Origin: Sagittula sp. P11
GTDB lineage: Bacteria; Pseudomonadota; Alphaproteobacteria; Rhodobacterales; Rhodobacteraceae
Assembly (NCBI RefSeq): GCF_002814095.1
Contig: NZ_CP021913.1
Span: 868,001 to 932,000 of the forward strand
Direction of reading: 5' to 3'
DNA length: 64,000 nt
The notes under the pieces were generated by a model. That model searched no databases, had not been told where the DNA came from, and saw nothing but the letters and a program-made list of their open reading frames with translations. Below are positions 1 through 64,000 of the stretch, piece by piece (within the stretch, counting starts at the first letter, position 1; each line of letters starts with the position of its first letter). The position numbers and the translations under genes were made by a program.

Positions 1-1518
1 GAACGGGTCAGCTGGGAGGACATCTCGCGGGTGGCGGTCAACGCCCCCGCCCTGCCCGGCGTCACCACCGAGGTCGGCCTGTCCCGCGTCTACCCGCAGA
101 AGGAACTGTTTGCCCATGTGGCGGGCTACGTCGGCCCGGTCTCCGAACGCGACCTCGCCCGCTACGAGGACCCGCCGCCGCTGCTGCGCATCCCGCGCTT
201 CCAGGTCGGCAAGGTCGGCGTCGAGGTCCGGCACGAAGAGGACCTGCGCGGCACCGCCGGCGCGAAGCGGGTGGAGGTCAACGCCGTCGGCCGCGTCATG
301 CGCGAACTCGACCGGCGCGAGGGCGAAAGCGGCGCCGACATCCAGCTCACCGTGGACACCGATCTGCAGGACTACACCCAGGCGCGCCTCGGCGAGGAAA
401 GCGCCTCCGTCGTGGTGCTCGACCTCGAAAAGGGCGACGTGCTGACCATCGCCTCGGCGCCGTCCTACAACCCGAACCTTTTCGTGCGCGGCATCTCCCA
501 CACGGATTTCAACGCGCTCAACACCAACGACCACCGGCCGCTGGCCTCGAAGACGGTGCAGGATGCCTATCCGCCCGGCTCGACCTTCAAGATGGTCACG
601 GCGCTCGCCGCGCTGGACGCGGGCCTGCTGGCGCCCGACGACACGGTCTATTGCCCCGGCCATTACGAGGTCGGCTCCCGCTCCTTCCGCTGCTGGAAGC
701 GCAGCGGCCACGGCTACATGAACCTCGAACAGTCGCTCCGCGAAAGCTGCGACGTGTTCTACTACGACCTCGCGCTGAAGGTGGGGATCGAGCGCATCGC
801 CGACATGGCCCGCCGCATGGGCCTTGGCGTGGCGCACGACATCCCCATGTCCGCCGTCACCTCCGGCCTCGTGCCCGACAAGGCGTGGAAGGTCCGCGAA
901 CGCGGGGCGGAATGGGTGATCGGCGATTCGGTGAACGCCGCCATCGGTCAGGGCTTCGTGCTGACCTCGCCGCTGCAACTGGCGGTGATGACCGCGCGCG
1001 TGGCCACCGGCCGGTCGATCTCGCCCCGGCTGGTGCGCAGCATCGACGGGGTGGAGACGCCCTCGCGCGGGGGGACAGACCTCGGGCTGAACCCGAACCA
1101 CCTCCTGCAGGTGCAGCGCGGCATGTTCGCCGTGTCCAACAACCGGCGCGGCACCGGCTACGGATCGCGCATCATCGCCGAAGGCATGCGGATGGCGGGC
1201 AAGTCCGGCACCGCGCAGGTGGTCTCGCGCATCACCACCGAAGCCGACCCGTGGGAAGACCGCGACCACGCGCTGTTCGTAAGCTTCGCGCCCTTCGACA
1301 ACCCGAAGATCGCCGTGGCGGTGGTGGTGGAACACGGCGTCGGCGGGTCGCGCACCGCCGCGCCCATCGCCCGCGACGTGACGCTTCAGGCGCTCTACGG
1401 AGAGGACCCGCCGCTTGACGCCTACCCGGCAAAGGACCGGGGCCGCATCAAGACCCAGCAGGAAAAGCTCTCCAGCCAGCGCCGCGCCCGCAAGAGCGAG
1501 GAGCCGAGCCGCGCATGA
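1..1518 (+). CDS. mrdA: Penicillin-binding protein 2, C-terminal part (5' end outside window)
   Basis: Peptidoglycan D,D-transpeptidase of the elongasome, acting in the periplasm with the RodA glycosyltransferase. The reading frame is open from base 1, so the N-terminal membrane anchor and start lie upstream; 505 residues are visible. In window numbering the catalytic SxxK motif is STFK at residues 194-197, the second motif is SCD at about 249, and the third is KSGT at about 401 (KTGT is more usual). The order and spacing fit class B PBPs, and the preceding stretch resembles the PBP dimerisation domain. rodA lies 160 bp downstream on the same strand, the usual mrdA-rodA order. The extreme C-terminus is a charged tail rich in Lys, Arg and Glu. 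Confidence 0.93.
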   Translation, partial: ERVSWEDISRVAVNAPALPGVTTEVGLSRVYPQKELFAHVAGYVGPVSERDLARYEDPPPLLRIPRFQVGKVGVEVRHEEDLRGTAGAKRVEVNAVGRVMRELDRREGESGADIQLTVDTDLQDYTQARLGEESASVVVLDLEKGDVLTIASAPSYNPNLFVRGISHTDFNALNTNDHRPLASKTVQDAYPPGSTFKMVTALAALDAGLLAPDDTVYCPGHYEVGSRSFRCWKRSGHGYMNLEQSLRESCDVFYYDLALKVGIERIADMARRMGLGVAHDIPMSAVTSGLVPDKAWKVRERGAEWVIGDSVNAAIGQGFVLTSPLQLAVMTARVATGRSISPRLVRSIDGVETPSRGGTDLGLNPNHLLQVQRGMFAVSNNRRGTGYGSRIIAEGMRMAGKSGTAQVVSRITTEADPWEDRDHALFVSFAPFDNPKIAVAVVVEHGVGGSRTAAPIARDVTLQALYGEDPPLDAYPAKDRGRIKTQQEKLSSQRRARKSEEPSRA

Positions 1519-1682
1519 CCCCGATGCCCGCGTTTCCGCAGACCGCGCCGGGCGCGGAGGCCGTTCGCCGCGCTGACGCGCGCCCCAGCGCGCCGGATCG
1601 TGCATGCCCCCCCGCAGGCAGCGCCACGCCGCGTAGGGCGGGGCTTCGCGCCGCCTGCGCCGGACAGGGGGGCGCCGCGTGA
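1515..1682 (+). CDS. Possible 55-codon coupling ORF between mrdA and rodA
   Basis: An ATG that overlaps the mrdA stop (ATGA) opens a 55-codon frame that ends in a TGA overlapping the GTG start of rodA (GTGA). The deduced peptide is rich in Ala, Arg and Pro and shows no recognisable domain, so a protein function is doubtful. The exact stop/start overlaps at both ends could carry ribosomes from mrdA into rodA. It may equally be a chance open frame in GC-rich DNA; rodA also has its own purine-rich Shine-Dalgarno (AGGGGGG). Confidence 0.2.
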   Translation: MTPMPAFPQTAPGAEAVRRADARPSAPDRACPPAGSATPRRAGLRAACAGQGGAA

Positions 1683-2818
1683 CCTATCTCGAGTACAACG
1701 TAAAGACCGTCCCCAGCGGCTGGCGCAAGATCCTGCACCTGAACTGGCCGCTCATCATCCTGCTGACCACCGTCGCCGGTGTCGGCTTCCTGATGCTCTA
1801 TTCGGTCGCCGGTGGCTCTTGGAGCCCATGGGCCGAACCGCAGGCCAAGCGCTACATCCTCGGCCTCACGGCGATGTTCGTCGTGGCCATGGTGCCGATC
1901 TGGTTCTGGCGCAACATGGCGCTCGTGGTCTACGCGCTGGCCTTCTTCCTGCTCCTGCTGGTCGAGTTCTTCGGCGCCATCGGCATGGGCGCGCAGCGCT
2001 GGATCGACCTGGGCTTCATGCGCCTCCAGCCGTCCGAGCTGATGAAGGTCGCCATGGTCGTCCTGCTGGCCGCCTATTACGACTGGCTGCCGCTGTCCAA
2101 GACCTCGCGCCCGCTCTGGGTGCTGATCCCGATCTTCATCATCCTCGCGCCCACCGCGCTGGTGCTGACCCAGCCCGACCTCGGCACCGCGCTTCTGCTG
2201 ATGATCGCGGGCGGGCTGATGATGTTCCTCGCAGGCGTGCACTGGCTCTACTTCGCCACCGTGCTGACCGCGGGCGTCGGCACCGTCTGGGCGGTGTTCA
2301 AGAGCCGCGGCACCGACTGGCAGCTCCTCAAGGACTACCAGTTCCGGCGGATCGACACCTTCCTCGACCCCTCGTCGGACCCGCTGGGCGCGGGCTACCA
2401 CATCACCCAGGCCAAGATCGCCATGGGTTCCGGCGGCTGGACCGGGCGCGGCTTCATGCAGGGCACCCAGAGCCGCCTGAACTTCCTCCCCGAGAAGCAC
2501 ACCGACTTCATCTTCAACACGCTGGCCGAGGAATTCGGCTTCGTCGGCGGCATCTCCCTGCTCATCCTCTACGCGCTGATCCTGTTCTTCTGCGTGGTCG
2601 CCGCCCTGCAGAACCGCGACCGCTTCTCCTCGCTGATGATCCTCGGGATCGGCATGACCTTCTTCCTGTTCTTCGCCGTGAACATGTCGATGGTCATGGG
2701 CCTCGCGCCCGTCGTGGGCGTGCCCCTGCCGCTCGTCTCCTACGGCGGCTCGGCGATGCTGGTGCTGATGATCGCCTTCGGCCTGGTGCAAAGCGCGCAC
2801 GTCCACCGCCCGCGCTGA
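1679..2818 (+). CDS. rodA: Rod shape-determining protein RodA (SEDS glycosyltransferase)
   Basis: Polytopic inner-membrane peptidoglycan polymerase that works with PBP2 in lateral wall synthesis. At 379 residues with about ten hydrophobic segments it has normal RodA length. Family hallmarks are visible: a Q-P-D-L-G-T-A stretch near residue 165, a long periplasmic loop with the GRGFMQGTQ region around residue 260, and H-T-D-F-I-F just after it. The start is GTG, chosen because AGGGGGG lies about 6 bases upstream and the first hydrophobic segment begins near residue 23. It follows mrdA, so the two very probably form one transcription unit. Confidence 0.95.
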   Translation: MTYLEYNVKTVPSGWRKILHLNWPLIILLTTVAGVGFLMLYSVAGGSWSPWAEPQAKRYILGLTAMFVVAMVPIWFWRNMALVVYALAFFLLLLVEFFGAIGMGAQRWIDLGFMRLQPSELMKVAMVVLLAAYYDWLPLSKTSRPLWVLIPIFIILAPTALVLTQPDLGTALLLMIAGGLMMFLAGVHWLYFATVLTAGVGTVWAVFKSRGTDWQLLKDYQFRRIDTFLDPSSDPLGAGYHITQAKIAMGSGGWTGRGFMQGTQSRLNFLPEKHTDFIFNTLAEEFGFVGGISLLILYALILFFCVVAALQNRDRFSSLMILGIGMTFFLFFAVNMSMVMGLAPVVGVPLPLVSYGGSAMLVLMIAFGLVQSAHVHRPR

Positions 2819-2925
2819 GACCGCGCCGAGACCGGCGCCGGGGGCCCGCTTAGGGTTGCCCCCGGCCCCGCTTCCTGCTTCACCTTGAACGAACCGGGCC
2901 CTGTCCCGCCTCCGAAAGGTCATCC

Positions 2926-3858
2926 ATGCCGAACATCCTCTTCGCCGCCCGCTCCGAGAAGTGGGACGACTACGAACGCCCCCTGCGCGACGCCCTCGCC
3001 GCCGAAGGCCTCGACCACACGCTGGGCACCGACCTGCCGCCGGAAACCGTCGACTACATCGTCTATGCGCCCAACGCCTCGGTGCAGGACTTCACCCCCT
3101 TCACCCGGCTGAAGGCCGTGCTGAACCTCTGGGCCGGGGTCGAGCAGGTGGTGGGCAACCCCACCCTGAAAGTGCCGCTGGCGCGCATGGTCGACGACGA
3201 GGGCCTGACCCAGGGCATGGTCGAATGGGTCACCGGCCACGTGCTGCGCCACCACCTCGGGATGGACGCGCATATCGTGAACCCCGACCGCATCTGGGAC
3301 ACCACCCCGCCGCCGCTCTCGAAGGACCGGCCCGTCACCATCCTCGGCTTCGGCGCCCTCGGGCAGGCCTGCGCCGCGCAGCTCGCCGCCCTGGGCTTCC
3401 CCGTCACCGGCTGGAGCCGCACGCCCAAGGACCTCGACGGCGTGCTGACCAGCCACGGCGAGGACGGCCTCGACGCGGCGCTCTCCAGCGCGCAGATCCT
3501 CGTCCTGCTGCTGCCCGACACGCCCGCCACCACCGACCTCCTGAACGCGGAACGGCTGGCCCGCCTGCCGCAGGGCGCGGTCATCCTCAACCCCGGGCGC
3601 GGGCCGCTGATCGACGACGACGCGCTTCTCGCCGCACTGGACGAGGGACGGATCGCCCACGCCACCCTCGACGTCTTCCGGACCGAACCGCTGCCACAGG
3701 ACCATCCTTTCTGGGCGCACCCGCGCGTCACCGTGACGCCGCACATCGCCTCCACCACCCGGCCCGACAGCGCCGCCCGCGTCATCGCGCGCAACATCGC
3801 CCGGTCGGAATCCGGTGCCCCGCTCCTGCACGAGGTCGACCGCAGCGCCGGCTATTGA
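2926..3858 (+). CDS. D-2-hydroxyacid dehydrogenase, glyoxylate/hydroxypyruvate reductase A type
   Basis: Predicted cytoplasmic NAD(P)H-dependent reductase of 2-oxoacids such as glyoxylate or hydroxypyruvate. The 310-residue length fits the GhrA branch rather than the longer phosphoglycerate dehydrogenases. The Rossmann motif GFGALG is at 141-146. The catalytic Arg (NPGRG, R225), Glu (RTEPLP, E254) and His (TPHIA, H273) are all present. It lies upstream of rpe and gph; gph removes 2-phosphoglycolate, whose product glycolate leads to glyoxylate, so a shared C2 theme is possible but inferred. An alternative is another small 2-ketoacid reductase; substrate cannot be read from sequence. Confidence 0.85.
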
Positions 3859-3938
3859 CCCGGCCCCGCCCCCCGTCCAAAACCCTCCGGCAAACCCCTC
3901 CGGAACCGCCCACCTCCGCCCCCGCACAGGAGCCGCCC

Positions 3939-4631
3939 ATGTCCTTCGACCGCAGCGTGAAGATCGCCCCCTCCATACTTTCCGCCGACTTCGCCGACTT
4001 CGGGCGCGAAATCCGGGCGGTCGAGGCGCAGGGCGCCGACTGGATCCACGTCGACGTGATGGACGGCCACTTCGTGCCCAACCTCACCTTCGGCCCCCCG
4101 GCGGTGAAGGCCTTCCGCAAGCACGTGAAGACGGTGATGGACGTGCACCTGATGATCGCGCCGGTCGACCCCTACATCGACGCCTACGCCGATGCGGGCA
4201 CCGACATCCTGACCGCCCACGTCGAGGCAGGCCCCCACACCCACCGCACGCTGCAGGCGATCCGCGCGGCGGGCATGAAGGCCGGCGTGGCGCTGAACCC
4301 GGGCACCCCGGCACAGGCGGTGGAACACCTGCTCGACCTCACCGACCTCGTCTGCGTGATGACCGTGAACCCGGGCTTCGGCGGGCAGAAGTTCATCGAC
4401 ATGACCGCCAAGATCCGCGCCCTGCGCGCGATGATCGGCGACCGCCCGATCCATATCGAGATCGACGGCGGCGTGACGCCGGAGACCGCGCCGCTGGTGG
4501 TCGAGGCGGGCGCCGACGTGCTGGTCGCCGGGTCCGCGGTGTTCAGGGGCGGCTCGGTCGAGAACCCCGCCCCCTACGGCGAGAACATCCGCGCCATCCG
4601 CGCCTCCGTCGCCGGGACGGCCGCGGCGTGA
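3939..4631 (+). CDS. rpe: Ribulose-phosphate 3-epimerase
   Basis: Interconverts ribulose 5-phosphate and xylulose 5-phosphate in the pentose phosphate pathway. The 230-residue TIM barrel has the N-terminal APSILSADF motif and the metal and catalytic segment [12 protein letters not shown]. It also has the HLMI strand, the V-N-P-G-F-G-G loop and the C-terminal EIDGGV segment with its catalytic Asp. The ATG at 3939 was chosen because CAGGAG precedes it by about 7 bases; the frame is open further upstream, but that part overlaps the preceding gene. Its TGA overlaps the GTG start of gph (GTGA), so the two are translationally coupled. Confidence 0.96.
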
Positions 4632-5269
4632 AGACCATCGCCTTCGACCTCGACGGCACGCTGATGGACAGCGTGCCCCACATCCACGCCGCCGTGGCGC
4701 AGGCGCTCTCCGAGCTGGGCCTGCCGACGATCACCGTGGAAGAGACGCCGGGCTTCGTCGGACGCGGCCTGCCGGTGCTGGTGGAGCGCGTGCTGGCCCA
4801 TGTCGGCGCCGCGCCGGACCACCACAAGGCGCTCTACGACCGGACGATGCACCACTACGTGACGACCCCCAGCGATCCCGCCTGCCTCTACCCGGGCGTG
4901 CCGGAGGCGCTGGAGGCGCTCAGGTCGGCGGGCCACCGGCTGACGCTCTGCACAAACAAGCCCTTTGCCGCGACCGAGACCGCGATCCGCGACACCGGCC
5001 TCGCGCCGTTCTTCGAGATCGTGATCGGCGGCGACAGCCTGCCCACGCGCAAGCCCGATCCGGCCATGCTGATGGCGGCGCTCGGCGGCGCGGCGCAGGC
5101 GCTCTACGTGGGCGACAGCGAAACCGATTGCGAAACGGCGCAGTCGGCGGGCGTGCCCTTCGTGCTGTTCACCGAAGGCTACCGCAACGCCCCGCCGGAG
5201 GCGCTGCCGCATGTGGCGCTCTTCTCCGACTGGACCCGGGCCCCGGACCTTTTCGCGACGCTCTGGTAA
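4628..5269 (+). CDS. gph: Phosphoglycolate phosphatase (HAD superfamily)
   Basis: Hydrolyses 2-phosphoglycolate to glycolate. The 213-residue protein has HAD motif [11 protein letters not shown] (nucleophile D7, general acid D9), the motif II Thr in TLCTNKP, the motif III Lys in RKPDP and motif IV GDSETD. The cap insert between motifs I and II matches Gph. The start is a GTG overlapping the rpe stop; rpe-gph is a common pair in proteobacteria. A general HAD phosphatase of similar fold cannot be excluded, but the context supports Gph. Confidence 0.9.
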
Positions 5270-5568
5270 GGCGGTCGACGGCGTAGGGTGGGCGTTCCGG
5301 CCCGGCGGGCCGGGTTGGCCACCCCTGCCCCGATGTCCCCGGTTAACGGGAGAATCCGCACCGCAACAGCGGCACCGGCCTGCCCGGGCCAAAAGGTTAC
5401 CAACCGGCCGTTTCGACCCCCTCAACCGGCCGGTTCACCCCATAATTTTCCGTAAACGCGTCCGATCCGCCGTTAACCCGGCTGCCGCGGCAGCGCATGG
5501 CCCACAAGATCTGCCCGGCGCGCGCCCCGTTCACCACAACGCGCGCACCGTCAGGAACCGGTCCCGGA
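5270..5568. other. Intergenic region between convergent gph and thioesterase genes
   Basis: 299 bp without a supported gene. The only structure seen is a short GC hairpin at 5297-5303/5307-5313 (CCGGCCC and GGGCCGG, 3-base loop), 28 bp after gph. It could end gph transcription, although no T run follows. The remainder holds GTTAAC sites and no promoter that I can support. Confidence 0.5.
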
Positions 5569-5976
5569 TCACGCTCCCCGGCGATACCGGAAGACGCCGG
5601 TGCCTTTGGCGACGACCTCTCCGGTCTCGTCCTTCAGCACCCCTTCGGCAAAGAACGTGCTCTTCCCGCCCCCCGTCCGGAAGCCCTCTCCGATCAGCAT
5701 TTTGCCTTTCGGGCGCGAGATAAATTGCACGTTCAGGTTGAGCGTCAGGCACATCTGGCGACGGTCCCTGTCGCCTGTCCAGCACCCGGCATAGCCCATG
5801 ATCGTATCCAGCAACGAGGCATAGACCCCGCCATGCGGATTGCCGTGCCGGTTCATCAGCTTGTCCGCCAAGGGCAGTTCGAACCGGGCATAGTCCTGCC
5901 GCCAGTCCGCCATCTCCATCCCCAGGAGTGCGGAAAAGGCGTAAGGGCCTTCGCGAATGTCGTCATCCATAGGCAT
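5569..5976 (-). CDS. PaaI-type hotdog acyl-CoA thioesterase
   Basis: Predicted cytoplasmic thioesterase that frees CoA from acyl or aryl thioesters. The signature N-x-H-G-x-x-H-G-G is present as NRHGNPHGG, followed by the long helix and the strand ending in a conserved L-N-V-Q-F-I segment. The ATG at 5976 gives 135 residues and overlaps the upstream gene's stop by 14 bp; ATG 5970 is also possible. It is the last gene of a five-gene minus-strand acyl-CoA operon, so it probably drains or edits CoA esters of that pathway. The substrate is unknown. Confidence 0.82.
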   Translation of the reverse strand: MPMDDDIREGPYAFSALLGMEMADWRQDYARFELPLADKLMNRHGNPHGGVYASLLDTIMGYAGCWTGDRDRRQMCLTLNLNVQFISRPKGKMLIGEGFRTGGGKSTFFAEGVLKDETGEVVAKGTGVFRYRRGA

Positions 5977-6985
5977 GCCGTGCGTCCCATCCAAGTCTTG
6001 CGAATTCGGGAACGTAAGCACCCAGTTTCAAACCCTTTTCCGGGTTCGCCGCGTTGCCGTCAAGCGCCCGTTTCTTCACCCCCTGAAGGATCGCCGCCAT
6101 GCGGAAGGCACAGAAGGCCACGTAGAACCCGAAGTCGCCCGGCACCGCGATGCCCCGTGCGGCGCAGTATCCGGCGATGAAACCCTCGTCCGACGGCAGC
6201 CCCGCCGCCGCCCGGTCGATGCCCCTCAGGCCCCGCCCCTCCGCGCCCGGCGGCAGTTGCCATTGCAGGATCACCCCGGCCAGATCGGCAAAGGGATGGC
6301 CCAGCGTCGACAGCTCCCAGTCGAGCACGGCCACGCACTCCGCCCGGTCCTGCGCAAACAGCAGGTTGTCGATCCGGTAGTCGCCATGCACCAGCGTCCG
6401 CTGGCCGTCGTCCTCCGGCAGGGCGCCCTGCAACCATTCTCCCAGCCGGTCCATGTCCGGCTGCGCCTCCGTCGCCGAAGCCTCGTACTGCTTGGCCCAG
6501 CGGCCCAGTTGCCGCGCGAAGTAGTTGCCCTGCGGGCCAAAATCCCCCAGCCCCACCGCCTCCGGCTCCACCGCGTGGATGGCCGCCAGCACGCGGCCCA
6601 TCTCCGCCACGACCGCCCCGCGCATCGCGGGCGTCTCACCGGGCATGGAGGGGTCGACGATGTTGCGCCCGGTCACGTGGTCCATGACGTAGAATGCAAC
6701 GCCCAGCACGGCTTCGTCCTCGCAGAGCGCATACATCCTCGGGACCGGCACGGCGGTGTCGCGCAGCGCGCGCTGCACCCGGTATTCCCGGTCGACCGCA
6801 TGGGCCGATTTCAGCAGCTGCCCCGGCGGTTTGCGCCGCAGCACGTAGGACCCCGAGGGCGAGGTCAGCCGGTAGGTCGGGTTGGACTGCCCCACCGCGA
6901 ACTTCTCGGCGCGAAGCGGTGGTTCAAACCCCTGCACATGCTCCGCCATCCACCGCGCCACGCGGGCGAGTTCCTCTTCGGTCAT
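5963..6985 (-). CDS. APH-family phosphotransferase (ACAD10/11 N-terminal-like)
   Basis: Kinase-like fold of the aminoglycoside phosphotransferase superfamily. The catalytic loop is HGDYRIDNLLF (H-G-D, then R and N) and the metal-binding segment is LDWELSTLGHP. In animals this domain is fused to an acyl-CoA dehydrogenase (ACAD10/11), where it phosphorylates 4-hydroxyacyl-CoA. Here it is a separate gene directly downstream of an acyl-CoA dehydrogenase, which suggests the same two-step chemistry on hydroxyacyl-CoAs; that is inference. ATG 6985 is taken as start; a GTG at 7000 would add five residues, and neither has a strong Shine-Dalgarno. Confidence 0.85.
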   Translation of the reverse strand: MTEEELARVARWMAEHVQGFEPPLRAEKFAVGQSNPTYRLTSPSGSYVLRRKPPGQLLKSAHAVDREYRVQRALRDTAVPVPRMYALCEDEAVLGVAFYVMDHVTGRNIVDPSMPGETPAMRGAVVAEMGRVLAAIHAVEPEAVGLGDFGPQGNYFARQLGRWAKQYEASATEAQPDMDRLGEWLQGALPEDDGQRTLVHGDYRIDNLLFAQDRAECVAVLDWELSTLGHPFADLAGVILQWQLPPGAEGRGLRGIDRAAAGLPSDEGFIAGYCAARGIAVPGDFGFYVAFCAFRMAAILQGVKKRALDGNAANPEKGLKLGAYVPEFARLGWDARHAYG

Positions 6986-7024
6986 CCGGCCAACCCGCAC
7001 CGTTGCGACACAACCCTGACGCGA

Positions 7025-8251
7025 TCAATCATTGCGGTACTTCTTCAGCTCGGCCCGCGCCACCTGCCGGCGGTGCACCGCATCCGGGCCATCGGCAAAG
7101 CGCAGTGTCCGCACATGCGTCCACATATGCGCCAGGTCGAAATCCTGGCTGATTCCCGCAGCACCGTGCATCTGCATCGCCTCGTCGATCACCTTGCCCG
7201 CCATCAGGGGCGCCACCACCTTGATCTGCGAGATCCACGGCTGCGCCGCCCGTACCCCCGCCGTGTCCATCATCCACGCCGCCTTCAGGCACAGCAGGCG
7301 CGCCATCTCGATCTCCATCCGGGCATTGGCGACGATGTCGAAATTGGCGCCCAGTTCCGCGACCTTCTTGCCGAAGGCCTCCCGCGCCAGACCGCGGCGG
7401 CACATCATCTCAAGCGCCTTCTCCGCCTGCCCGATCGCCCGCATGCAATGGTGGATGCGGCCGGGGCCAAGCCGCCCCTGCGCCACCTCGAATCCGCGCG
7501 CCTCGCCCAGCACGATGTTCCTTGCCGGGACGCGCACATCTGTGAAACGCAGGTGCATATGGCCATGCGGCGCGTCATCCGCGCCAAACACCTGCATCGG
7601 CCGCAGGACCTCGATCCCGGGCGTGTCCGGGTCCATCACGAACATCGTGTGGCGCTGGTGTTTGGCCGCCTCCGGGTCGGTGCAGGCCATGAGGATATAC
7701 AGCCCGCAGCGCGGGTCGCCCGCACCGCTGATCCACCACTTCTCGCCGTTCAGCACGTAATCGTCGCCGTCCTTGCGGGCGGAGAACGCCAGTTGCGCCG
7801 CGTCGGACGAGGCCACGTCCGGCTCCGTCATCACGTAGGCAGAACGGATCTCTCCCTCCAGCAGCGGCGCCAGCCAGCGGTCCTTCATCCAGTCCTCACC
7901 GTAGCGTTCGAGGACCTCCATGTTGCCGGTGTCGGGGGCGTTGCAGTTGAAGACCTCCGCCGCGATGCCGACCTTGCCCATCTCCTCGGCAAGGTAGGCG
8001 TATTCGACCGTCGTCAGCCCGTAACCACGGTCGGAGTCCGTCAGCCAGAAGTTCCACAGCCCGCGCTCACGCGCCTTGGCCTTCAGCCCGTTCAGGATCT
8101 CGAGCTGGCGGTCGGTGTGGTGGAACCGGCCCTGGGGGTGCTTGCCGATCTCGGCGTGGAACTCCCGGTCGAGCGGCGCGATCTCGTCCTCGATCATCCG
8201 GCGCACCTGTTCGACAAGCGGTTTCACCCGCTCCGTCATGCCAAGATCCAT
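7025..8251 (-). CDS. Acyl-CoA dehydrogenase (ACAD11-like)
   Basis: FAD-dependent alpha,beta-dehydrogenation of an acyl-CoA, passing electrons to ETF. The 408-residue protein has the three ACAD regions: an N-terminal helical domain, a middle beta domain with YVMTEPDVASSDA (FAD/substrate loop) and GEKWWISGAG, and a C-terminal helical domain with MQMHGAAGISQDF. It starts at an ATG preceded by GGGAGAGAG and lies 63 bp after the MaoC gene and 39 bp before the phosphotransferase. The pairing with an APH-like kinase gene suggests hydroxylated or branched acyl-CoA substrates, but chain length cannot be read. Confidence 0.9.
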   Translation of the reverse strand: MDLGMTERVKPLVEQVRRMIEDEIAPLDREFHAEIGKHPQGRFHHTDRQLEILNGLKAKARERGLWNFWLTDSDRGYGLTTVEYAYLAEEMGKVGIAAEVFNCNAPDTGNMEVLERYGEDWMKDRWLAPLLEGEIRSAYVMTEPDVASSDAAQLAFSARKDGDDYVLNGEKWWISGAGDPRCGLYILMACTDPEAAKHQRHTMFVMDPDTPGIEVLRPMQVFGADDAPHGHMHLRFTDVRVPARNIVLGEARGFEVAQGRLGPGRIHHCMRAIGQAEKALEMMCRRGLAREAFGKKVAELGANFDIVANARMEIEMARLLCLKAAWMMDTAGVRAAQPWISQIKVVAPLMAGKVIDEAMQMHGAAGISQDFDLAHMWTHVRTLRFADGPDAVHRRQVARAELKKYRND

Positions 8252-8314
8252 GTCTCTCTCCCTGTCTTTCTCCGGGGGCGCGGCGGTTCCCTGCGACGGG
8301 TGGCGCGCGCACCG

Positions 8315-8758
8315 TTAACCTTCGGCCAAGTAAAACCGCGTTATCCAGTTGGCCACAAGCGCAGGACGCGCCTCGCCTTCCTTCTCGACCTCGACGTCCC
8401 AATGCACGTCCAGCCAGCCTTCACCCTCGTCGACCCCGGCCACGGAGAATCGCCCCCTCACCCGCCGCCCGACACGCACCGGCGAGACGAACCTGATCCG
8501 GTCGAAGCCGTAGTTCACGCTTGAGGAGAAGCCGGTCAGCTCCTTCGTCACCTGGTAGGACATGGCGGACAGCATCGACAGCGTCAGGAAGCCATGGGCG
8601 ATGGTCCCCCCGAACGGCGTTTTCGAGGCGAACTCCGCGTCGAGGTGAATGTCCTGCCAGTCCTCGGTCGCATCGGCAAAGGCCTTCACGCGCCGGGCGT
8701 CCAGCGTGAACCACTCGCTTTCACGCGGCGCCATGATCCTCAGGTCGTCAGCCAGCAT
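8315..8758 (-). CDS. MaoC-like (R)-specific enoyl-CoA hydratase
   Basis: Hotdog-fold hydratase of 147 residues. The hydratase region holds D-W-Q-D-I-H-L-D followed by the F-G-G-T-I-A-H-G-F-L segment, matching the Asp/His dyad and following Gly-rich helix of R-hydratases. It would hydrate the enoyl-CoA made by the neighbouring acyl-CoA dehydrogenase. Its ATG overlaps the end of the CoA-ligase gene by 11 bp, so the two are translationally coupled. A dehydratase acting in the reverse direction is an alternative. Confidence 0.85.
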   Translation of the reverse strand: MLADDLRIMAPRESEWFTLDARRVKAFADATEDWQDIHLDAEFASKTPFGGTIAHGFLTLSMLSAMSYQVTKELTGFSSSVNYGFDRIRFVSPVRVGRRVRGRFSVAGVDEGEGWLDVHWDVEVEKEGEARPALVANWITRFYLAEG

Positions 8759-10376
8759 CCGGCATCTCGTATCCTTCGAAGCGTTTGCGGAGCGTCAGTT
8801 TCGACACCTTCCCGGTGGCGGTCAGCGGCAGGTCCTCGACGAATTCCATCGCGTCCGGCAACTGCCATTTCGCCACGTGCTCCAGCATCATGGCGTGGAT
8901 GTCCTCAAGCCGCGGCCCGTCGTCCTTGGGCACAACGACCAGCAGCGGGCGTTCCTCCCACCTCGGGTGCTTCACGGCAATCACCGCGCAGTTCGCGACC
9001 TTGGGATGGGCCATGGCGATGTTCTCGAGGTCGATCGATGAAATCCATTCGCCGCCCGACTTGATGAGGTCCTTGGAGCGGTCCTGGATATGCAGAAAGC
9101 CCGCGCCGTCGATGCTCGCCACGTCGCCGGTGCCGAACCAGCCCTCGTGATCGAAGGCGTGCGACGTCGCCTCGGGGTTCTCGAAGTACCCGGAAATGAT
9201 CGAGTTTCCGCGCACGTACAGCTCACCCACGGCCTTGCCGTCATGCGGCAGCCGGTTGCCGTCCTCGTCGTTCAGCTTCAGCTCGACGCCGAACACCCGG
9301 CGGCCCTGCTTCGACTTCAGCGTCATGCGCGTCTCGTGCGGCAGGTCCTGCATCGGCTCGGACAACTGGCCGTGGGTGCCGACCGGGCTCATCTCCGTCA
9401 TGCCCCAGGCGTGGCAGACATCCACGCCGCGTTTCTCGAAGAACTCGATCATCGCACGCGGCGCGGCAGAGCCGCCGATCACAAGCTGCTCAAGCTTCGA
9501 GGGCACGGTGCCGCGCTTCTCCACCTCGGCCCGCAGACCCAGCCAGACCGTCGGCACGCCCCAGGAAGCGGTGACACCTTCGCTTTCCATCAGTTCGAAC
9601 AGCGACGGGCCGTCCAGTCTGGGACCCGGCATGATCAGCGAAGCGCCCACCAGCGGCGCGGCATAGGGCAGCCCCCAGGAATTGACGTGGAACATCGGCA
9701 CGACCGGCAGGATGCGCCCGCCTTCACGCAGCGACTTCGGCACGGTGATCGCGATGAACATGGCGTGCAGCACGGTCGAGCGATGGGAATAGAGCGCGCC
9801 CTTCGGGTTGCCCGTGGTCCCGGAGGTGTAGCACAGGCCCGCGGCGGCGTTTTCGTCCATCAGCGGCCAGTCGAAGGTGGTCTCCTGCTCGTCCAGCAGG
9901 TCCTCGTAGCACAGGAACCCCATGTCGGAGTCGGGCATGTGCGACCGGTCCGCCATGACCACCAGCACCAGCCCGTCCGGCAGGTGATCGGCCAGCGCCT
10001 CCACCAGCGGCACGAAGGTCAGGTCGAGGCACAGCACCCGGTCGCCCGCATGCTTGATGATGTAGAGCATCTGCTCGGCCGACAACCTTGGGTTGATCGT
10101 GTGGCACACGGCGCCCATGCCCGAGACGGCATAATAAAGCTCGAAATGCCGGTAGCCGTTCCAGGCGAGCGTCGCGACCCGGTCGCCCTCGCCGACGCCC
10201 AGATCCTTCAGCCCGTGCGCCAGCTGCGCCACGCGGGCATAGGTGTCGCGGTAGCTCTGGCGGTGCAGGTCGCCCTCGGTGCGGACCGAAACGATTTCTC
10301 CCCCCGGATGCGCCCCGGCCGCATAATCGAGAATCTCGATGATCCTCAACGGCATCTGCATCATCATGCCCTGCAT
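8748..10376 (-). CDS. AMP-forming acyl-CoA synthetase (DmdB/medium-long-chain FadD type)
   Basis: Activates a carboxylic acid to its CoA thioester via an acyl-adenylate. The 542-residue enzyme has the P-loop motif YTSGTTGNPKGALYSH, the A5 region HAWGMTEMSP, the GWFGTGD motif and the C-terminal catalytic Lys in TGKVSKL. From memory, the start and core resemble roseobacter DmdB (3-methylmercaptopropionate-CoA ligase) and related fatty-acyl ligases, so substrate assignment is open. ATG 10376 was chosen because GGGAGG lies about 6 bases upstream; the frame is open for 25 more codons without a site. It heads the five-gene minus-strand operon. Confidence 0.88.
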   Translation of the reverse strand: MQGMMMQMPLRIIEILDYAAGAHPGGEIVSVRTEGDLHRQSYRDTYARVAQLAHGLKDLGVGEGDRVATLAWNGYRHFELYYAVSGMGAVCHTINPRLSAEQMLYIIKHAGDRVLCLDLTFVPLVEALADHLPDGLVLVVMADRSHMPDSDMGFLCYEDLLDEQETTFDWPLMDENAAAGLCYTSGTTGNPKGALYSHRSTVLHAMFIAITVPKSLREGGRILPVVPMFHVNSWGLPYAAPLVGASLIMPGPRLDGPSLFELMESEGVTASWGVPTVWLGLRAEVEKRGTVPSKLEQLVIGGSAAPRAMIEFFEKRGVDVCHAWGMTEMSPVGTHGQLSEPMQDLPHETRMTLKSKQGRRVFGVELKLNDEDGNRLPHDGKAVGELYVRGNSIISGYFENPEATSHAFDHEGWFGTGDVASIDGAGFLHIQDRSKDLIKSGGEWISSIDLENIAMAHPKVANCAVIAVKHPRWEERPLLVVVPKDDGPRLEDIHAMMLEHVAKWQLPDAMEFVEDLPLTATGKVSKLTLRKRFEGYEMPDAG

Positions 10377-10487
10377 CTGGCCCTCCCTTGCCGTCCGCGT
10401 CCTTCCTCCTAGACTGCGCAACATGACCGCCCGGGTGCAACAGCTTTCCACAGGCGCCCGGAAGACAAACAGGAAGAGGAACCAGAC
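10377..10487. promoter_or_regulatory. Divergent promoter region, CoA-ligase operon / MDR reductase
   Basis: 111 bp between two divergent starts. It holds the GGGAGG ribosome site of the ligase (minus) and AGGAAGAGGAA before the reductase ATG (plus). No palindrome or clear -35/-10 pair could be supported. Confidence 0.5.
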
Positions 10488-11504
10488 ATGCCTTCACAGA
10501 TGACCCGTATCGCGATGGCCCGCCATCCGGAGGGCGACCCGGTGGCCGAGGATTTCTCTGTCGAGAAGCAAGCCATGCCGGAACCGTCGCAGGGCGAGAT
10601 CCTCGTCGAGGTCACGCTGTTGTCGCTCGACCCCTACATGCGCGGGCGCATGGCCCCGGTGAAAAGCTACGCCCCCTCGCTGAGCGTGGGCGACACCATG
10701 ACCGGACAGGGCGTGGGCCGCGTGCTCGTGTCGAAGGCGGACGGCTTTGCCGAGGGCGACCTCGTGACCGGCATGACCGGCTGGGCCAGCCACGCCGTGC
10801 TGAAGGGCACCGAGGCGCGCAAGCTGGACAGCGACCTGCCGCCCTCGACGGCGCTTGGCGTGCTGGGGATGCCGGGCTTCACCGCCTGGACAGGGCTGGC
10901 AAAATACGGTCGCCCCAAGGCGGGCGAGACACTGGTGGTGGCTGCCGCAACCGGGCCGGTGGGGGCCATGGTGGGGCAGCTTGCGAAGTCGCAGGGCCTC
11001 AGGACAGTGGCCATCGCCGGCGGTGCCGAGAAGTGCCGGATCGCGACGGAGACCTTCGGCTTCGACGCCGCCATCGACCACCGCGCACATGACGCCTCCT
11101 CGCTGCGCAAGGCGCTGGCCGAGGCCGCCCCGGACGGCGTCGACATTTACTGGGAGAACGTCGGCGGCAAGGTTCTGGAGGCCGTGATCCCGCTGATGAA
11201 CGTGCATGGCCGCATCCCGGTCTGCGGCACGATTGCCTGGTACAGCGGCGCGGAAGAGACCACCGACCAGCTCCCGCTGGTCTGGCGGAGCGTCCTGACC
11301 AAGCGGCTCTCGGTGAACGGCCTGATCATCTTCGACCACTGGGACGGCTTCCCGGACTTCCTGCGCGAGGTCACTCCGAAAGTCGCCGCGGGCGAGATCA
11401 ACTGGCTGGAGGACGTGGCAGAGGGGCTGGAGAACGCACCGGCGGCCTTCATGGCGATGCTGAAGGGCGGCAACACCGGCAAGCAGATCGTCAAGCTGTC
11501 CTGA
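10488..11504 (+). CDS. NADP-dependent MDR oxidoreductase (leukotriene B4 dehydrogenase/CurA-like)
   Basis: Zinc-free medium-chain reductase of enone or enal double bonds. The 338-residue protein shows the family entry motif LDPYMRGRM, the nucleotide-binding AATGPVGAMVGQLAK stretch (variant of AxxGxxG) at about 146-160, and the WENVGG motif typical of this branch. A strong AGGAAGAGG precedes the ATG. It is divergent from the acyl-CoA operon, which makes reduction of unsaturated acyl intermediates or detoxification of enals plausible. Its 3' end overlaps the convergent diguanylate cyclase gene by 14 bp. Confidence 0.88.
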   Translation: MPSQMTRIAMARHPEGDPVAEDFSVEKQAMPEPSQGEILVEVTLLSLDPYMRGRMAPVKSYAPSLSVGDTMTGQGVGRVLVSKADGFAEGDLVTGMTGWASHAVLKGTEARKLDSDLPPSTALGVLGMPGFTAWTGLAKYGRPKAGETLVVAAATGPVGAMVGQLAKSQGLRTVAIAGGAEKCRIATETFGFDAAIDHRAHDASSLRKALAEAAPDGVDIYWENVGGKVLEAVIPLMNVHGRIPVCGTIAWYSGAEETTDQLPLVWRSVLTKRLSVNGLIIFDHWDGFPDFLREVTPKVAAGEINWLEDVAEGLENAPAAFMAMLKGGNTGKQIVKLS

Positions 11505-12900
11505 GCTGACCAAGGGCCGGATCGGACGGGCGTGGATCGTGCCCTTTCGGTCCGGTCTGCGGCTCAAGCCCGTCGCACAGCACCACGCGGTTCCGGCCCT
11601 GCTCCTTCGCGCGGTACATCGCGCGGTCGGCCACGGCCACCGCCTCGGTCAGCGACCGTCCGACCCCCTTGTCGACGATGGTACAGCCCAGCGAGGCTGT
11701 GACCACCGGAAGGCCTTCCGTGCTGCGGGTGGCCTCCGCGATCCGCACGCGCAGGACCTCGGCCCGGGCGCGCAGGGCCATCGGATTGTTCAGCGGAAAC
11801 ATGACGGCGAACTCCTCGCCACCCCAGCGCGTGACCATGTCGGTCATGCGCATTTCCTCCTGCATGGCGCGCGCCGCTGTCTGCAGCACCGCGTCGCCCA
11901 CCGCGTGTCCGTAGGTGTCGTTCACGTTCTTGAAGTGATCGAGGTCGACCATGATGACGGCCACATGCGACCGCCAGATGCGGTCCTCGAACCACGCCCT
12001 TGCGGCGCGTCTGGTGGCGGCGCCGGTCAGGGAGTCCGTCTCCACATCCCGGACAAGGGCCCGTTCAAGCCTGCGCGCGTTGTCCAGAAGCGCGACGAAA
12101 CGGATGCCGAAATGCAGGATGCCCAGCAGGATCAGGCCCATCTGCGCGGTGTAAAGCGTCGGGAAACTGCTGTCGTGGGACAGGTTCAACAGGGGCATCA
12201 GCCGTGTGACGAGGGGCAAGGACACCGCCAGCAGCGTCCAGATCACCAGTTGCTGGCGGACCAGGTGGCCCGCCGGGTTGTCGACCAGCATCAGCCGGAT
12301 CGACTTGTGCCGCGCAAAGCGGGTCGCATTGACGACGGCCAGCGCCAGGAGGCAGATGGCCGTGGGCACCGCCATGCTTCCGAAGAATTCCCGGTCGCCG
12401 TGAATGAACCCGATCGTCGCCACGGCCGGAGCGAACAGCGCCAGCAAGGTGCAGACCATTCCTATGGTCGGCTGCGCGCGGCGCAGAAGTTGCCCCGCGC
12501 TCAGAAGCAGCAGGCTGGCGGCAGTGTTCCAGCCGACCCCGTTCCCCGCGCCTGCACCGGTCGGCCCCGGCAGCACCAGCCCGGTCAGGCAGACCAGCAC
12601 GACCCCCGCCCAGAGCAGACTTTCGGCGCGGCTGGTGTGCCGCAGAGGTCGCTGCAGAGAGGTCGCGACGATGGCCAGCGCCATGGCAGCGTAGAGCAGC
12701 ATGTTGGTGTGGGGCGCCGTTCCCGCGGGGTACAACCCGTCAAGCAAATGAAACATCCGGTCGAGCAGCGCGAGCGTCAGCATGGACGACGCCAGAACAA
12801 GACCCGCGATACGGACGGTCAGGACGATGCGTATCGGTACCGAGTACCAACGCTTTCGCCTTCCAGCCGTTCTTGTCCTGCTCGTCGCGTGAAACGACAT
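11491..12900 (-). CDS. Membrane-bound GGDEF diguanylate cyclase
   Basis: Makes cyclic di-GMP from two GTP. The 469-residue protein has about eight hydrophobic segments up to roughly residue 270 and then one GGDEF domain. The active-site motif is intact as GGEEF, and an RxxD inhibitory site (RMTD) lies five residues before it, so product feedback is expected. D-L-D-H-F-K-N-V-N-D-T-Y-G-H (metal and guanine site) is also intact. No EAL domain is present. The upstream leader carries a CtrA-like site and an inverted repeat. It sits about 1.8 kb from luxI, so c-di-GMP and quorum sensing are close neighbours here. Confidence 0.92.
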   Translation of the reverse strand: MSFHATSRTRTAGRRKRWYSVPIRIVLTVRIAGLVLASSMLTLALLDRMFHLLDGLYPAGTAPHTNMLLYAAMALAIVATSLQRPLRHTSRAESLLWAGVVLVCLTGLVLPGPTGAGAGNGVGWNTAASLLLLSAGQLLRRAQPTIGMVCTLLALFAPAVATIGFIHGDREFFGSMAVPTAICLLALAVVNATRFARHKSIRLMLVDNPAGHLVRQQLVIWTLLAVSLPLVTRLMPLLNLSHDSSFPTLYTAQMGLILLGILHFGIRFVALLDNARRLERALVRDVETDSLTGAATRRAARAWFEDRIWRSHVAVIMVDLDHFKNVNDTYGHAVGDAVLQTAARAMQEEMRMTDMVTRWGGEEFAVMFPLNNPMALRARAEVLRVRIAEATRSTEGLPVVTASLGCTIVDKGVGRSLTEAVAVADRAMYRAKEQGRNRVVLCDGLEPQTGPKGHDPRPSDPALGQLRTA

Positions 12901-12924
12901 TTTCCAGAGAATCTCCCGAGGGCG

Positions 12925-12967
12925 CCACTGAACAACTGTTCATTCACAGTGGTTAACAACTCGTTAC
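12925..12967 (-). promoter_or_regulatory. CtrA-like box and inverted repeat upstream of the diguanylate cyclase
   Basis: Read on the gene's strand, GTAA-N7-TTAAC (12953-12967) matches the CtrA consensus TTAA-N7-TTAAC at 8 of 9 fixed bases, about 55 bp before the ATG. Directly next to it is an inverted repeat CCACTG/CAGTGG (12925-12930 and 12947-12952), which could be an operator or a leader hairpin. Function is inferred. Confidence 0.5.
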
Positions 12968-13050
12968 CAACTCGTGTTGACGCTAGGGAAACTTTTCATG
13001 GCAGGCAGGATTGACCGGAAATACTGCGAAAACCGTCCCGCGCAATCGGT

Positions 13051-14592
13051 TCAGGCGCCGGCGGACGGGTCCTGCGCTTCGAGGGTCAGGGGCACCGGCG
13101 TGCCGCCGAGGTCGTCGATCCTCAGGCCTTCGGAGGGCTTCGCCAGCCTGTTGCGCACGACCCAGAACAGCCTCGACTGCGCACGCGTGATCGCCACGTA
13201 GGCCAACCGTTTCCACAGCGGCTGCCCCGCCTCCACCCGCCCCATCCGGGCCGCCGCGTAAAGATCGGGCGCAAAGACCTGGACGTTCTCCCACTGGCTG
13301 CCCTGGGCCTTGTGGATCGTCACGGCAGCGCCGTGCAGGAAGGTGGCCCCCATGCTGGCGGCGTAGGGGATGAAGGGCTCTTCCTCGTCCGGTTTCTCGA
13401 TCTTGACGATCGACGCGGCCGAGACCTGCGGTTCCAGCGCGCCAACCACGTGCAGCTTCGAGAACCCCGGCTTCCGGCCGGGGCCGAGGTAGATCACCTG
13501 CGCACCCTTGATGAGGCCGCGCGCCTCCAGATCGAGCCGCTTCTTGCGATGCTTCAGGGGCAGCTCGATCCCGTCGCAGACCAGCGGCTCTCCGGGCAGA
13601 AGGGCGGTTTCCGGTGCGCCGTGTACGTGACGGAAGGCGTTGATCAGGCGGATGCGGGTGGCGTTGCGCCAGACCAGCACCGGGGAGCGGGCCATCAGGT
13701 CGACCTCGACCCGCTGGGCATAGACCACCCGGTCGTCGCGCCGCGCCGCGTCTTCGACCAGTCGTTCGAAATCCTCGAAGCCGATGGCCGGGTCAGCCAG
13801 CGCATGGGCCAGGTCGAGGATCGGGTTGTCGGCCTCCTGCCGGTGAATGCGGTGCAGCTCCAGCTTCTGGCTGTCCTTCAGCCCGTCGAAGACCATCTTG
13901 CCGGACTGCCCCACCGGAGCCAGCTGCGCCGGATCGCCGAACAGGACGAGGTTTGGAAAGATTTCCTGCAGGTCCTCGAACTGCTTTTCATCAAGCATCG
14001 ACGCCTCGTCGACGAACCCGATGTCGAGCGGCTCTTCCCGGCGCTTCCAGCCGGTGATGAAGTCCGATCCGCGCAGCCCCGCCGCCGCCAAGGCCGCCGG
14101 GATCGACTTGTGCACCTCGTAGGACGCCTGCGCGCGGGCCAGTGCCTCTTCCGACAGTTCCTCGATTTCCGGGGGATCGCCATTGCCCATCAGCCATTCC
14201 GCGACCTTCTCGTACTCCGGGTCGTAGACCGGCGTGTAGATGATGCGGTGGATCGTCGTGGCGGGCACGCCCCGCATCCTGAGGACGGAGGCCGCCTTGT
14301 TCGTCGGCGCCAGCACGGCCAGCGTGCGCGACTCGCGCGACCGGCGGCTTTCGTAATCGCCGGAGACGGTCTCGACCCCTACGGCATCCAGCGCCTTGAC
14401 CAGTTCCGACAAAAGCAGCGTCTTGCCGGAACCCGCCTTGCCCATCAGGGCCATGACACGGGCGTCGCTTTCCTTGGCGGGCAGGCACAGGCCATTGTCG
14501 AGGTCCACGCCCGCCGCGCGCAACAGATCGCTGACGCGGTCGTGCGCCTCTGCCTGATCGGGGGAGTATACGATTGGGCTGGCGTCGTTCAT
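13051..14592 (-). CDS. ATP-dependent RecD-like DNA helicase
   Basis: Superfamily 1B helicase of 513 residues, probably in DNA repair or recombination. The N-terminal AAA domain has Walker A GKAGSGKT near residue 50 and Walker B FVDEASM. The C-terminal UvrD_C_2-type domain has TIHKAQGSQWENV and YVAITRAQSRLFWVV, the helicase V and VI motifs. There is no RecBC neighbour. The ATG at 14592 was chosen; the frame is open for 79 more codons into luxI, but that extension is Arg-rich and antisense-like. It follows luxI on the same strand behind a terminator-like hairpin, so it is likely transcribed separately. Confidence 0.88.
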   Translation of the reverse strand: MNDASPIVYSPDQAEAHDRVSDLLRAAGVDLDNGLCLPAKESDARVMALMGKAGSGKTLLLSELVKALDAVGVETVSGDYESRRSRESRTLAVLAPTNKAASVLRMRGVPATTIHRIIYTPVYDPEYEKVAEWLMGNGDPPEIEELSEEALARAQASYEVHKSIPAALAAAGLRGSDFITGWKRREEPLDIGFVDEASMLDEKQFEDLQEIFPNLVLFGDPAQLAPVGQSGKMVFDGLKDSQKLELHRIHRQEADNPILDLAHALADPAIGFEDFERLVEDAARRDDRVVYAQRVEVDLMARSPVLVWRNATRIRLINAFRHVHGAPETALLPGEPLVCDGIELPLKHRKKRLDLEARGLIKGAQVIYLGPGRKPGFSKLHVVGALEPQVSAASIVKIEKPDEEEPFIPYAASMGATFLHGAAVTIHKAQGSQWENVQVFAPDLYAAARMGRVEAGQPLWKRLAYVAITRAQSRLFWVVRNRLAKPSEGLRIDDLGGTPVPLTLEAQDPSAGA

Positions 14593-14634
14593 GGCGCGCA
14601 CCCTACTTGCGGTGCCCGCCAGCCGCCAGATGCG

Positions 14635-14668
14635 AAAACGCGCGCGCCCTGTCAGGACACGCGCGGCA
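14635..14668 (-). terminator. Terminator after luxI
   Basis: On the minus strand, CGCGCG pairs with CGCGCG across an inner CCT/AGG pairing (14641-14646 and 14660-14665), followed by a TTTT run. It lies about 20 bp after the luxI stop and before the helicase gene. Confidence 0.6.
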
Positions 14669-14686
14669 CCGCCAAAGATGACGATA

Positions 14687-15325
14687 TCAGGCGGCGACCA
14701 GCCCCGCCTCGTCGATGATCTCTCCGAAAGACAGCTCGAACCAGCGCTTCGACAGCTCCGGGGAAATGTCTGCGCTGCGGGAAACCTTGGCCTGCGCCTC
14801 CGGCGTGAACTCCCACAGGCCCACGGCAATCATCGACCGCCCCTCGCCTTCGCGGCCAAGGATGTCCGGCGAGGATCCGATGCGCTTGTAGATGCGCACC
14901 ATGCGCGCGTCGAACACGCCCACGTAGTGCATCACCCCGAATTCCTGCATCACCTCGCCTCCCGCAAGCATGAGCGCCGCCGCGACGCCCGCCCCGGCGC
15001 GCCGCGACAGGCAGAAGCGGGTGCATTCCCAGATCAGCGGGCTTTCGATGCGGACGCCGTCGGTCAGATGGACGAAGTGGTCGTTGACCATGGTCCGGCC
15101 CACGGTCGGCAGCAGCCGCATGGATCCGCCGTGCGAACCGTCCCTGTTCTCCCAGATCACGTAAAGCGGGTTTTCGTCGTCGTAGGCATCACGCTCGAAA
15201 CCACGGTCGTCCACGGTGACGTCCCAGCCGAGGCGCGTCTTGAACTGGTCGGCGCGGTCGAGGAACATGGTGCGGGCGAGCTTGGGGAACTTGTGCAGGT
15301 CGTTGCCGTAGATGTAGCGGATCAT
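14687..15325 (-). CDS. luxI: Acyl-homoserine-lactone synthase
   Basis: Makes an N-acyl-homoserine lactone signal from S-adenosylmethionine and an acyl-ACP. The 212-residue protein carries the family's conserved residues: the R-x-x-x-F and W of the N-terminal segment (DRADQFKTRLGW), the Asp pair in DAYDDEN, and the Arg in GSMRLLPT. A later W-E-x-T-R-F segment is also conserved. It is downstream of luxR on the same strand with 161 bp between, the arrangement of many roseobacter luxRI loci. The acyl chain cannot be predicted. Confidence 0.94.
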   Translation of the reverse strand: MIRYIYGNDLHKFPKLARTMFLDRADQFKTRLGWDVTVDDRGFERDAYDDENPLYVIWENRDGSHGGSMRLLPTVGRTMVNDHFVHLTDGVRIESPLIWECTRFCLSRRAGAGVAAALMLAGGEVMQEFGVMHYVGVFDARMVRIYKRIGSSPDILGREGEGRSMIAVGLWEFTPEAQAKVSRSADISPELSKRWFELSFGEIIDEAGLVAA

Positions 15326-15375
15326 GGGTCCATCCTTCGCAGTAAGGCGTTGATGGACCGAGCCTGCCGCCGGCG

Positions 15376-15416
15376 TGGTTAACGGATTTCGGCGCGGGCG
15401 CGCGCGGAATTAACCA
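15376..15416. promoter_or_regulatory. Inverted repeat upstream of luxI
   Basis: TGGTTAA (15376-15382) and TTAACCA (15410-15416) form a perfect 7-bp inverted repeat with a GC-rich spacer, in the luxR-luxI intergenic region about 50 bp before the luxI start. It might be a regulator site for luxI. It is longer than a classic 20-bp lux box, so identity is open. Confidence 0.4.
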
Positions 15417-15486
15417 ATGATTCAATCACCGGGATGACATCCTTGCGCGTGTGTACTGGCGCGAAGGAGACGAGATGCCCCTTTTG

Positions 15487-16206
15487 TCAGATCACGATCA
15501 CACCGCGGCTGAGCGCCCGGGCCACCGCATGCGTCGTGTTCATCGCACCGAGCTTGTGGCGGGCGCTTTCGACGTAGACCCGCAGCGTGTGCTCCGAGAT
15601 GGAGAGCGTGTCGGCAGCCTGGGCCCGGCTGTAGCCGATGGCCAGCAGCGTCATCGCCTCGATCTCCCTCGGGCTGAGGGGTTGTGCCGGTTCGGGCGTG
15701 CGGCCCGGCTCGAACTCCAGCGCCTTCGAATTGAAGGAATGCGCGACGAGGATCAGGTCGCGGCGGTTGCCGGTGGTGAACGCCTCCCATTCGTCGTCGT
15801 TGCAGGTGTGGGACATGCTGAACAGGGCGAACTGGCCGTTGGGACCGCGGATCGGGATGGAATACCCCTGATTGCCGATGCCGTGGGCAATGGCATCCTC
15901 AAGGAAGGCCCTTGCCGATTTGGACGACCAGTCGAGGCGCTTCCAGTTCACCGGGTGAAACCGCTGGTAACACCCCTGAATGACCGGATCGATCCTCAGA
16001 TATCCTTTCTCGATGTAGTGGTTGACCCATTCCAGGTCGTAGGTGCCGCAGCCGTACTGCTCTCCGGCGCTGTTGACCCAGTGATAGACGATATGATCGA
16101 CACCATATTCGTCCCGCAGTTCCTCGATCAGGAGCTGGAGATCCTCCAGCCCCTCAGCGGACTCCAAACGTTCGATCAGCCCGTTCAGACGCGGCGCGTT
16201 TCGCAA
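15487..16206 (-). CDS. luxR: LuxR-family quorum-sensing transcriptional regulator
   Basis: AHL-binding activator or repressor. The N-terminal autoinducer domain shows the conserved Y-H-W, D-P-V and W residues around 35-75 (for example IDPVIQGCYQRFHPVNW). The C-terminal GerE-type helix-turn-helix starts at LSPREIEAMTLLAIGYS and runs to the C-terminus. No ATG precedes the conserved region; TTG at 16206 has AAGGGG about 10 bases upstream, and TTG at 16233 is an alternative. Its 5' end overlaps a small upstream ORF by about 50 bp, suggesting translational coupling. luxI lies downstream. Confidence 0.9.
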   Translation of the reverse strand: MRNAPRLNGLIERLESAEGLEDLQLLIEELRDEYGVDHIVYHWVNSAGEQYGCGTYDLEWVNHYIEKGYLRIDPVIQGCYQRFHPVNWKRLDWSSKSARAFLEDAIAHGIGNQGYSIPIRGPNGQFALFSMSHTCNDDEWEAFTTGNRRDLILVAHSFNSKALEFEPGRTPEPAQPLSPREIEAMTLLAIGYSRAQAADTLSISEHTLRVYVESARHKLGAMNTTHAVARALSRGVIVI

Positions 16207-16360
16207 AAAGCCCAAGCCCCTTACCCTCGGCAAGCGACGTCAGTTCCGCCTGAGCGACGAAGGACGCGTCGTCCAGTTGCGCAGCCAGAGACGGCATGCC
16301 GTTGGCTCGCGCAAAGGTTTTCAGGTCGGTCAGTACGTCCAAGATCCAGTCATGTCCCAT
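16154..16360 (-). CDS. Small protein overlapping the luxR start
   Basis: A 68-residue ORF whose last 18 codons overlap luxR in another frame. The ATG at 16360 has GAGG about 6 bases upstream; an in-frame ATG at 16372 is less well placed. It begins MGHDWILDVLTDLKTFA and is predicted mainly alpha-helical, acidic then basic, with no membrane segment. I recall similar short proteins next to roseobacter luxR genes but know no function. It is the first gene of the luxR transcript and sits directly below a perfect CtrA-type site, so it could set luxR translation. Confidence 0.65.
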   Translation of the reverse strand: MGHDWILDVLTDLKTFARANGMPSLAAQLDDASFVAQAELTSLAEGKGLGLFAKRAASERADRTFGVR

Positions 16361-16381
16361 GGCAAGCCTCATCTGCTGGTG

Positions 16382-16397
16382 GTTAACGTTTGATTAA
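16382..16397 (-). promoter_or_regulatory. Perfect CtrA-type site upstream of the luxR operon
   Basis: On the minus strand the sequence reads TTAA-TCAAACG-TTAACC, an exact match to the alphaproteobacterial CtrA consensus TTAA-N7-TTAAC. It ends 21 bp before the ATG of the small ORF that precedes luxR. Binding is inferred from the motif only. Confidence 0.6.
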
Positions 16398-16513
16398 GAC
16401 AACTCTACCATGTGCCCAAGCCGTCGGGTATTCACGGAAATTTCCTCCCCAGAAATGGCGAAGGTGCGATCCGGCAAGGCACTGGAATTGCGTTGTCCGC
16501 CGCGCGGACAAGA

Positions 16514-16549
16514 GAACGCCCGCGAACCGTATGCGATTCGCGGGCGTTC
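16514..16549 (-). terminator. Terminator after ccr
   Basis: Perfect 13-bp inverted repeat, GAACGCCCGCGAA (16514-16526) against TTCGCGGGCGTTC (16537-16549), 10-base loop, about 50 bp beyond the ccr stop. On the minus strand it continues TCTTGT, a weak T tract. Confidence 0.75.
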
Positions 16550-16599
16550 CGGATTGGCCCCGGGGCGTCTTGGAAACCCCGGGGATTCGCCGATTGCGC

Positions 16600-17886
16600 T
16601 TACTTGCGCGCGTCGAGGCAATCCTCGATCGTCCGCAGACCGGTCTTCGGCGCCTGCACGAGAACGGCCATGTTGCCGGGCTTGTGCTCGTTGCGCATCA
16701 TCTTCATGTGCGCGGCCGGGATCTGGTCCCACGGGAAGACTTCGGACATGCAGGGATCAAGCCGGCGCTCGATCATCAGCCGGTTGGCAGAGGCCGCCTG
16801 CTTGAGGTTGGCGAAGTGCGAGCCCTGCAGGCGCTTCTGGTGCATCCACATGTACCGCACGTCGAAGGTGCAGTTGAAGCCGGAGGTCCCTGCGCAGATC
16901 ACGACGATGCCGCCCTTCTTCACCACCAGCGTGGAGACCGGGAAGGTCGCCTCGCCCGGGTGCTCGAACACCATGTCGACGCTCACACCCTTGCCGGTGA
17001 TGTCCCAGATCGCCTTGCCGAACTTGCGCGCCTCTTTCAGCCACTCGTTGTACTCCGGCGAGTTGACCGTCGGAAGCTGACCCCAGCAGTTGAAGTCCTT
17101 GCGGTTGATGACGCCCTTCGCGCCCTGGTCCATCACGAACTGGCGCTTGCTCTCGTCCGAGATCACGCCGATCGCATTGGCGCCCGCGGTGTTGGCCAGC
17201 TGGATCGCGTAAGAGCCGAGACCGCCCGAGGCGCCCCAGACCAGCACGTTCTGGCCGGGCTTGAGCTCGTGCGGGTGGTGGCCGAACAGCATCCGGTAGG
17301 CGGTTGCCAGCGTCAGCGTGTAGCAGGCCGCCTCTTCCCAGGTCAGGTGCTTGGGGCGCGGCATGAGCTGCTGGGCCTGCACACGTGTGAACTGCGCAAA
17401 GGACCCGTCACCCGTCTCGTAACCCCAGATGCGCTGCGACGGAGAGAACATCGGATCGCCGCCGTTGCATTCCTCGTCGTCGCCGTCGTCCTGGTTGCAG
17501 TGGATCACGACCTCGTCGCCCACCTTCCAGTTCTTCACCTTGTCGCCGACCTTCCACACGATGCCCGAGGCGTCGGAGCCCGCGATGTGGTACTCCTGCT
17601 TGTGAACGTCGAAGGGGCTGATCGGAACGCCCTTCCCGGCCCAGACGCCGTTGTAGTTAACGCCGGCCGCCATCACGAGCACCAGAACCTCGTGGCTGTC
17701 GATCTCCCATGTGTCCACCACTTCGACCTGGAACGACTTGTCGGGATCGCCGTGACGCTCGCGGCGGATGTTCCACGCGTACATCTTCTTCGGAACGTAA
17801 CCCATCGGGGGCATTTCGCCGATCTCGTAGAGGTCTTTCTCCGGCGCGTCGTACTGAGCGATGCCAGTCTGCTGATCCAGTGCCAT
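16600..17886 (-). CDS. ccrA: Crotonyl-CoA carboxylase/reductase
   Basis: Key enzyme of the ethylmalonyl-CoA pathway: reductive carboxylation of crotonyl-CoA to (2S)-ethylmalonyl-CoA with NADPH. The 428-residue protein is an MDR member, longer than simple reductases. It has the family insert around IHCNQDDGDDEECNGGDP, the nucleotide-binding VWGASGGLGSYAIQLA segment and the active-site FEHPGEATFP region. The ATG at 17886 has a perfect AGGAGG 5 bases upstream. It is divergent from ecm, the classic pairing for this pathway. Confidence 0.96.
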   Translation of the reverse strand: MALDQQTGIAQYDAPEKDLYEIGEMPPMGYVPKKMYAWNIRRERHGDPDKSFQVEVVDTWEIDSHEVLVLVMAAGVNYNGVWAGKGVPISPFDVHKQEYHIAGSDASGIVWKVGDKVKNWKVGDEVVIHCNQDDGDDEECNGGDPMFSPSQRIWGYETGDGSFAQFTRVQAQQLMPRPKHLTWEEAACYTLTLATAYRMLFGHHPHELKPGQNVLVWGASGGLGSYAIQLANTAGANAIGVISDESKRQFVMDQGAKGVINRKDFNCWGQLPTVNSPEYNEWLKEARKFGKAIWDITGKGVSVDMVFEHPGEATFPVSTLVVKKGGIVVICAGTSGFNCTFDVRYMWMHQKRLQGSHFANLKQAASANRLMIERRLDPCMSEVFPWDQIPAAHMKMMRNEHKPGNMAVLVQAPKTGLRTIEDCLDARK

Positions 17887-18321
17887 GGGGGCCTCCTGTT
17901 CTAGGTCCTCGGTCGTTAACGGATGCCGCCTCTGCAGCGCAGAATCGCGGCGTTGGACCATTGGATACGAGTCGCCGCGCAACATTGCAACACCATTTGG
18001 CGCAGTTTTGAAATTTTATAACCCAGCAGTCGCAGAAATTCTGATTGCCCGCGCAGAAAGCTGCCGGATCGTGCGGACGCAAAACGGGCAGACGAATGCC
18101 TGAGCACTTGGCTTCACCAGACTGGCGGACATCACTTCAAACAGTAGACGCGGATCGTGGCCCGGCGCACAGTTTCCGCGACAGCAGTGCCGCAACGCGG
18201 CGAATTGACAGCGACATATTATTTCGCATAACAGAATACAAACGTAACAAGATTGCCCGACAGTTTCACGCCGCGCCTGCGCCAGACCCGCGCCGCGGCA
18301 GCGCCCACGAAGGAGGCCCCG
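17887..18321. promoter_or_regulatory. Divergent ccr / ecm control region
   Basis: 435 bp, clearly more AT-rich than the flanking genes. For ecm, TTGACA (18205-18210), a 17-bp spacer and ATAACA (18228-18233) form a good sigma-70 promoter. On the ccr side, GCGCAA (17977-17982) and TTGCAA (17985-17990) form a TTGC/GCAA cluster. That would suit a short-chain acyl-CoA regulator of the ScfR/PccR family, whose sites I recall as TTGCAA-like; this is inference. No small gene is supported in the region. Confidence 0.55.
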
Positions 18322-20322
18322 ATGACCGAGACCGCCAAAAGCGACACACCGAAGAGCGCGCCCGCTCATCAAGCCGACCGCCCGTGGCTGATCCGCACCT
18401 ACGCCGGCCACTCCACGGCAGAGGCGTCGAACGCGCTCTATCGCTCCAACCTCGCGAAGGGACAGACCGGGTTGTCGGTGGCCTTCGACCTGCCGACCCA
18501 GACCGGCTATGACAGCGATCACATCCTGTCCCGGGGCGAAGTGGGCAAGGTGGGTGTTCCGGTCTGCCATCTCGGCGACATGAGGGCCCTGTTCAAGGAC
18601 ATTCCCCTCGAACAGATGAACACCTCCATGACCATCAACGCGACTGCACCCTGGCTTCTGGCGCTTTATATCGCGGTGGCGGAGGAACAGGGCGCCGATG
18701 TCTCGAAGCTGCAGGGCACCGTTCAGAACGATCTCATCAAGGAGTACCTCTCGCGCGGGACCTATATCTGCCCGCCGAAGCCCTCTTTGAAGATGATCGG
18801 CGACGTGGCGGAGTACTGCTACAAGCACGTCCCGAAATGGAACCCGATGAACGTCTGCTCCTACCACCTGCAGGAAGCGGGTGCGACGCCGGAGCAGGAA
18901 CTGGCCTTCGCGTTGGCCACCGCCGTCGCTGTTCTCGATGAACTGAAGGGCCGGATCGCGCCCGAGGATTTCCCGGGCGTCTGCGGGAGGATCTCCTTCT
19001 TCGTGAACGCCGGCATCCGTTTCGTCACCGAGATGTGCAAGATGCGCGCCTTCGTCGACCTCTGGGACGAGATCCTGAAGGAGCGCTACGGCGTCGAGGA
19101 CCCCAAGATGCGCCGCTTTCGCTATGGCGTGCAGGTGAACTCGCTCGGGCTGACGGAACAGCAGCCGGAGAACAACGTCTACCGCATCCTGATCGAGATG
19201 CTGGCCGTAACCCTGTCGAAACGCGCCCGGGCCCGCGCCGTCCAATTGCCCGCGTGGAACGAGGCGCTCGGCCTGCCGCGCCCCTGGGATCAGCAGTGGT
19301 CCATGCGGATGCAGCAGATCCTCGCGTATGAAACCGACCTTCTGGAATACGGCGACCTGTTCGACGGCAACCCGGCAGTGGATGCGAAGGTCGAGGCGCT
19401 GAAGGAAGGCGCCCGAGCGGAGCTTGCGAACATCGACTCGATGGGCGGGGCGATCAGCGCCATCGAGTACATGAAGGGACGGCTCGTCGACTCCAACGCC
19501 GAACGCCTGAACCGGATCGAGCGAGAGGAAACCATCGTCGTCGGCGTGAACCGCTGGCAGCAGACCGAGCCATCGCCGCTGATGGGCGAGGACGGCGGCA
19601 TCATGACCGTCGATCCGGCGGTGGAGGAAGACCAGAAGGCGCGCCTCGCCGAATGGCGCAACGAACGTGACGCGGAGGCGGTGAGGAGCGCGTTGGCCAA
19701 GCTGCGGTCTGCCGCGCAGAAGGGCGAGAATGTCGTGCCTGCCTCGATCGAATGCGCCAAGGCGGGCGTTACAACTGGCGAATGGGCGAGTGAGATGCGC
19801 GCCGTCCACGGCGAATTCCGCGGGCCGACGGGAGTTTCGCGCGCCGTGTCCAACAAGACCGAGGGCCTCGACGATCTGCGCGCCATGGTGGATGCCGTGT
19901 CCGACCGTCTGGGCCGTCGCATGCGCTTCCTTGTCGGCAAGCCGGGTCTCGACGGGCATTCGAACGGTGCCGAACAGATCGCCTTCCGCGCACGCGACTG
20001 CGGGATGGAGATCGACTACGAGGGCATTCGCCTGACGCCGGAACAGATCGTCACCGCCGCCCAGCAGGGCGCGCATGTGGTCGGCCTGTCGATCCTGTCG
20101 GGGTCGCATATTCCCCTGGTCGAGGACGTGATGAACCGGCTTCGGGCTGCGGGACTGGGCGATCTGCCCGTAATTGTCGGCGGCATCATTCCCGAGGAAG
20201 ACGCAGTGCGTCTCAAGGCGATGGGGGTCGCGCGGGTCTATACTCCAAAGGACTTTGCACTGAACACGATCATGAAAGACATCGTGACACTGGTGGATCC
20301 GCAGTCCGTCGCGGCAGAGTAA
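18322..20322 (+). CDS. ecm: Ethylmalonyl-CoA mutase (B12-dependent)
   Basis: Converts (2R)-ethylmalonyl-CoA to (2S)-methylsuccinyl-CoA, a step specific to the ethylmalonyl-CoA pathway. The 666-residue protein has a catalytic TIM barrel starting near residue 20 (WLIRTYAGHS) and a C-terminal cobalamin domain with D-G-H-S-N-G (the D-x-H-x-x-G motif) and a downstream G-G-I-I-P loop. It carries both domains in one chain, as Ecm does. The ATG at 18322 has AGGAGG 5 bases upstream. Assignment to Ecm rather than methylmalonyl-CoA mutase rests on the pairing with ccr and the WLIRTY and AFDLPTQTGYDSD features. Confidence 0.93.
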   Translation: MTETAKSDTPKSAPAHQADRPWLIRTYAGHSTAEASNALYRSNLAKGQTGLSVAFDLPTQTGYDSDHILSRGEVGKVGVPVCHLGDMRALFKDIPLEQMNTSMTINATAPWLLALYIAVAEEQGADVSKLQGTVQNDLIKEYLSRGTYICPPKPSLKMIGDVAEYCYKHVPKWNPMNVCSYHLQEAGATPEQELAFALATAVAVLDELKGRIAPEDFPGVCGRISFFVNAGIRFVTEMCKMRAFVDLWDEILKERYGVEDPKMRRFRYGVQVNSLGLTEQQPENNVYRILIEMLAVTLSKRARARAVQLPAWNEALGLPRPWDQQWSMRMQQILAYETDLLEYGDLFDGNPAVDAKVEALKEGARAELANIDSMGGAISAIEYMKGRLVDSNAERLNRIEREETIVVGVNRWQQTEPSPLMGEDGGIMTVDPAVEEDQKARLAEWRNERDAEAVRSALAKLRSAAQKGENVVPASIECAKAGVTTGEWASEMRAVHGEFRGPTGVSRAVSNKTEGLDDLRAMVDAVSDRLGRRMRFLVGKPGLDGHSNGAEQIAFRARDCGMEIDYEGIRLTPEQIVTAAQQGAHVVGLSILSGSHIPLVEDVMNRLRAAGLGDLPVIVGGIIPEEDAVRLKAMGVARVYTPKDFALNTIMKDIVTLVDPQSVAAE

Positions 20323-20340
20323 GTTACGCTGAAAACGTTG

Positions 20341-20369
20341 ACGGCCAAGCCTTGTGCTTGGCCGTTTTT
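20341..20369 (+). terminator. Rho-independent terminator after ecm
   Basis: Perfect 10-bp stem ACGGCCAAGC (20341-20350) and GCTTGGCCGT (20356-20365), 5-base loop, followed by TTTTC and more T. It starts 18 bp after the ecm stop. Confidence 0.92.
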
Positions 20370-20372
20370 CTT

Positions 20373-20626
20373 TCTGGATACAGACCCGAGAAAATCAGAA
20401 TTCTGACCAGACCGCCTCCAGAGAATTGACGCCAATGAGAGACAATTTCCGAATTTAGTTCTGAAATTGTGTCTATTGCCGAATTCCTACCTATAAGTCT
20501 ATTTCCGGTCATCCCTACTTGTTAACAGTTGGTTTACATTGCATACCCTAACCTCGACTTGCAGTTCATTCACAATAGAATTATGAGCTGCGGGTTACCA
20601 ACCACCAACGGATAAAGGGCTTGGCT
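20373..20626 (+). promoter_or_regulatory. AT-rich leader of the H-NS-like gene
   Basis: 254 bp of markedly AT-rich DNA. It holds a perfect 12-bp palindrome TCAGAATTCTGA (20395-20406), an inverted repeat ACAATTTC/GAAATTGT (20442-20449 and 20463-20470), and TTAA-N7-TTTAC (20522-20536), one base away from the CtrA consensus. H-NS-type proteins favour AT-rich DNA, so autoregulation is plausible. The AAAGGG ribosome site is at 20615-20619. Confidence 0.45.
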
Positions 20627-20935
20627 ATGAATGTTGATCTGGAGTCTCTTTCCCGTGACGAGTTACAGAAACTGGTTTCCGATGCACAAAAGGCGCTGAG
20701 GACTGTCGATGCACGTCGCATGGCAGAAGCCAAACGCGCTGCCGAACAGGCAGCGAAGGAATATGGCTTCTCCCTTGAAGACGTCATGACGGCCGGGCCG
20801 AAAGGCTCGAAGAGCGCGCCGAAATACGCCAATCCCGCAGATCCGTCGCAGACCTGGACGGGACGCGGGCGCAAGCCGAACTGGCTGATCGAGGCGCTGA
20901 ACGAAGGCAAGTCGCTGGAAGATATGGCGCTTTGA
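20627..20935 (+). CDS. H-NS histone-like nucleoid protein (short alphaproteobacterial type)
   Basis: A 102-residue DNA-binding protein. The N-terminal half is a charged coiled-coil-like oligomerisation helix ([17 protein letters not shown] and an Ala/Arg-rich continuation). The C-terminus has the H-NS DNA-binding core in the variant [11 protein letters not shown], followed by the [14 protein letters not shown] helix. The ATG at 20627 has AAAGGG 7 bases upstream; TTG 20621 is in frame but less likely. It resembles the HvrA/Spb type of purple bacteria, but the role here is unknown. Confidence 0.88.
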
Positions 20936-20960
20936 CTTTCAGGCAACCAGGCGTTTTACA

Positions 20961-21665
20961 ATGACTATCCATATCGGAGCCGCACCGGGCGAGATCGCCG
21001 AAACGGTCCTGATGCCCGGCGATCCGCTTCGTGCGGAATGGGCTGCGCAGACCTTTCTTGAAGATGCGCAATGCGTGAACCGTGTGCGCGGCATGCTGGG
21101 CTACACCGGCACATGGAAAGGCCATCGCGTCACGATACAAGGGTCGGGCATGGGTATGCCCAGCCTTTCGATCTACGCGAACGAATTGATCCGGGATTAT
21201 GGTGCGAAAACCTTGATCCGGATCGGTTCCTGCGGGGCGATGCAGAATAGCGTCAAGATTCGCGATGTGATCGTTGCGATGACGGCGTCTACTCTTTCGA
21301 CCCCTTCACGCGGCATCTTTCGCGAATTGAATTTCGCGCCATGCGCGGATTTCGGCCTATTGGAAAAAGCCGTCTCTGCGGCGCGCGCCAAGGATTGCGG
21401 AGTGCATGTCGGAGGCATCTATTCGTCGGACGTTTTCTACGACGAAAGGCCGGATCTGAATGATCAGATGGTTCGCCATGGCATTCTCGGCGTCGAAATG
21501 GAAGCGGCGGAACTCTACACTCTGGCGGCCCGGCACGGTGTGCGGGCGCTGGCGGTTCTGACCGTGTCCGATCACCTTCTGACGCATGAGGCGCTGCCGT
21601 CCGAAGACCGGGAGCGCAGTTTTGGCGACATGGTCGAGATCGCGCTCGAAGCCGCGTTTTCCTGA
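20961..21665 (+). CDS. deoD: Purine-nucleoside phosphorylase
   Basis: Phosphorolyses purine (deoxy)nucleosides to free base and (deoxy)ribose 1-phosphate in purine salvage. The 234-residue length and sequence fit the hexameric DeoD class: N-terminal H-I-G-A start, GDPLRAEW phosphate site, [14 protein letters not shown], the [13 protein letters not shown] ribose-binding segment and the catalytic Asp in TVSDHL. It lies 25 bp after the H-NS-like gene and probably shares its transcript. Base and codon use are slightly less GC-biased than surrounding genes. Confidence 0.94.
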
Positions 21666-21674
21666 AAAGAGAGT

Positions 21675-21701
21675 CCACCCGGGCCGATGCGGCCCGGGTG
21701 G
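21675..21701. terminator. Bidirectional terminator hairpin between deoD and DUF1989 gene
   Basis: Perfect 11-bp stem CCACCCGGGCC (21675-21685) and GGCCCGGGTGG (21691-21701), 5-base loop, in the 39-bp gap between two convergent genes. There is no long T run on either side. Confidence 0.75.
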
Positions 21702-21704
21702 AGT

Positions 21705-22550
21705 TCACCGTCCGTGGCTGCGGTCATAGCCATTGGCCGAAGGCACCACCCATCCATTCAGACTGTTTTCGGCAGGCGCCAGGATTTCGACATCCAGCGG
21801 TGCGCAACGGGCGGTGTCGGAACTGTGCTCCGATCCGCAATCTCCTCCCGGGCAGGCGCTGAGTGCGCCGAGCAGATCGATTTCCGCAAAGAATGTCAGG
21901 GAATCCCCGGGGCGCACGGGTGACGCCTTCATGAAATACTGCCCGGTGTCGCGGGTGAAGCCCGTGCACATGAAGACATTCAGGACATCGTGGACGTGAC
22001 GTTCCGCCTCTACCAGTGGCAAATCACGGGCATCGGCCAATGCACGTGTCAGGTTGGAATGACAGCAATGATGATAGGCCCCGCCTGACAGCAGCGCATG
22101 GGTGTAGGGGTCGCACCGCGTGCCGATTACGTCATGGACCGACCCGCCGAATGCGTCGATGCCGTACCAGTCCAGCGTGTCCGCGACGATGGTCGCCATG
22201 GGCCGCAGATAGGGCAGCACGGACCAGAGCCGGTCGCCCGTCGAGACGTGCGTGCCGTGCAGCGCCCGCGTCTTGCCCGAGAAGAACCGCTCGCCGAGAT
22301 CGTTGGCGTTCCACAGGTTCAGGTCTCCGACCTGCGGGGCCTCGGGGCACGTGATGCGAAAGAAATGGCCGGCGGGCACCTCGAACGCGCAGGCGTCGCG
22401 CGGCGGGGCGGTGACACGATGCGTCACGCGCGCAGATCCCAAGGCAGCCGTGTAAAGCCCAAGGTCCGGCTGTGGCAGCGTCTCTGTCGGGTAACATATC
22501 ACCGGAGGAACGGCGCGGCGCGCCTCGGCATCTTCGGGAGCGTTCATCAT
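21705..22550 (-). CDS. DUF1989 (urea carboxylase-associated family) protein
   Basis: A 281-residue protein of the DUF1989 family, often called urea-amidolyase-associated; biochemical role unknown. Recognisable features are VPAGHFFRITCPEAPQVGD, the G-T-H segment, the D-V-I-G-T-R-C-D-P-Y metal-like motif and the Cys/His-rich YHHCCHSNL. These suggest a metal site. Its ATG overlaps the stop of the upstream gene (ATGA), so the two are coupled. No urea carboxylase gene is nearby, so the usual context is missing. It is the last gene of a three-gene unit next to a tyrosinase. Confidence 0.82.
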   Translation of the reverse strand: MMNAPEDAEARRAVPPVICYPTETLPQPDLGLYTAALGSARVTHRVTAPPRDACAFEVPAGHFFRITCPEAPQVGDLNLWNANDLGERFFSGKTRALHGTHVSTGDRLWSVLPYLRPMATIVADTLDWYGIDAFGGSVHDVIGTRCDPYTHALLSGGAYHHCCHSNLTRALADARDLPLVEAERHVHDVLNVFMCTGFTRDTGQYFMKASPVRPGDSLTFFAEIDLLGALSACPGGDCGSEHSSDTARCAPLDVEILAPAENSLNGWVVPSANGYDRSHGR

Positions 22551-23290
22551 GTACCCTCGGTTTCGTGGCGTCTGACCCACTTGCGGACGTAGTCGGACGG
22601 CTCTCCGGGTTTGGTTCGGGAGGCGGCTTCGCGTTCCGCTGTCTCCTCCGGCGTCTCGGCGCGGATGTCGGCGTGCGGCGGGGCCAGCCGGCGCTCGAAC
22701 GGCACGACCTGCACCATGGGCGTGCCGGCCGGCAAAAGGACCTGTTCATCGGCGGCGGTCCAGCGGAAGGGAATGTCGACGGGCTTGTGCAACACGTCGC
22801 AATCGACAACCGCGTCGAAGATCCGGAAAGGCAGCTCGAAATGATTGAGCGGGTGCAGAAAGGCCGCGGACCAGCCGGGCGGCAGCTTGACCCGCCAGGG
22901 GTTCACGAACTTCAGCGGCAAGGCGTTCTGAAAAGGCGGTTTGTCTGCGCCGATCTGCGCCGGGTTCATCAGCTCGACCGGGGCGAAGGGCACGTTCTCC
23001 GGCCACTGGAAGATGAGCTGCCCGTCCTCGTCGCTTCCGACGCCAAGGTCGAAGGGCGTCGGCAGCACCCAGCCCAGGGCAAAGGCGTCGTGCACGGGGA
23101 GGCAGGCGCTCATGGTCTTCCACGGCTGCCCATCGGCGCCCGGCATGCCCAGCTCCATCGGCAGCTTGCGGAACCAGTCGGGGACGTGTTGCGCTGCGGG
23201 GGTCGGGAACGGGATGTGGCCCGCCAAGTCCGGCGGACAGACGAAGGACAATTCCGTCGGCTCGACCGTCTCGGTCTCTGGACTGGTCAT
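22547..23290 (-). CDS. Uncharacterised cytoplasmic protein
   Basis: 247 residues with no signal peptide or membrane segment and no family I can name. It is rich in Pro, Trp and Phe, with segments such as HVPDWFRKLP, LPVHDAFALGWVLPTP and FRIFDAVVDCDVLHKP that look like a compact beta-rich fold. The C-terminal 40 residues are highly charged. The ATG at 23290 overlaps the stop of the preceding small gene (TGATG). Its own stop overlaps the DUF1989 start. The tight packing suggests that the three products act together; the role is unknown. Confidence 0.75.
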   Translation of the reverse strand: MTSPETETVEPTELSFVCPPDLAGHIPFPTPAAQHVPDWFRKLPMELGMPGADGQPWKTMSACLPVHDAFALGWVLPTPFDLGVGSDEDGQLIFQWPENVPFAPVELMNPAQIGADKPPFQNALPLKFVNPWRVKLPPGWSAAFLHPLNHFELPFRIFDAVVDCDVLHKPVDIPFRWTAADEQVLLPAGTPMVQVVPFERRLAPPHADIRAETPEETAEREAASRTKPGEPSDYVRKWVRRHETEGT

Positions 23291-23484
23291 CAGGCGCGTC
23301 CTTGGCGATAGCAGGTCTGCGGGCGCTGTCCCCGCGGCAGGCTTACCGTGGCGCCACAGTGCACGCATGTCCAGGGCACGTCATCCGTTTCCCGGAATTC
23401 ACGCCAGCGGCACAGACGCGTCTCTGGCCGGTTGAAGATCAGCAGCAGGACAAACGCGACGACAAGCAGGATCGGGACGAACAT
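23290..23484 (-). CDS. Small membrane protein with a Cys-rich tail
   Basis: 64 residues: one N-terminal hydrophobic helix (MFVPILLVVAFVLLLIF), a basic linker and a C-terminal C-V-H-C motif with one further Cys, which could bind one metal ion. AGGG lies about 5 bases before the ATG. Its stop overlaps the next start in TGATG. It heads the unit that ends with the DUF1989 gene and lies 95 bp after the tyrosinase gene. Confidence 0.6.
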   Translation of the reverse strand: MFVPILLVVAFVLLLIFNRPETRLCRWREFRETDDVPWTCVHCGATVSLPRGQRPQTCYRQGRA

Positions 23485-23535
23485 TCCCTGCCCTACCGCG
23501 GAACGCGAGCGTTTGGAAGCATATGCGCTGATGGC

Positions 23536-23561
23536 GGGCAGGCCCGGTCATCGGCCTGCCC
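23536..23561 (-). terminator. Hairpin after the tyrosinase gene
   Basis: Perfect 9-bp inverted repeat GGGCAGGCC (23536-23544) and GGCCTGCCC (23553-23561), about 20 bp beyond the tyrosinase stop. No T run follows, so termination may be partial and allow read-through into the downstream three-gene unit. Confidence 0.55.
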
Positions 23562-23579
23562 GGGGTGCGCCGTCCCGGT

Positions 23580-25022
23580 CTATTCCTCGACGAAACGGAT
23601 GTCGCCGACCAGCGGCTCCGCGTCTTCGACGGGCGTCCCAGCCGGTGCGAAGGTGACCTGCGGCGCGGGCAATCCGTCCGTGGCTTCGGCCGTCAGGACC
23701 GCCATGTGATCCGTCACGTCGAAGGCAAAGACGGCATCGCTCTTTTCCGCCTCCTCCACCGAAGCGGTGGCGTTGAAGAAGTGGATCTGACCCACAAGCC
23801 ACTCTTCCCGCTGCTCCCGGGCCACCTCCGGTCCGCCGAGGTACACGTCGTAGACGACGCCCGGCTGGATCTCTGTCGCGAGCGATCCGATGACAAGGTA
23901 CAGCCGCGTGTCGGACGGCCCTCCGAGCGCGAGACTCTGCTCTGGCGCGGCGACGCGGGCGGTGACGGGTTCCGCCCCCAGCTTGACGGGCCCGGTGTCG
24001 ACACTTGCGGTCAGGGGCACGTCTTCCGCCGCGGCCAGGACCATCGGGGCGCTTTCGATCAGCGTGTCGCGTTCCACCATGGCAGTCAGAGGCGCAGGCG
24101 CCGGGATCAGGTCCTGGTAGGTGTAGCCCAGCTCCTCCGTCGTCGTTACGCTGCCTGACGGCACCGAGACCAGTTGGTTTTCCACCGGATCGTAGAACTG
24201 GAATTCCTGGTCGGTCCACGCGGCATCCGTCGGGTTCGCGTTGCCCGCCGCGTTCCAGCTTGCCCAGCAGCGGTCGATCTGTGCGTGGTGCACCCAGAAC
24301 ACCGGGTCATTGGCGGCAGTCGGCACGTTGCCCATGTTGGTGGTCGTGCCGACCATGACATGCACCGCGCCGTGCGGGTTGTTGTCCAGCGTCCGGTTGA
24401 ACCCGATCTGCCCGAGGTAGGCCGTGCGCGACATGAAGGCCAGCGACAAACCGTTCATCACGGCGGTTCCGTCGTTGATGCCCGGATTGCGGTCGGCGAC
24501 AAACAGCGGCGACGCGGGATCGCGGAACTCTTCGGGAATGGCGAGGCTCGCCGGGTCGGTGTAGTTCCAGTAGGGCAGCGTGAAGTCGTCCTCGCCGGAC
24601 ACCTGCCGCACGATCTTTTCGAGGTAGAGGACGTACATCCTGTGCCACGGGACGAAGAAATCGGCCTGGCTCGCCCAGGTGATGTGACCACGGCAGGTGT
24701 TCCACATCGCCTCAGCCGCCATCTTCTCGGGCGAGGCATCCGGTCCGTAGATGCGGTCGATCGCTGCTGCCTTCTGCTCATCCATCCAGTGGGTGAAGAA
24801 CTGGAATTGCCATGAGGTCGGGTCGGACGGGTCCCGCGTTTTCATCTGGCCCACGGCGCTTGCGTAGATACCAAGCATCTCCTTGCCCTCGGGCGAGGCC
24901 GCATCGTAGCGCGTCCGCATGTATTCGGCGCGCGCTCCGTGCATCCATGTGGCGAGGGGAACGGTTGTTGCGAAAAGCCCTGCGGATCCGAGCGACAAGG
25001 CCCGTCTGCGTGTCATCGTCAT
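23580..25022 (-). CDS. Tat-exported tyrosinase/polyphenol oxidase
   Basis: Type-3 dicopper oxidase of phenols or catechols. The 480-residue precursor starts with a Tat-like signal (TRRRALSLG, then a hydrophobic stretch and an A-R-A cleavage region). Copper-site histidines are visible in RGHITWASQADFFVPWHR (CuA) and in PHGAVH plus DPVFWVHHAQIDRCW (CuB). A beta-rich C-terminal region with a FAFDV stretch recalls the lid domain of plant polyphenol oxidases that covers the active site. The ATG at 25022 has AGGGAGG about 7 bases upstream. The substrate may be a catechol, tyrosine or a non-melanin phenol. Confidence 0.9.
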   Translation of the reverse strand: MTMTRRRALSLGSAGLFATTVPLATWMHGARAEYMRTRYDAASPEGKEMLGIYASAVGQMKTRDPSDPTSWQFQFFTHWMDEQKAAAIDRIYGPDASPEKMAAEAMWNTCRGHITWASQADFFVPWHRMYVLYLEKIVRQVSGEDDFTLPYWNYTDPASLAIPEEFRDPASPLFVADRNPGINDGTAVMNGLSLAFMSRTAYLGQIGFNRTLDNNPHGAVHVMVGTTTNMGNVPTAANDPVFWVHHAQIDRCWASWNAAGNANPTDAAWTDQEFQFYDPVENQLVSVPSGSVTTTEELGYTYQDLIPAPAPLTAMVERDTLIESAPMVLAAAEDVPLTASVDTGPVKLGAEPVTARVAAPEQSLALGGPSDTRLYLVIGSLATEIQPGVVYDVYLGGPEVAREQREEWLVGQIHFFNATASVEEAEKSDAVFAFDVTDHMAVLTAEATDGLPAPQVTFAPAGTPVEDAEPLVGDIRFVEE

Positions 25023-25157
25023 TGTAAATGCCTCCCTGAAAATAGGTGAGGCGATCATGCCACGACTCGCGGAAAAACTCAACGCAAGGGTGTATTCACC
25101 CTTTACGCCACGCGCAAAGGTTAACCCCGCGCGTGACGCCTGGCCGAATGTGTCATG

Positions 25158-25307
25158 TCAGCTTGCCAGCGGCAGGTCTTCGTAGTCCGGGGTCAGCGCG
25201 ACGATGCGCTTTTCGGGCATGTAGTAGGACCATGCCTCGTCCAGAACGGCCAGCGCGGCTTGTGCCTTGGTGGGTTGCTGTTCTTTCAGGGGGCGGACGT
25301 TCGCCAT
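25158..25307 (-). CDS. Small uncharacterised protein (49 aa)
   Basis: 49 residues starting MANVRPLKEQQPTKAQAAL and ending in an acidic tail. It has one predicted helix, is rich in Ala and Gln, and has no signal or membrane segment. AAAGG lies 8 bases before the ATG. I recall short roseobacter proteins of this type without a known function. It is too short for most gene callers. A shared transcript with the tyrosinase (135 bp downstream) is possible. Confidence 0.55.
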   Translation of the reverse strand: MANVRPLKEQQPTKAQAALAVLDEAWSYYMPEKRIVALTPDYEDLPLAS

Positions 25308-25434
25308 GGGAATGACCTTTCTTGTCGTGGTTCCTCCCGTGCCGCCCAGATACGCCTTCTGCACCGCAGCGACATCCCCCCTTTGGTCAAACACGCCATG
25401 CACAGAGGTCATGGCCTTGATGGGAAACGAAAAA

Positions 25435-25453
25435 GGGTGCCGCTGGGGCACCC
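25435..25453 (-). terminator. Rho-independent terminator after the 66-aa gene
   Basis: GGGTGCC (25435-25441) pairs with GGCACCC (25447-25453) over a 5-base loop; on the minus strand it is followed by TTTTT. It starts about 30 bp after the stop at 25484 and supports that gene being transcribed. Confidence 0.85.
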
Positions 25454-25483
25454 TCATGGTTTTCCGAACGTCAGGCCGGAGTT

Positions 25484-25684
25484 CTAGTCACGACCCAAGG
25501 CAAACCGCATCGCCGATTTCGGACAGTCGTCGAAACGCGCCGGTCCCGGGTGCGGAACCCGTCGCGACTCCTGTTTCAGGCGAACGAAACGGTCGTCGCG
25601 CGCCGTGCCCTCACGGGCGTCGGTCTGCTTGTCTTGCGTGTTGTCTTGATGGCCCCCGGAGAGGCCGTCGCGGATCATGTCCAT
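25484..25684 (-). CDS. Small hydrophilic protein (66 aa)
   Basis: 66 residues, strongly charged (Arg, Asp, Lys) with a Gln/Asp-rich N-terminal part and no hydrophobic segment. It has no known domain. GGGAGAG precedes the ATG at 25684 by 5 bases, and a strong terminator follows. These two signals are the main reason to call it; the composition alone would not. Confidence 0.5.
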   Translation of the reverse strand: MDMIRDGLSGGHQDNTQDKQTDAREGTARDDRFVRLKQESRRVPHPGPARFDDCPKSAMRFALGRD

Positions 25685-25911
25685 CGATTCTCTCCCTTCC
25701 AGATATCGCATTCACTATAACATCTTTAGCGGGTCGGGTCATGACTCAAGTCAACCTGGCTTGGCTTTTCGACCATATCAGGCCCAAATTTTCGGTGCAT
25801 CGGGCACGTCCCCGTTCAAGCGAACTTACCTGAAACCCGGCGCCGCTTTCCCGGTCTTTGAACCTGTGCAGCGTCGGACGGCCCCTGCCAAACCGCGACA
25901 CGGCACGAATA

Positions 25912-25944
25912 AGCCCGGACCAGCACTTCAGGCTGCTCCGGGCT
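25912..25944 (-). terminator. Terminator of the sdh operon
   Basis: AGCCCGGA (25912-25919) pairs with TCCGGGCT (25937-25944), with inner AGCA/TGCT pairing; the minus strand continues TATT. It begins about 25 bp after the sdhB stop. Confidence 0.8.
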
Positions 25945-25968
25945 GTTGTGCCTGCAGAAAGTCGGTCG

Positions 25969-26748
25969 TCAGACCGCGCGTTCCAGCATCATCTTCTTGA
26001 TCTCGGCGATGGCCTTCGCCGGGTTCAGACCTTTCGGGCAGGTCTTGGTGCAGTTCATGATGGTGTGGCAGCGGTACAGCTTGAAGGGGTCCTCAAGCTG
26101 GTCCAGACGCTCGCCCGTGGCCTCATCGCGGGAGTCGATAATCCAGCGATAGGCATGCAGCAGCGCTGCGGGGCCGAGGTACTTGTCGCCGTTCCACCAG
26201 TAGGACGGGCATGCCGTGGAGCAAGACGCGCACATCACGCACTCATAGAGGCCGTCGAGTTTCTTGCGGTCCTCGATGGACTGCCTCCACTCCTTCGCCG
26301 GGCGGTTGGTCTTCGTCTCCAGCCACGGCATGATCGATGCGTGCTGCGCGTAGAAGTGCGTCAGGTCGGGGATCAGGTCCTTTACCACCGGCATGTGCGG
26401 CAGCGGGTAGATCTTCACCTCGCCGTCGATCTCGTCGAGACCGTAGATGCAGGCCAGCGTGTTGATTCCGTCGATGTTCATCGCGCAGGACCCGCAGATG
26501 CCTTCGCGACAGGAGCGGCGGAAGGTCAGCGTCGGATCGACCTCGTTCTTGATCTTGATGAGTGCGTCCAGAACCATCGGGCCGCATTCGTCCATGTTCA
26601 GGAAGTAGGTGTCGACGCGCGGGTTCTCCCCGTCGTCGGGGTTCCAGCGGTAGATCTTGAACGCCCGGACGTTGGTCGCCCCTTCCGGCTTCGGCCAGGT
26701 CTTGCCGGTGCGGATCTTGGAGTTCTTGGGGAGCGTGAATTGAACCAT
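25969..26748 (-). CDS. sdhB: Succinate dehydrogenase iron-sulfur subunit
   Basis: Carries electrons from the SdhA flavin to ubiquinone through three Fe-S clusters. The 259-residue protein has the [2Fe-2S] segment [16 protein letters not shown], and the [4Fe-4S] and [3Fe-4S] motifs [12 protein letters not shown] and [20 protein letters not shown] lies directly before the ATG. It is last in the operon, separated from sdhA by two small genes. Confidence 0.97.
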
Positions 26749-26758
26749 CTCTCTCTCC

Positions 26759-27076
26759 TTATCGAAGCAGGGCTGGCAGGCCTTTGGTCGCCAGGCAGGT
26801 TACGGTCTCGGGTTTCGAGACGATCTGGGTGACGATCTGGACCGAGCTTTCGGTCGGGCCGCCGACGGTATCGGCCGCCAGCGCGTAGATCTGCGCTGCC
26901 TCGGCATTGTCGATCACGCAATCGATGGCGGGCTGCACGGGCACCCCGGGGAAGCGGTTGACGACCACACGGGAGACGGTCGAACGCGCGGCTTCACGTG
27001 CCACGGCGTCCTGCGCCTGCGGCGTGCACGCACCAAGCGCCACGGCCAGAGACAGCCCTGCGGCGGCCTTGAACAT
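26759..27076 (-). CDS. Small lipoprotein between sdhA and sdhB
   Basis: 105 residues with an N-terminal signal ending in a lipobox-like segment (VALGAC), predicting lipid attachment at Cys near residue 16. The mature part has two further Cys (D-C-V and T-C-L) that could form a disulfide. ATG 27076 overlaps the previous stop (TGATG), and the stop is 10 bp before sdhB. I know no function; the context suggests periplasmic support of the SDH complex or only shared expression. Confidence 0.75.
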
Positions 27077-27381
27077 CAGTTGAGACAATAGAGCGTTCCC
27101 CGGTACATTTTCGGTGCGCCCGGCGGGCAGGTTGCGGTGATCCGCGCCCGGTTGCGGTGCGGCGACGGGATGTAGCCCGCATATCCGCCGCTGTACCGCG
27201 CAAGGCACGAATCGTAGGCGGCCTGGTATTCAGCGGCATATCCGCTCTTGGCCCCGGAGAACCCCACGCCGTTTGCGTATGCCTGGCAATCCTGAACTGC
27301 GGTGCCCTGACCGTATCCGTTGGCCAGAGCGGGCGCCGCGAGGGCCGTGAAAGCCGCGGTGTAGATTGCCAGGTGTCGCAT
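27076..27381 (-). CDS. Small exported protein between sdhA and sdhB
   Basis: 101 residues with a Sec signal peptide ([20 protein letters not shown]) and a Gly/Tyr-rich mature part containing four Cys, including D-C-Q, S-C-L, T-C-P and a C-terminal Y-C-L-N. It is basic and has no named domain. Its ATG overlaps the sdhA stop in TGATG, and its stop overlaps the next start the same way, so expression is locked to sdhA. Confidence 0.75.
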   Translation of the reverse strand: MRHLAIYTAAFTALAAPALANGYGQGTAVQDCQAYANGVGFSGAKSGYAAEYQAAYDSCLARYSGGYAGYIPSPHRNRARITATCPPGAPKMYRGTLYCLN

Positions 27382-29183
27382 CAGAATGTCCTCGCCTTTG
27401 GTGCGATTTTCTTGAGGCTGATGCCACCTTCGTCCTCGGCGGTCAGCGGATCAACAATCACAGGACGGTAGGACAGATCGACGGCGTTTCCAGAAACGCG
27501 CGCCACGGTGTGCACGCGCCAGTTTTCGTCGTCACGCTCGGCGAAGTCCTCATGCGCATGGGCGCCGCGCGATTCCTTGCGGGCCTCCGCACCGACGATG
27601 GTCGCCAATGCGTTGGGCATGAGGTTGGTCAGCTCCAGCGTCTCCATCAGGTCGGAGTTCCAGATCAGCGACGTGTCGGTCACCCGCAGGTCGTCGATCT
27701 TGCCGGCGATGGCGGTCATCTTCTCGACGCCTTCCTCGAGCGTCTTGGAGGTGCGGAACACCGCGGCGTCGGCTTGCATGGTCTTCTGCATTTCCAGACG
27801 CAGCTCGGCGGTCGACGTGCCGCCCTGCGCGTAACGCAGGCCATCGAAGCGGTCGAACGCCTTGTCGATCTGTGCCTTCGGCGCCGTGGGGATTGCCGAG
27901 TCGCGATCAACCACCTTGCCGGCACGGATCGCCGCCGCACGTCCGAAGACCACGAGGTCGATCAGCGAGTTGGAGCCGAGACGGTTGGCGCCGTGCACCG
28001 AGGCGCAGCCCGCCTCGCCCACGGCCATCAGGCCCGGAACCACGGCGGTCGGGTTCTCTTCGGTCGGGTTCAGCACTTCGCCCCAGTAGTTGGTCGGAAT
28101 GCCGCCCATGTTGTAGTGCACCGTCGGCAGAACCGGGATCGGCTCTTTCGTGACGTCGACACCGGCAAAGATCTTCGCGGACTCGGAGATGCCCGGCAGA
28201 CGTTCGGCCAGCGCCTCTGCGGGCAGGTGGCTGAGGTTGAGGTGGATGTGGTCGCCGTCCTTGCCGACGCCCCGGCCCTCGCGGATCTCCATGGTCATGG
28301 AGCGGGACACGTAATCGCGCGGCGCGAGGTCCTTGTAGGTCGGTGCATAGCGCTCCATGAAGCGCTCGCCCTCGGAGTTGGTCAGGTAACCGCCCTCGCC
28401 GCGCGCACCCTCGGTGATCAGGCAGCCGGAGCCGTAGATGCCGGTGGGGTGGAACTGCACGAACTCCATGTCCTGCAGCGGCAGGCCCGCACGGGCCACC
28501 ATGCCGCCGCCGTCACCGGTGCAGGTGTGGGCGGAGGTGGCGGAGAAGTAGGCCCGGCCATAGCCGCCGGTGGCGAGCACGACCATCTTCGCGTTGAAGA
28601 CGTGGAAGGTGCCGTCGTCCAGTTTCCAGGTCAGGACACCGGTGCAGACGCCGTCCTCCATCAGGAGGTCGATGGCGAAGTACTCGACGTAGAATTCCGC
28701 GTTGTTCTTGACCGACTGGCCATAGAGCGTGTGCAGAATCGCGTGGCCGGTCCGGTCGGCGGCGGCGCAGGTGCGCTGCACCGGCGGGCCTTCACCGAAC
28801 TCGGTGGTGTGGCCGCCGAAGGGACGCTGGTAGATCTTGCCCTCTTCGGTGCGCGAGAACGGGACGCCGTAGTGCTCAAGCTCGTAGACCGCCTTCGGCG
28901 CCTCGCGGGCGAGGTATTCCATGGCGTCGGTGTCCCCCAGCCAGTCGGAACCCTTCACCGTGTCGTACATGTGCCACTGCCAGTTGTCGGGGCCCATGTT
29001 GGACAGCGACGCGGCAATGCCGCCTTGTGCGGCGACGGTGTGAGAGCGGGTCGGGAAGACCTTGGTCACGCAGGCGGTTTTGAGCCCCTGCTCTGCCATG
29101 CCCAGCGTGGCGCGCAGCCCGGCGCCGCCGGCCCCCACGACAACGACGTCATAATCGTGCGTCTCGTATTCGTATGCAGCCAT
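27381..29183 (-). CDS. sdhA: Succinate dehydrogenase flavoprotein subunit
   Basis: Oxidises succinate to fumarate on the cytoplasmic face. The 600-residue protein has the N-terminal dinucleotide motif [11 protein letters not shown], the covalent-FAD His in SHTVAAQGG, and active-site residues in the [15 protein letters not shown] and [11 protein letters not shown] regions. The C-terminus contains the expected D-E-N-W-R-V-H-T segment. It has normal family length. It lies 67 bp after sdhD and overlaps the following small gene. Confidence 0.98.
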
Positions 29184-29250
29184 GTGTCAGCCTCGTGTCT
29201 TTGGCGCGCGTCCAGACCCGCCAGGGGCCGTCGCACCGCCCGAAATGTCG

Positions 29251-29622
29251 TTAGAGCGCCAGTTTGACCAGCGCGAACAGCCCCGCCGCGATCAGCACGT
29301 AGGAGAATGCCGTCACCGCAACCGCCAGCAGCTTGCCGGTGGTGCCGTGCACATAGTCCTCGATCGCTTCCTGCACTTCGCCGTTGAAGTGGATCACGCC
29401 GACCACCAGCATGAGGGCGGTGATGATCGCGGGGAACGGACGGGAGAAGAACGCCAGAACGTCCTCGAAGCTGCCGCCGAAACCGACGCCGAAGCTGAAG
29501 ACGAAGAGCGGCACCAGCACGACCAGCGCCATGGAAGTCACCAGCATGCGCTTGTGGAACTGCGTCCCGGTGCGGCCAGAACCGAGACCCTGAGCGCGTT
29601 TGCGATCCGTGAGATATTGCAT
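29251..29622 (-). CDS. sdhD: Succinate dehydrogenase membrane anchor subunit
   Basis: Integral membrane subunit that, with SdhC, anchors the complex, binds heme b and forms the quinone site. It has 123 residues and three transmembrane helices. The conserved H in GVIHF (heme ligand position) and the E-D-Y-V-H-G segment fit SdhD. It is 12 bp after sdhC. Confidence 0.93.
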   Translation of the reverse strand: MQYLTDRKRAQGLGSGRTGTQFHKRMLVTSMALVVLVPLFVFSFGVGFGGSFEDVLAFFSRPFPAIITALMLVVGVIHFNGEVQEAIEDYVHGTTGKLLAVAVTAFSYVLIAAGLFALVKLAL

Positions 29623-29634
29623 GACCGTTCCTCC

Positions 29635-30024
29635 TCAGACCACGATTGCGGTAAAGATCGCCATGACGCTGGCACCGATGAACATGATCCAGCCCATCAT
29701 TTCGGAGGGCTCCAGCTCGACCATGTAGCCCAGGTCCCAGATCACGTGACGGAGGCGGCCGAGCATGTGATACCAGATGGCCCAGCTTGCCAGCAGCATG
29801 AGGATGTCACCGATGAAGCTGGTCAGGATGCCGTTCACCACGGCGTAGGCATCCGGAGAGGTGGCGGCGCAGAGCAGCCAGAGAACCAGCAGAGCTGCAG
29901 TACCGAGCGAGGCGATGCCGGTGATGCGCACCATGATCGACGAGATGGATGTCATCTGCGGGCGGTAGTACTGCCCGATCATGAAGGGCGATAGCGGGCG
30001 GTTGCCCCGGTTCACGTCGGCCAT
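29635..30024 (-). CDS. sdhC: Succinate dehydrogenase cytochrome b556 subunit
   Basis: 129 residues and three transmembrane helices. The N-terminal RPLSPFMIGQYYRPQMTSI and R-I-T-G match the family opening, and HMLGRLRHVIWDLG contains the conserved H and R-H of the heme/quinone region. The ATG at 30024 was chosen because AAGGA lies 8 bases upstream; an ATG two codons earlier is too close to it. It is the first gene of sdhC-D-A-x-y-B. Confidence 0.93.
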   Translation of the reverse strand: MADVNRGNRPLSPFMIGQYYRPQMTSISSIMVRITGIASLGTAALLVLWLLCAATSPDAYAVVNGILTSFIGDILMLLASWAIWYHMLGRLRHVIWDLGYMVELEPSEMMGWIMFIGASVMAIFTAIVV

Positions 30025-30144
30025 GGTCATGTCCTTGCGTTGAATTCCGTTGCCCCCCGTTTTAGTGGGTTTTGCTGCGCTGTCACGTGGGCTGCACTCT
30101 GCAAACCGCGGTTTTTTGGCACAAATAGGCGGATTTTTCAGTTT

Positions 30145-30175
30145 TGTGATCACGGCCCGCAAGGGTGTGATCACA
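30145..30175 (-). promoter_or_regulatory. Paired TGTGATCAC(A) operator upstream of sdhC
   Basis: Two palindromes, TGTGATCACG (30145-30154) and TGTGATCACA (30166-30175), with centres 21 bp apart, lie about 120-150 bp upstream of sdhC. The same two-site arrangement with the same spacing is found before sucC. They are separate 10-bp palindromes, not a CRP half-site pair. The rest of the 359-bp gap (30025-30383) contains no supported gene. Confidence 0.7.
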
Positions 30176-30383
30176 GTTTGGGCGGTAACGGCGCCGCGGT
30201 GCGGCGCCGGCGATACACATGTCGCGATCATGAGAGATTCGGTCGGGAAAGGGCGCCGGGGCGTTCTGCCGCTTCCCCGATCTTCGATGAGGCACGGTGA
30301 CTTACCAGCGCTTTTTCAGGTGATCCGGCCGGCGTGGCCCTGCGCCCTCGCGGCGAACAGAGCCGGCCCACGATACGACGGCC

Positions 30384-31412
30384 TCAGACCGGCATCAACG
30401 CCCAGTAATCCAGATCGAGCAGAACGTCGGGAAGGTATTTCCCGTCGGGCCCCTTGAGCTCGAACGGATTGCCGCCCTTGGTCGCCACCAGCCTCAGACG
30501 GATCGCTCCGACGCCCGGGGCCGAGGTTTCGGCCTTGTCCAGCACTTCGGACCACGCCTTGACCGTGTTCCCGGCAAGGCAGGGATTGGCATGTGCGCCG
30601 CCGTTCAGTCCGACGATCATCTGCGCATTGGCGAGCCCGTTGAACGATAGCGCCCGCGCCATGGAGATCACGTGGCCACCGTAGATCAGGCGCTGGTCCG
30701 GGCGGGCCGTCACGTCGAAGTGCACCTTGGACGTGTTCTGCCACAGCCGTGTCGCCATCATGTGCTCGGCTTCCTCGATCGTCACGCCGTCGACGTGGTC
30801 GATCTTCTCACCGATCTCGTAATCGCCAAGCCGGTGCGGTTCGCCCGCCAGGGTGTAATCGTATTTCGTGAAATCAAGGCCTTCCAGGATCACAAGGTCC
30901 GCGGGATCCAGCACGGATTTCAGATCCGGAAGAACCGCCTCAGGTGCGGGCGCATCGAGGTCGCGCTTCCGCAGCATGACCCAGCGCTTGTACTCCATCA
31001 CGCATTCGTCGCGCTGGTTGAAGCCTTTGGAATGCACATACACCACCCCGGTCCGGCCATTGGAGTTCTGCTTCAGACCGATCACTTCCGACGAGGCGCG
31101 GAGCGTGTCGCCCGGCCAGACCGGCTTCAGCCACCGCCCTTCCGCATAGCCGAGGTTCGCGACGGCATTCAGCGAGACATCCGGCACCGTCTTGCCGAAG
31201 ACGATGTGGAACGCCGCAAGATCATCGAGCGGACCACCGGCCAGACCACAGGCTTTCGCAAACTCGTCGGAGGAATAGAGCGCGTGCCGCATGGGGTAGA
31301 GCGCATGATAAAGCGCCCGCTCACCGCCCGATACGGTCCGCGGCACGGCGTGGTCGATGACTTGCCCGACCTCGTAATCCTCGAAAAAGCGCCCGGGGTT
31401 GGTCTTCTGCAT
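30384..31412 (-). CDS. mch: Mesaconyl-CoA hydratase (2-methylfumaryl-CoA hydratase)
   Basis: Hydrates mesaconyl-C1-CoA to beta-methylmalyl-CoA in the ethylmalonyl-CoA pathway. The 342-residue protein consists of two MaoC-like hotdog halves. The first opens with FFEDYEVGQVIDH and the second with DYEIGEKIDHVDGVTIEEAEHM, and the HVISMARALSFNG helix follows. The tandem hotdog length and these openings are typical for Mch of Rhodobacter. Its start overlaps the stop of the DUF1737 gene (TGATG). It is last in an operon begun by mcl2. Confidence 0.93.
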   Translation of the reverse strand: MQKTNPGRFFEDYEVGQVIDHAVPRTVSGGERALYHALYPMRHALYSSDEFAKACGLAGGPLDDLAAFHIVFGKTVPDVSLNAVANLGYAEGRWLKPVWPGDTLRASSEVIGLKQNSNGRTGVVYVHSKGFNQRDECVMEYKRWVMLRKRDLDAPAPEAVLPDLKSVLDPADLVILEGLDFTKYDYTLAGEPHRLGDYEIGEKIDHVDGVTIEEAEHMMATRLWQNTSKVHFDVTARPDQRLIYGGHVISMARALSFNGLANAQMIVGLNGGAHANPCLAGNTVKAWSEVLDKAETSAPGVGAIRLRLVATKGGNPFELKGPDGKYLPDVLLDLDYWALMPV

Positions 31413-31615
31413 CAGTACTCCCCCAGCTTGATGTCGGGGGTGTAGGTGCCATGCACCTCCTTCACGACCGCCTGGCCACAGCGCATGACGCCATTGGCCG
31501 CGTCGAAGGCATAGGTCGGAGTGCCGTACAGTTCCCAGCCGGCATTCAGCGCGGCCGTGACCTTGTGACAGAAGGCCGAGGTGTCGTCCTCGGACAAGAA
31601 GCGATAGAGTTTCAT
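31412..31615 (-). CDS. DUF1737 small protein
   Basis: 67 residues starting MKLYRFLSEDDTSAFCHKV and containing G-W-E-L-Y-G, a signature of the DUF1737 family; function unknown. It lies between nnrU-like and mch genes with overlaps or gaps of at most 4 bp, so it belongs to the malyl/mesaconyl-CoA operon. One Cys pair is present and there is no membrane segment. Confidence 0.82.
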   Translation of the reverse strand: MKLYRFLSEDDTSAFCHKVTAALNAGWELYGTPTYAFDAANGVMRCGQAVVKEVHGTYTPDIKLGEY

Positions 31616-31619
31616 GAGT

Positions 31620-32165
31620 TTACCCGAATGCAGGTGGGCCGATCAGCCCGTGGACATAACCGATCACCACGAGCAGCACGAGAGAGATCGCCAGGAACAT
31701 GGCGTCCTTCGCGATGCTGCCTTTGGCCGGGGCGACCCAGCCGGGCTCGGCACGGTTGATGACGATCATCTCGACGATGGCCCAGAGGCCCAGACCGCCG
31801 AACAGCACGAAGGACGGCACGTCGCCGTTCACCAGAAGGTGCGCCAGCGTCCAGAGCAGGAACCCCGTGAGCATCGGATGGCGCATCTTGTAGAGCAGCG
31901 CGCCTTTCTTCGGCCCCGGCGAAGTCAGGTAGAGCGCGAAAAGCATGATGAGGTTGTTGATCCCGACCGTCGCCGGGTGACGCCCCCAGAAGAACGCGCC
32001 ATCTGCCATACGGTAGCCGAAGATCATCAGCAGGATGGACACGACCAGCGCCAGCGCGACGACGCCCTTGCCCTTGTCGCCCATGGGTTCGCGCACACCC
32101 GGTGCGATGCGTTTGAAGAGGTGCGCAGCCCACCACAGCGCGACACCTAGAATCAGTATAAGCAT
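31620..32165 (-). CDS. NnrU-family integral membrane protein
   Basis: 181 residues with about five transmembrane helices and the family segments AAHLFKRI, GRHPATVGINN and MRHPMLTGFLLWTLAHLL. NnrU was named for a link to nitric oxide metabolism, and the family also resembles isoprenylcysteine methyltransferases. There is no denitrification gene nearby, so that role is not supported here. It sits 38 bp after mcl2 and 4 bp before the DUF1737 gene. Confidence 0.88.
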   Translation of the reverse strand: MLILILGVALWWAAHLFKRIAPGVREPMGDKGKGVVALALVVSILLMIFGYRMADGAFFWGRHPATVGINNLIMLFALYLTSPGPKKGALLYKMRHPMLTGFLLWTLAHLLVNGDVPSFVLFGGLGLWAIVEMIVINRAEPGWVAPAKGSIAKDAMFLAISLVLLVVIGYVHGLIGPPAFG

Positions 32166-32203
32166 GGCTCAGTTCCTCATCCTGGTCGGTGCGCACCCTG
32201 CCC

Positions 32204-33052
32204 TTATCCTGCAAGCGCAGCAATGGCCTCCGCCTTTGCGAGGGTCTTCTTCGCGGTCTCGACGTGCAGGTTCTCGACGATCTTGCCGTCGACCACCGCG
32301 ACGCCCTGCCCCTGCGCCTTGGCCTCTTCGTAGGCTTCGATCTGGCGGCGGGCGAGGTCGATCTCCTTCTCGTCCGGCGCGAAGGCGGCATTGGTGATGT
32401 CGACCTGTGCGGGATGGATCAGCGTCTTGCCGTCCATGCCCATGTCACGGCCCTGCGCACATTCGGCCGCCAGTCCCTCGTCGTCCTTGAAGGCGTTGTA
32501 GACGCCGTCGACGATGACCTTTCCGAAGGCCTTCGCCGCCAGCACGCAAAGCCCCAGCCCGGTGATCATCGGCAGACGGTCGGCGCGGAAGCGCGCGTTG
32601 AGTTCCTTGGCAAGGTCGTTGGTGCCCATGACCATGCCCTGCAGCCGCGGATGAGCGCCAATGTCCCTGGCATTCAGCATGCCCATGGGCGTTTCCATCA
32701 TAGCCCAGAGGGGTTTGTCGGTAATCTCCGCGAGGCGGTCGAGTTGCGCGGTCGTCTCTACCTTGGGCAGGAGGATCGCGTCGCTGTCCATCGCGGCCGC
32801 CGCTTTAGCGTCGTCCAGACCCCACTCGGTGTCGAGCCCGTTGATGCGCACGATCCGGGTGCGCTGGCCGTAGGACGTTTTCAGCGCCTCGGCGAGCGTG
32901 GCGCGGGCGGCCGGCTTCTCTTCCGGCGCGACGGCGTCCTCGAGGTCGAAGATGATCGCGTCGACCGGCATCGAACGCGCCTTTTCGAGCGCGCGCTCCT
33001 TGGAGGCGGGAATGTAGAGGACGGACCGAAACGGTCGGGTCGCCATGTCCAT
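32204..33052 (-). CDS. mcl2: (3S)-malyl-CoA thioesterase (Mcl2 type)
   Basis: Hydrolyses (S)-malyl-CoA to malate and CoA at the end of the ethylmalonyl-CoA pathway. The 282-residue CitE-like TIM barrel has RSVLYIPASKERALEKA, the metal site FDLEDAVAP, WAMMETPMGMLNA and GMVMGTNDLAKEL. It is shorter than malyl-CoA lyase Mcl1, and its first residues resemble Rhodobacter Mcl2 as I remember it. A lyase activity cannot be ruled out from sequence alone. The ATG at 33052 has AGGAG 6 bases upstream. It heads the operon mcl2-nnrU-DUF1737-mch. Confidence 0.88.
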   Translation of the reverse strand: MDMATRPFRSVLYIPASKERALEKARSMPVDAIIFDLEDAVAPEEKPAARATLAEALKTSYGQRTRIVRINGLDTEWGLDDAKAAAAMDSDAILLPKVETTAQLDRLAEITDKPLWAMMETPMGMLNARDIGAHPRLQGMVMGTNDLAKELNARFRADRLPMITGLGLCVLAAKAFGKVIVDGVYNAFKDDEGLAAECAQGRDMGMDGKTLIHPAQVDITNAAFAPDEKEIDLARRQIEAYEEAKAQGQGVAVVDGKIVENLHVETAKKTLAKAEAIAALAG

Positions 33053-33063
33053 TTGAGTCTCCT

Positions 33064-33092
33064 TGCGCAACTTTATTGCGCAGGGATGCGCA
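33064..33092 (-). promoter_or_regulatory. Three TGCGCA repeats upstream of mcl2
   Basis: TGCGCA occurs at 33064-33069, 33077-33082 and 33087-33092, immediately before the mcl2 ribosome site, with TTGCGCAA at the gene-proximal copy. The ccr leader has a related GCGCAA/TTGCAA pair. A common short-chain acyl-CoA regulator is possible. The remaining 33093-33363 gap holds the divergent promoters and no supported gene. Confidence 0.45.
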
Positions 33093-33363
33093 TTTTTTGT
33101 CGGAAAGTTCAAGAGGAAATTCGCTGCGTCGCAGAATAGGCGGTTTCTTTGGGCGGTCCTACCAGCCATTTCGATTGCATTTGAGCCAGCGCACGCAGCG
33201 TTAACCGGATTTAAGCCGCTCGGGGCAGAGGATGTTCGCAGGTCGTTCCAATGCGACAGCGAATGATCGAGGGCGCTTCCGGACAGGGTTGGCGCCCGGG
33301 AACCGAGAGGACTCACGAAGCGTTCTCCGTGTGACGGAGCGCAAGAGCCGAAAGGTGAAGACG

Positions 33364-33678
33364 ATGATTACGATGAAACTGGGATTGCTCTCCGCCGGAT
33401 TCATTCTGGGCGCCGCGTCCCTCGTGGAGGCGCAACAGCTTCAGAACTGCGCCCCGCGCGAGAAGGTGGTGGCGCGCCTTGCTGACAAGTACGGGGAAAC
33501 CCGCCAGAGCATGGGGCTCGGCTCCAACAACGCCGTGATGGAGGTGTTCGCATCGGTCGAAAGCGGGTCGTGGACGATCACCGTCACCATGTCCAATGGC
33601 ATCACCTGCCTCGTGGCCTCAGGCCAGGCCTTCGAGGAACTGGCCGAGGTGCTCCCGCCCAAGGGAGACGATGCATGA
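33364..33678 (+). CDS. Small exported protein
   Basis: 104 residues with a Sec signal peptide (MKLGLLSAGFILGAASLVEA) and a mature part of about 80 residues with two Cys (N-C-A-P and I-T-C-L), likely disulfide-bonded. GSWTITVTMSNGITCLVASG suggests a short beta sheet. I recall similar short periplasmic proteins in roseobacters, function unknown. AAAGGTG precedes the ATG at 33364. It is divergent from mcl2 and convergent with the TauE/SafE gene. Confidence 0.75.
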   Translation: MITMKLGLLSAGFILGAASLVEAQQLQNCAPREKVVARLADKYGETRQSMGLGSNNAVMEVFASVESGSWTITVTMSNGITCLVASGQAFEELAEVLPPKGDDA

Positions 33679-33685
33679 ACTGAAC

Positions 33686-33713
33686 CGGGCACGATCCTGA
33701 ACAATCGTGCCCG
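33686..33713. terminator. Bidirectional terminator hairpin
   Basis: Perfect 10-bp stem CGGGCACGAT (33686-33695) and ATCGTGCCCG (33704-33713), 8-base loop, in the 46-bp gap between convergent genes. Confidence 0.8.
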
Positions 33714-33724
33714 TGTCGTGGACG

Positions 33725-34477
33725 TCAGGTGAGCGCGTCCCAGATCAGCTTTGCCCCCGTCAGCGTCAGCGCGACATAGGTGATCCCGAAGAACACGCGC
33801 TCTGGCAGCATATGATGGGCCCGTATGCCGAACCATGTACCGAGCACGGCAAAGGGGACGAGGATCAGGTCCAGCATCAGCGTCTCGTGCGTGAAGATGC
33901 CCATGAAGGCATAGAAGACCGACTTGAAGAGGTTCACGGCCCAGAAGACCAGCACGGTCGTGGCCTGGTATGACGTCTTCGACATCCCCTGCCCCAGCAT
34001 GTAGACCGCAGCCGCCGGGCCCCCGGCATGGCTGACAAAACTGGTGAACCCCAAAACGACGCCCGAAGCGACGCCGGTCTTTGGACCGAAACGCATGCCC
34101 AGCCGGATCAGGCCCACCGCCCGGGCCGCCTGCCAGCCGACGAACAACAGCGCCACCATGCCGATCAGGAACCGGATGGCGTCCGGGTCGGCCCAAGCCC
34201 AGAACAGCGCCCCAAGGATCGTGCCCGGGATCGAGCCCACCAGCAGGATCTTCGAAACCTCCCAGTCCCACTTCTTCCAGTAGGCCCAGAGGCTGGTGGC
34301 ATCCATCATCATCAGGAGCGGCAGCATAAGGCCCACTGCCACATGCGGCGGCAGCACCAGCGCCAGAATCGAGCTGCTCGCGAAAGCGACCCCGGAGCCG
34401 AAACCGCCCTTGGAAATGCCTGCGAAAATGACCGCGGGAAGGCAGAAAGCGATGACGGTCCAACTGACCAGTTCCAC
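33725..34477 (-). CDS. TauE/SafE-family sulfite/anion exporter-like permease
   Basis: 250-residue protein with about eight transmembrane helices. The two family repeats begin with GISKGGFGSGVAF and GFTSFVSHAGGPAAAVYML. Members export sulfite, sulfoacetate or other organic anions; substrate is unknown here, and the taurine locus is 20 kb away. GTG 34477 was chosen because AGGAG lies 6 bases upstream; no ATG is available. It is divergent from mdh. Confidence 0.87.
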   Translation of the reverse strand: MELVSWTVIAFCLPAVIFAGISKGGFGSGVAFASSSILALVLPPHVAVGLMLPLLMMMDATSLWAYWKKWDWEVSKILLVGSIPGTILGALFWAWADPDAIRFLIGMVALLFVGWQAARAVGLIRLGMRFGPKTGVASGVVLGFTSFVSHAGGPAAAVYMLGQGMSKTSYQATTVLVFWAVNLFKSVFYAFMGIFTHETLMLDLILVPFAVLGTWFGIRAHHMLPERVFFGITYVALTLTGAKLIWDALT

Positions 34478-34597
34478 GCCACACTCCTCTAAAACGCCGC
34501 GCAAACCGGGCTTTATCCCAGCCATCCCCGGTTTGATAGCCCTAACGGCGCCTCGCTGCAGCGCCGCACTCTTGCGTTGCGCCAGCAAGCGGCGTAG

Positions 34598-35599
<1,002 letters not shown>

Positions 35600-35624
35600 C
35601 AGTTCAGACGCAAGTCGTCATTCG

Positions 35625-35657
35625 ATGCCGGTCCCTGCAGGGGGGCCGGCATTTTCG
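35625..35657 (+). terminator. Rho-independent terminator after mdh
   Basis: ATGCCGG (35625-35631) pairs with CCGGCAT (35646-35652), with further CCC/GGG pairs inside, followed by TTTTC. It begins 26 bp after the stop and separates mdh from the suc operon. Confidence 0.88.
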
Positions 35658-35659
35658 TT

Positions 35660-36571
35660 TCAGGGATCGACGTTTTTCACATGCGCGTAGCCGGCTCCGG
35701 TCCATCGCCAAAGGCCGAACGGCATGTCCACACCGCGCACTTGCTGCATCCACAGGTCCGGCCAGCCTTCCGTCGTGTTCGCGGTGTCCGCCCAGATCAT
35801 CGTGCCGACCTGCTGCGCGATCTGCCAGGCCGCGCCGTCCTCGACGATGGCCAACGTGACGGCAGACCCGGACGGGCCGTAAAGCTCGGTGGACGGGCCG
35901 GTCTCGATGGCAAGGAGCGCGGTGCCCTCACTCACCGGCAAGCGTGTCACGGACAGAATGCCGTCCGGCCCGATGACCTCCAGCTGATCGGCGAGCAGGA
36001 CGGCAGCCCGCGACAGGTCCTCCGAAGACGCCTCGCCACCGAACATCGGCACGAAGCGGTCGGAAGGCTGACCCGGCACGGGACGATCCTCCTCCGCCTT
36101 GTCTTGGCCGCTGTCCCGACAGAGGCTCTCCGCCTGTGCCAGCGCCCTCGACGAGCCTTTGAGCGGCAGCGGGAAGGACGCGATCCGTCCCCTGTCCAAC
36201 CCGACGGTCGCCAGGACCCCGCGGCCGAGCGCCTCAACCAATACATCGTCACGGCTCGCAACAAACCCCGTCGAAGCGACCCCTCCGGAGATCGCCATGT
36301 CCAGGCTGTAGGTGCCACCGCCAATCGCAAGCGAAACGCCAAGGTCCCCGTCGTCCGGCATTTCGGGTAGGGTCATCGCCCATCCGAGGCCGTCCTCGTC
36401 GCACCTCAGGACCAGACAGGCCTGAGCACCGCCGATGGTCGTGCAGCCCTGCGCGCCCTGCCCCATGCCGTCCCGTTCGCCAAGCACGCTCCAGTCTGCG
36501 AGCGCCTCCGACGCGGGCAAGATGCCCAGGCCGATGGCAGCCACAACCGCATGACAAAACGACGAAGCCAT
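35660..36571 (-). CDS. Exported protein of unknown function
   Basis: 303 residues with a signal peptide (hydrophobic stretch ending in SEALA). The N-terminal half contains two Cys pairs and a repeat-like beta pattern. The C-terminal 40 residues (EGWPDLWMQQVRG and GLWRWTGAGYAHV) resemble the end domain seen in many periplasmic hypothetical proteins of this group. It lies on the opposite strand between mdh and sucC. ATG 36571 is preferred over the GTG at 36583, because GGGAG lies upstream of it. Confidence 0.72.
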   Translation of the reverse strand: MASSFCHAVVAAIGLGILPASEALADWSVLGERDGMGQGAQGCTTIGGAQACLVLRCDEDGLGWAMTLPEMPDDGDLGVSLAIGGGTYSLDMAISGGVASTGFVASRDDVLVEALGRGVLATVGLDRGRIASFPLPLKGSSRALAQAESLCRDSGQDKAEEDRPVPGQPSDRFVPMFGGEASSEDLSRAAVLLADQLEVIGPDGILSVTRLPVSEGTALLAIETGPSTELYGPSGSAVTLAIVEDGAAWQIAQQVGTMIWADTANTTEGWPDLWMQQVRGVDMPFGLWRWTGAGYAHVKNVDP

Positions 36572-36673
36572 AGCTCTGCCCACTCCCGATAAATCGCAGG
36601 CAGCCTAGGCTGCCCATGCCATCGGGACAAGATAGCGCTTGATTCCTTGACAAACGCTAACACCGCAGATGCT

Positions 36674-36704
36674 TGTGATCACACTTTTCGGGGCTGTGAT
36701 CACA
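36674..36704 (+). promoter_or_regulatory. Paired TGTGATCACA operator upstream of sucC
   Basis: Two perfect 10-bp palindromes TGTGATCACA (36674-36683 and 36695-36704), centres 21 bp apart, 114-144 bp upstream of sucC. The spacing is identical to the pair before sdhC. The 246-bp gap contains no supported gene. Confidence 0.75.
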
Positions 36705-36817
36705 GATGTCGGAAAGTAACGCCTTTTTCACGTACATTGGCATTTTTTGTTTAACCCCACCCGCAATGCGTGCCTATACCCGAAGCAAATCGCAGCAAGC
36801 ACGGGGATCACGGACCC

Positions 36818-38011
36818 ATGAATATCCACGAATATCAGGCCAAGGCACTTCTGCGCAGCTACGGTGCTCCGGTATCGGACGGCCGCATCGTCCTGAGGGC
36901 CGAAGAGGCGAAGACCGCGGCAGGTGCACTGGATGGCCCGCTCTGGGTGGTCAAGGCGCAGATCCACGCCGGCGGCCGCGGCAAGGGCTCCTTCAAGGAG
37001 GCCGACGCGGGCGAAAAGGGCGGTGTGCGCCTCGCCAAGAGCGTGGAAGAAGCGGCGGAAGAAGCCAAGAAGATGCTGGGCAAGACGCTCGTCACCCACC
37101 AGACCGGCCCCGCCGGCAAGCAGGTGAACCGCATCTACATCGAGGACGGCTCCGACATCGAGCGCGAACTCTACCTCGCCCTGCTCGTGGATCGCCAGAC
37201 CTCGCGTATCTCCTTCGTCTGCTCCACCGAGGGCGGGATGGACATCGAGGAAGTGGCCGCAAGCACCCCGGAAAAGATCCTGTCGTTCTCCGTCGATCCG
37301 GCCACCGGCTACCAGCCGTTCCACGGCCGCCGCATCGCGTTTGCGCTGGGTCTGGACAAGGCCGGTCAGAAGCATTGCGTGAAGCTGATGGGCATCCTCT
37401 ACAAGGCCTTCGTCGAGAAGGACATGGAGATGCTGGAGATCAACCCGCTGATCGTCCTGAAGGACGGCACGCTGAAAGTGCTGGACGCCAAGCTGGGCTT
37501 CGACGGCAACGCCATGTACCGCCAGCCCGAAGTGGCCGAGCTGCGTGACGAGACCGAGGAAGATTCGAAGGAACTCCAGGCCTCCAAGTACGACCTGAAC
37601 TACATCGCCCTCGACGGCGAGATCGGCTGCATGGTGAACGGCGCGGGCCTCGCCATGGCGACCATGGACATCATCAAGCTCTACGGTGCGGAGCCTGCCA
37701 ACTTCCTCGACGTGGGCGGCGGCGCGACCAAGGAGAAGGTGACCGAGGCGTTCAAGATCATCACCTCCGATCCGAACGTGAAGGGCATCCTCGTCAACAT
37801 CTTCGGCGGCATCATGCGCTGCGACATCATCGCCGAGGGCGTCATCGCCGCGGTGAAGGAAGTCGGCCTGCAGGTCCCGCTGGTCGTCCGTCTCGAAGGC
37901 ACGAACGTAGAGAAGGGCAAGGAGATCATCGCGACCTCCGGCCTGAACGTGATCGCCGCCGACGACCTGAAGGACGGCGCCGAGAAAATCGTGAAGGCCG
38001 TCAAGGGCTGA
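36818..38011 (+). CDS. sucC: Succinate-CoA ligase, ADP-forming, beta subunit
   Basis: With SucD it converts succinyl-CoA to succinate with ATP formation. The 397-residue protein has the ATP-grasp domain starting at [16 protein letters not shown], the [11 protein letters not shown] loop, E-I-N-P-L metal site near residue 207, and [10 protein letters not shown] in the C-terminal CoA-ligase domain. The ATG at 36818 is preceded by GGGGATC. It starts the operon sucC-x-sucD-x-x-sucA-sucB-six genes-lpd. Confidence 0.98.
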
Positions 38012-38018
38012 CCTGACC

Positions 38019-38046
38019 GCCGGCGCCCCGTCCAGGGGACGCCGGC
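38019..38046 (+). other. Intercistronic hairpin after sucC
   Basis: GCCGGCGCCCC (38019-38029) pairs with GGGGACGCCGGC (38035-38046), one bulged base, starting 8 bp after the sucC stop. No T run. It may slow transcription or protect the sucC mRNA end. Confidence 0.6.
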
Positions 38047-38202
38047 CCTCTCCCCTCCTTGAACCGGGACGATACATGACCCTCCCCTTCCACATGTCCG
38101 CTGCAAGACGCCGCGACCGTTGCGGCGGTCCCGGTGCCGTTGCTTCCGCCGCGGAACTCGGAACGGGCTTGGCGGGTTGTCCCTTCAATGGAGGGAACTC
38201 GG

Positions 38203-38565
38203 ATGAACAAGATCTTACGTCATGGCGACCTGCCCGGTCGCGCGGCGCTGAAGCGCATCACCACGCCTGCCGCGAAGAACACGGACCGCTGGACCCCGCT
38301 GCTGTTCGGCGGGGCTCTGATTGGGCTCGGGGCCGTGCTGCTGAAGGTCAAGCCGCGCATCGGCCATGTGCCCAACCCGACGCCGTTCAGGGACGGGAAG
38401 ACTGCCAAGCGCCGGCATATCAACGCGCGCAAGGCACGCGACACGGTGAAGGCCTTCGCGCCCACCAATGTCACCGACCAGATCGGCCGTTCGCTGGTGC
38501 TGGGCGGGGCCGCGCTGCTTCTGACACGTCTGCTGGACGAAGCCTCCGGTCGCGAGCGGCGGTAG
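38203..38565 (+). CDS. Small membrane-associated protein between sucC and sucD
   Basis: 120 residues, very basic, with one likely transmembrane segment ([15 protein letters not shown]) and a second hydrophobic segment near the C-terminus ([15 protein letters not shown]). No domain is recognised. GGAGGG precedes the ATG at 38203. It is flanked on both sides by hairpins, and its role in the suc operon is unknown. Confidence 0.65.
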
Positions 38566-38611
38566 ACTTCCGCGCGCCCGGGGCACCGGCCAGCGCAATC
38601 ATCATCCCGAG

Positions 38612-38649
38612 ACGGGACCCGCGGGCATCGGCCTGCGCGGTCCCGTTTG
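38612..38649 (+). terminator. Hairpin before sucD
   Basis: ACGGGACCCGCG (38612-38623) pairs with CGCGGTCCCGT (38636-38646), one bulge, then TTTG. Partial termination or mRNA processing between the small gene and sucD is likely, since the operon continues. Confidence 0.6.
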
Positions 38650-38722
38650 CATGTCCGGTCCGTGGCAAGGCTGCCCGGCCCCCCCAAACCCCGTAATTCA
38701 CTCCACGAAGAAAGCGTACATC

Positions 38723-39610
38723 ATGGCCGTTCTCATCGACGAAAACACCAAAGTCATCTGCCAGGGCTTCACCGGCTCGCAGGGCACCTTCCACTCGGAA
38801 CAAGCCATCGCCTACGGCACGAAGATGGTCGGCGGCGTGACGCCCGGCAAAGGCGGTCAGACCCACCTCGACCTGCCGGTCTTCGACAGCGTGCACGAAG
38901 CGAAGGCAAAGACCGAGGCGAACGCATCGGTGATCTACGTGCCGCCGCCGTTCGCCGCGGACTCGATCCTTGAAGCGATCGACGCGGAGATGGAACTGAT
39001 CGTCTGCATCACCGAGGGCATCCCGGTGCTGGACATGATGAAGGTCAAGCGCGCACTGGAGAACTCCAAGTCGAAGCTGATCGGCCCGAACTGCCCGGGC
39101 GTCATCACCCCCGACGCCTGCAAGATCGGCATCATGCCGGGCCATATCCACAAGCGCGGCAAGGTGGGCGTCGTGTCCCGCTCGGGCACGCTGACCTACG
39201 AGGCCGTGAAGCAGACCACCGACGTGGGCCTCGGCCAGTCGACCTGCGTCGGCATCGGCGGCGACCCGATCAAGGGCACGGAGCACATCGACGTGCTGGA
39301 GTGGTTCCTGGCGGACGACGAGACCGAGGCGATCATCATGATCGGTGAGATCGGCGGCTCTGCCGAAGAGGACGCGGCCGCGTTCCTCGCCTCCGAAAAG
39401 AAGAAGGGCCGCTGGAAGCCGACCGCCGGTTTCATCGCGGGCCGCACCGCTCCTCCGGGACGCCGCATGGGTCACGCCGGCGCTATCGTCGCCGGCGGCA
39501 AGGGCGGTGCCGACGACAAGATCGAAGCGATGAAGTCCGCGGGCATCATCGTCGCAGACAGCCCCGCCACTCTGGGCGAGGCCGTGCTCGAGGCGATCAA
39601 GAACGGCTGA
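38723..39610 (+). CDS. sucD: Succinate-CoA ligase, ADP-forming, alpha subunit
   Basis: 295 residues. The CoA-binding domain starts with [22 protein letters not shown], the catalytic loop has G-P-N-C-P-G-V-I, and the phosphohistidine loop is G-H-A-G-A at about 250 ([11 protein letters not shown]). It partners with SucC, 711 bp upstream, so the usual close sucC-sucD coupling is replaced by an inserted gene and two hairpins. The ATG at 38723 is preceded by a weak GAAGAAAG. Confidence 0.97.
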
Positions 39611-39966
39611 GCGGATCGGGTGCCCCGGCAGGGACACCCGGCCAACGCCGTTCGGGGAGGATGAATGCGACCGTTTCCGCGCTCTTCACTTCCCGACCGT
39701 AAGACTGGCCGCGGGCGACGCCACAGATCGCCCGGGCTGCACCTCAAGAACGAGCCCCGAGGAAAGGCGGGAGCGATGGATCGAATGGCACATCAAGGAG
39801 CATGTTCCGGACGGACCGCACCGACAGCGTGCGGCCTTTGCGCATTCATGACATCGCCCCTCGCCCCGCTGCCGGGGCAGCCGGTTCCGCTTGTCCGCGC
39901 GCGCCGTCAACTGGCCGCCTCGCAGGACATCCTGTCATCAACCCATAGCCTTCGGGGAGCCGCGCG
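39611..39966 (+). other. Intergenic region between sucD and the next gene
   Basis: 356 bp. It starts with a weak hairpin CGGGTG/CACCCG (39617-39622 and 39635-39640), contains a short hairpin GCCCCG/CGGGGC (39863-39868 and 39873-39878) and one open frame described separately. No promoter is clear. Confidence 0.5.
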
Positions 39967-39970
39967 ATGA
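39665..39970 (+). CDS. Doubtful 101-aa ORF after sucD
   Basis: GGGGAGG lies 4 bases before the ATG and its stop overlaps the next ATG (ATGA), which would be good signals. The product is rich in Arg, Pro and Ala with no predicted secondary-structure pattern or family, as expected of a chance frame in GC-rich DNA. It may only act as a leader coupling translation to the next gene. Confidence 0.25.
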   Translation: MRPFPRSSLPDRKTGRGRRHRSPGLHLKNEPRGKAGAMDRMAHQGACSGRTAPTACGLCAFMTSPLAPLPGQPVPLVRARRQLAASQDILSSTHSLRGAAR

Positions 39971-40431
39971 CCTCGCCCGACAAGCCGAAGAAAAGGACCG
40001 GACTGCGCATCATCGTGACGTTCGTCGGCGTGGTCGGTGCCTTCATGCTCTGGGACGAACTTATGCCACGCGGCCCCGTTTCCGAAGAGATGCAGGCCCG
40101 GCTGCGCTGTGTCGCGAAATCGGTCGCCCTGCATCAGGCGCTGTTTTCCCTCGACGAGGAAGGCACCCCGCCGGAACGCGACTTCCGGGAGGAGTTCGAC
40201 ATGGTGTTCAACGATTTGCAGCGCTTCCAGGGCGGGCTTGTCCGCCGAGACGATCCTGAACGCCACGCCTTCCGCCCGATCATGATCGAGGAGGAAGACG
40301 CGAAGGACGCCGCGCTGGCCGAAGATCCGCAAGGTTACGTGACCGGCAAATGGGCGGAGGTGCAGGCCTGCCATGACGGGCTCTTCGGGGACGACGCCAC
40401 TGCCCGGCAAGGGCGGGAGGTGTTTGCATGA
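39967..40431 (+). CDS. Membrane-anchored protein of unknown function
   Basis: 154 residues: a basic N-terminus, one transmembrane helix (IIVTFVGVVGAFMLW) and an acidic periplasmic domain with two Cys (R-C-V and A-C-H). No family is recognised. Its stop overlaps the start of the next gene (ATGA), so the two are coupled. Both sit between sucD and sucA. Confidence 0.7.
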   Translation: MTSPDKPKKRTGLRIIVTFVGVVGAFMLWDELMPRGPVSEEMQARLRCVAKSVALHQALFSLDEEGTPPERDFREEFDMVFNDLQRFQGGLVRRDDPERHAFRPIMIEEEDAKDAALAEDPQGYVTGKWAEVQACHDGLFGDDATARQGREVFA

Positions 40432-41105
40432 CCCGCAGCTTCCTCTCCAAGGCGGTCCTGACCGCAGCCCTGTGCTGGGGCCCGGTTTCCCTGTCCGCGC
40501 AGGAAGATGACACCGCCGCGACACTGATCCAGTTCCAGAACGCGACCTGCGCTTCGCCGGTCGCCACGCCCCTGTCGCAGGTCGATTTCGGCGGCGACTG
40601 GCGGGAGGCACAGGATGAAGAGGCCGAGGCCCTCGTGGAGCTTCTGGCGGACTTTGCGACCCGGATCGACTTCCTCACCAACCAGCACGGCGATGCCGAT
40701 CCCAAGGCCGTTCTGGCCGGTCACCGGCTGCGCTGGCAGCACGCCATCCTCGCCACCGATCCCGCGGCGCCGCAGGCCCGGATCATGCGGCACACCACCG
40801 TCGGCGCGCTCACCTCGGCGCTGTATGCCGAGCAGGCGGAGGGCGAGGCGATGCTGTCGTGCACGCTTGTCCTGCAGGGGCCGACCGAGGACCTGATCGA
40901 CGGGCTTGCGCTGCGCTTCGAGGTGATGCCGGTCTACGAGAACGCCGTGACGCGCCACTGGCAGGCAACGGACACGGTGACCGCTCCGGACGGCGAGTCC
41001 CGCGACGCCCTGCGCAGCCTGACCCTGCGGCTCTCGCCCGCCGACCAGTCGGTCACGCACGCCGTGCTGACCTACCGGACGACCCTTACCAAGGGAGGGG
41101 AATGA
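40428..41105 (+). CDS. Exported protein of unknown function
   Basis: 225 residues with a signal peptide (AVLTAALCWGPVSLSAQ). The mature protein has two Cys (T-C-A and S-C-T) far apart and a mixed alpha/beta pattern. Coupled to the preceding membrane protein, it may be its periplasmic partner. Followed by sucA after 106 bp. Confidence 0.7.
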   Translation: MTRSFLSKAVLTAALCWGPVSLSAQEDDTAATLIQFQNATCASPVATPLSQVDFGGDWREAQDEEAEALVELLADFATRIDFLTNQHGDADPKAVLAGHRLRWQHAILATDPAAPQARIMRHTTVGALTSALYAEQAEGEAMLSCTLVLQGPTEDLIDGLALRFEVMPVYENAVTRHWQATDTVTAPDGESRDALRSLTLRLSPADQSVTHAVLTYRTTLTKGGE

Positions 41106-41169
41106 CGATGCGACAACCCTCTCTTTCAGTCACAATCCCGTCGGGGGCCTTGCCACCCTCGCTGAAACC

Positions 41170-41194
41170 CGGTCCCAACGAATACGGTCCCAAC
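41170..41194 (+). repeat. Short direct repeat before sucA
   Basis: CGGTCCCAAC occurs twice, at 41170-41179 and 41185-41194 (period 15 bp), just upstream of the sucA ribosome site. Function unknown. Confidence 0.45.
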
Positions 41195-41211
41195 CCACAA
41201 GAGGTGCCCCA

Positions 41212-44178
41212 ATGACCGACCAAAGCCCGAACGATCTTTTCCACGCTTCCAGCTTCATGCAGGGGCACAACGCGGAATATCTGGAGCAGATGTACGCCCG
41301 CTACGCCGCCGATCCGAGCGCGGTGGACGATGCCTGGGCGGCGTTCTTCAAACAGTTGGGTGACGACGAAACCTCGGTCCGGCGCGAAGCGGAAGGACCG
41401 TCCTGGGCGCGCGCCGACTGGCCGCCCGCCCCGGCGGACGACCTGACGGCGGCGCTGACCGGCGAATGGCCGATGCCCGCCGCTCCGGCAGAGGCGAAGG
41501 GCGCCGCAAAGAAGATCGCCGCGAAGGCAGATGAACAGGGCGTCTCCGTCTCCAACGAGGCGATCCAGCGCGCCGTTCTGGACTCGATCCGCGCGCTCAT
41601 GCTGATCCGCGCCTACCGCATCCGCGGCCACCTGGCAGCCGACCTCGACCCGCTGGGCCTGCGCGACACCTCGAACCACCCGGAGCTCGATCCGAAGTCC
41701 TACGGCTTTACCGAAAGCGACATGGACCGCCCGATCTTCATCGACAACGTGCTGGGGCTGCAGATCGCCTCCCTGCGCGAAATCGTGTCGATCGTGAAGC
41801 GCACCTACTGCGGCACCTTCGCGCTGCAGTACATGCACATTTCCGACCCGGAGCAGTCTTCCTGGCTGAAGGAGCGGATCGAGGGTTACGGCAAGGAAAT
41901 CCACTTCACCCGTGAAGGCCGCAAGGCGATCCTGAACAAGATGGTGGAGGCCGAGGGCTTCGAAAAGTTCCTGCACGTCAAGTACATGGGCACGAAGCGG
42001 TTCGGCCTCGACGGTGGTGAATCCCTGATCCCCGCGATGGAACAGATCATCAAGCGCGGCGGCAACCTCGGGCTGAAGGAAATCGTCATCGGCATGCCGC
42101 ACCGCGGCCGTCTGTCGGTACTCGCGAACGTGATGAACAAGCCTTACAAGGCGATCTTCAACGAGTTCCAGGGCGGCAGCTTCAAGCCGGAGGACGTGGA
42201 CGGTTCGGGCGACGTGAAATACCACCTCGGCGCCTCCTCCGACCGGGAGTTCGACGGCAACACCGTGCACCTGTCGCTGACCGCCAACCCTTCTCACCTC
42301 GAGGCGGTGAACCCGGTGGTTCTGGGCAAGGTCCGCGCCAAGCAGGACCAGTTCGGCGACGTGAACCGCACGCAGGTCATGCCGATCCTTCTGCACGGCG
42401 ACGCGGCCTTTGCCGGCCAGGGCGTCGTTGCCGAATGTTTCGCGCTCTCGGGTCTGCGCGGCCACCGCACCGGCGGCACGATGCACATCATCGTCAACAA
42501 CCAGATCGGCTTTACCACGGCACCGCACTTCTCGCGTTCGTCGCCGTACCCCACGGACAACGCGCTGGTGGTCGAGGCACCGATCTTCCACGTCAACGGC
42601 GATGACCCGGAGGCCGTGGTCCACGCCGCCAAGGTCGCGACCGAGTTCCGCCAGAAGTTCGGCAAGGACGTGGTCATCGACATGTTCTGCTACCGCCGGT
42701 TCGGTCACAACGAGGGCGACGAGCCCATGTTCACCAACCCGGTGATGTACAACAAGATCAAGAAGCAGAAGACCACACTGACGCTCTACACCGAGCGGCT
42801 GGTCAAGGACGGCCTGATCCCCGAGGGCGAGATCGAGGACATGAAGGCCGCCTTCCAGGCCAAGCTGAACGAGGAGTTCGAGGCCGGCAAGGTCTACAAG
42901 CCGAACAAGGCCGACTGGCTGGACGGCCGATGGTCCCACCTCGACAAGCAGAAAGAGGGCAAGTACCAACGCGGCAAGACGGCAATCAAGCAGGAGACCT
43001 TCAAGGAGATCGGCTCTGCGCTGACCACCGTTGCGGACGGCTTCCCGATCCACAAGACCGTGGGCCGACTGATCGAGGCACGGGCGCAGATGTTCGAGAC
43101 CGGCAAGGGTTTCGACTGGGCGACGGCTGAGGCACTGGCCTTCGGCTCGCTCCAGCTTGAAGGGTATCCGGTGCGCCTCTCTGGTCAGGACTCCACCCGC
43201 GGAACGTTCAGCCAGCGCCATTCCGCCTTCGTCAACCAGGAGAACGAAGAACGGTACTACCCGCTGAACAACATCCGCGAAGGACAGGCCCGGTTCGAGG
43301 TGATCGACTCCGCGCTGTCCGAATACGCGGTGCTGGGCTTCGAATACGGCTACTCGATGGCCGAACCGAACGCCCTGACGCTGTGGGAAGCGCAGTTCGG
43401 CGACTTCGCCAACGGCGCGCAGATCATGTTCGACCAGTTCATCTCGAGCGGTGAATCGAAGTGGCTGCGGATGTCGGGTCTCGTCTGCCTGATGCCGCAC
43501 GGCTTCGAAGGCCAGGGGCCGGAGCACTCCTCCGCCCGTCTGGAACGCTTCCTGCAGCTCTGCGGCCAGGACAACTGGATCGTGGCCAACTGCTCGACGC
43601 CAGCGAACTATTTCCACATCCTGCGCCGCCAGTTGCATCGGTCGTACCGCAAGCCGCTGATGCTGATGACGCCGAAGTCGCTTCTGCGCCACAGGCTCTG
43701 CGTCTCGGAGATGGAGATGTTCACCACCGGCTCGTCCTTCCACCGCGTCCTCTGGGACGATGCGGAAACCGGGCATTCTGAAACCAAGCTGGTTTCGGAC
43801 GACAAGATCAAGCGCGTCGTCATGTGTTCGGGCAAGGTCTACTATGACCTGCTGGAAGAACGCGACGCGCGCGGTCTGGACGACGTCTACCTGCTGCGGG
43901 TCGAACAGTTCTATCCGTTCCCGGCGATCAGCCTCGTCAAGGAGCTGGAACGCTTCAAGCAGGCAGAGATGATCTGGTGCCAGGAAGAGCCCAAGAACCA
44001 GGGCGCCTGGTCCTTCATCGAGCCGAACATCGAATGGGTCCTCGGCCGCATCAAGGCAGAGCATCCGCGCCCGCGCTACGTGGGCCGCGCCACCTCGGCC
44101 TCGCCCGCAACGGGCCTGGCCTCCACCCACAAGGCACAGCAAGCCGCGCTTGTCGACGAAGCGCTGACGATCGAATGA
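41212..44178 (+). CDS. sucA: 2-oxoglutarate dehydrogenase E1 component
   Basis: Thiamin-diphosphate enzyme that decarboxylates 2-oxoglutarate and passes the succinyl group to SucB lipoate. At 988 residues it is slightly longer than E. coli SucA. It has the N-terminal E2-binding helix ([16 protein letters not shown]), H-R-G-R-L in the substrate site, the ThDP motif from GDAAFAGQG to VNNQIGFTT, and the C-terminal pyrimidine domain with SQRHSAF and [24 protein letters not shown] precedes the ATG. sucB follows after 46 bp. Confidence 0.98.
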
Positions 44179-44224
44179 ACCCACGGCCGCGAGGCGCAAG
44201 GGTATTGAAAAAGGAAGTGAAGAC

Positions 44225-45757
44225 ATGACCGAAGTACGCGTCCCCACCCTTGGGGAATCGGTGACCGAGGCCACCGTGGCCACCTGGTTCAAGAAGCCGG
44301 GCGACAGCGTTGCCGTGGACGAGATGCTGTGCGAGCTGGAAACCGACAAGGTGACGGTGGAGGTGCCATCGCCCGCCGCCGGCACCCTCTCGGACATCGT
44401 GGCGAAGGAAGGCGACACCGTTGGCGTCGACGCGCTGCTTGCCAACATCGCGGAGTCCGGCAACGCCGGCCCCGAGGAGACCAAGCCGCGCGCGAAAGAG
44501 GCGGAGACCAGCAGCGGCAGCGCCTCCGGCGGCGGCGACAGCGTGGACGTGATGGTGCCGACGCTCGGCGAATCCGTGACCGAGGCGACCGTCTCCACCT
44601 GGTTCAAGAAGGTTGGCGACAGTGTCACGCAGGACGAGATGCTGTGCGAACTGGAAACCGACAAGGTGTCAGTCGAAGTACCCGCACCGGCCTCCGGCAC
44701 GCTGACGGAAATCGTCGCCCAGGAAGGCGACACGGTCGAAGCCAACGCCAAGCTGGCGGTGATCGCTTCCGGCGAGGGTGTCTCCGCCGCGCCGAAGGCA
44801 GAGGCCGAGCCGAAGGACACGCAATACTCCACCCCGCCCGCCGGCAACGGCGGTCCGGGCAAGGACATCAAGGATGGCCCGGCAGCCGAAAAGGCCATGG
44901 CCGAGGCGAACGTCTCCCGCGATCAGGTGAAGGGCACCGGCAAGGACGGCCGCGCGACGAAGGCCGATGTGGCCGCCGCCGTGGCCGCTGCGAACGCCTC
45001 CCCGGCAGCCTCCACTCCGGCCTCTGCGCCGCGCGCCCCTGTCGCGGCCGAGGACGAGGCGCGCGAGGAGCGGGTGAAGATGACCCGCCTGCGTCAGACC
45101 ATCGCCCGCCGCCTGAAGGACGCGCAGAACACCGCCGCGATCCTGACCACCTACAACGAGGTGGACATGACCGAGGTCATGGCGCTGCGGTCGGAGTACA
45201 AGGACCTGTTCGAGAAGAAGCACGGCGTCCGTCTGGGCTTCATGTCCTTCTTCACGAAGGCCTGCTGCCACGCGCTGAAGGAGGTTCCCGAGGTCAACGC
45301 CGAGATCGACGGCACCGACATCGTCTACAAGAACTTCGTGCACATGGGCATCGCGGCGGGCACGCCGCAGGGTCTGGTGGTTCCGGTCATCCGCGATGCC
45401 GACAGCATGTCGTTCGCGGAAATCGAGAAGGCGATCAACGAGAAGGGCAAGCGCGCCCGCGACGGCAAGCTGTCCATGGCAGAGATGCAGGGCGGCACGT
45501 TCACCATCTCGAACGGCGGCGTCTACGGCTCGCTCATGTCCTCGCCGATCCTGAACCCCCCGCAGTCCGGCATCCTCGGCATGCACAAGATCCAGGACCG
45601 CCCGATGGTCATCAACGGCGAGATCAAGATCCGCCCGATGATGTACCTTGCCCTGTCCTACGATCACCGCATCGTCGACGGCAAAGGCGCGGTGACCTTC
45701 CTCGTCCGCGTGAAAGAAGCGCTGGAAGACCCGCGCCGTCTGCTGATGGACCTGTGA
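44225..45757 (+). CDS. sucB: 2-oxoglutarate dehydrogenase E2 component with two lipoyl domains
   Basis: Dihydrolipoyl succinyltransferase, 510 residues (about 100 more than E. coli SucB). The difference is a duplicated lipoyl domain: residues 2-77 with lipoyl Lys42 and 107-182 with Lys147, both inside CELETDKV. A flexible Ala/Pro linker, a peripheral E3/E1-binding domain (about 220-255) and the catalytic domain with SYDHRIVDG follow. AAGGAAG precedes the ATG. Confidence 0.97.
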
Positions 45758-45758
45758 T

Positions 45759-45807
45759 GGTGGGTTGAAAACCCACCCTGCGGCGGGCGCACACGGGTGC
45801 GCCTGCC
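45759..45807 (+). other. Tandem hairpins after sucB
   Basis: Hairpin 1 is GGTGGGTT (45759-45766) with AACCCACC (45770-45777). Hairpin 2 is GGCGCAC (45786-45792) with GTGCGCC (45797-45803), extendable to 45807. There is no T run. They lie between sucB and the six extra genes and may limit expression of the distal part. Confidence 0.65.
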
Positions 45808-45833
45808 AACACTGAACGGTGCGAGACGGGTCC

Positions 45834-46352
45834 ATGGCAACGCCGGGAACAGCCGAAGACATGCACGCCGACATTGCGCGTCTTGCGCATGGTGTCGATG
45901 TCTACCGCGCGTGGCGGATCGCCCTGCATCGGCTGGCTTTCGGAACTGACCCGGCCATGACCACCATTGTCGAACCCGGCCATGTCTTTACCGACGTTCT
46001 GGGGGATGCGCCGGACAGGTCGAGGTTACGCTTCGTCCTCGACGAACTGCGGATGTGGTATGACGTGACCGGCAACGAGCTTTCGGACATCATGCGCGGG
46101 AGCGCCGAGGGTGCCGCGGAGGTGCGGGCCTTTCTCGACCAATTTCGCGCCGAGGCGTGCTTTGGGTTTTTCGAGGCGGGCGGCATGGTCCAACGCACGG
46201 CAGAAAAGGTGCTGACGCGCGGACGGGTCGCCACACGCGACGAATGGTACAAGCTGGCCGACTTGGCGAACCTGACGGACCAGAAGATCCTGACGGCGGA
46301 GGAGACGGCCCGGTTGCAGGGCTTGTTGGCCGACTACGAGGCGGCGCAATGA
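45834..46352 (+). CDS. Uncharacterised protein 1 of the sucB-lpd insertion
   Basis: 172 residues, mostly alpha-helical with a well-conserved-looking core (YRAWRIALHRLAFG and RFVLDELRMWYDVTG) and no signal peptide. I recognise no family. ATG 45834 is taken; an in-frame GTG lies 15 bp upstream. The stop overlaps the next gene (ATGA). Confidence 0.65.
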   Translation: MATPGTAEDMHADIARLAHGVDVYRAWRIALHRLAFGTDPAMTTIVEPGHVFTDVLGDAPDRSRLRFVLDELRMWYDVTGNELSDIMRGSAEGAAEVRAFLDQFRAEACFGFFEAGGMVQRTAEKVLTRGRVATRDEWYKLADLANLTDQKILTAEETARLQGLLADYEAAQ

Positions 46353-46888
46353 CGTCAGCTTTCACCGATGCCATCCGCCGCCGCCGCGCGTTTTCCCTGC
46401 CGGGGTACAGAACCCTTGCGGAGGAGGGTTTCGACGGCGACTACGTGTCGCCGATCCAGATGACCAGCGGCAACCTCACCGGCCCCATGCTGATCTCCAA
46501 GGACTGGCTGGATGCGCCCTCCGCCCGGGCGCATCGGGCGCTGTTGCAAGAGGGCGGCTACCTGCCCGGCAACCCCTACAACCGCGTCATAGACAGGGTT
46601 CTGGCCCTCGTGGGCCTTGCGCGCGCTGACATCTACATCACGCCCGTCTTCGCCCTGCTGACTGCAAAGCGGTCTTCGGTCATCCCGGCGAAGGACAGGC
46701 GCGCGTCGTTCGAGGCGGTGGGCCAGTACGAACTTCTGGGTCGCCGGCCCATCGCGCTCGGGACGGACGCGGCCTCCGTCCTACGTTGGTTCGGTATCGA
46801 CCATATCGAAACCATACATCCCTCGGCACGCGGCCTCACCTTCGACGACCGCGCCCGGCGGATCGCCAAGGCACTGGAGGCCGCATGA
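46349..46888 (+). CDS. Uncharacterised protein 2 (possible uracil-DNA-glycosylase-like fold)
   Basis: 179 residues. The order of a GPMLISKDW strand, a central YITPVFALLTA strand and a C-terminal HPSARGLTFDD recalls uracil-DNA glycosylase superfamily members, which carry a strand-end loop and a His-Pro-Ser motif. Other catalytic residues are not clear, so this is a weak inference. It overlaps both neighbours by 4 bp (ATGA). Confidence 0.6.
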   Translation: MTSAFTDAIRRRRAFSLPGYRTLAEEGFDGDYVSPIQMTSGNLTGPMLISKDWLDAPSARAHRALLQEGGYLPGNPYNRVIDRVLALVGLARADIYITPVFALLTAKRSSVIPAKDRRASFEAVGQYELLGRRPIALGTDAASVLRWFGIDHIETIHPSARGLTFDDRARRIAKALEAA

Positions 46889-47118
46889 CACACCAACTTC
46901 TTCTCAGGTTCGACAGCTTCGATCCGTCCGCCTTCGACGCGGACGCGGAGGCGCGCGGACAGGCGGGCCTGACGCTGCTGCAGATGTGGCGCGAGGGCAC
47001 GGGCGCGCATTGGGCGCTGTTCTCCGTCAACGACACCGACAAGGCAAAATCGTGGCTCTCGAAAGAGACCGGACTCGGCCATCCGCCCTCCGCCTCGCAC
47101 ATGCTGGAGACCGTTTGA
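46885..47118 (+). CDS. Uncharacterised small protein 3 of the insertion
   Basis: 77 residues, no signal or membrane segment, with a single Trp-rich helix region (QMWREGTGAHWALFSV) and a C-terminal segment SWLSKETGLGHPPS. Start overlaps the previous stop in ATGA. Role unknown; it may be a subunit partner of the two preceding proteins. Confidence 0.55.
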   Translation: MTHQLLLRFDSFDPSAFDADAEARGQAGLTLLQMWREGTGAHWALFSVNDTDKAKSWLSKETGLGHPPSASHMLETV

Positions 47119-47119
47119 C

Positions 47120-48094
47120 GTGACGACCCCGGCCCGCATCGCGCTTGTGTCCTGCATGAGGAACGAAGGCATCTTCGTTCCGGAATGGCTGGCGTACCAT
47201 GCGGGCCTCGGTTTCGACCGGATCGTGGTAGCGACCAACGACTGCACCGACGGCACCGATGCGCTGCTGTCGCACCTGGCCGCGCGGGGCATCGTGGACC
47301 ACATCGACCACGATCCGGCGGGCCGCCCGCCGCAGGACGCCGCGATGGATCAGGTTCTCGCCTGGGCGCGGGAGGAGGGCATCACCCACATCCTGCACAT
47401 CGACGCGGACGAGTTCCTGCACCTCGCCGACGGAGATCTTGCCGACCTGATGGCACGCACCGAAGGCGCGGACGTAGTACCCCTGCCATGGCGCACCTTC
47501 GGCGACAGCGGCGTGACGGAATGGATACCGGGCGACCTCGTGCTGGAGCGGAACACCCGGGCAGAGGCCGCGCCCGAACCGGGTGTCACCAAGTTCAAGT
47601 GCCTGTTCCGCGTGGCCAGCTTTGCCCGCGCCACCGACCACAACCCACTGGACCCGCAGGTGGCCGACCCGGTGGTGATGACGCCGGACGGCGCGCCGCT
47701 GTCCAGTGCCTCGCTCTACCAGAAGAAGTCGGCCCGCTTCCGTCCGCATGAGGTTGCGGCGCGCGCGGCCTCTGCCCAAGTGTATCACTACGCGGTGCGC
47801 TCAGAGGATGTGTTCCTGCTGAAGAACGACCGCGGCGACGGGCAAGGCAAGCGGGGCGACACGAAATACCACCTGAATTCGCATTGGCACAGGCAGGCCA
47901 ACCGCAACGACGCCGACGCGCCGGAGATGCTGCAACATCTGCCCGGCGTCCGGGCACGGCTGGCGGAGTGGCGCCGGGATGCCGCCTTCGCCCGGCTGGA
48001 AAAGACCTGCGCCGACGCCTTCACCGCACAGCGGGCCGCGGTCCTGACGGCAGACAACCGCGCCGCCTGGACGAAGGAGATGCGCCCGGCATGA
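47120..48094 (+). CDS. Glycosyltransferase family 2-like protein
   Basis: 324 residues. The N-terminus (RIALVSCMRNEGIFVPEWLAYHAGLGFDRI) and the metal motif H-I-D-A-D-E-F fit the Glyco_tranf_2_4 type (GT-A fold), with the DxD equivalent at D-A-D. The C-terminal part has KYHLNSHWHR, also seen in such enzymes. GTG 47120 starts one base after the previous stop. Target unknown; a surface glycan is likely. Confidence 0.75.
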   Translation: MTTPARIALVSCMRNEGIFVPEWLAYHAGLGFDRIVVATNDCTDGTDALLSHLAARGIVDHIDHDPAGRPPQDAAMDQVLAWAREEGITHILHIDADEFLHLADGDLADLMARTEGADVVPLPWRTFGDSGVTEWIPGDLVLERNTRAEAAPEPGVTKFKCLFRVASFARATDHNPLDPQVADPVVMTPDGAPLSSASLYQKKSARFRPHEVAARAASAQVYHYAVRSEDVFLLKNDRGDGQGKRGDTKYHLNSHWHRQANRNDADAPEMLQHLPGVRARLAEWRRDAAFARLEKTCADAFTAQRAAVLTADNRAAWTKEMRPA

Positions 48095-48191
48095 CCCTTT
48101 CCGGCACCACAATCCCTGTCGCGGCGCCCGCTTCCTGCGGCCCCGTGACGAGCCTCGCAAAGCCCACAGGCAAAGCGAAAGGAAACACGAC

Positions 48192-48581
48192 ATGACCCCC
48201 GAACTCGCAGCTCTCGCGGCGACCGTGCTGGTGCATCTGGCCGCCGTCATGTGGTCGCAGAAATCCTTCGAAGAGGATGTCGGCCGGGAGGGCAACCTCT
48301 CTCCGCGCGACGGGTCCATGGACCTCTCCGTCCGGACGGAGCGGCTGAAGCGCGCCCTTGGCAACCACACGGAAAACATCGGCCCCTTCGTGATCGCGGT
48401 GGTGCTCGTGCAGTTCACCGGCTCGAACAGCTGGGTCACGGCGCTTTTCGCGTGGATCTTCGTCGCCGCGCGCGCGCTTTACCTTCCGGCCTATGCGCTC
48501 GGCTGGGTGCCGTGGCGGTCCTACCTCTTCATGGCGGGATTGCTGTCTACGCTGGTCCTGATCGTGGCGGCCTTCGTATGA
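48192..48581 (+). CDS. MAPEG-family membrane protein (first copy)
   Basis: 129 residues, four transmembrane helices. MAPEG features are RLKRALGNHTEN, a loop with N-H-x-E, and ALYLPAYALGWVPWRS. The family includes membrane glutathione transferases and related enzymes; activity is not predictable. Its stop overlaps the start of the second copy (ATGA). Confidence 0.82.
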   Translation: MTPELAALAATVLVHLAAVMWSQKSFEEDVGREGNLSPRDGSMDLSVRTERLKRALGNHTENIGPFVIAVVLVQFTGSNSWVTALFAWIFVAARALYLPAYALGWVPWRSYLFMAGLLSTLVLIVAAFV

Positions 48582-48967
48582 CCCCGGAACTCACCATACT
48601 GACGCTCGCCGCGCTCCTTCAGGCCGTGCAGTTCGCGATCTTCTCCGTGGCGGCGCAGATGCAGGTCGGCACGCGTTACGCCGCCTCGCCGCGGGATGTG
48701 CCGCGTCAGCTGACCGGACTGGCGGGCCGCGCGCAGCGCGCCCTCAACAACCACTTCGAAGGGCTGATCCTCTTCTCCATCGCCGTCATGGTGGTTACCT
48801 ACTCCGACATCGGCGACGCCTTCACGGCGGCTGCGGCGCTCGTGTACCTCGCGGCACGCATCCTGTACGTGCCCGCGTACCTGTTTGGCTGGACGCCCTG
48901 GCGCTCTCTAATCTGGTTCGCGGGGTTTCTTGCCACCGTTTTCATGCTGATCTGGTGCCTCCTGTGA
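48578..48967 (+). CDS. MAPEG-family membrane protein (second copy)
   Basis: 129 residues, the same length and topology as the preceding gene, with [12 protein letters not shown] and [16 protein letters not shown]. The two are paralogues from a tandem duplication and probably form a hetero-oligomer. Precedes lpd by 106 bp. Confidence 0.82.
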
Positions 48968-49073
48968 CCGATCGGCCCCGCACACCCGGCCCGGTTTCGG
49001 GCTGAACAACTCCCGGGGGGCTCCGCCGGAGCGGGGGCATCGCCTCCTCCCCCTCAGACAGAAGGAAAACGAC

Positions 49074-50474
49074 ATGTCCCAATACGACGTCATCGTCATC
49101 GGCGCCGGTCCCGGCGGCTACGTTGCCGCGATCCGCTGCGCACAGCTTGGCCTCAAGACCGCCTGCGTGGAAGGCCGCGAGACTCTGGGCGGCACCTGCC
49201 TGAACGTGGGCTGCATCCCGTCGAAGGCCCTGCTGCATGCCTCGCACCAGTTGCACGAGGCAGAGCACAACTTTGCCAAGATGGGCCTGAAGGGCAAATC
49301 GCCGTCCGTCGACTGGAAGCAGATGCTGGCCTACAAGGACGACGTCATCGGCCAGAACACCAAGGGCATCGAGTTCCTGTTCAAGAAGAACAAGATCGAC
49401 TGGCTGAAGGGCTGGGCCTCCATCCCCGAAAAGGGCAAGGTGAAGGTCGGCGACGAGACCTATGATGCCAAGAACATCATCATCGCGTCGGGCTCCGAAG
49501 TGGCGAGCGTTCCGGGTGCGGACGTGACCGTGGACAACGAGGGCGGTGTGGTCGTGGATTCGACTGGCGCGCTGGCCCTGCCGAAGGTGCCGAAGAAGAT
49601 GGTCGTCATCGGCGCGGGCGTGATCGGGCTCGAGATGGGCTCCGTCTACAAGCGTCTGGGTGCAGAGGTGCAGGTCATCGAGTTCCTCGACCACATCACC
49701 CCGGGCATGGATGCCGAGGTCCAGAAACAGTTCCAGAAGATCCTCTCCAAGCAGGGGCTTGAGTTCACCATGGGCGCAGCGGTGTCGAAGGTGGAGGCCA
49801 CGAAGTCGAAGGCCAAGGTCACCTACAAGCTGCGCAAGGACGACAGCGAACATTCCGTCGATGCCGACGTGGTGCTGGTCGCGACTGGCCGGAAACCCTT
49901 CACCGAAGGGCTGGGGCTGGACGCGCTGGGGATCGAGATGACCAAGCGAGGCCAGATCGCCGTCAACGACCACTGGAAGACGTCGGTGGACGGCATCTAT
50001 GCCATCGGTGACGTGATCGAGGGCCCGATGCTCGCCCACAAGGCCGAGGACGAAGGCATGGCCTGCGCCGAAGTGATTGCAGGCAAGCATGGCCACGTGA
50101 ACTACGGCGTGATCCCCTCGGTGATCTACACCGCACCGGAGGTCGCCATGGTCGGCGCGACGGAGGCGCAACTGAAAGAGGCGGGCAAGGCCTACAAGGT
50201 CGGCAAGTTCTCCTTCATGGGCAACGGCCGCGCGAAGGCCGTGTTCCAGGGCGAGGGCTTTGTGAAGATGCTGGTCGACAAGGAAACCGACCGCATCCTC
50301 GGCTGCCACATCATCGGCCCCGCGGCGGGCGACCTGATCCACGAGATCTGTGTCGGCATGGAATTCGGCGCCTCCGCCGAGGACATCGCCCTGACGTGCC
50401 ACGCGCACCCGACCTTCTCCGAAGCGGTGCGCGAGGCGGCCTTGGCCTGCGGCGACGGCCCGATCCACGCCTGA
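49074..50474 (+). CDS. lpd: Dihydrolipoamide dehydrogenase (E3)
   Basis: Reoxidises the lipoyl groups of SucB with FAD and NAD+. The 466-residue enzyme has the FAD motif [10 protein letters not shown], the redox disulfide [13 protein letters not shown], the NAD motif [10 protein letters not shown] and the C-terminal H-A-H-P-T-F-S-E active-site His. It completes the oxoglutarate dehydrogenase complex, though six genes separate it from sucB. AAGGA precedes the ATG. Confidence 0.98.
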
Positions 50475-50521
50475 CTGATACCCGCGCCGCCGTCCTCGGC
50501 GGGGCACGGTGACAGAACAAG

Positions 50522-50551
50522 AAAGGGCGCGGTCCGAACCGCGCCCTTTTT
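50522..50551 (+). terminator. Rho-independent terminator of the suc operon
   Basis: Perfect 12-bp stem AAAGGGCGCGGT (50522-50533) and ACCGCGCCCTTT (50538-50549), 4-base loop, with the T run TTTTT. It lies about 50 bp after the lpd stop. Confidence 0.95.
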
Positions 50552-50703
50552 GATATTCCGGGCCGAAGACCTGCGTCGAGCGCGGATCAGTCCGGACAAT
50601 CGGTACGGGACCAGTGTCCGGCTTCGTAGCGGTCGGGCGACGATCAGCACACTGCCGGGCCTGGTCGGGGCTGGCCGCCTGTCCCAACCAACCCTGCGCG
50701 GAA

Positions 50704-51306
50704 TTACCAAAGACGGGTCTTGGCGTATTCCGGGTAGTTGCGGTCGTATTCCGCGCCGCCCTGCGCGCCCTGCGACATGTCGGCCAGGATCTCGCCCACA
50801 CTCGGCAGGTCGAGCGTTGCGTCACGCGGCCAGAGGCCCGACCGCATCAGCGCCTTTGCACATTGCGTGTAGACCTCAGATATCTCGATCACGATCACCG
50901 TTGCGGGCAGCCGCTCCCCCTTGGCAAAGCTTTGCCGCAGGTCCGGGTCGTCGGTCAGGAACGCCCGTCCGTTGACGCGCACGGTCGTGTGGGTGCCCGG
51001 GATCATGAAGAGCAGCGCGCAGCGCCCGTCCGATACAATGTCGCGCAGGCAGTCGAGCCGGTTGTTGCCACGCCAGTCCGGCAACAGCAGGCGGTCAGGC
51101 CCGTCCACCCGGATCACCGGGCCATCGTCGCCGCGTGGCGAGCCGTGGACACCCTCAGGCCCGACGGTGGAGAGGATGCAGAACCGCGCTGCCTCCACCC
51201 AGCAACAGTAAAGCGGCGTCAGCACCGGCGAGACCTTGACCAGGGCAGCGGGGACCGCTTCGGGATAAAGCGCCTCGAGATCCGGGATGCTCGCTATGCG
51301 GTTCAT
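50704..51306 (-). CDS. PPOX-family FMN-binding protein (MSMEG_1061-like)
   Basis: 200-residue split-barrel flavin/pyridoxamine-phosphate-oxidase-like protein. The features are RFCILSTVGPEGVHGSPRG, the DWRGNNRLDCLRD loop and the C-terminal LPSVGEILADMSQG segment. This branch is normally described as flavin- or F420-linked, but partner and substrate are unknown. It begins 4 bp after plsC. Confidence 0.87.
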   Translation of the reverse strand: MNRIASIPDLEALYPEAVPAALVKVSPVLTPLYCCWVEAARFCILSTVGPEGVHGSPRGDDGPVIRVDGPDRLLLPDWRGNNRLDCLRDIVSDGRCALLFMIPGTHTTVRVNGRAFLTDDPDLRQSFAKGERLPATVIVIEISEVYTQCAKALMRSGLWPRDATLDLPSVGEILADMSQGAQGGAEYDRNYPEYAKTRLW

Positions 51307-51310
51307 GGTC

Positions 51311-52036
51311 TTACTCCTCGGGTTCGAAACCGGCCTCTCGCATCAGGGCATTCGAGGCCGCTTCGATCTCCGTCTCGAGCCTGATCAGAAGGGTTTCGCG
51401 GCCGAGGCCCGGTTCGATGGCCGGCAGGAATTCTACGACCGCGAGGCCGGGCTTGCGCAGGATCCCCTTGCGCGGCCAGAACAGACCCACGTTGGTCGCC
51501 GCTGGGACGCAGGGCTGGCCGGTCTGTTCGTAAAGCAGCGCCGCGCCGACCTTGTAACCCTGCTTCACGCCGGGGGCGACGCGGGTACCCTGCGGATAGA
51601 TGATGAGCTGGCCGGGTTCCGCGGCCCCCTTCTTCACGTCCGACAGCATCCGCGCAATGGCAGCGCCCCGCTTGCCCCGCGCCACCGGCACACAGCCGAT
51701 GCGGCGGGCGTATTGCCCGATGACCGGCGTATAGAGCAGCTCGTGCTTCATGATGAACTTGCCCGCCGGTACGGCGCCGAAGATCAGGATGATGTCGAGG
51801 AAGGACTGGTGCTTGGCCGCGATCAGGACCTCGCCCTGCGGCACCGGACCACGGACTTCGGTCCTGAGGCCGACCATCCAGCGCGCGGTGAAGCGGGTCC
51901 AGACGCAGAAGGACTTGCAGGCCATCCGCGCGCCGCGGCTGGAGAACAGCGCCCACGGCAGGAAGACGATGCCGAGGACCAGCATCGCAAAGTACAATTG
52001 GAAGACGAAGATCGCCGAACGCACCCACTGGATCAC
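51311..52036 (-). CDS. plsC: 1-acyl-sn-glycerol-3-phosphate acyltransferase
   Basis: Acylates lysophosphatidic acid to phosphatidic acid at the inner membrane. The 241 residues show an N-terminal membrane segment, the catalytic H-x4-D motif in KHQSFLD, motif III YPQGTR (usual is EGTR-like), and the V-P-A-A-T-N segment. The start is GTG overlapping the ftsX stop (GTGA). It is co-transcribed with ftsE-ftsX, an arrangement I know from Rhodobacterales. Confidence 0.93.
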   Translation of the reverse strand: MIQWVRSAIFVFQLYFAMLVLGIVFLPWALFSSRGARMACKSFCVWTRFTARWMVGLRTEVRGPVPQGEVLIAAKHQSFLDIILIFGAVPAGKFIMKHELLYTPVIGQYARRIGCVPVARGKRGAAIARMLSDVKKGAAEPGQLIIYPQGTRVAPGVKQGYKVGAALLYEQTGQPCVPAATNVGLFWPRKGILRKPGLAVVEFLPAIEPGLGRETLLIRLETEIEAASNALMREAGFEPEE

Positions 52037-52938
52037 GCCAGTTCCCCCAGTACGCGGCGCGCCGCCAGATCGGTCGCGATATAGGCTACGGCGGCGGCCA
52101 GCGGCGGCACGAAAAGCGGCCAGAGCCATTGGAACCCCTCGAAGCGGAGACTGGTCAGCAACCCCTCCACGTCCCCGGCGGCAGGCATCAGCACAAGCGC
52201 CAGCATCCCCAGCACCGTCCCTGCCGCGGCGCCGGTCAGCGTGCGCAGGGTGAACCGCCGGACGAAAGCCTGAGCGATGTAGTGGTCGGTGGCACCGACC
52301 AGCCGCAGGACGGCGATGACCTGTGCGTTGGCGGCCAGCGCCGCATGGGCCGCCAGAGTCACCATGGCGCCGGTCGCCGCGCCAATCAGCAGGATCGAGG
52401 TCCAGCCCAGCAGCCGCAGCCGCGAGGCCGCCGCCACCAGCGGCTTGCGCCAGCGGCTGTGTTCGTCCAGCACCGCGCCGGGTGCCTCGGCCTGCAGCCT
52501 CAGGCGCAGCCCGTCGGAATCGTAGCCGTCACCGGTCTCCAGGACCTCGACAAGCTGCGGCACAGGAAGCTGTTCCACGGGGAGCGCGGGGCCGAACCAC
52601 GGTTCAAGCAATGCGCGCTGTTCGTCCGCCGTCAAAGCGCGGGCAGAAGCGACGCCCGGCGTCTGTTCCAGCACCGTCAGCACCGCCGCCACCTGTTCGG
52701 CCATCTGCCCTTCAGGGGCGGAGATGCGCACCGTCGAAGCGCGCGCCAGTTCGTCCCCCCAGCTTGTCGCAAGCCGTCCGGCGGCCAGCGACAAGGCCAG
52801 CGCAAAGATCGTCAGGAAGGCCATGGCGACGGAGGTCAGCAGAGTCAGGCGCACGGTGAAGCCCGAAGGCGGCACGACGCGATCTGCCCCGCGATCGCCC
52901 TTCATCAGGCCGCGGATGCTGGCGAGCCGCGCGATCAC
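52033..52938 (-). CDS. ftsX: Cell division protein FtsX
   Basis: Permease-like partner of FtsE that controls septal peptidoglycan hydrolysis. The 301 residues contain four transmembrane helices with a periplasmic loop of about 100 residues after the first (TVRISAPEGQMAEQV region). Start is GTG overlapping the ftsE stop (GTGA). The sequence is poorly conserved, as is typical; identification rests on the ftsE context and topology. Confidence 0.88.
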   Translation of the reverse strand: MIARLASIRGLMKGDRGADRVVPPSGFTVRLTLLTSVAMAFLTIFALALSLAAGRLATSWGDELARASTVRISAPEGQMAEQVAAVLTVLEQTPGVASARALTADEQRALLEPWFGPALPVEQLPVPQLVEVLETGDGYDSDGLRLRLQAEAPGAVLDEHSRWRKPLVAAASRLRLLGWTSILLIGAATGAMVTLAAHAALAANAQVIAVLRLVGATDHYIAQAFVRRFTLRTLTGAAAGTVLGMLALVLMPAAGDVEGLLTSLRFEGFQWLWPLFVPPLAAAVAYIATDLAARRVLGELA

Positions 52939-53612
52939 AGGTCCGCCCCCGCGGTCTGCAAGGACCGGTTCTGGATGCGCAGGACGCGGGCCTGCACATG
53001 CGCCTTCGCGGCACGGATCAGCGCGAGGTCGTGGGTGGCGATCATCACCGTCTTACCCATCTTGTTCAGCTCGATCAGCAGGCGCAGCAGCCTTTGCGAC
53101 ATTTCCCAGTCGACGTTGCCGGTGGGTTCGTCCGCAAGGATCACGTCCGGGCTGAGGATCAGCGCACGCGCCAGGGCCGCGCGCTGTCGCTCCCCGCCCG
53201 ACAGTTCCGGCGGGAGGGCGTCGAACTTGCCGGTCAGGCCCACCCAGCTCATGAGCTCATGGAGGTTGTCCGCCTGGCTCGGATCCGCCTGGCCCGAAAC
53301 GGTCAGCGGCAGGGCGACGTTTTCCGCCACCGGCAGGTGGTCGAGGAACTGGCAGTCCTGGTGGACCACGCCGATGCGGCGGCGCATGTAGGCGATGGCG
53401 TTGCGGTCCAGCTGGGTCACGTCTTCGCCGAAGATATGGATCGTGCCCGCCGTCGGCTTCAGCGCGCCGTAACACAGTTTCAGGAAGGTCGTCTTGCCAG
53501 CGCCGGACGGGCCGGTGAGGAAGTGGAAGGTCCCCGGCGCCAGCTTCAGCGAAATGTCGGTAAGCAGTGCCTCCCCGCTATAGGAATAGGCCGCGTTTTC
53601 CAGCTCGATCAC
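52935..53612 (-). CDS. ftsE: Cell division ATP-binding protein FtsE
   Basis: ABC ATPase of the divisome. The 225 residues have Walker A GPSGAGKTT, the Q-loop VVHQDCQFLDHL, signature LSGGERQR, Walker B VILADEPTGNVD and the H-switch ATHDLALI. Starts after a divergent promoter region (53613-53774, 162 bp) shared with the zinc-ribbon gene. Confidence 0.95.
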   Translation of the reverse strand: MIELENAAYSYSGEALLTDISLKLAPGTFHFLTGPSGAGKTTFLKLCYGALKPTAGTIHIFGEDVTQLDRNAIAYMRRRIGVVHQDCQFLDHLPVAENVALPLTVSGQADPSQADNLHELMSWVGLTGKFDALPPELSGGERQRAALARALILSPDVILADEPTGNVDWEMSQRLLRLLIELNKMGKTVMIATHDLALIRAAKAHVQARVLRIQNRSLQTAGADL

Positions 53613-53774
53613 GGGTCGTCTGCCCTCACCCTCTTGTTGCCCCTGTTGTGCCAGTGCACGCCCGCTTGTGCAACGCGGCTCATTGGCCAGAAATGGACTT
53701 TTCCCCTTGTGTCATCGCACCTATGGTTAATGCAACGCCCGCGAAGGGGCGATGAGAGACAGGAACGGAGCAGC

Positions 53775-54812
53775 ATGCGGCTGATTTGCCCGAATTGCGG
53801 AGCGCAATACGATGTCCCTGCAGAGGTCATCCCTGAAAGCGGTCGCGATGTTCAGTGTTCCAACTGCGGTCACACCTGGTTCCAGCGTCATCCCGACATG
53901 GACGCCGATCTGGCCGAGGATCTGAACCAGCCGGTGCCCGACGCCGAATGGACGCCGGAGGACGAACCGGCAGAGGTGGCGTCCTCCATCCCACCGGCAG
54001 AACGCCCCGACCTCTCGCGGAGAGCCGCCGAGCCTCACGCCCATGACGACTTCGAAGAGGATGACGCCGAGGCGGAGCCCGAACCGGTCCTACCCGCCGA
54101 GGAGGCAAAACCGCGCGGTCTGGACCCGGAAGTGGCGGAGATCTTCCGCGAGGAACGGGATTACGAGTCGCGCAGGCGCGCGGCGGAGTCGCTGGAGACG
54201 CAGCCGGACCTCGGCCTTGAGGAACCGGACGAGGACGAGCGCGCGCGCCGGTCGCGGCAGGCGCGTGAACGCATGGCCCGCATTCGCGGTGACGAAGGCG
54301 CGGCCCCGAAAACCGCCAGGCGCCCTGCCCCGCCCGTTGTTCCCGAAAGCGCACCGTACGACCGGGACGAAGGCCGCGCCACGGCAGAGGCGGCCGCGGC
54401 AGCGGCTGCCAGTTCGCGGCGCGATCTGCTGCCGAACGTGGACGAAATCAACCAGACGCTGCGCTCTACCTCGGAACCGCGCGTCATCGACTCCGCCGAA
54501 CGTCGTTCCTCTGCGGTCGAGCAGAAGTCGGGCGGTTTCGGAAAGGGTTTCCTGCTGGTGATCGTTCTGGCAGCGCTTGCCATCGGCACCTACGCCAACG
54601 CCACCAAGATCTCCATGTCGGTGCCGCAGGTCGCGCCCGCGCTGGAGGCCTACGTGACGGCGGTGGACAAGGGCCGCGTGTGGCTCGACGCGCAGGTGAT
54701 GCGCCTCATGACGACGCTGGACGGCATGAGCTCGGAGGCAGACACGCCGGCGACGGAGGCACCAGCAGAGCCGGAAGCCGACACCGCCACGGACGCGCCA
54801 GAAAGCAACTGA
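53775..54812 (+). CDS. Zinc-ribbon domain membrane protein (MJ0042-type)
   Basis: 345 residues. The N-terminal zinc ribbon is CPNCGAQYDVP...CSNCGHTWF (two CxxC knuckles). A long acidic, disordered and coiled-coil-rich region follows to about residue 255, then one transmembrane helix (FLLVIVLAALAIGTY) and a C-terminal periplasmic part. This is the known alphaproteobacterial layout for zinc-ribbon proteins of unknown function. GGAG precedes the ATG at 53775. Confidence 0.85.
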   Translation: MRLICPNCGAQYDVPAEVIPESGRDVQCSNCGHTWFQRHPDMDADLAEDLNQPVPDAEWTPEDEPAEVASSIPPAERPDLSRRAAEPHAHDDFEEDDAEAEPEPVLPAEEAKPRGLDPEVAEIFREERDYESRRRAAESLETQPDLGLEEPDEDERARRSRQARERMARIRGDEGAAPKTARRPAPPVVPESAPYDRDEGRATAEAAAAAAASSRRDLLPNVDEINQTLRSTSEPRVIDSAERRSSAVEQKSGGFGKGFLLVIVLAALAIGTYANATKISMSVPQVAPALEAYVTAVDKGRVWLDAQVMRLMTTLDGMSSEADTPATEAPAEPEADTATDAPESN

Positions 54813-54910
54813 TCTTCGGATTGCGGGATGGCTGACGCCCCAGAGCAAATCGTGCGCATCCGAAACAGCCTGCGCGCACGGACTGTTGAAAATCGCTTCA
54901 TGCAACAAGA

Positions 54911-54943
54911 AAGGACCGTCGGTCGAACCGACAGCCCTTTGAC
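54911..54943. terminator. Bidirectional terminator hairpin
   Basis: AAGGACCGTCGGT (54911-54923) pairs with ACCGACAGCCCTT (54927-54939), 11 of 13 bases, 3-base loop, followed by T. It lies between the convergent zinc-ribbon and tauC genes. Confidence 0.7.
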
Positions 54944-54971
54944 GCGCTGAACCTGTCTTGCGAACGGATGC

Positions 54972-56237
54972 TCAGACCCGGCCCTTCCAGGGGACCAGCA
55001 CCCTCTCGGCCCATCGCATCAGGATGTCGATGCCGAAGCCGATGATGCCGATCAGGATGATCCCCATGAGCACGATGTCGGTCAGCTGGAACTTCGAGGC
55101 GACCATGATCATCATCCCGGCGCCCTTCTCGGCCGCGACAAGCTCCGCCGCGACGACGGTGCCCCAGCAGACCCCCATCGCCACCCGCGCGCCGGTGAAG
55201 ATCTCGGGCAAGGAGTTCGGGACGATGACGTGCCGCATGATCTGCCACTTGGACGCGCCCAGCGAATAGGCCGCATGCACCTTGGAGATCGCCACGCCGG
55301 ACACCCCCGCCCGCGCGGCGATGGCCATGATCCAGAGCGCCGCCAGGAACAAGAGAATGATCTTTCCCACCTCGCCGATGCCCGCCCAGATGATGACCAG
55401 CGGGATCAGGGCCAGCGGCGGCACGGGGCGCATGAACTCCACGATCGGGTCGAACCAGCCGCGGAACCAGTCCGACAGGCCCATGGCGTAGCCCAAGGGG
55501 ATGCCGACCAGCGCCCCGAAGAGGAAGCCGAGGATCACGCGGAAGAGCGAGTAGCCCAAGTGCTCCCACAGGGTCGAGTCGCGGTACCCGTCGGAGGCGA
55601 TCTCACCCAGGCGGGCCACGACGGCCTCTGGCGGCGGAAGCCAGATCGGCTCCATCTGCAAGCCCTTCGCCGGTTCGAAGTTCAGCGTGCCCTTGGGCGA
55701 CATGCCGACCCTGCCGAATTCCGTCATGACGGAGCCGCCCGGCTCGATGGGTTCGCCGTTTACCGCGATCACGGTGTGGCCTGCGTCGCGGTCCAACTCG
55801 TCGTTGCGGTCGACGCGGATCAGGCCGGAGCGCCAGGCCCCCACGATGTCGCTGTCGTTCTTCGCCCAACCTTCGCCGGGGTCGACCTCCGGCGCTTCGG
55901 CTTCGGTGCCGACCTCGAACACCCGGACGGTCACGGTGGCGTCGTCGGGTTCGACCCCTTCTGCCGTCGCTGTGTAGGTGAACGTGGCGTCGCCGATGAA
56001 CGGCCCCGGAGCGTGCATGAAACCCGGCACCAGCTTCGACCCGGTGAAGGCTGCCCAAAGAAGGAAGATCACGAGGATCGAGATCACGCTGGCGATGCGG
56101 TTCGGGACCACGGCGCTTTCGTCCCCGAAGGTCACCGTCTTGAGCGAGGTGTAGTCGGTCGTCGTCTTGCGCACGATGAACTTCACCAGCACGAAGGACA
56201 CGACGAAGACGATTGCGTAGATCAGGAAGACGATCAT
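54972..56237 (-). CDS. tauC: Taurine ABC transporter permease with an extracytoplasmic insert
   Basis: Inner-membrane pore of the taurine importer. The C-terminal 220 residues form a standard TauC/SsuC permease with the EAA loop (KVHAAYSLGASKWQIMRHV). At 421 residues it is about 150 longer than usual TauC. The extra part is two N-terminal membrane helices and a hydrophilic domain of about 130 residues (roughly 70-200) that would face the periplasm, with segments GEGWAKNDSD and VNGEPIEPGG. Its role is unknown; it might dock the binding protein. tauA and tauB lie upstream. Confidence 0.88.
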   Translation of the reverse strand: MIVFLIYAIVFVVSFVLVKFIVRKTTTDYTSLKTVTFGDESAVVPNRIASVISILVIFLLWAAFTGSKLVPGFMHAPGPFIGDATFTYTATAEGVEPDDATVTVRVFEVGTEAEAPEVDPGEGWAKNDSDIVGAWRSGLIRVDRNDELDRDAGHTVIAVNGEPIEPGGSVMTEFGRVGMSPKGTLNFEPAKGLQMEPIWLPPPEAVVARLGEIASDGYRDSTLWEHLGYSLFRVILGFLFGALVGIPLGYAMGLSDWFRGWFDPIVEFMRPVPPLALIPLVIIWAGIGEVGKIILLFLAALWIMAIAARAGVSGVAISKVHAAYSLGASKWQIMRHVIVPNSLPEIFTGARVAMGVCWGTVVAAELVAAEKGAGMMIMVASKFQLTDIVLMGIILIGIIGFGIDILMRWAERVLVPWKGRV

Positions 56238-56298
56238 GCGGCCGCTCCCCCGCCGGGATGCGCTACGGATCCGTGGCGCCCGCCCGCCATGAGAACGC

Positions 56299-57105
56299 TC
56301 ATTCCGCCGCCTCCGATCGTCCCATGATTTCCTCTTCCATGTCCCAGATCATGCTGAGGATCTCCTCGCGTTTCTGGCCGAAGTCGGGGTGCTTCTTGAC
56401 CTCGCGCAGGTCGGCGTTCACGCCCATGTCGGCAAACGGCAGCCGGTATTCGCGGTGGATGCGGCCCGGGCGCGGCGCCATGACCAGCAGGCGCTCGCCC
56501 AGCAAGAGCGCCTCTTCGACCGAGTGGGTGATGAGGATGATGGTCTTGCCGGTCTCTTTCCAGAGTTTCAGCACCAGCCCCTGCATCTTTTCGCGGGTCA
56601 GCGCATCCAGCGCGCCCAGCGGTTCGTCCATCAGGATGACGTCGGGCTCGTTCGCAAGGCAGCGGGCGAGGGCCACGCGCTGCTGCATACCGCCCGACAG
56701 CTCGTAGACGGCCTTTTCCTTGAAGTCCTTCAGGCCCACGACCTCCAGCAGGTGATCGACGGTCTGTGCCCAGTCACGCTCGCGCTTCCCCGCCATGCGG
56801 GGGCCGAACGAGACGTTTTCCCGGACGCTCATCCACTCGAATAGCGCGCCCTGCTGGAAGACCATGCCGCGTTCGCGGTCGGGTCCGCGCACCCGGTGGC
56901 CGTTCATCACGACCTGCCCCTCGGTCGGCGCGAGGAACCCGGCGACGATGTTCAGAAGCGTGGTCTTGCCGCAGCCCGAGGGGCCGAGGACGCTCAGCAG
57001 CTCTCCGGGGGCAAGGGCAAGCGACACATCCTTCAGCGCCTGCACGGAACTGCCGTTGGGCAGGTCGAAGCGCATGGACAGGTTTTCGATGGCGAGACCG
57101 CTCAT
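56299..57105 (-). CDS. tauB: Taurine ABC transporter ATP-binding protein
   Basis: 268-residue ABC ATPase: Walker A GPSGCGKTT, Q-loop MVFQQGALFEWM, signature LSGGMQQR, Walker B VILMDEPLGALD and the H-switch ITHSVEEAL. The sequence is of the nitrate/sulfonate/taurine class. tauC follows after 61 bp. Confidence 0.92.
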   Translation of the reverse strand: MSGLAIENLSMRFDLPNGSSVQALKDVSLALAPGELLSVLGPSGCGKTTLLNIVAGFLAPTEGQVVMNGHRVRGPDRERGMVFQQGALFEWMSVRENVSFGPRMAGKRERDWAQTVDHLLEVVGLKDFKEKAVYELSGGMQQRVALARCLANEPDVILMDEPLGALDALTREKMQGLVLKLWKETGKTIILITHSVEEALLLGERLLVMAPRPGRIHREYRLPFADMGVNADLREVKKHPDFGQKREEILSMIWDMEEEIMGRSEAAE

Positions 57106-57152
57106 GCCGCCTCCTTTTTGAAGTCCGGAGTTCTGGCCCAGAATGGCGGGTC

Positions 57153-57183
57153 GGGGGCGGTTGTTGAGAAAACCACCGCCCCC
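57153..57183 (-). other. Intercistronic hairpin between tauA and tauB
   Basis: GGGGGCGG (57153-57160) pairs with CCGCCCCC (57176-57183), starting about 45 bp after tauA. Such hairpins after binding-protein genes commonly stabilise their mRNA so that more TauA than TauBC is made; that is inference. Confidence 0.65.
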
Positions 57184-57226
57184 GTCCCCGCGGTGCCGCG
57201 ACAGGGAAACCGCCGCGGCCTGCGTC

Positions 57227-58213
57227 TTACATGCCGTTCGCCGCCTCGAGCGGACCGGTGTTCACGTTCTCCGCGTAGCTGTCGAGCGCCGCGTCGATGG
57301 AGCCCGCCTCGACGAAGACGTCGGCCACGCCCTTCATGAACTCCTGCGCGCCGCCGCCCAGCCACTTCTCGGTCAGCTGGTCCTCGACCGTCGGGAAGAC
57401 GAAGGTGGAGATGGTCGCCATGGTGGCGTCCTCGTCCATGCCCGCGTCCTTGGCGATGACCGGCAGCATCTTCTCGTGGTTGGCCTCGTCCGCCCACATG
57501 GCGTTCGCCTCGGCGGTCACGGCCAGGAATTGCGACACGATGTCGGAGTTCTCGGCCACCCAGCCCGCCGGGCCGGAGGTCACGTCGAAGACGAGAATGC
57601 CCAGATCTTCCTTCTCCGCGCCGGTCAGCAGCACGTTGCCGTGCTCCTTCATGCGGCGCAGCGAGCCGCCCCAGCCGCAGGCCATGTCGACAGAGCCCTG
57701 CGCGATGGCCGCGGCCCCGTCCGGCGGCGCCATGTCGACCACTTCCATGGACGAGATATCGACGCCGAAGTGGTTCATCTGCTTGAGGAAACCATAGTGT
57801 GCGGCGGTGCCCAGCGGGACGGCGACCTTCTTGCCGGCCAGTTCGCCGGCAGAGTCCTTGTCGATCTCCAGCGCCTCGGCCACGACGCAGTTGTCGTTGT
57901 CGGCATAGGACACCGCGACGTCGAGGATCTGCAGATCCTGCCCGGCAGAGACAGCGACCACGAAGGGCGGCACCCCTTGGCTGACGGACAGGTGTACGTC
58001 GCCGGATGCCATTGCGGCGCTCATCGCGGTGCCGGTGTCAAAGCTGACCCAGTTGATGTCGACGCCCATCGCCTCTTCGTACATGCCTTCGGCCTTGGCG
58101 TACTGGAAGGGCATCGGCCATTCGAGGAAGTAACCGACTGTAATCTCTTGGGCCTGCGCCATCCCGGCCATGACGGCCATCCCTGCCACGGCGCCCAGAA
58201 GGGTCTTTTTCAT
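57227..58213 (-). CDS. tauA: Taurine ABC transporter substrate-binding protein
   Basis: Periplasmic taurine receptor, 328 residues. The signal peptide (MKKTLLGAVAGMAVMAGMAQA) is followed by a NMT1/SsuA-type fold starting EITVGYFLEWPMPFQYA. Segments FDTGTAMSAAMASGDV and ACGWGGSLRRM match TauA. The ATG at 58213 has GGGAG about 9 bases upstream. Divergent from tpa, whose product uses the imported taurine. Confidence 0.93.
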   Translation of the reverse strand: MKKTLLGAVAGMAVMAGMAQAQEITVGYFLEWPMPFQYAKAEGMYEEAMGVDINWVSFDTGTAMSAAMASGDVHLSVSQGVPPFVVAVSAGQDLQILDVAVSYADNDNCVVAEALEIDKDSAGELAGKKVAVPLGTAAHYGFLKQMNHFGVDISSMEVVDMAPPDGAAAIAQGSVDMACGWGGSLRRMKEHGNVLLTGAEKEDLGILVFDVTSGPAGWVAENSDIVSQFLAVTAEANAMWADEANHEKMLPVIAKDAGMDEDATMATISTFVFPTVEDQLTEKWLGGGAQEFMKGVADVFVEAGSIDAALDSYAENVNTGPLEAANGM

Positions 58214-58391
58214 CAATACATCTCCCGTGTTGTCCCCGTGCTTGCGGGGGCTTTTCGCGGGTCGGACCCGCGGGCGCCTCGCTTCGGACGCCGCGTCCGA
58301 TCCGACCAGCAAACAGGCATCCGATCAACGATTTTTCGGACAGCCGCTGCAACCGGCAGGTGTTTCGCACCGTCAATGGCACCGATAAAAT

Positions 58392-58516
58392 CTGGCAACC
58401 GACTGAGATTCATGAGAAATCGAATCGACACGCGACCGGTAAGCGACAATCTGGCACTATATGAGCGAACCAACTGGCCCTATAAGCCGCTCAAAAATCC
58501 GGCCAACTGGACCAAA
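58392..58516. promoter_or_regulatory. tauA/tpa control region with CTGG repeats
   Basis: CTGGCACTATA (58451-58461), CTGGCCCTATA (58474-58484) and CTGGACCAAA (58507-58516) are direct repeats, with a weaker CTGGCAACC at 58392. The MocR/GntR-type activator TauR of Rhodobacter is reported, as I recall, to bind CTGGAC-type direct repeats before tpa. No tauR gene is in this window. The remaining 58214-58542 gap shows no gene. Confidence 0.55.
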
Positions 58517-58542
58517 CCCCGCCTTTAAAGGAGTCTCTCGCA

Positions 58543-59937
58543 ATGATGGACGGCACCTACTCCCAGAATGATCTCTCCCACGTGGTGGATGCAGACAAGG
58601 CCCACGTCTGGCACCACCTCGTTCAGCACAAGGCCTTCGAGACGAAGGACCCCAACATCATCATCGAGGGCAAGGGTATGCGCGTCTGGAACCAGGCGGG
58701 CAAGGAGCACCTCGATGCGGTCTCCGGCGGTGTCTGGACGGTCAACGTCGGCTACGGCCGCGAGCGGATCGCCAAGGCCGTATATGACCAGCTCATGCGC
58801 CTGAACTACTTTGCCGGCGCCTCCGGGTCTGTGCCCGGCGCGCTCTTCGCCGAGAAGCTGATCGAGAAGATGCCGGGCATGACCCGCGTCTACTACACGA
58901 ATTCCGGTTCGGAGGCGAACGAGAAGGCCTTCAAGATGATCCGCCAGATCGCGCACAAGCGGTACGGCGGCAAGAAGCACAAGATCCTGTACCGCGACCG
59001 CGACTACCACGGCACCACCATCGGCTGCCTCTCGGCGGGCGGTCAGGACGAGCGCAACGCGCAGTACGGCCCCTTCACCCCCGGCTTCGTCCGCGTTCCA
59101 CATTGCCTTGAGTACCGCAAGCACGAGCAGGACGGCGCACCGGTCGAGAACTACGGCGTCTGGGCCGCCGAGCAAATCGAAAAGGTCATCCTCGCCGAGG
59201 GTCCGGACACCGTGGGCGGTCTGTGCCTCGAGCCGGTGACCGCGGGCGGCGGTGTGATCGCCCCGCCGGACGGCTACTGGCAGAAAGTGCAGGAGATCTG
59301 CCGCAAGTACGAGGTGCTGCTGCACATCGACGAGGTGGTCTGCGGCGTGGGTCGGACCGGTACCTGGTTCGGCTACCAGCACTACGGGATCGAGCCTGAC
59401 TTCGTCACCATGGCGAAAGGCGTGGCCTCCGGCTATGCCGCCATCGCCTGCATGGTCACGACAGAGCGCGTCTTCGAGATGTTCAAGGACGATGCCACCG
59501 ATCCGATGAACTACTTCCGCGATATCTCCACCTTCGGGGGCTGCACGGCGGGTCCCGCGGCCGCGATCGAGAACATGGCGATCATCGAGGAAGAGGACCT
59601 GCTCGGGAACACCACGGCGATGGGCGACTACATGCTGGACCAGCTCAGCGCGCTGGCCGACCGGCACAAGGTCATCGGCGACGTGCGCGGCAAGGGTCTG
59701 TTCCTCGGCGCCGAACTGGTGACCGACCGCCAGTCGAAAGAGGTCGTACCGGAGACGCAGGTGCAGGCCGTCGTTGCGGACTGCATGGCGCAGGGCGTCA
59801 TCATCGGCGCGACCAACCGGTCCGTCCCGGGGCGCAACAACACGCTGTGTTTCTCGCCCGCGCTGATCGCGACGAAGGACGACATCGACGAGATCGTCTC
59901 TGCCGTGGACGGTGCACTGGGTCGCATCTTCGCATGA
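58543..59937 (+). CDS. tpa: Taurine:pyruvate aminotransferase
   Basis: Transfers the amino group of taurine to pyruvate, giving sulfoacetaldehyde and alanine. The 464-residue class III PLP enzyme has SGSEANEKAFK, D-Y-H-G-T-T, HIDEVVCGVGRTG and the PLP Lys in VTMAKGVASGYAAI. The substrate is assigned from the tauABC neighbours and the characteristic N-terminus. The next step, Xsc (sulfoacetaldehyde acetyltransferase), is not in the window. AAAGGAG lies 9 bases before the ATG. Confidence 0.94.
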   Translation: MMDGTYSQNDLSHVVDADKAHVWHHLVQHKAFETKDPNIIIEGKGMRVWNQAGKEHLDAVSGGVWTVNVGYGRERIAKAVYDQLMRLNYFAGASGSVPGALFAEKLIEKMPGMTRVYYTNSGSEANEKAFKMIRQIAHKRYGGKKHKILYRDRDYHGTTIGCLSAGGQDERNAQYGPFTPGFVRVPHCLEYRKHEQDGAPVENYGVWAAEQIEKVILAEGPDTVGGLCLEPVTAGGGVIAPPDGYWQKVQEICRKYEVLLHIDEVVCGVGRTGTWFGYQHYGIEPDFVTMAKGVASGYAAIACMVTTERVFEMFKDDATDPMNYFRDISTFGGCTAGPAAAIENMAIIEEEDLLGNTTAMGDYMLDQLSALADRHKVIGDVRGKGLFLGAELVTDRQSKEVVPETQVQAVVADCMAQGVIIGATNRSVPGRNNTLCFSPALIATKDDIDEIVSAVDGALGRIFA

Positions 59938-60626
59938 CCCGGACGAACGACCACGGGCAGCCGATAGGCGCGCCCGTGGCGGCGAGGTTCCCGCGCCCCC
60001 GTCCGCCGCATGTGGCGCTGGACGGGCGGTTCGGGCGCTTGGTGCCCCTGCGCGAGGAACACGCGCCCGGGCTCTTCGCCGCCTTTGCGTCAGACGCGGC
60101 GGGCACCGGATGGACCTACCTGCCGATCGAGCCCTGGGACACTGAGGAGGCCGCCGCCCGCTGGTGCCGCACCGCGCAGGGCTCTGCCGATCCGCAGTTC
60201 TACACGGTCGAGGATGCGGATGGCACAGCATCGGGCTTCTGCTCCCTCCTCAGGATCGACCCTGCAGTCGGCTCGGTCGAGGTTGGCTTCATCCACTTCG
60301 CCCCACGCCTGCAGCGCACGGCATTGGCAACGGAAGCGATGGTCCTCCTCATGCGTCACGCCTTCGATACGCTGGGATACCGTCGCTACGAATGGAAATG
60401 CGACGCGCTGAACGCCCCGTCCATGTGTGCCGCGGAACGGCTGGGTTTCACCTACGAGGGCACCTTCCGGCAGGCCACGATCTACAAGGGCCGCAACCGC
60501 GACACGGCGTGGTTCTCCATCATCGACACCGAATGGCCAGCGCTCGCCGCTCGTTTCGACCGCTGGCTATCTGCGGAGAATTTCGATGGCGAGGGACGCC
60601 AGAAGGTCCGCCTGTCCGAGGTCTGA
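59934..60626 (+). CDS. GNAT-family N-acetyltransferase (RimJ/RimL-like)
   Basis: 230 residues. Acetyl-CoA-binding features are the RTALATEAMVLLMRHAFDTLG segment (split around the acetyl-CoA loop), NAPSMCAAERLGF and the C-terminal FSIIDTEW. Its ATG overlaps the tpa stop (ATGA), so it is expressed with tpa. A role in taurine metabolism is possible but unsupported; it may acetylate a small amine or a protein N-terminus. Confidence 0.87.
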   Translation: MTRTNDHGQPIGAPVAARFPRPRPPHVALDGRFGRLVPLREEHAPGLFAAFASDAAGTGWTYLPIEPWDTEEAAARWCRTAQGSADPQFYTVEDADGTASGFCSLLRIDPAVGSVEVGFIHFAPRLQRTALATEAMVLLMRHAFDTLGYRRYEWKCDALNAPSMCAAERLGFTYEGTFRQATIYKGRNRDTAWFSIIDTEWPALAARFDRWLSAENFDGEGRQKVRLSEV

Positions 60627-60751
60627 CCGGCCGGACCGCCGGGCTTTGCCATGTATTGCGGATATTTTCCGGCGGAATGCGCCGGGGGTTGAGGAATGGT
60701 CAACCTGTTCCATGGCATGACTGTGCGCATCCACAAACATGGAGCGTCCGC

Positions 60752-61342
60752 ATGCCTGCCCGTTACCCAGATTATCCCTATGTGGAACCCCTCGCCACCA
60801 ACGTCTCACAGGAAGAGATGGAGGCGACGATCAGCGACCTTCTGGCGAACCACCCGGGCGTCGGCCTGAAGGAAGGGCCGCTCGACGGGCTGTGCCGGGC
60901 GCTGAACGTGGACATCGAATACTCCAGCCCGCCGCACGAGATGATGCTGGACGTCCCCCTGCACAAGCGGGCGGTGATCTGGCTGCCGAAAAACGGGCGA
61001 CCGAAGAACGACCGCGTGGCTGCCGCCATCGGGATCGGCCACTGGATCCTGCATGTGCCGGTCACCCGGGAAAAGCACCCCGGCTGCGGGATACAGGCGC
61101 TGCACCGGCCAAAGGACCCCGCCGCCCAACTGGAGGCGCGCCGCTTCGCTTACATCCTTCTGATGCCGGACGAGGCGTTCCGCAATCTCTGGTACGAAGG
61201 GCGCGCACAGGCCGTGGCCGACGTACTCAACGTACCGACGCAGGTGGTTTACGAACGCGCGTCCATGCTGGACCTCACGCCGCCGGAAAGCGGAGGCGAC
61301 AAATACGAATGGAAGGAGCGCCCGGCCATCGGCGGCTATTGA
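60752..61342 (+). CDS. ImmA/IrrE-family protein with degenerate metallopeptidase motif
   Basis: 196 residues with the IrrE/ImmA fold: the N-terminal helix, a strand with HKRAVIWLPKN, the active-site helix and a EARRFAYILLMPDEAF segment. Family members normally have H-E-x-G-H-x-x-x-H. Here the helix reads AIGIGHWILHV, so the first His and the catalytic Glu are replaced, while H97 and H101 remain. Peptidase activity is therefore unlikely, though metal or partner binding may persist. GGAG precedes the ATG. No toxin, antitoxin or phage gene is adjacent. Confidence 0.85.
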   Translation: MPARYPDYPYVEPLATNVSQEEMEATISDLLANHPGVGLKEGPLDGLCRALNVDIEYSSPPHEMMLDVPLHKRAVIWLPKNGRPKNDRVAAAIGIGHWILHVPVTREKHPGCGIQALHRPKDPAAQLEARRFAYILLMPDEAFRNLWYEGRAQAVADVLNVPTQVVYERASMLDLTPPESGGDKYEWKERPAIGGY

Positions 61343-61359
61343 CCGCCACCGAAAACGAC

Positions 61360-61386
61360 GAAGGGCCGCCCGATGGGACGACCCTC
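61360..61386. terminator. Terminator hairpin between ImmA-like and HU genes
   Basis: GAAGGGCCGCCC (61360-61371) pairs with GGGACGACCCTC (61375-61386) with G-T pairs, between two convergent genes. Confidence 0.6.
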
Positions 61387-61473
61387 TTGGAATCTGCGCG
61401 GCAATTGTCTGCCCCGCGAAACGCTGTCACCTTGATCGGCTCCGCCGGGCGGTCGTCCGATCCGCAAAAGCGA

Positions 61474-61761
61474 TCAGGCGTTGACGCTGTCTTTCAGAGC
61501 CTTCGCAATGGTCATCTTGACCTGCTTGTCGGCTTCTTTCTTGAATTGCTCGCCGGTCGCGGGGTTGCGAACCATGCGCTCCGGACGCTCGCGGCAATAG
61601 ATCTTGCCCACGCCGGGAAGGGTCACGGCACCGCCGCCAGCCACTTCAGAGGTGATGATTTCCACGAGGCTGTCCAGAGCAGCGTTCGCGGTCTTCTTGT
61701 CCGCGTCCATCTTCTCTGCCAGTGCAGCCACAAGCTGGGTCTTTGTCATCGGCTTCGCCAT
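61474..61761 (-). CDS. HU-family DNA-binding protein
   Basis: 95-residue histone-like protein that bends DNA. It has the N-terminal dimerisation helices (TKTQLVAALAEKMDADKK), the beta arm with RNPATGE-type tip (MVRNPATGEQ) and the C-terminal helix. The ATG at 61761 has AGGAG 8 bases upstream; the frame is open 20 codons further without support. IHF is less likely because the arm tip is HU-like. Confidence 0.93.
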   Translation of the reverse strand: MAKPMTKTQLVAALAEKMDADKKTANAALDSLVEIITSEVAGGGAVTLPGVGKIYCRERPERMVRNPATGEQFKKEADKQVKMTIAKALKDSVNA

Positions 61762-61952
61762 TTCATGGTCTCCTTTTAGTGCGCCACCGCCTGTCTGCAT
61801 GAGCGCTCCTTCACTGCCCAAAATCCCTTGGGCCTCTGCGCGGCATTAAAACCGGATATGGCCGGGAAACACAATAATTCGTGGCTCAGCCCCAGCCAAT
61901 ATTGTGCATTTTGTGCCTATTTCCGCCGGGTCAACTGCCGGTTCCCGCCATT

Positions 61953-63437
61953 TCAGAGGAATGCAGTCTCTTCAAAGCTGCGCAATTTGCGGCTGTGGAT
62001 GCGTTCCAGAGGCATATCGCGCAGTGATTCCATGGCCCGTATACCGATTCTCAGATGCCGTGCCACCTGCGTCTTGTAGAAGTCGGAGGCCATGCCGGGC
62101 AGCTTCAGCTCGCCATGCAGCGGCTTGTCGGACACGCACAGCAGCGTGCCGTAAGGCACCCGGAAGCGGAAGCCGTTGGCGGCAATCGTCGCGGATTCCA
62201 TGTCCAGGGCCACCGCGCGCGACTGGGACAGGCGCTGGACCGGGCCGGTGTGCTCCCGCAGTTCCCAGTTGCGGTTGTCGACCGTCGCCACCGTTCCCGT
62301 CCGCATGATCCGCTTCAGGTCGTAGCCCGAAAGCTGCGTCTCGGCCGCGACGGCATCTTCCAGCGCGACCTGGATCTCGGCCAGCGCCGGGATCGGCACC
62401 CAGACCGGCAGGTCGTCGTCCAGCACCTTGTCCTCGCGCAGGTAGCCGTGCGCCAGCACGAAATCCCCCAGCGACTGAGAGTTCCGCAGCCCCGCACAAT
62501 GCCCGACCATCAGCCAGGCATGGGGGCGCAGCACCGCGATGTGGTCGGTGGCGGTCTTGGCGTTCGACGGGCCGACACCGATGTTGACCAGCGTGATGCC
62601 GGAGCCATCCGGGCGCTTGAGGTGATAGGTCGGCATCTGCGGCATCCGCAGCGGCACGGGGATCTGCGCGTCGGGGTCCGATATCTCGACGTTGTCGGTG
62701 CTCACGAAGCTGGTGTAGCCCGACGCCTCGTCGGCCAGCATCGCGCGGGCGTAGGCCTCGAACTCCGACACATAGAACTGGTAGTTGGTGAACAGCACAT
62801 GGTTCTGGAAATGCGCCGGGTCGGTCGCCGTGTAATGCGCCAGCCGGGCCAGCGAATAGTCGACACGCTGCGCCGTGAAGGGCGCCAGCGGCGCCGCCTC
62901 TCCCGGCAGGGTCACCGCCACCCCGTTCACGATGTCATCGTTGGTCGTCGTCAGGTCCGGCACGTCAAAGACATCGCGCAGGACGAAATCGGCGGCGCCT
63001 TCCTGCGGGACGGTCACGTCCGGATAGTTGGCGACCGCGAAATGCACCGGCATCGGAACGTCCGACGCACCGACCTGCACCTTCACCCCGTGGTTCGCCA
63101 GCAGCAACCCGATCTGCTGCCTGAGGTAGTGGCGGAACATGTAGGGCCGGGTCACAGTGGTCGCGAAGGTGCCCGGCGTCGCCACGTGACCGAACGAAAG
63201 CCGGCTGTCGACCTTGGCGAAGCTGGCCGTGGTGAAACGGACCTCAGGATAGTAGGCGCGGAGCCGTCTGCCGGGATGCCCCTCGACCATCGCCTGGAGG
63301 AAACGGTCCCGCAGGAAGCCTGCCGACGCCTCGTAAAGCTCGCAAAGCCGGTCCACCGCGGCGCGCGCATCGTCGAAAAGTTCCGGCTCCGGCAGGTCCG
63401 GGGTCATCACGTCGAACGGCTCCATGGTGTCTTGCAT
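61953..63437 (-). CDS. amn: AMP nucleosidase
   Basis: Hydrolyses AMP to adenine and ribose 5-phosphate, tuning adenylate level. The 494-residue enzyme has an N-terminal Amn-specific domain (FATTVTRPYMFRHYLRQQI) and a C-terminal nucleoside-phosphorylase-like fold with NIGVGPSNAKTATDHI, VGHCAGLRNSQSLGDFV and D-M-E-S-A-T near the ribose site. Length fits the family. It is divergent from the VOC gene. Confidence 0.95.
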   Translation of the reverse strand: MQDTMEPFDVMTPDLPEPELFDDARAAVDRLCELYEASAGFLRDRFLQAMVEGHPGRRLRAYYPEVRFTTASFAKVDSRLSFGHVATPGTFATTVTRPYMFRHYLRQQIGLLLANHGVKVQVGASDVPMPVHFAVANYPDVTVPQEGAADFVLRDVFDVPDLTTTNDDIVNGVAVTLPGEAAPLAPFTAQRVDYSLARLAHYTATDPAHFQNHVLFTNYQFYVSEFEAYARAMLADEASGYTSFVSTDNVEISDPDAQIPVPLRMPQMPTYHLKRPDGSGITLVNIGVGPSNAKTATDHIAVLRPHAWLMVGHCAGLRNSQSLGDFVLAHGYLREDKVLDDDLPVWVPIPALAEIQVALEDAVAAETQLSGYDLKRIMRTGTVATVDNRNWELREHTGPVQRLSQSRAVALDMESATIAANGFRFRVPYGTLLCVSDKPLHGELKLPGMASDFYKTQVARHLRIGIRAMESLRDMPLERIHSRKLRSFEETAFL

Positions 63438-63520
63438 CGCGTGTTCCTTGCTGTCTTGCCCGGAACGTTGACAGCTTGTTCCAGCGGGTGCAACCTGCCG
63501 AAAGGGTCAGGAGGACTGAC

Positions 63521-63955
63521 ATGATCGAGGGAATGAACCTGGAGACCGTCCAGCCGGAGGATTTCGGCCAGGCGTTGCGCGGGTTCGGCGTCAACCTGCT
63601 GGTACGCGACGTGCGGAATCAGGCGGTCCGGCTGTCCGCCGTGTTCGGCATGACGGCGCACCGGATCAGCGACGACTTCGCCATCCTGCTGTACGGGCCG
63701 CAAGTGTTCCAGTTGCATTCCGACGGCACATACCATGCCAATCCGCTGCTGTCGCTCCTGCCCGAGCAGCCGCCGCGCGGGGCCGGTCTGGAACTGCGGC
63801 TGTTCGGGACGGACCCGGACGAAGCCACAGCCCGCGCAGAGGCGCATGGCTTCCACGTGCTGCAACCGCCAACCGACAAGCCGCACGGCCTGCGCGAGGC
63901 GTACATGCTTTGCCCGGACGGCTACGCCTGGGTGCCGTCGCGGCCGCTGGACTGA
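63521..63955 (+). CDS. VOC-superfamily (glyoxalase-like) protein
   Basis: 144 residues with a beta-alpha-beta-beta-beta VOC pattern. It starts NLETVQPEDFGQALRGFGVNLLVRDV, with VFGMTAHRISDDFAIL and a C-terminal YMLCPDGYAWVPS. The H and E metal ligands of glyoxalase I are not all clear, so it may be a dioxygenase- or resistance-type member. AGGAGG precedes the ATG at 63521. The last 45 bases of the window hold no supported gene. Confidence 0.75.
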   Translation: MIEGMNLETVQPEDFGQALRGFGVNLLVRDVRNQAVRLSAVFGMTAHRISDDFAILLYGPQVFQLHSDGTYHANPLLSLLPEQPPRGAGLELRLFGTDPDEATARAEAHGFHVLQPPTDKPHGLREAYMLCPDGYAWVPSRPLD

Positions 63956-64000
63956 CGGGAACCGGAGCGGCCCTTCGCGGGTTTTCGGGACATGCTCGCC

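Follow-up and report, generated by a model that had tools for sequence, protein, structure and literature searches.

AkgR of Rhodobacter sphaeroides, a regulator reportedly described by Imam, Noguera and Donohue in 2015 (mBio) and one that we take to be RSP_0981, is the closest described counterpart of the system considered here. In excerpts of PMC6365646 it is termed an activator whose sites contain GTGATCAC; like the regulator proposed below it belongs to the GntR family, although it was described in another genome. A passage of PMC4344238 gives a 2015 prediction for the GntR regulator RSP_0981, whose targets would be sucCD, sdh and sucAB, the same operons as at our locus. PS417_07240, a GntR-like protein of the deoxyribonate cluster of Pseudomonas simiae that is 32% identical to AkgR, has the GTGATCAC palindrome found here, but the excerpts report for it a single palindrome, upstream of its own cluster rather than of TCA-cycle operons (PMC6365646). 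CceR of alphaproteobacteria also controls central carbon metabolism, but is a LacI-family rather than a GntR-family protein; passages of PMC11323563 include succinate dehydrogenase and 2-oxoglutarate dehydrogenase in its R. sphaeroides regulon, and describe a Paracoccus denitrificans CceR regulon without either.

In the 64,000-nucleotide stretch of Sagittula sp. P11 DNA analysed here (the window), sdhC and sucC are each preceded by a pair of TGTGATCAC[A/G] palindromes. The two pairs are near-identical, and each is oriented toward its gene (Table 1) and has a centre-to-centre spacing of 21 bp. The original prediction had described these pairs, and both their coordinates and their spacing were re-found, as was the claim that the palindrome has no further copy in the window, where GTGATCAC matches at 30146, 30167, 36675 and 36696 only. 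That both pairs precede TCA-cycle operons held as well, with minus-strand sdhC and plus-strand sucC downstream; sucA is probably in one operon with sucCD.

Table 1. Coordinates of the operators, predicted promoter elements and genes (window positions unless marked C1).
Feature	Position	Strand	Remarks
sdhB	25969..26748	-	name from sequence knowledge
sdhA	27381..29183	-	name from sequence knowledge
sdhD	29251..29622	-	name from sequence knowledge
sdhC	29635..30030	-	start ATG 30030 or 30024; orthologues downstream of pair in relatives
sdhC -10, TAAAAC, predicted	30059..30064	-	putative; 16-bp spacer
sdhC -35, GTGACA, predicted	30081..30086	-	putative promoter; 59 bp from proximal palindrome end
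sdhC operator, proximal palindrome	30145..30154	-	TGTGATCACG on +, CGTGATCACA on -; exact GTGATCAC 30146-30153
sdhC operator, distal palindrome	30166..30175	-	TGTGATCACA; its centre lies 21 bp beyond that of the proximal palindrome
sucC operator, distal palindrome	36674..36683	+	TGTGATCACA
sucC operator, proximal palindrome	36695..36704	+	TGTGATCACA
sucC -35, TTAACC, predicted	36751..36756	+	putative; 47 bp after proximal GTGATCAC
sucC -10, TATACC, predicted	36775..36780	+	putative; read from sequence
sucC	36818..38011	+	start 36818; orthologues downstream of pair in relatives
sucD	38723..39610	+	start as read by the authors
sucA, 2-oxoglutarate dehydrogenase E1	41212..44178	+	
sucB	44225..45757	+	name from sequence knowledge
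akgR	C1:2750939-2751592		own genome, outside window; GntR/FCD regulator gene with TGTGATCACA upstream

The TGTGATCACA 10-mer occurs at exactly four places in the 5,576,178-base genome, three of them within the sdhC and sucC pairs and the fourth at C1:2750922-2750931, 7 bp upstream of a GntR/FCD regulator gene, here called akgR. A whole-genome search for TGTGATCAC-N12-TGTGATCAC with up to three mismatches returned both operators at 0-1 mismatch and two places at three. Across the family Rhodobacteraceae the pair, at up to two mismatches, is present in 265 of 295 genomes and is held by 264 of 294 sampled genera; outside the family it was found in 2 of 207 genomes. Because the reversed control pattern was nearly empty across the same 295 genomes (one forward and one reverse place), this conservation exceeds chance. 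What the 265 genomes conserve is the ungapped pattern, and this bears on the possibility that the sites are of CRP/FNR type (TGTGA-N6-TCACA or TTGAT-N4-ATCAA), to which the CRP-like letters of the half-sites might point. As the prediction had stressed, the TGTGA and TCACA halves abut in the window; TGTGATCACA lacks the six-base gap of a CRP-type site, and because the half-sites abut we reject such sites, giving them a negligible chance.

Several genomes (G007, G012 and G030 among them) hold one pair place only. The targets of 70 pair loci from 36 genomes, in which abutting half-sites are by construction, were sdhC (33), sucC (35), sucA (1) and fumC (1), and loci L007-L036, retrieved with the 21-bp pattern, have both the spacing and the ungapped palindrome built in. 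By our own count among the matches listed, a spacing-free search (75 places, 37 genomes) gave 65 places at 21 bp and 5 at 20 bp, the others lying at 13, 18, 18, 27 and 31 bp. The pair is retained at sdh and suc where those operons have separated. Scanning the genome and its relatives thus showed the pair kept before sdhC and sucC orthologues; it was neither missing from relatives nor randomly scattered through the genome, the two outcomes by which the original prediction could have failed.

The protein encoded by akgR has the architecture of the GntR/FCD subfamily, with an N-terminal GntR winged helix (PF00392, E 6.3e-13, residues 16-68) and a C-terminal FCD domain (PF07729, E 1.1e-18, residues 86-205). 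Of the three candidate families proposed beforehand, GntR was the right one. We know of no role of McbR of Escherichia coli in TCA-cycle regulation, and to our knowledge its role differs from that of the local regulator. Its structure (PDB 4p9f) is the best solved sequence match to the local regulator (residues 18-211, E 9.6e-21). Co-loss with the pair was computed for a single regulator gene, akgR: among the 27 genomes in which no exact pair occurs, 23 also lack a strong regulator match, as do 7 of 268 with the pair (Fisher p = 3e-24), a strong match being E<=1e-70, a cut set after a gap between 1e-59 and 1e-74 had been seen; at the preset cut of E<=1e-25 the regulator/pair table reads 15/12/3/265 (p = 2e-15). 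Three genomes (G019, G114 and G256) hold the pair without a strong match despite completeness of at least 90%. Four kept the regulator without an exact pair, two with a one-mismatch pair at sucC (G040 and G291), one with two pair places at up to two mismatches (G155), and one, 73% complete, in which no sucC orthologue was found (G147).

Upstream of akgR, GTGATCAC is present in 44 of 49 orthologues (30 best matches and 19 hand-picked on the plus strand, with positions given for the centre of the palindrome and counted from the base that aligns with query residue 1) and absent from 5; in a sample of 80 of 580 loci it is present in 68 and absent from 12. TT[GT]AC stands exactly 13 bp before GTGATCAC in 57 of 62 matches, and the single palindrome that akgR carries overlaps the expected -10. 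As to gene neighbourhood, some relatives have akgR close to lpd, sucBA and sucDC (G208, gene names assigned by eye), and a TCA gene lies within 10 kb of it in 21 of 80 named loci, though not in the Sagittula genome itself.

The conserved pairs, their co-loss with the GntR/FCD gene and the same palindrome at that gene all support the earlier proposal of one shared regulator that would act on sdhCDAB and suc through two same-face palindromes. The locus combines an operator containing GTGATCAC, sdh and suc targets and a GntR regulator tied to the operator, and the sdhC and sucC operators are very probably docking sites of AkgR, as judged from sequence. We put at roughly 0.9 the probability that both pairs are AkgR operators, with dimers activating sdhC and sucC, and that the single site serves to repress akgR. 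By exact 10-mers, the predicted regulon in this genome is three promoters only, those of succinate dehydrogenase, the succinyl-CoA synthetase/2-oxoglutarate dehydrogenase segment and akgR. The main binder might instead be a different regulator, for example a second GntR/FCD paralogue, with akgR merely one user of the motif: many family genomes hold 2-3 proteins at E<=1e-25, the Sagittula genome has 37 GntR-domain matches, and the motif is not confined to AkgR, because in one genome outside the family (G440) a GTGATCAC pair precedes a different GntR gene. This is very unlikely, however, given that the sole TGTGATCACA beyond the two pairs is at akgR and that akgR presence tracks the pair across family genomes.

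We propose that one AkgR dimer would occupy each 10-bp palindrome. With its 21-bp spacing of two helical turns, a pair would place two dimers on the same DNA face, and these, bound upstream of the promoters of sdhC and sucC, would activate transcription. At akgR, AkgR would be expected to repress its own synthesis, because the single palindrome there spans the expected -10 region. That repressor geometry, together with the general knowledge that FCD-type GntR proteins are often repressors, could suggest that AkgR, bound to the pairs, also represses sdh and suc until a metabolite releases it. We consider this unlikely: excerpts of PMC6365646 term AkgR an activator, sdhC pairs stand off the promoter, 36-79 bp upstream of a -35-like element across the family and at whole-turn distances, and sucC pairs are at 47-48 bp in the matches found. 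The position off the promoter and, for sdhC, the whole-turn distances are why we read the layout as that of an activator.

A consensus promoter scan found no sigma-70 promoter at the sdhC or sucC site, and the promoter elements therefore rest on conservation. GTGAC[AT] occurs 57-60 bp from the pair in 25 of 34 sdhC rows, the window included, and is lacking in 5. In the sucC rows TT[AGT]AC-N16-20-TA has only 7 matches among 36, all at the 47-48 bp just given, with at least 29 rows outside this -35/-10 pattern; T[AG]T[AG] is at 72 bp in 8 of the 36, but at 65-66 in 11.

The distance from pair to promoter at sdhC tends to be quantised in whole helical turns. Family-wide scans, which covered exact 21-bp pairs and one promoter pattern only, gave 22 sdhC cases at other distances, of which 21 are displaced by one or two helical turns and one lies at 61 bp; no half-turn case occurred among the scanned genomes matching the promoter pattern, and the best-fitting period is 10.6 bp. 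One locus (L158) was excluded as belonging to sucC, the offset of 78 (+-1) at L157 was taken from match length, and that of 36 bp in G018 may be a chance match. Common descent rather than helical phasing might account for the conserved distances, since inheritance alone would explain the 57-60 bp shared by most rows, and p is 0.0045 when only distinct values are used. It is also in favour of descent that the tree was built on two short proteins and has 11 of 49 inner branches starred, yet on this tree the turn class must have changed 19 times or more, and every one of the 22 departures is no more than 2 bp off a whole turn counted from 59, a condition that 26 of the 62 scanned positions would satisfy. 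We therefore regard descent as quite unlikely to be the explanation. With helical phasing by AkgR, it seems fairly probable that the protein is dual-mode by site layout alone and that the sdhC array jumps by whole turns family-wide; counting from the predicted -35, the centre of the proximal site would be ~75-120 bp upstream of the expected start, and across the family the activating array at sdhC would be shifted by up to two turns toward the promoter or away from it.

The AkgR regulon is already largely known, because the AkgR motif is published and control of sdh and suc by RSP_0981 was predicted in 2015. Text searches of the literature for TGTGATCACA/sdhC and GTGATCAC named no regulator among the matches listed, and the available passages of PMC5343134, PMC4494728, PMC5507952 and PMC4419725 hold nothing on an sdhC/sucC operator. 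A quantised pair-to-promoter distance was not met in the literature searched, a scope outside which the Imam 2015 AkgR study lies, nor did a title on helical phasing or tandem sites match among those listed. The AkgR assignment names a switch that couples succinate dehydrogenase to the 2-oxoglutarate/succinyl-CoA segment, and supplies a regulon as small as three promoters. With its quantised operator-promoter distances, the family offers a natural test of whether a GntR/FCD protein activates from one face of the helix; the whole-turn jumps at sdhC, if true, would be nature's own mutant series for helical phasing.

The four palindromes of the original prediction lie where it had placed them, before sdhC and sucC, with centres 21 bp apart in both pairs and no further copy of GTGATCAC in the 64-kb window. 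Across the whole genome of Sagittula sp. P11 (5,576,178 bases, 7 contigs), a search for the pair at up to 3 mismatches recovered both operators, with 0-1 mismatch, and two other places with 3. There are exactly four copies of the 10-mer TGTGATCACA in the genome: both palindromes of the sucC pair, one of the sdhC pair (the other differs by its final G), and a copy ending 7 bases upstream of the ATG of a gene for a 218-aa protein in which a domain search found GntR and FCD domains. The genome has 37 GntR-domain matches in all, and the position of this fourth copy directly before one of them, a GntR/FCD gene, points to the identity of the regulator: very probably AkgR, described in Rhodobacter sphaeroides (there presumably RSP_0981). 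The best match of the 218-aa protein among solved structures is E. coli McbR (4p9f). The extended operator consensus is TTTGTGATCACA...TGTGATCACAAA, with greater constraint on outer than on inner flanks.

Coordinates of operators, regulator gene and neighbouring features
Feature	Location	Strand
sdhC pair	window 30145/30166	
sucC pair	window 36674/36695	
mcd and mcl1 (ethylmalonyl-CoA pathway; presumed), between the two operators	window 30384-33316	minus
Small ORFs without an assigned function, between sdhB and sdhA	window 26759-27381	same strand as sdhB and sdhA
ORF resembling tyrosinase (judged by eye), downstream of sdhB	window 23580-25082	
Fourth TGTGATCACA copy	C1:2750922-2750931	
akgR	C1:2750939-2751592	
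fumC pair (L028)	G042:C16:228292-228321	
sucA pair (L032)	G177:C4:93432	
Two palindromes before akgR	G187:C1:3357949-3357969	
DUF45/YgjP-like metallopeptidase gene (presumed), upstream of akgR	L065:11-397	
Pair outside the family	L176 (G440:C189:992-1020)	

The pair is conserved in Rhodobacteraceae: at up to 2 mismatches it is present in 265 of 295 genomes (294 genera), while a reversed control pattern found one forward and one reverse place only. Exact pairs with any gap of 2-32 bases occur in 268 of the 295, and among the places listed in that search the spacing is 21 bp in 65 of 75, 20 bp in 5 and another value in 5. In a class-wide draw the pair was found in 3/3 family members and 2/207 non-members (G440, G495), and a regulator match at E<=1e-40 in the same three members and 2/207 others, the latter at 37-42% identity; operator and close regulator together are nearly restricted to the family in this sample. 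In G440 the 21-bp pair precedes a different GntR/FCD gene (assigned by eye). One genome of 2.6 Mb (G265) holds eleven close GTGATCAC pairs, the highest of all rows.

Pair and regulator are also lost together. Counting matches at E<=1e-70, 23 of the 27 genomes in which no exact pair occurs lack the regulator, against 7 of the 268 that contain such a pair (p=3e-24); at the preset cut-off of 1e-25 the figures are 15/27 and 3/268 (p=2e-15). Missing sequence would mostly not account for the absence of the pair, since a SucC match is present in 24 of the 27, two of these at only 50-53% identity. Among 22 good sucC upstream regions (300 bp) from pair-less genomes, 17 contain no GTGATCAC within one mismatch, three have a single isolated near-miss, and two, from the regulator-retaining genomes G040 and G291, carry a one-mismatch pair at 21 bp.

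Among 70 pair loci fetched from 36 genomes, sdhC follows the pair in 33 and sucC in 35, with one locus each at sucA and fumC. In some genomes (G093, G252) some 90 or 190 kb separate the sdh pair from the suc pair, and in G063 and G199 the two lie on separate draft contigs, which argues that the operator goes with the operons and not with their location. At L032 the pair stands immediately before sucA, adjoining mdh, and the stretch fetched there contains no sucC. Triple arrays, with a third one-mismatch palindrome 21 bp further upstream, occur at sucC in G197 (L011) and at sdhC in G177 (L122). In G042 a third pair precedes a class II fumarase gene (fumC by eye), extending the regulon there to the next TCA step.

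At sdhC, 25 of 34 rows (the window included) show a -35-like GTGAC[AT] starting 57-60 bp past the proximal palindrome; four have it at 48, 69, 78 and 79 bp, and in the other five it was not found. Scanning the 295 genomes for a 21-bp pair followed by GTGACW-N15-17-TA at the remaining distances from 26 to 91 bp gave matches in 16 genomes at 61-91 bp and in 7 at 26-56 bp. With G150 left out, its pair being at sucC, 22 sdhC cases remain, four of them already in the 34-row sample, with offsets of 36 (1), 48 (6), 61 (1), 68-71 (11) and 78-79 bp (3), that of L157 taken from match length. Among periods of 8-14 bp, 10.6 bp fits the sdhC offsets best (R=0.82). At 10.5 bp the observed R was not attained by any of 20,000 uniform draws, and distinct values only give p=0.0045. 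Counted in whole turns from 59, each of the 22 offsets is off by no more than 2 bp (the 61 belongs to the zeroth turn), a tolerance that 26 of the 62 scanned positions would satisfy. An SdhC/SdhD tree of 52 rows (47 typed), built by a quick method and with stars on 11 of its 49 inner branches, requires a minimum of 19 switches between turn classes. For sucC, 36 rows yielded only 7 matches to TT[AGT]AC-N16-20-TA, all at 47-48 bp and, in those seven, about one turn closer than at sdhC. Whole-turn offsets are the trace that an activator having to face polymerase would be expected to leave.

At akgR itself, 44 of 49 orthologues have a GTGATCAC whose centre lies 6-46 bp upstream of the base aligned with residue 1, and among 80 named orthologues 68 have a copy no more than 120 bp away. 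TT[GT]AC stands exactly 13 bp before this palindrome in 57 of 62 matches, a distance at which the palindrome would overlap the expected -10. Because this is a repressor layout, we infer from the sequence that AkgR, bound to the single site, would repress its own synthesis. In G187 two palindromes 13 bp apart, not one, stand just before akgR, and in several relatives the end of the metallopeptidase gene seems by eye to overlap the TTGAC element.

In the published accounts, RSP_0981 of R. sphaeroides is a GntR regulator predicted to control sucCD, sdh and sucAB (PMC4344238), and the CceR regulon includes SDH and 2-oxoglutarate dehydrogenase in R. sphaeroides and lacks both in P. denitrificans (PMC11323563), leaving room for another controller in the latter. 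We met no description of promoter phasing or of the tandem-versus-single contrast in a literature search little of which was aimed at these features and which did not extend to the original AkgR paper. The predicted finding is confirmed, and on the main points it had been interpreted correctly; regulator and regulon were already largely known, and what is added here is the three-promoter set, the family-wide co-occurrence and the helical quantisation.
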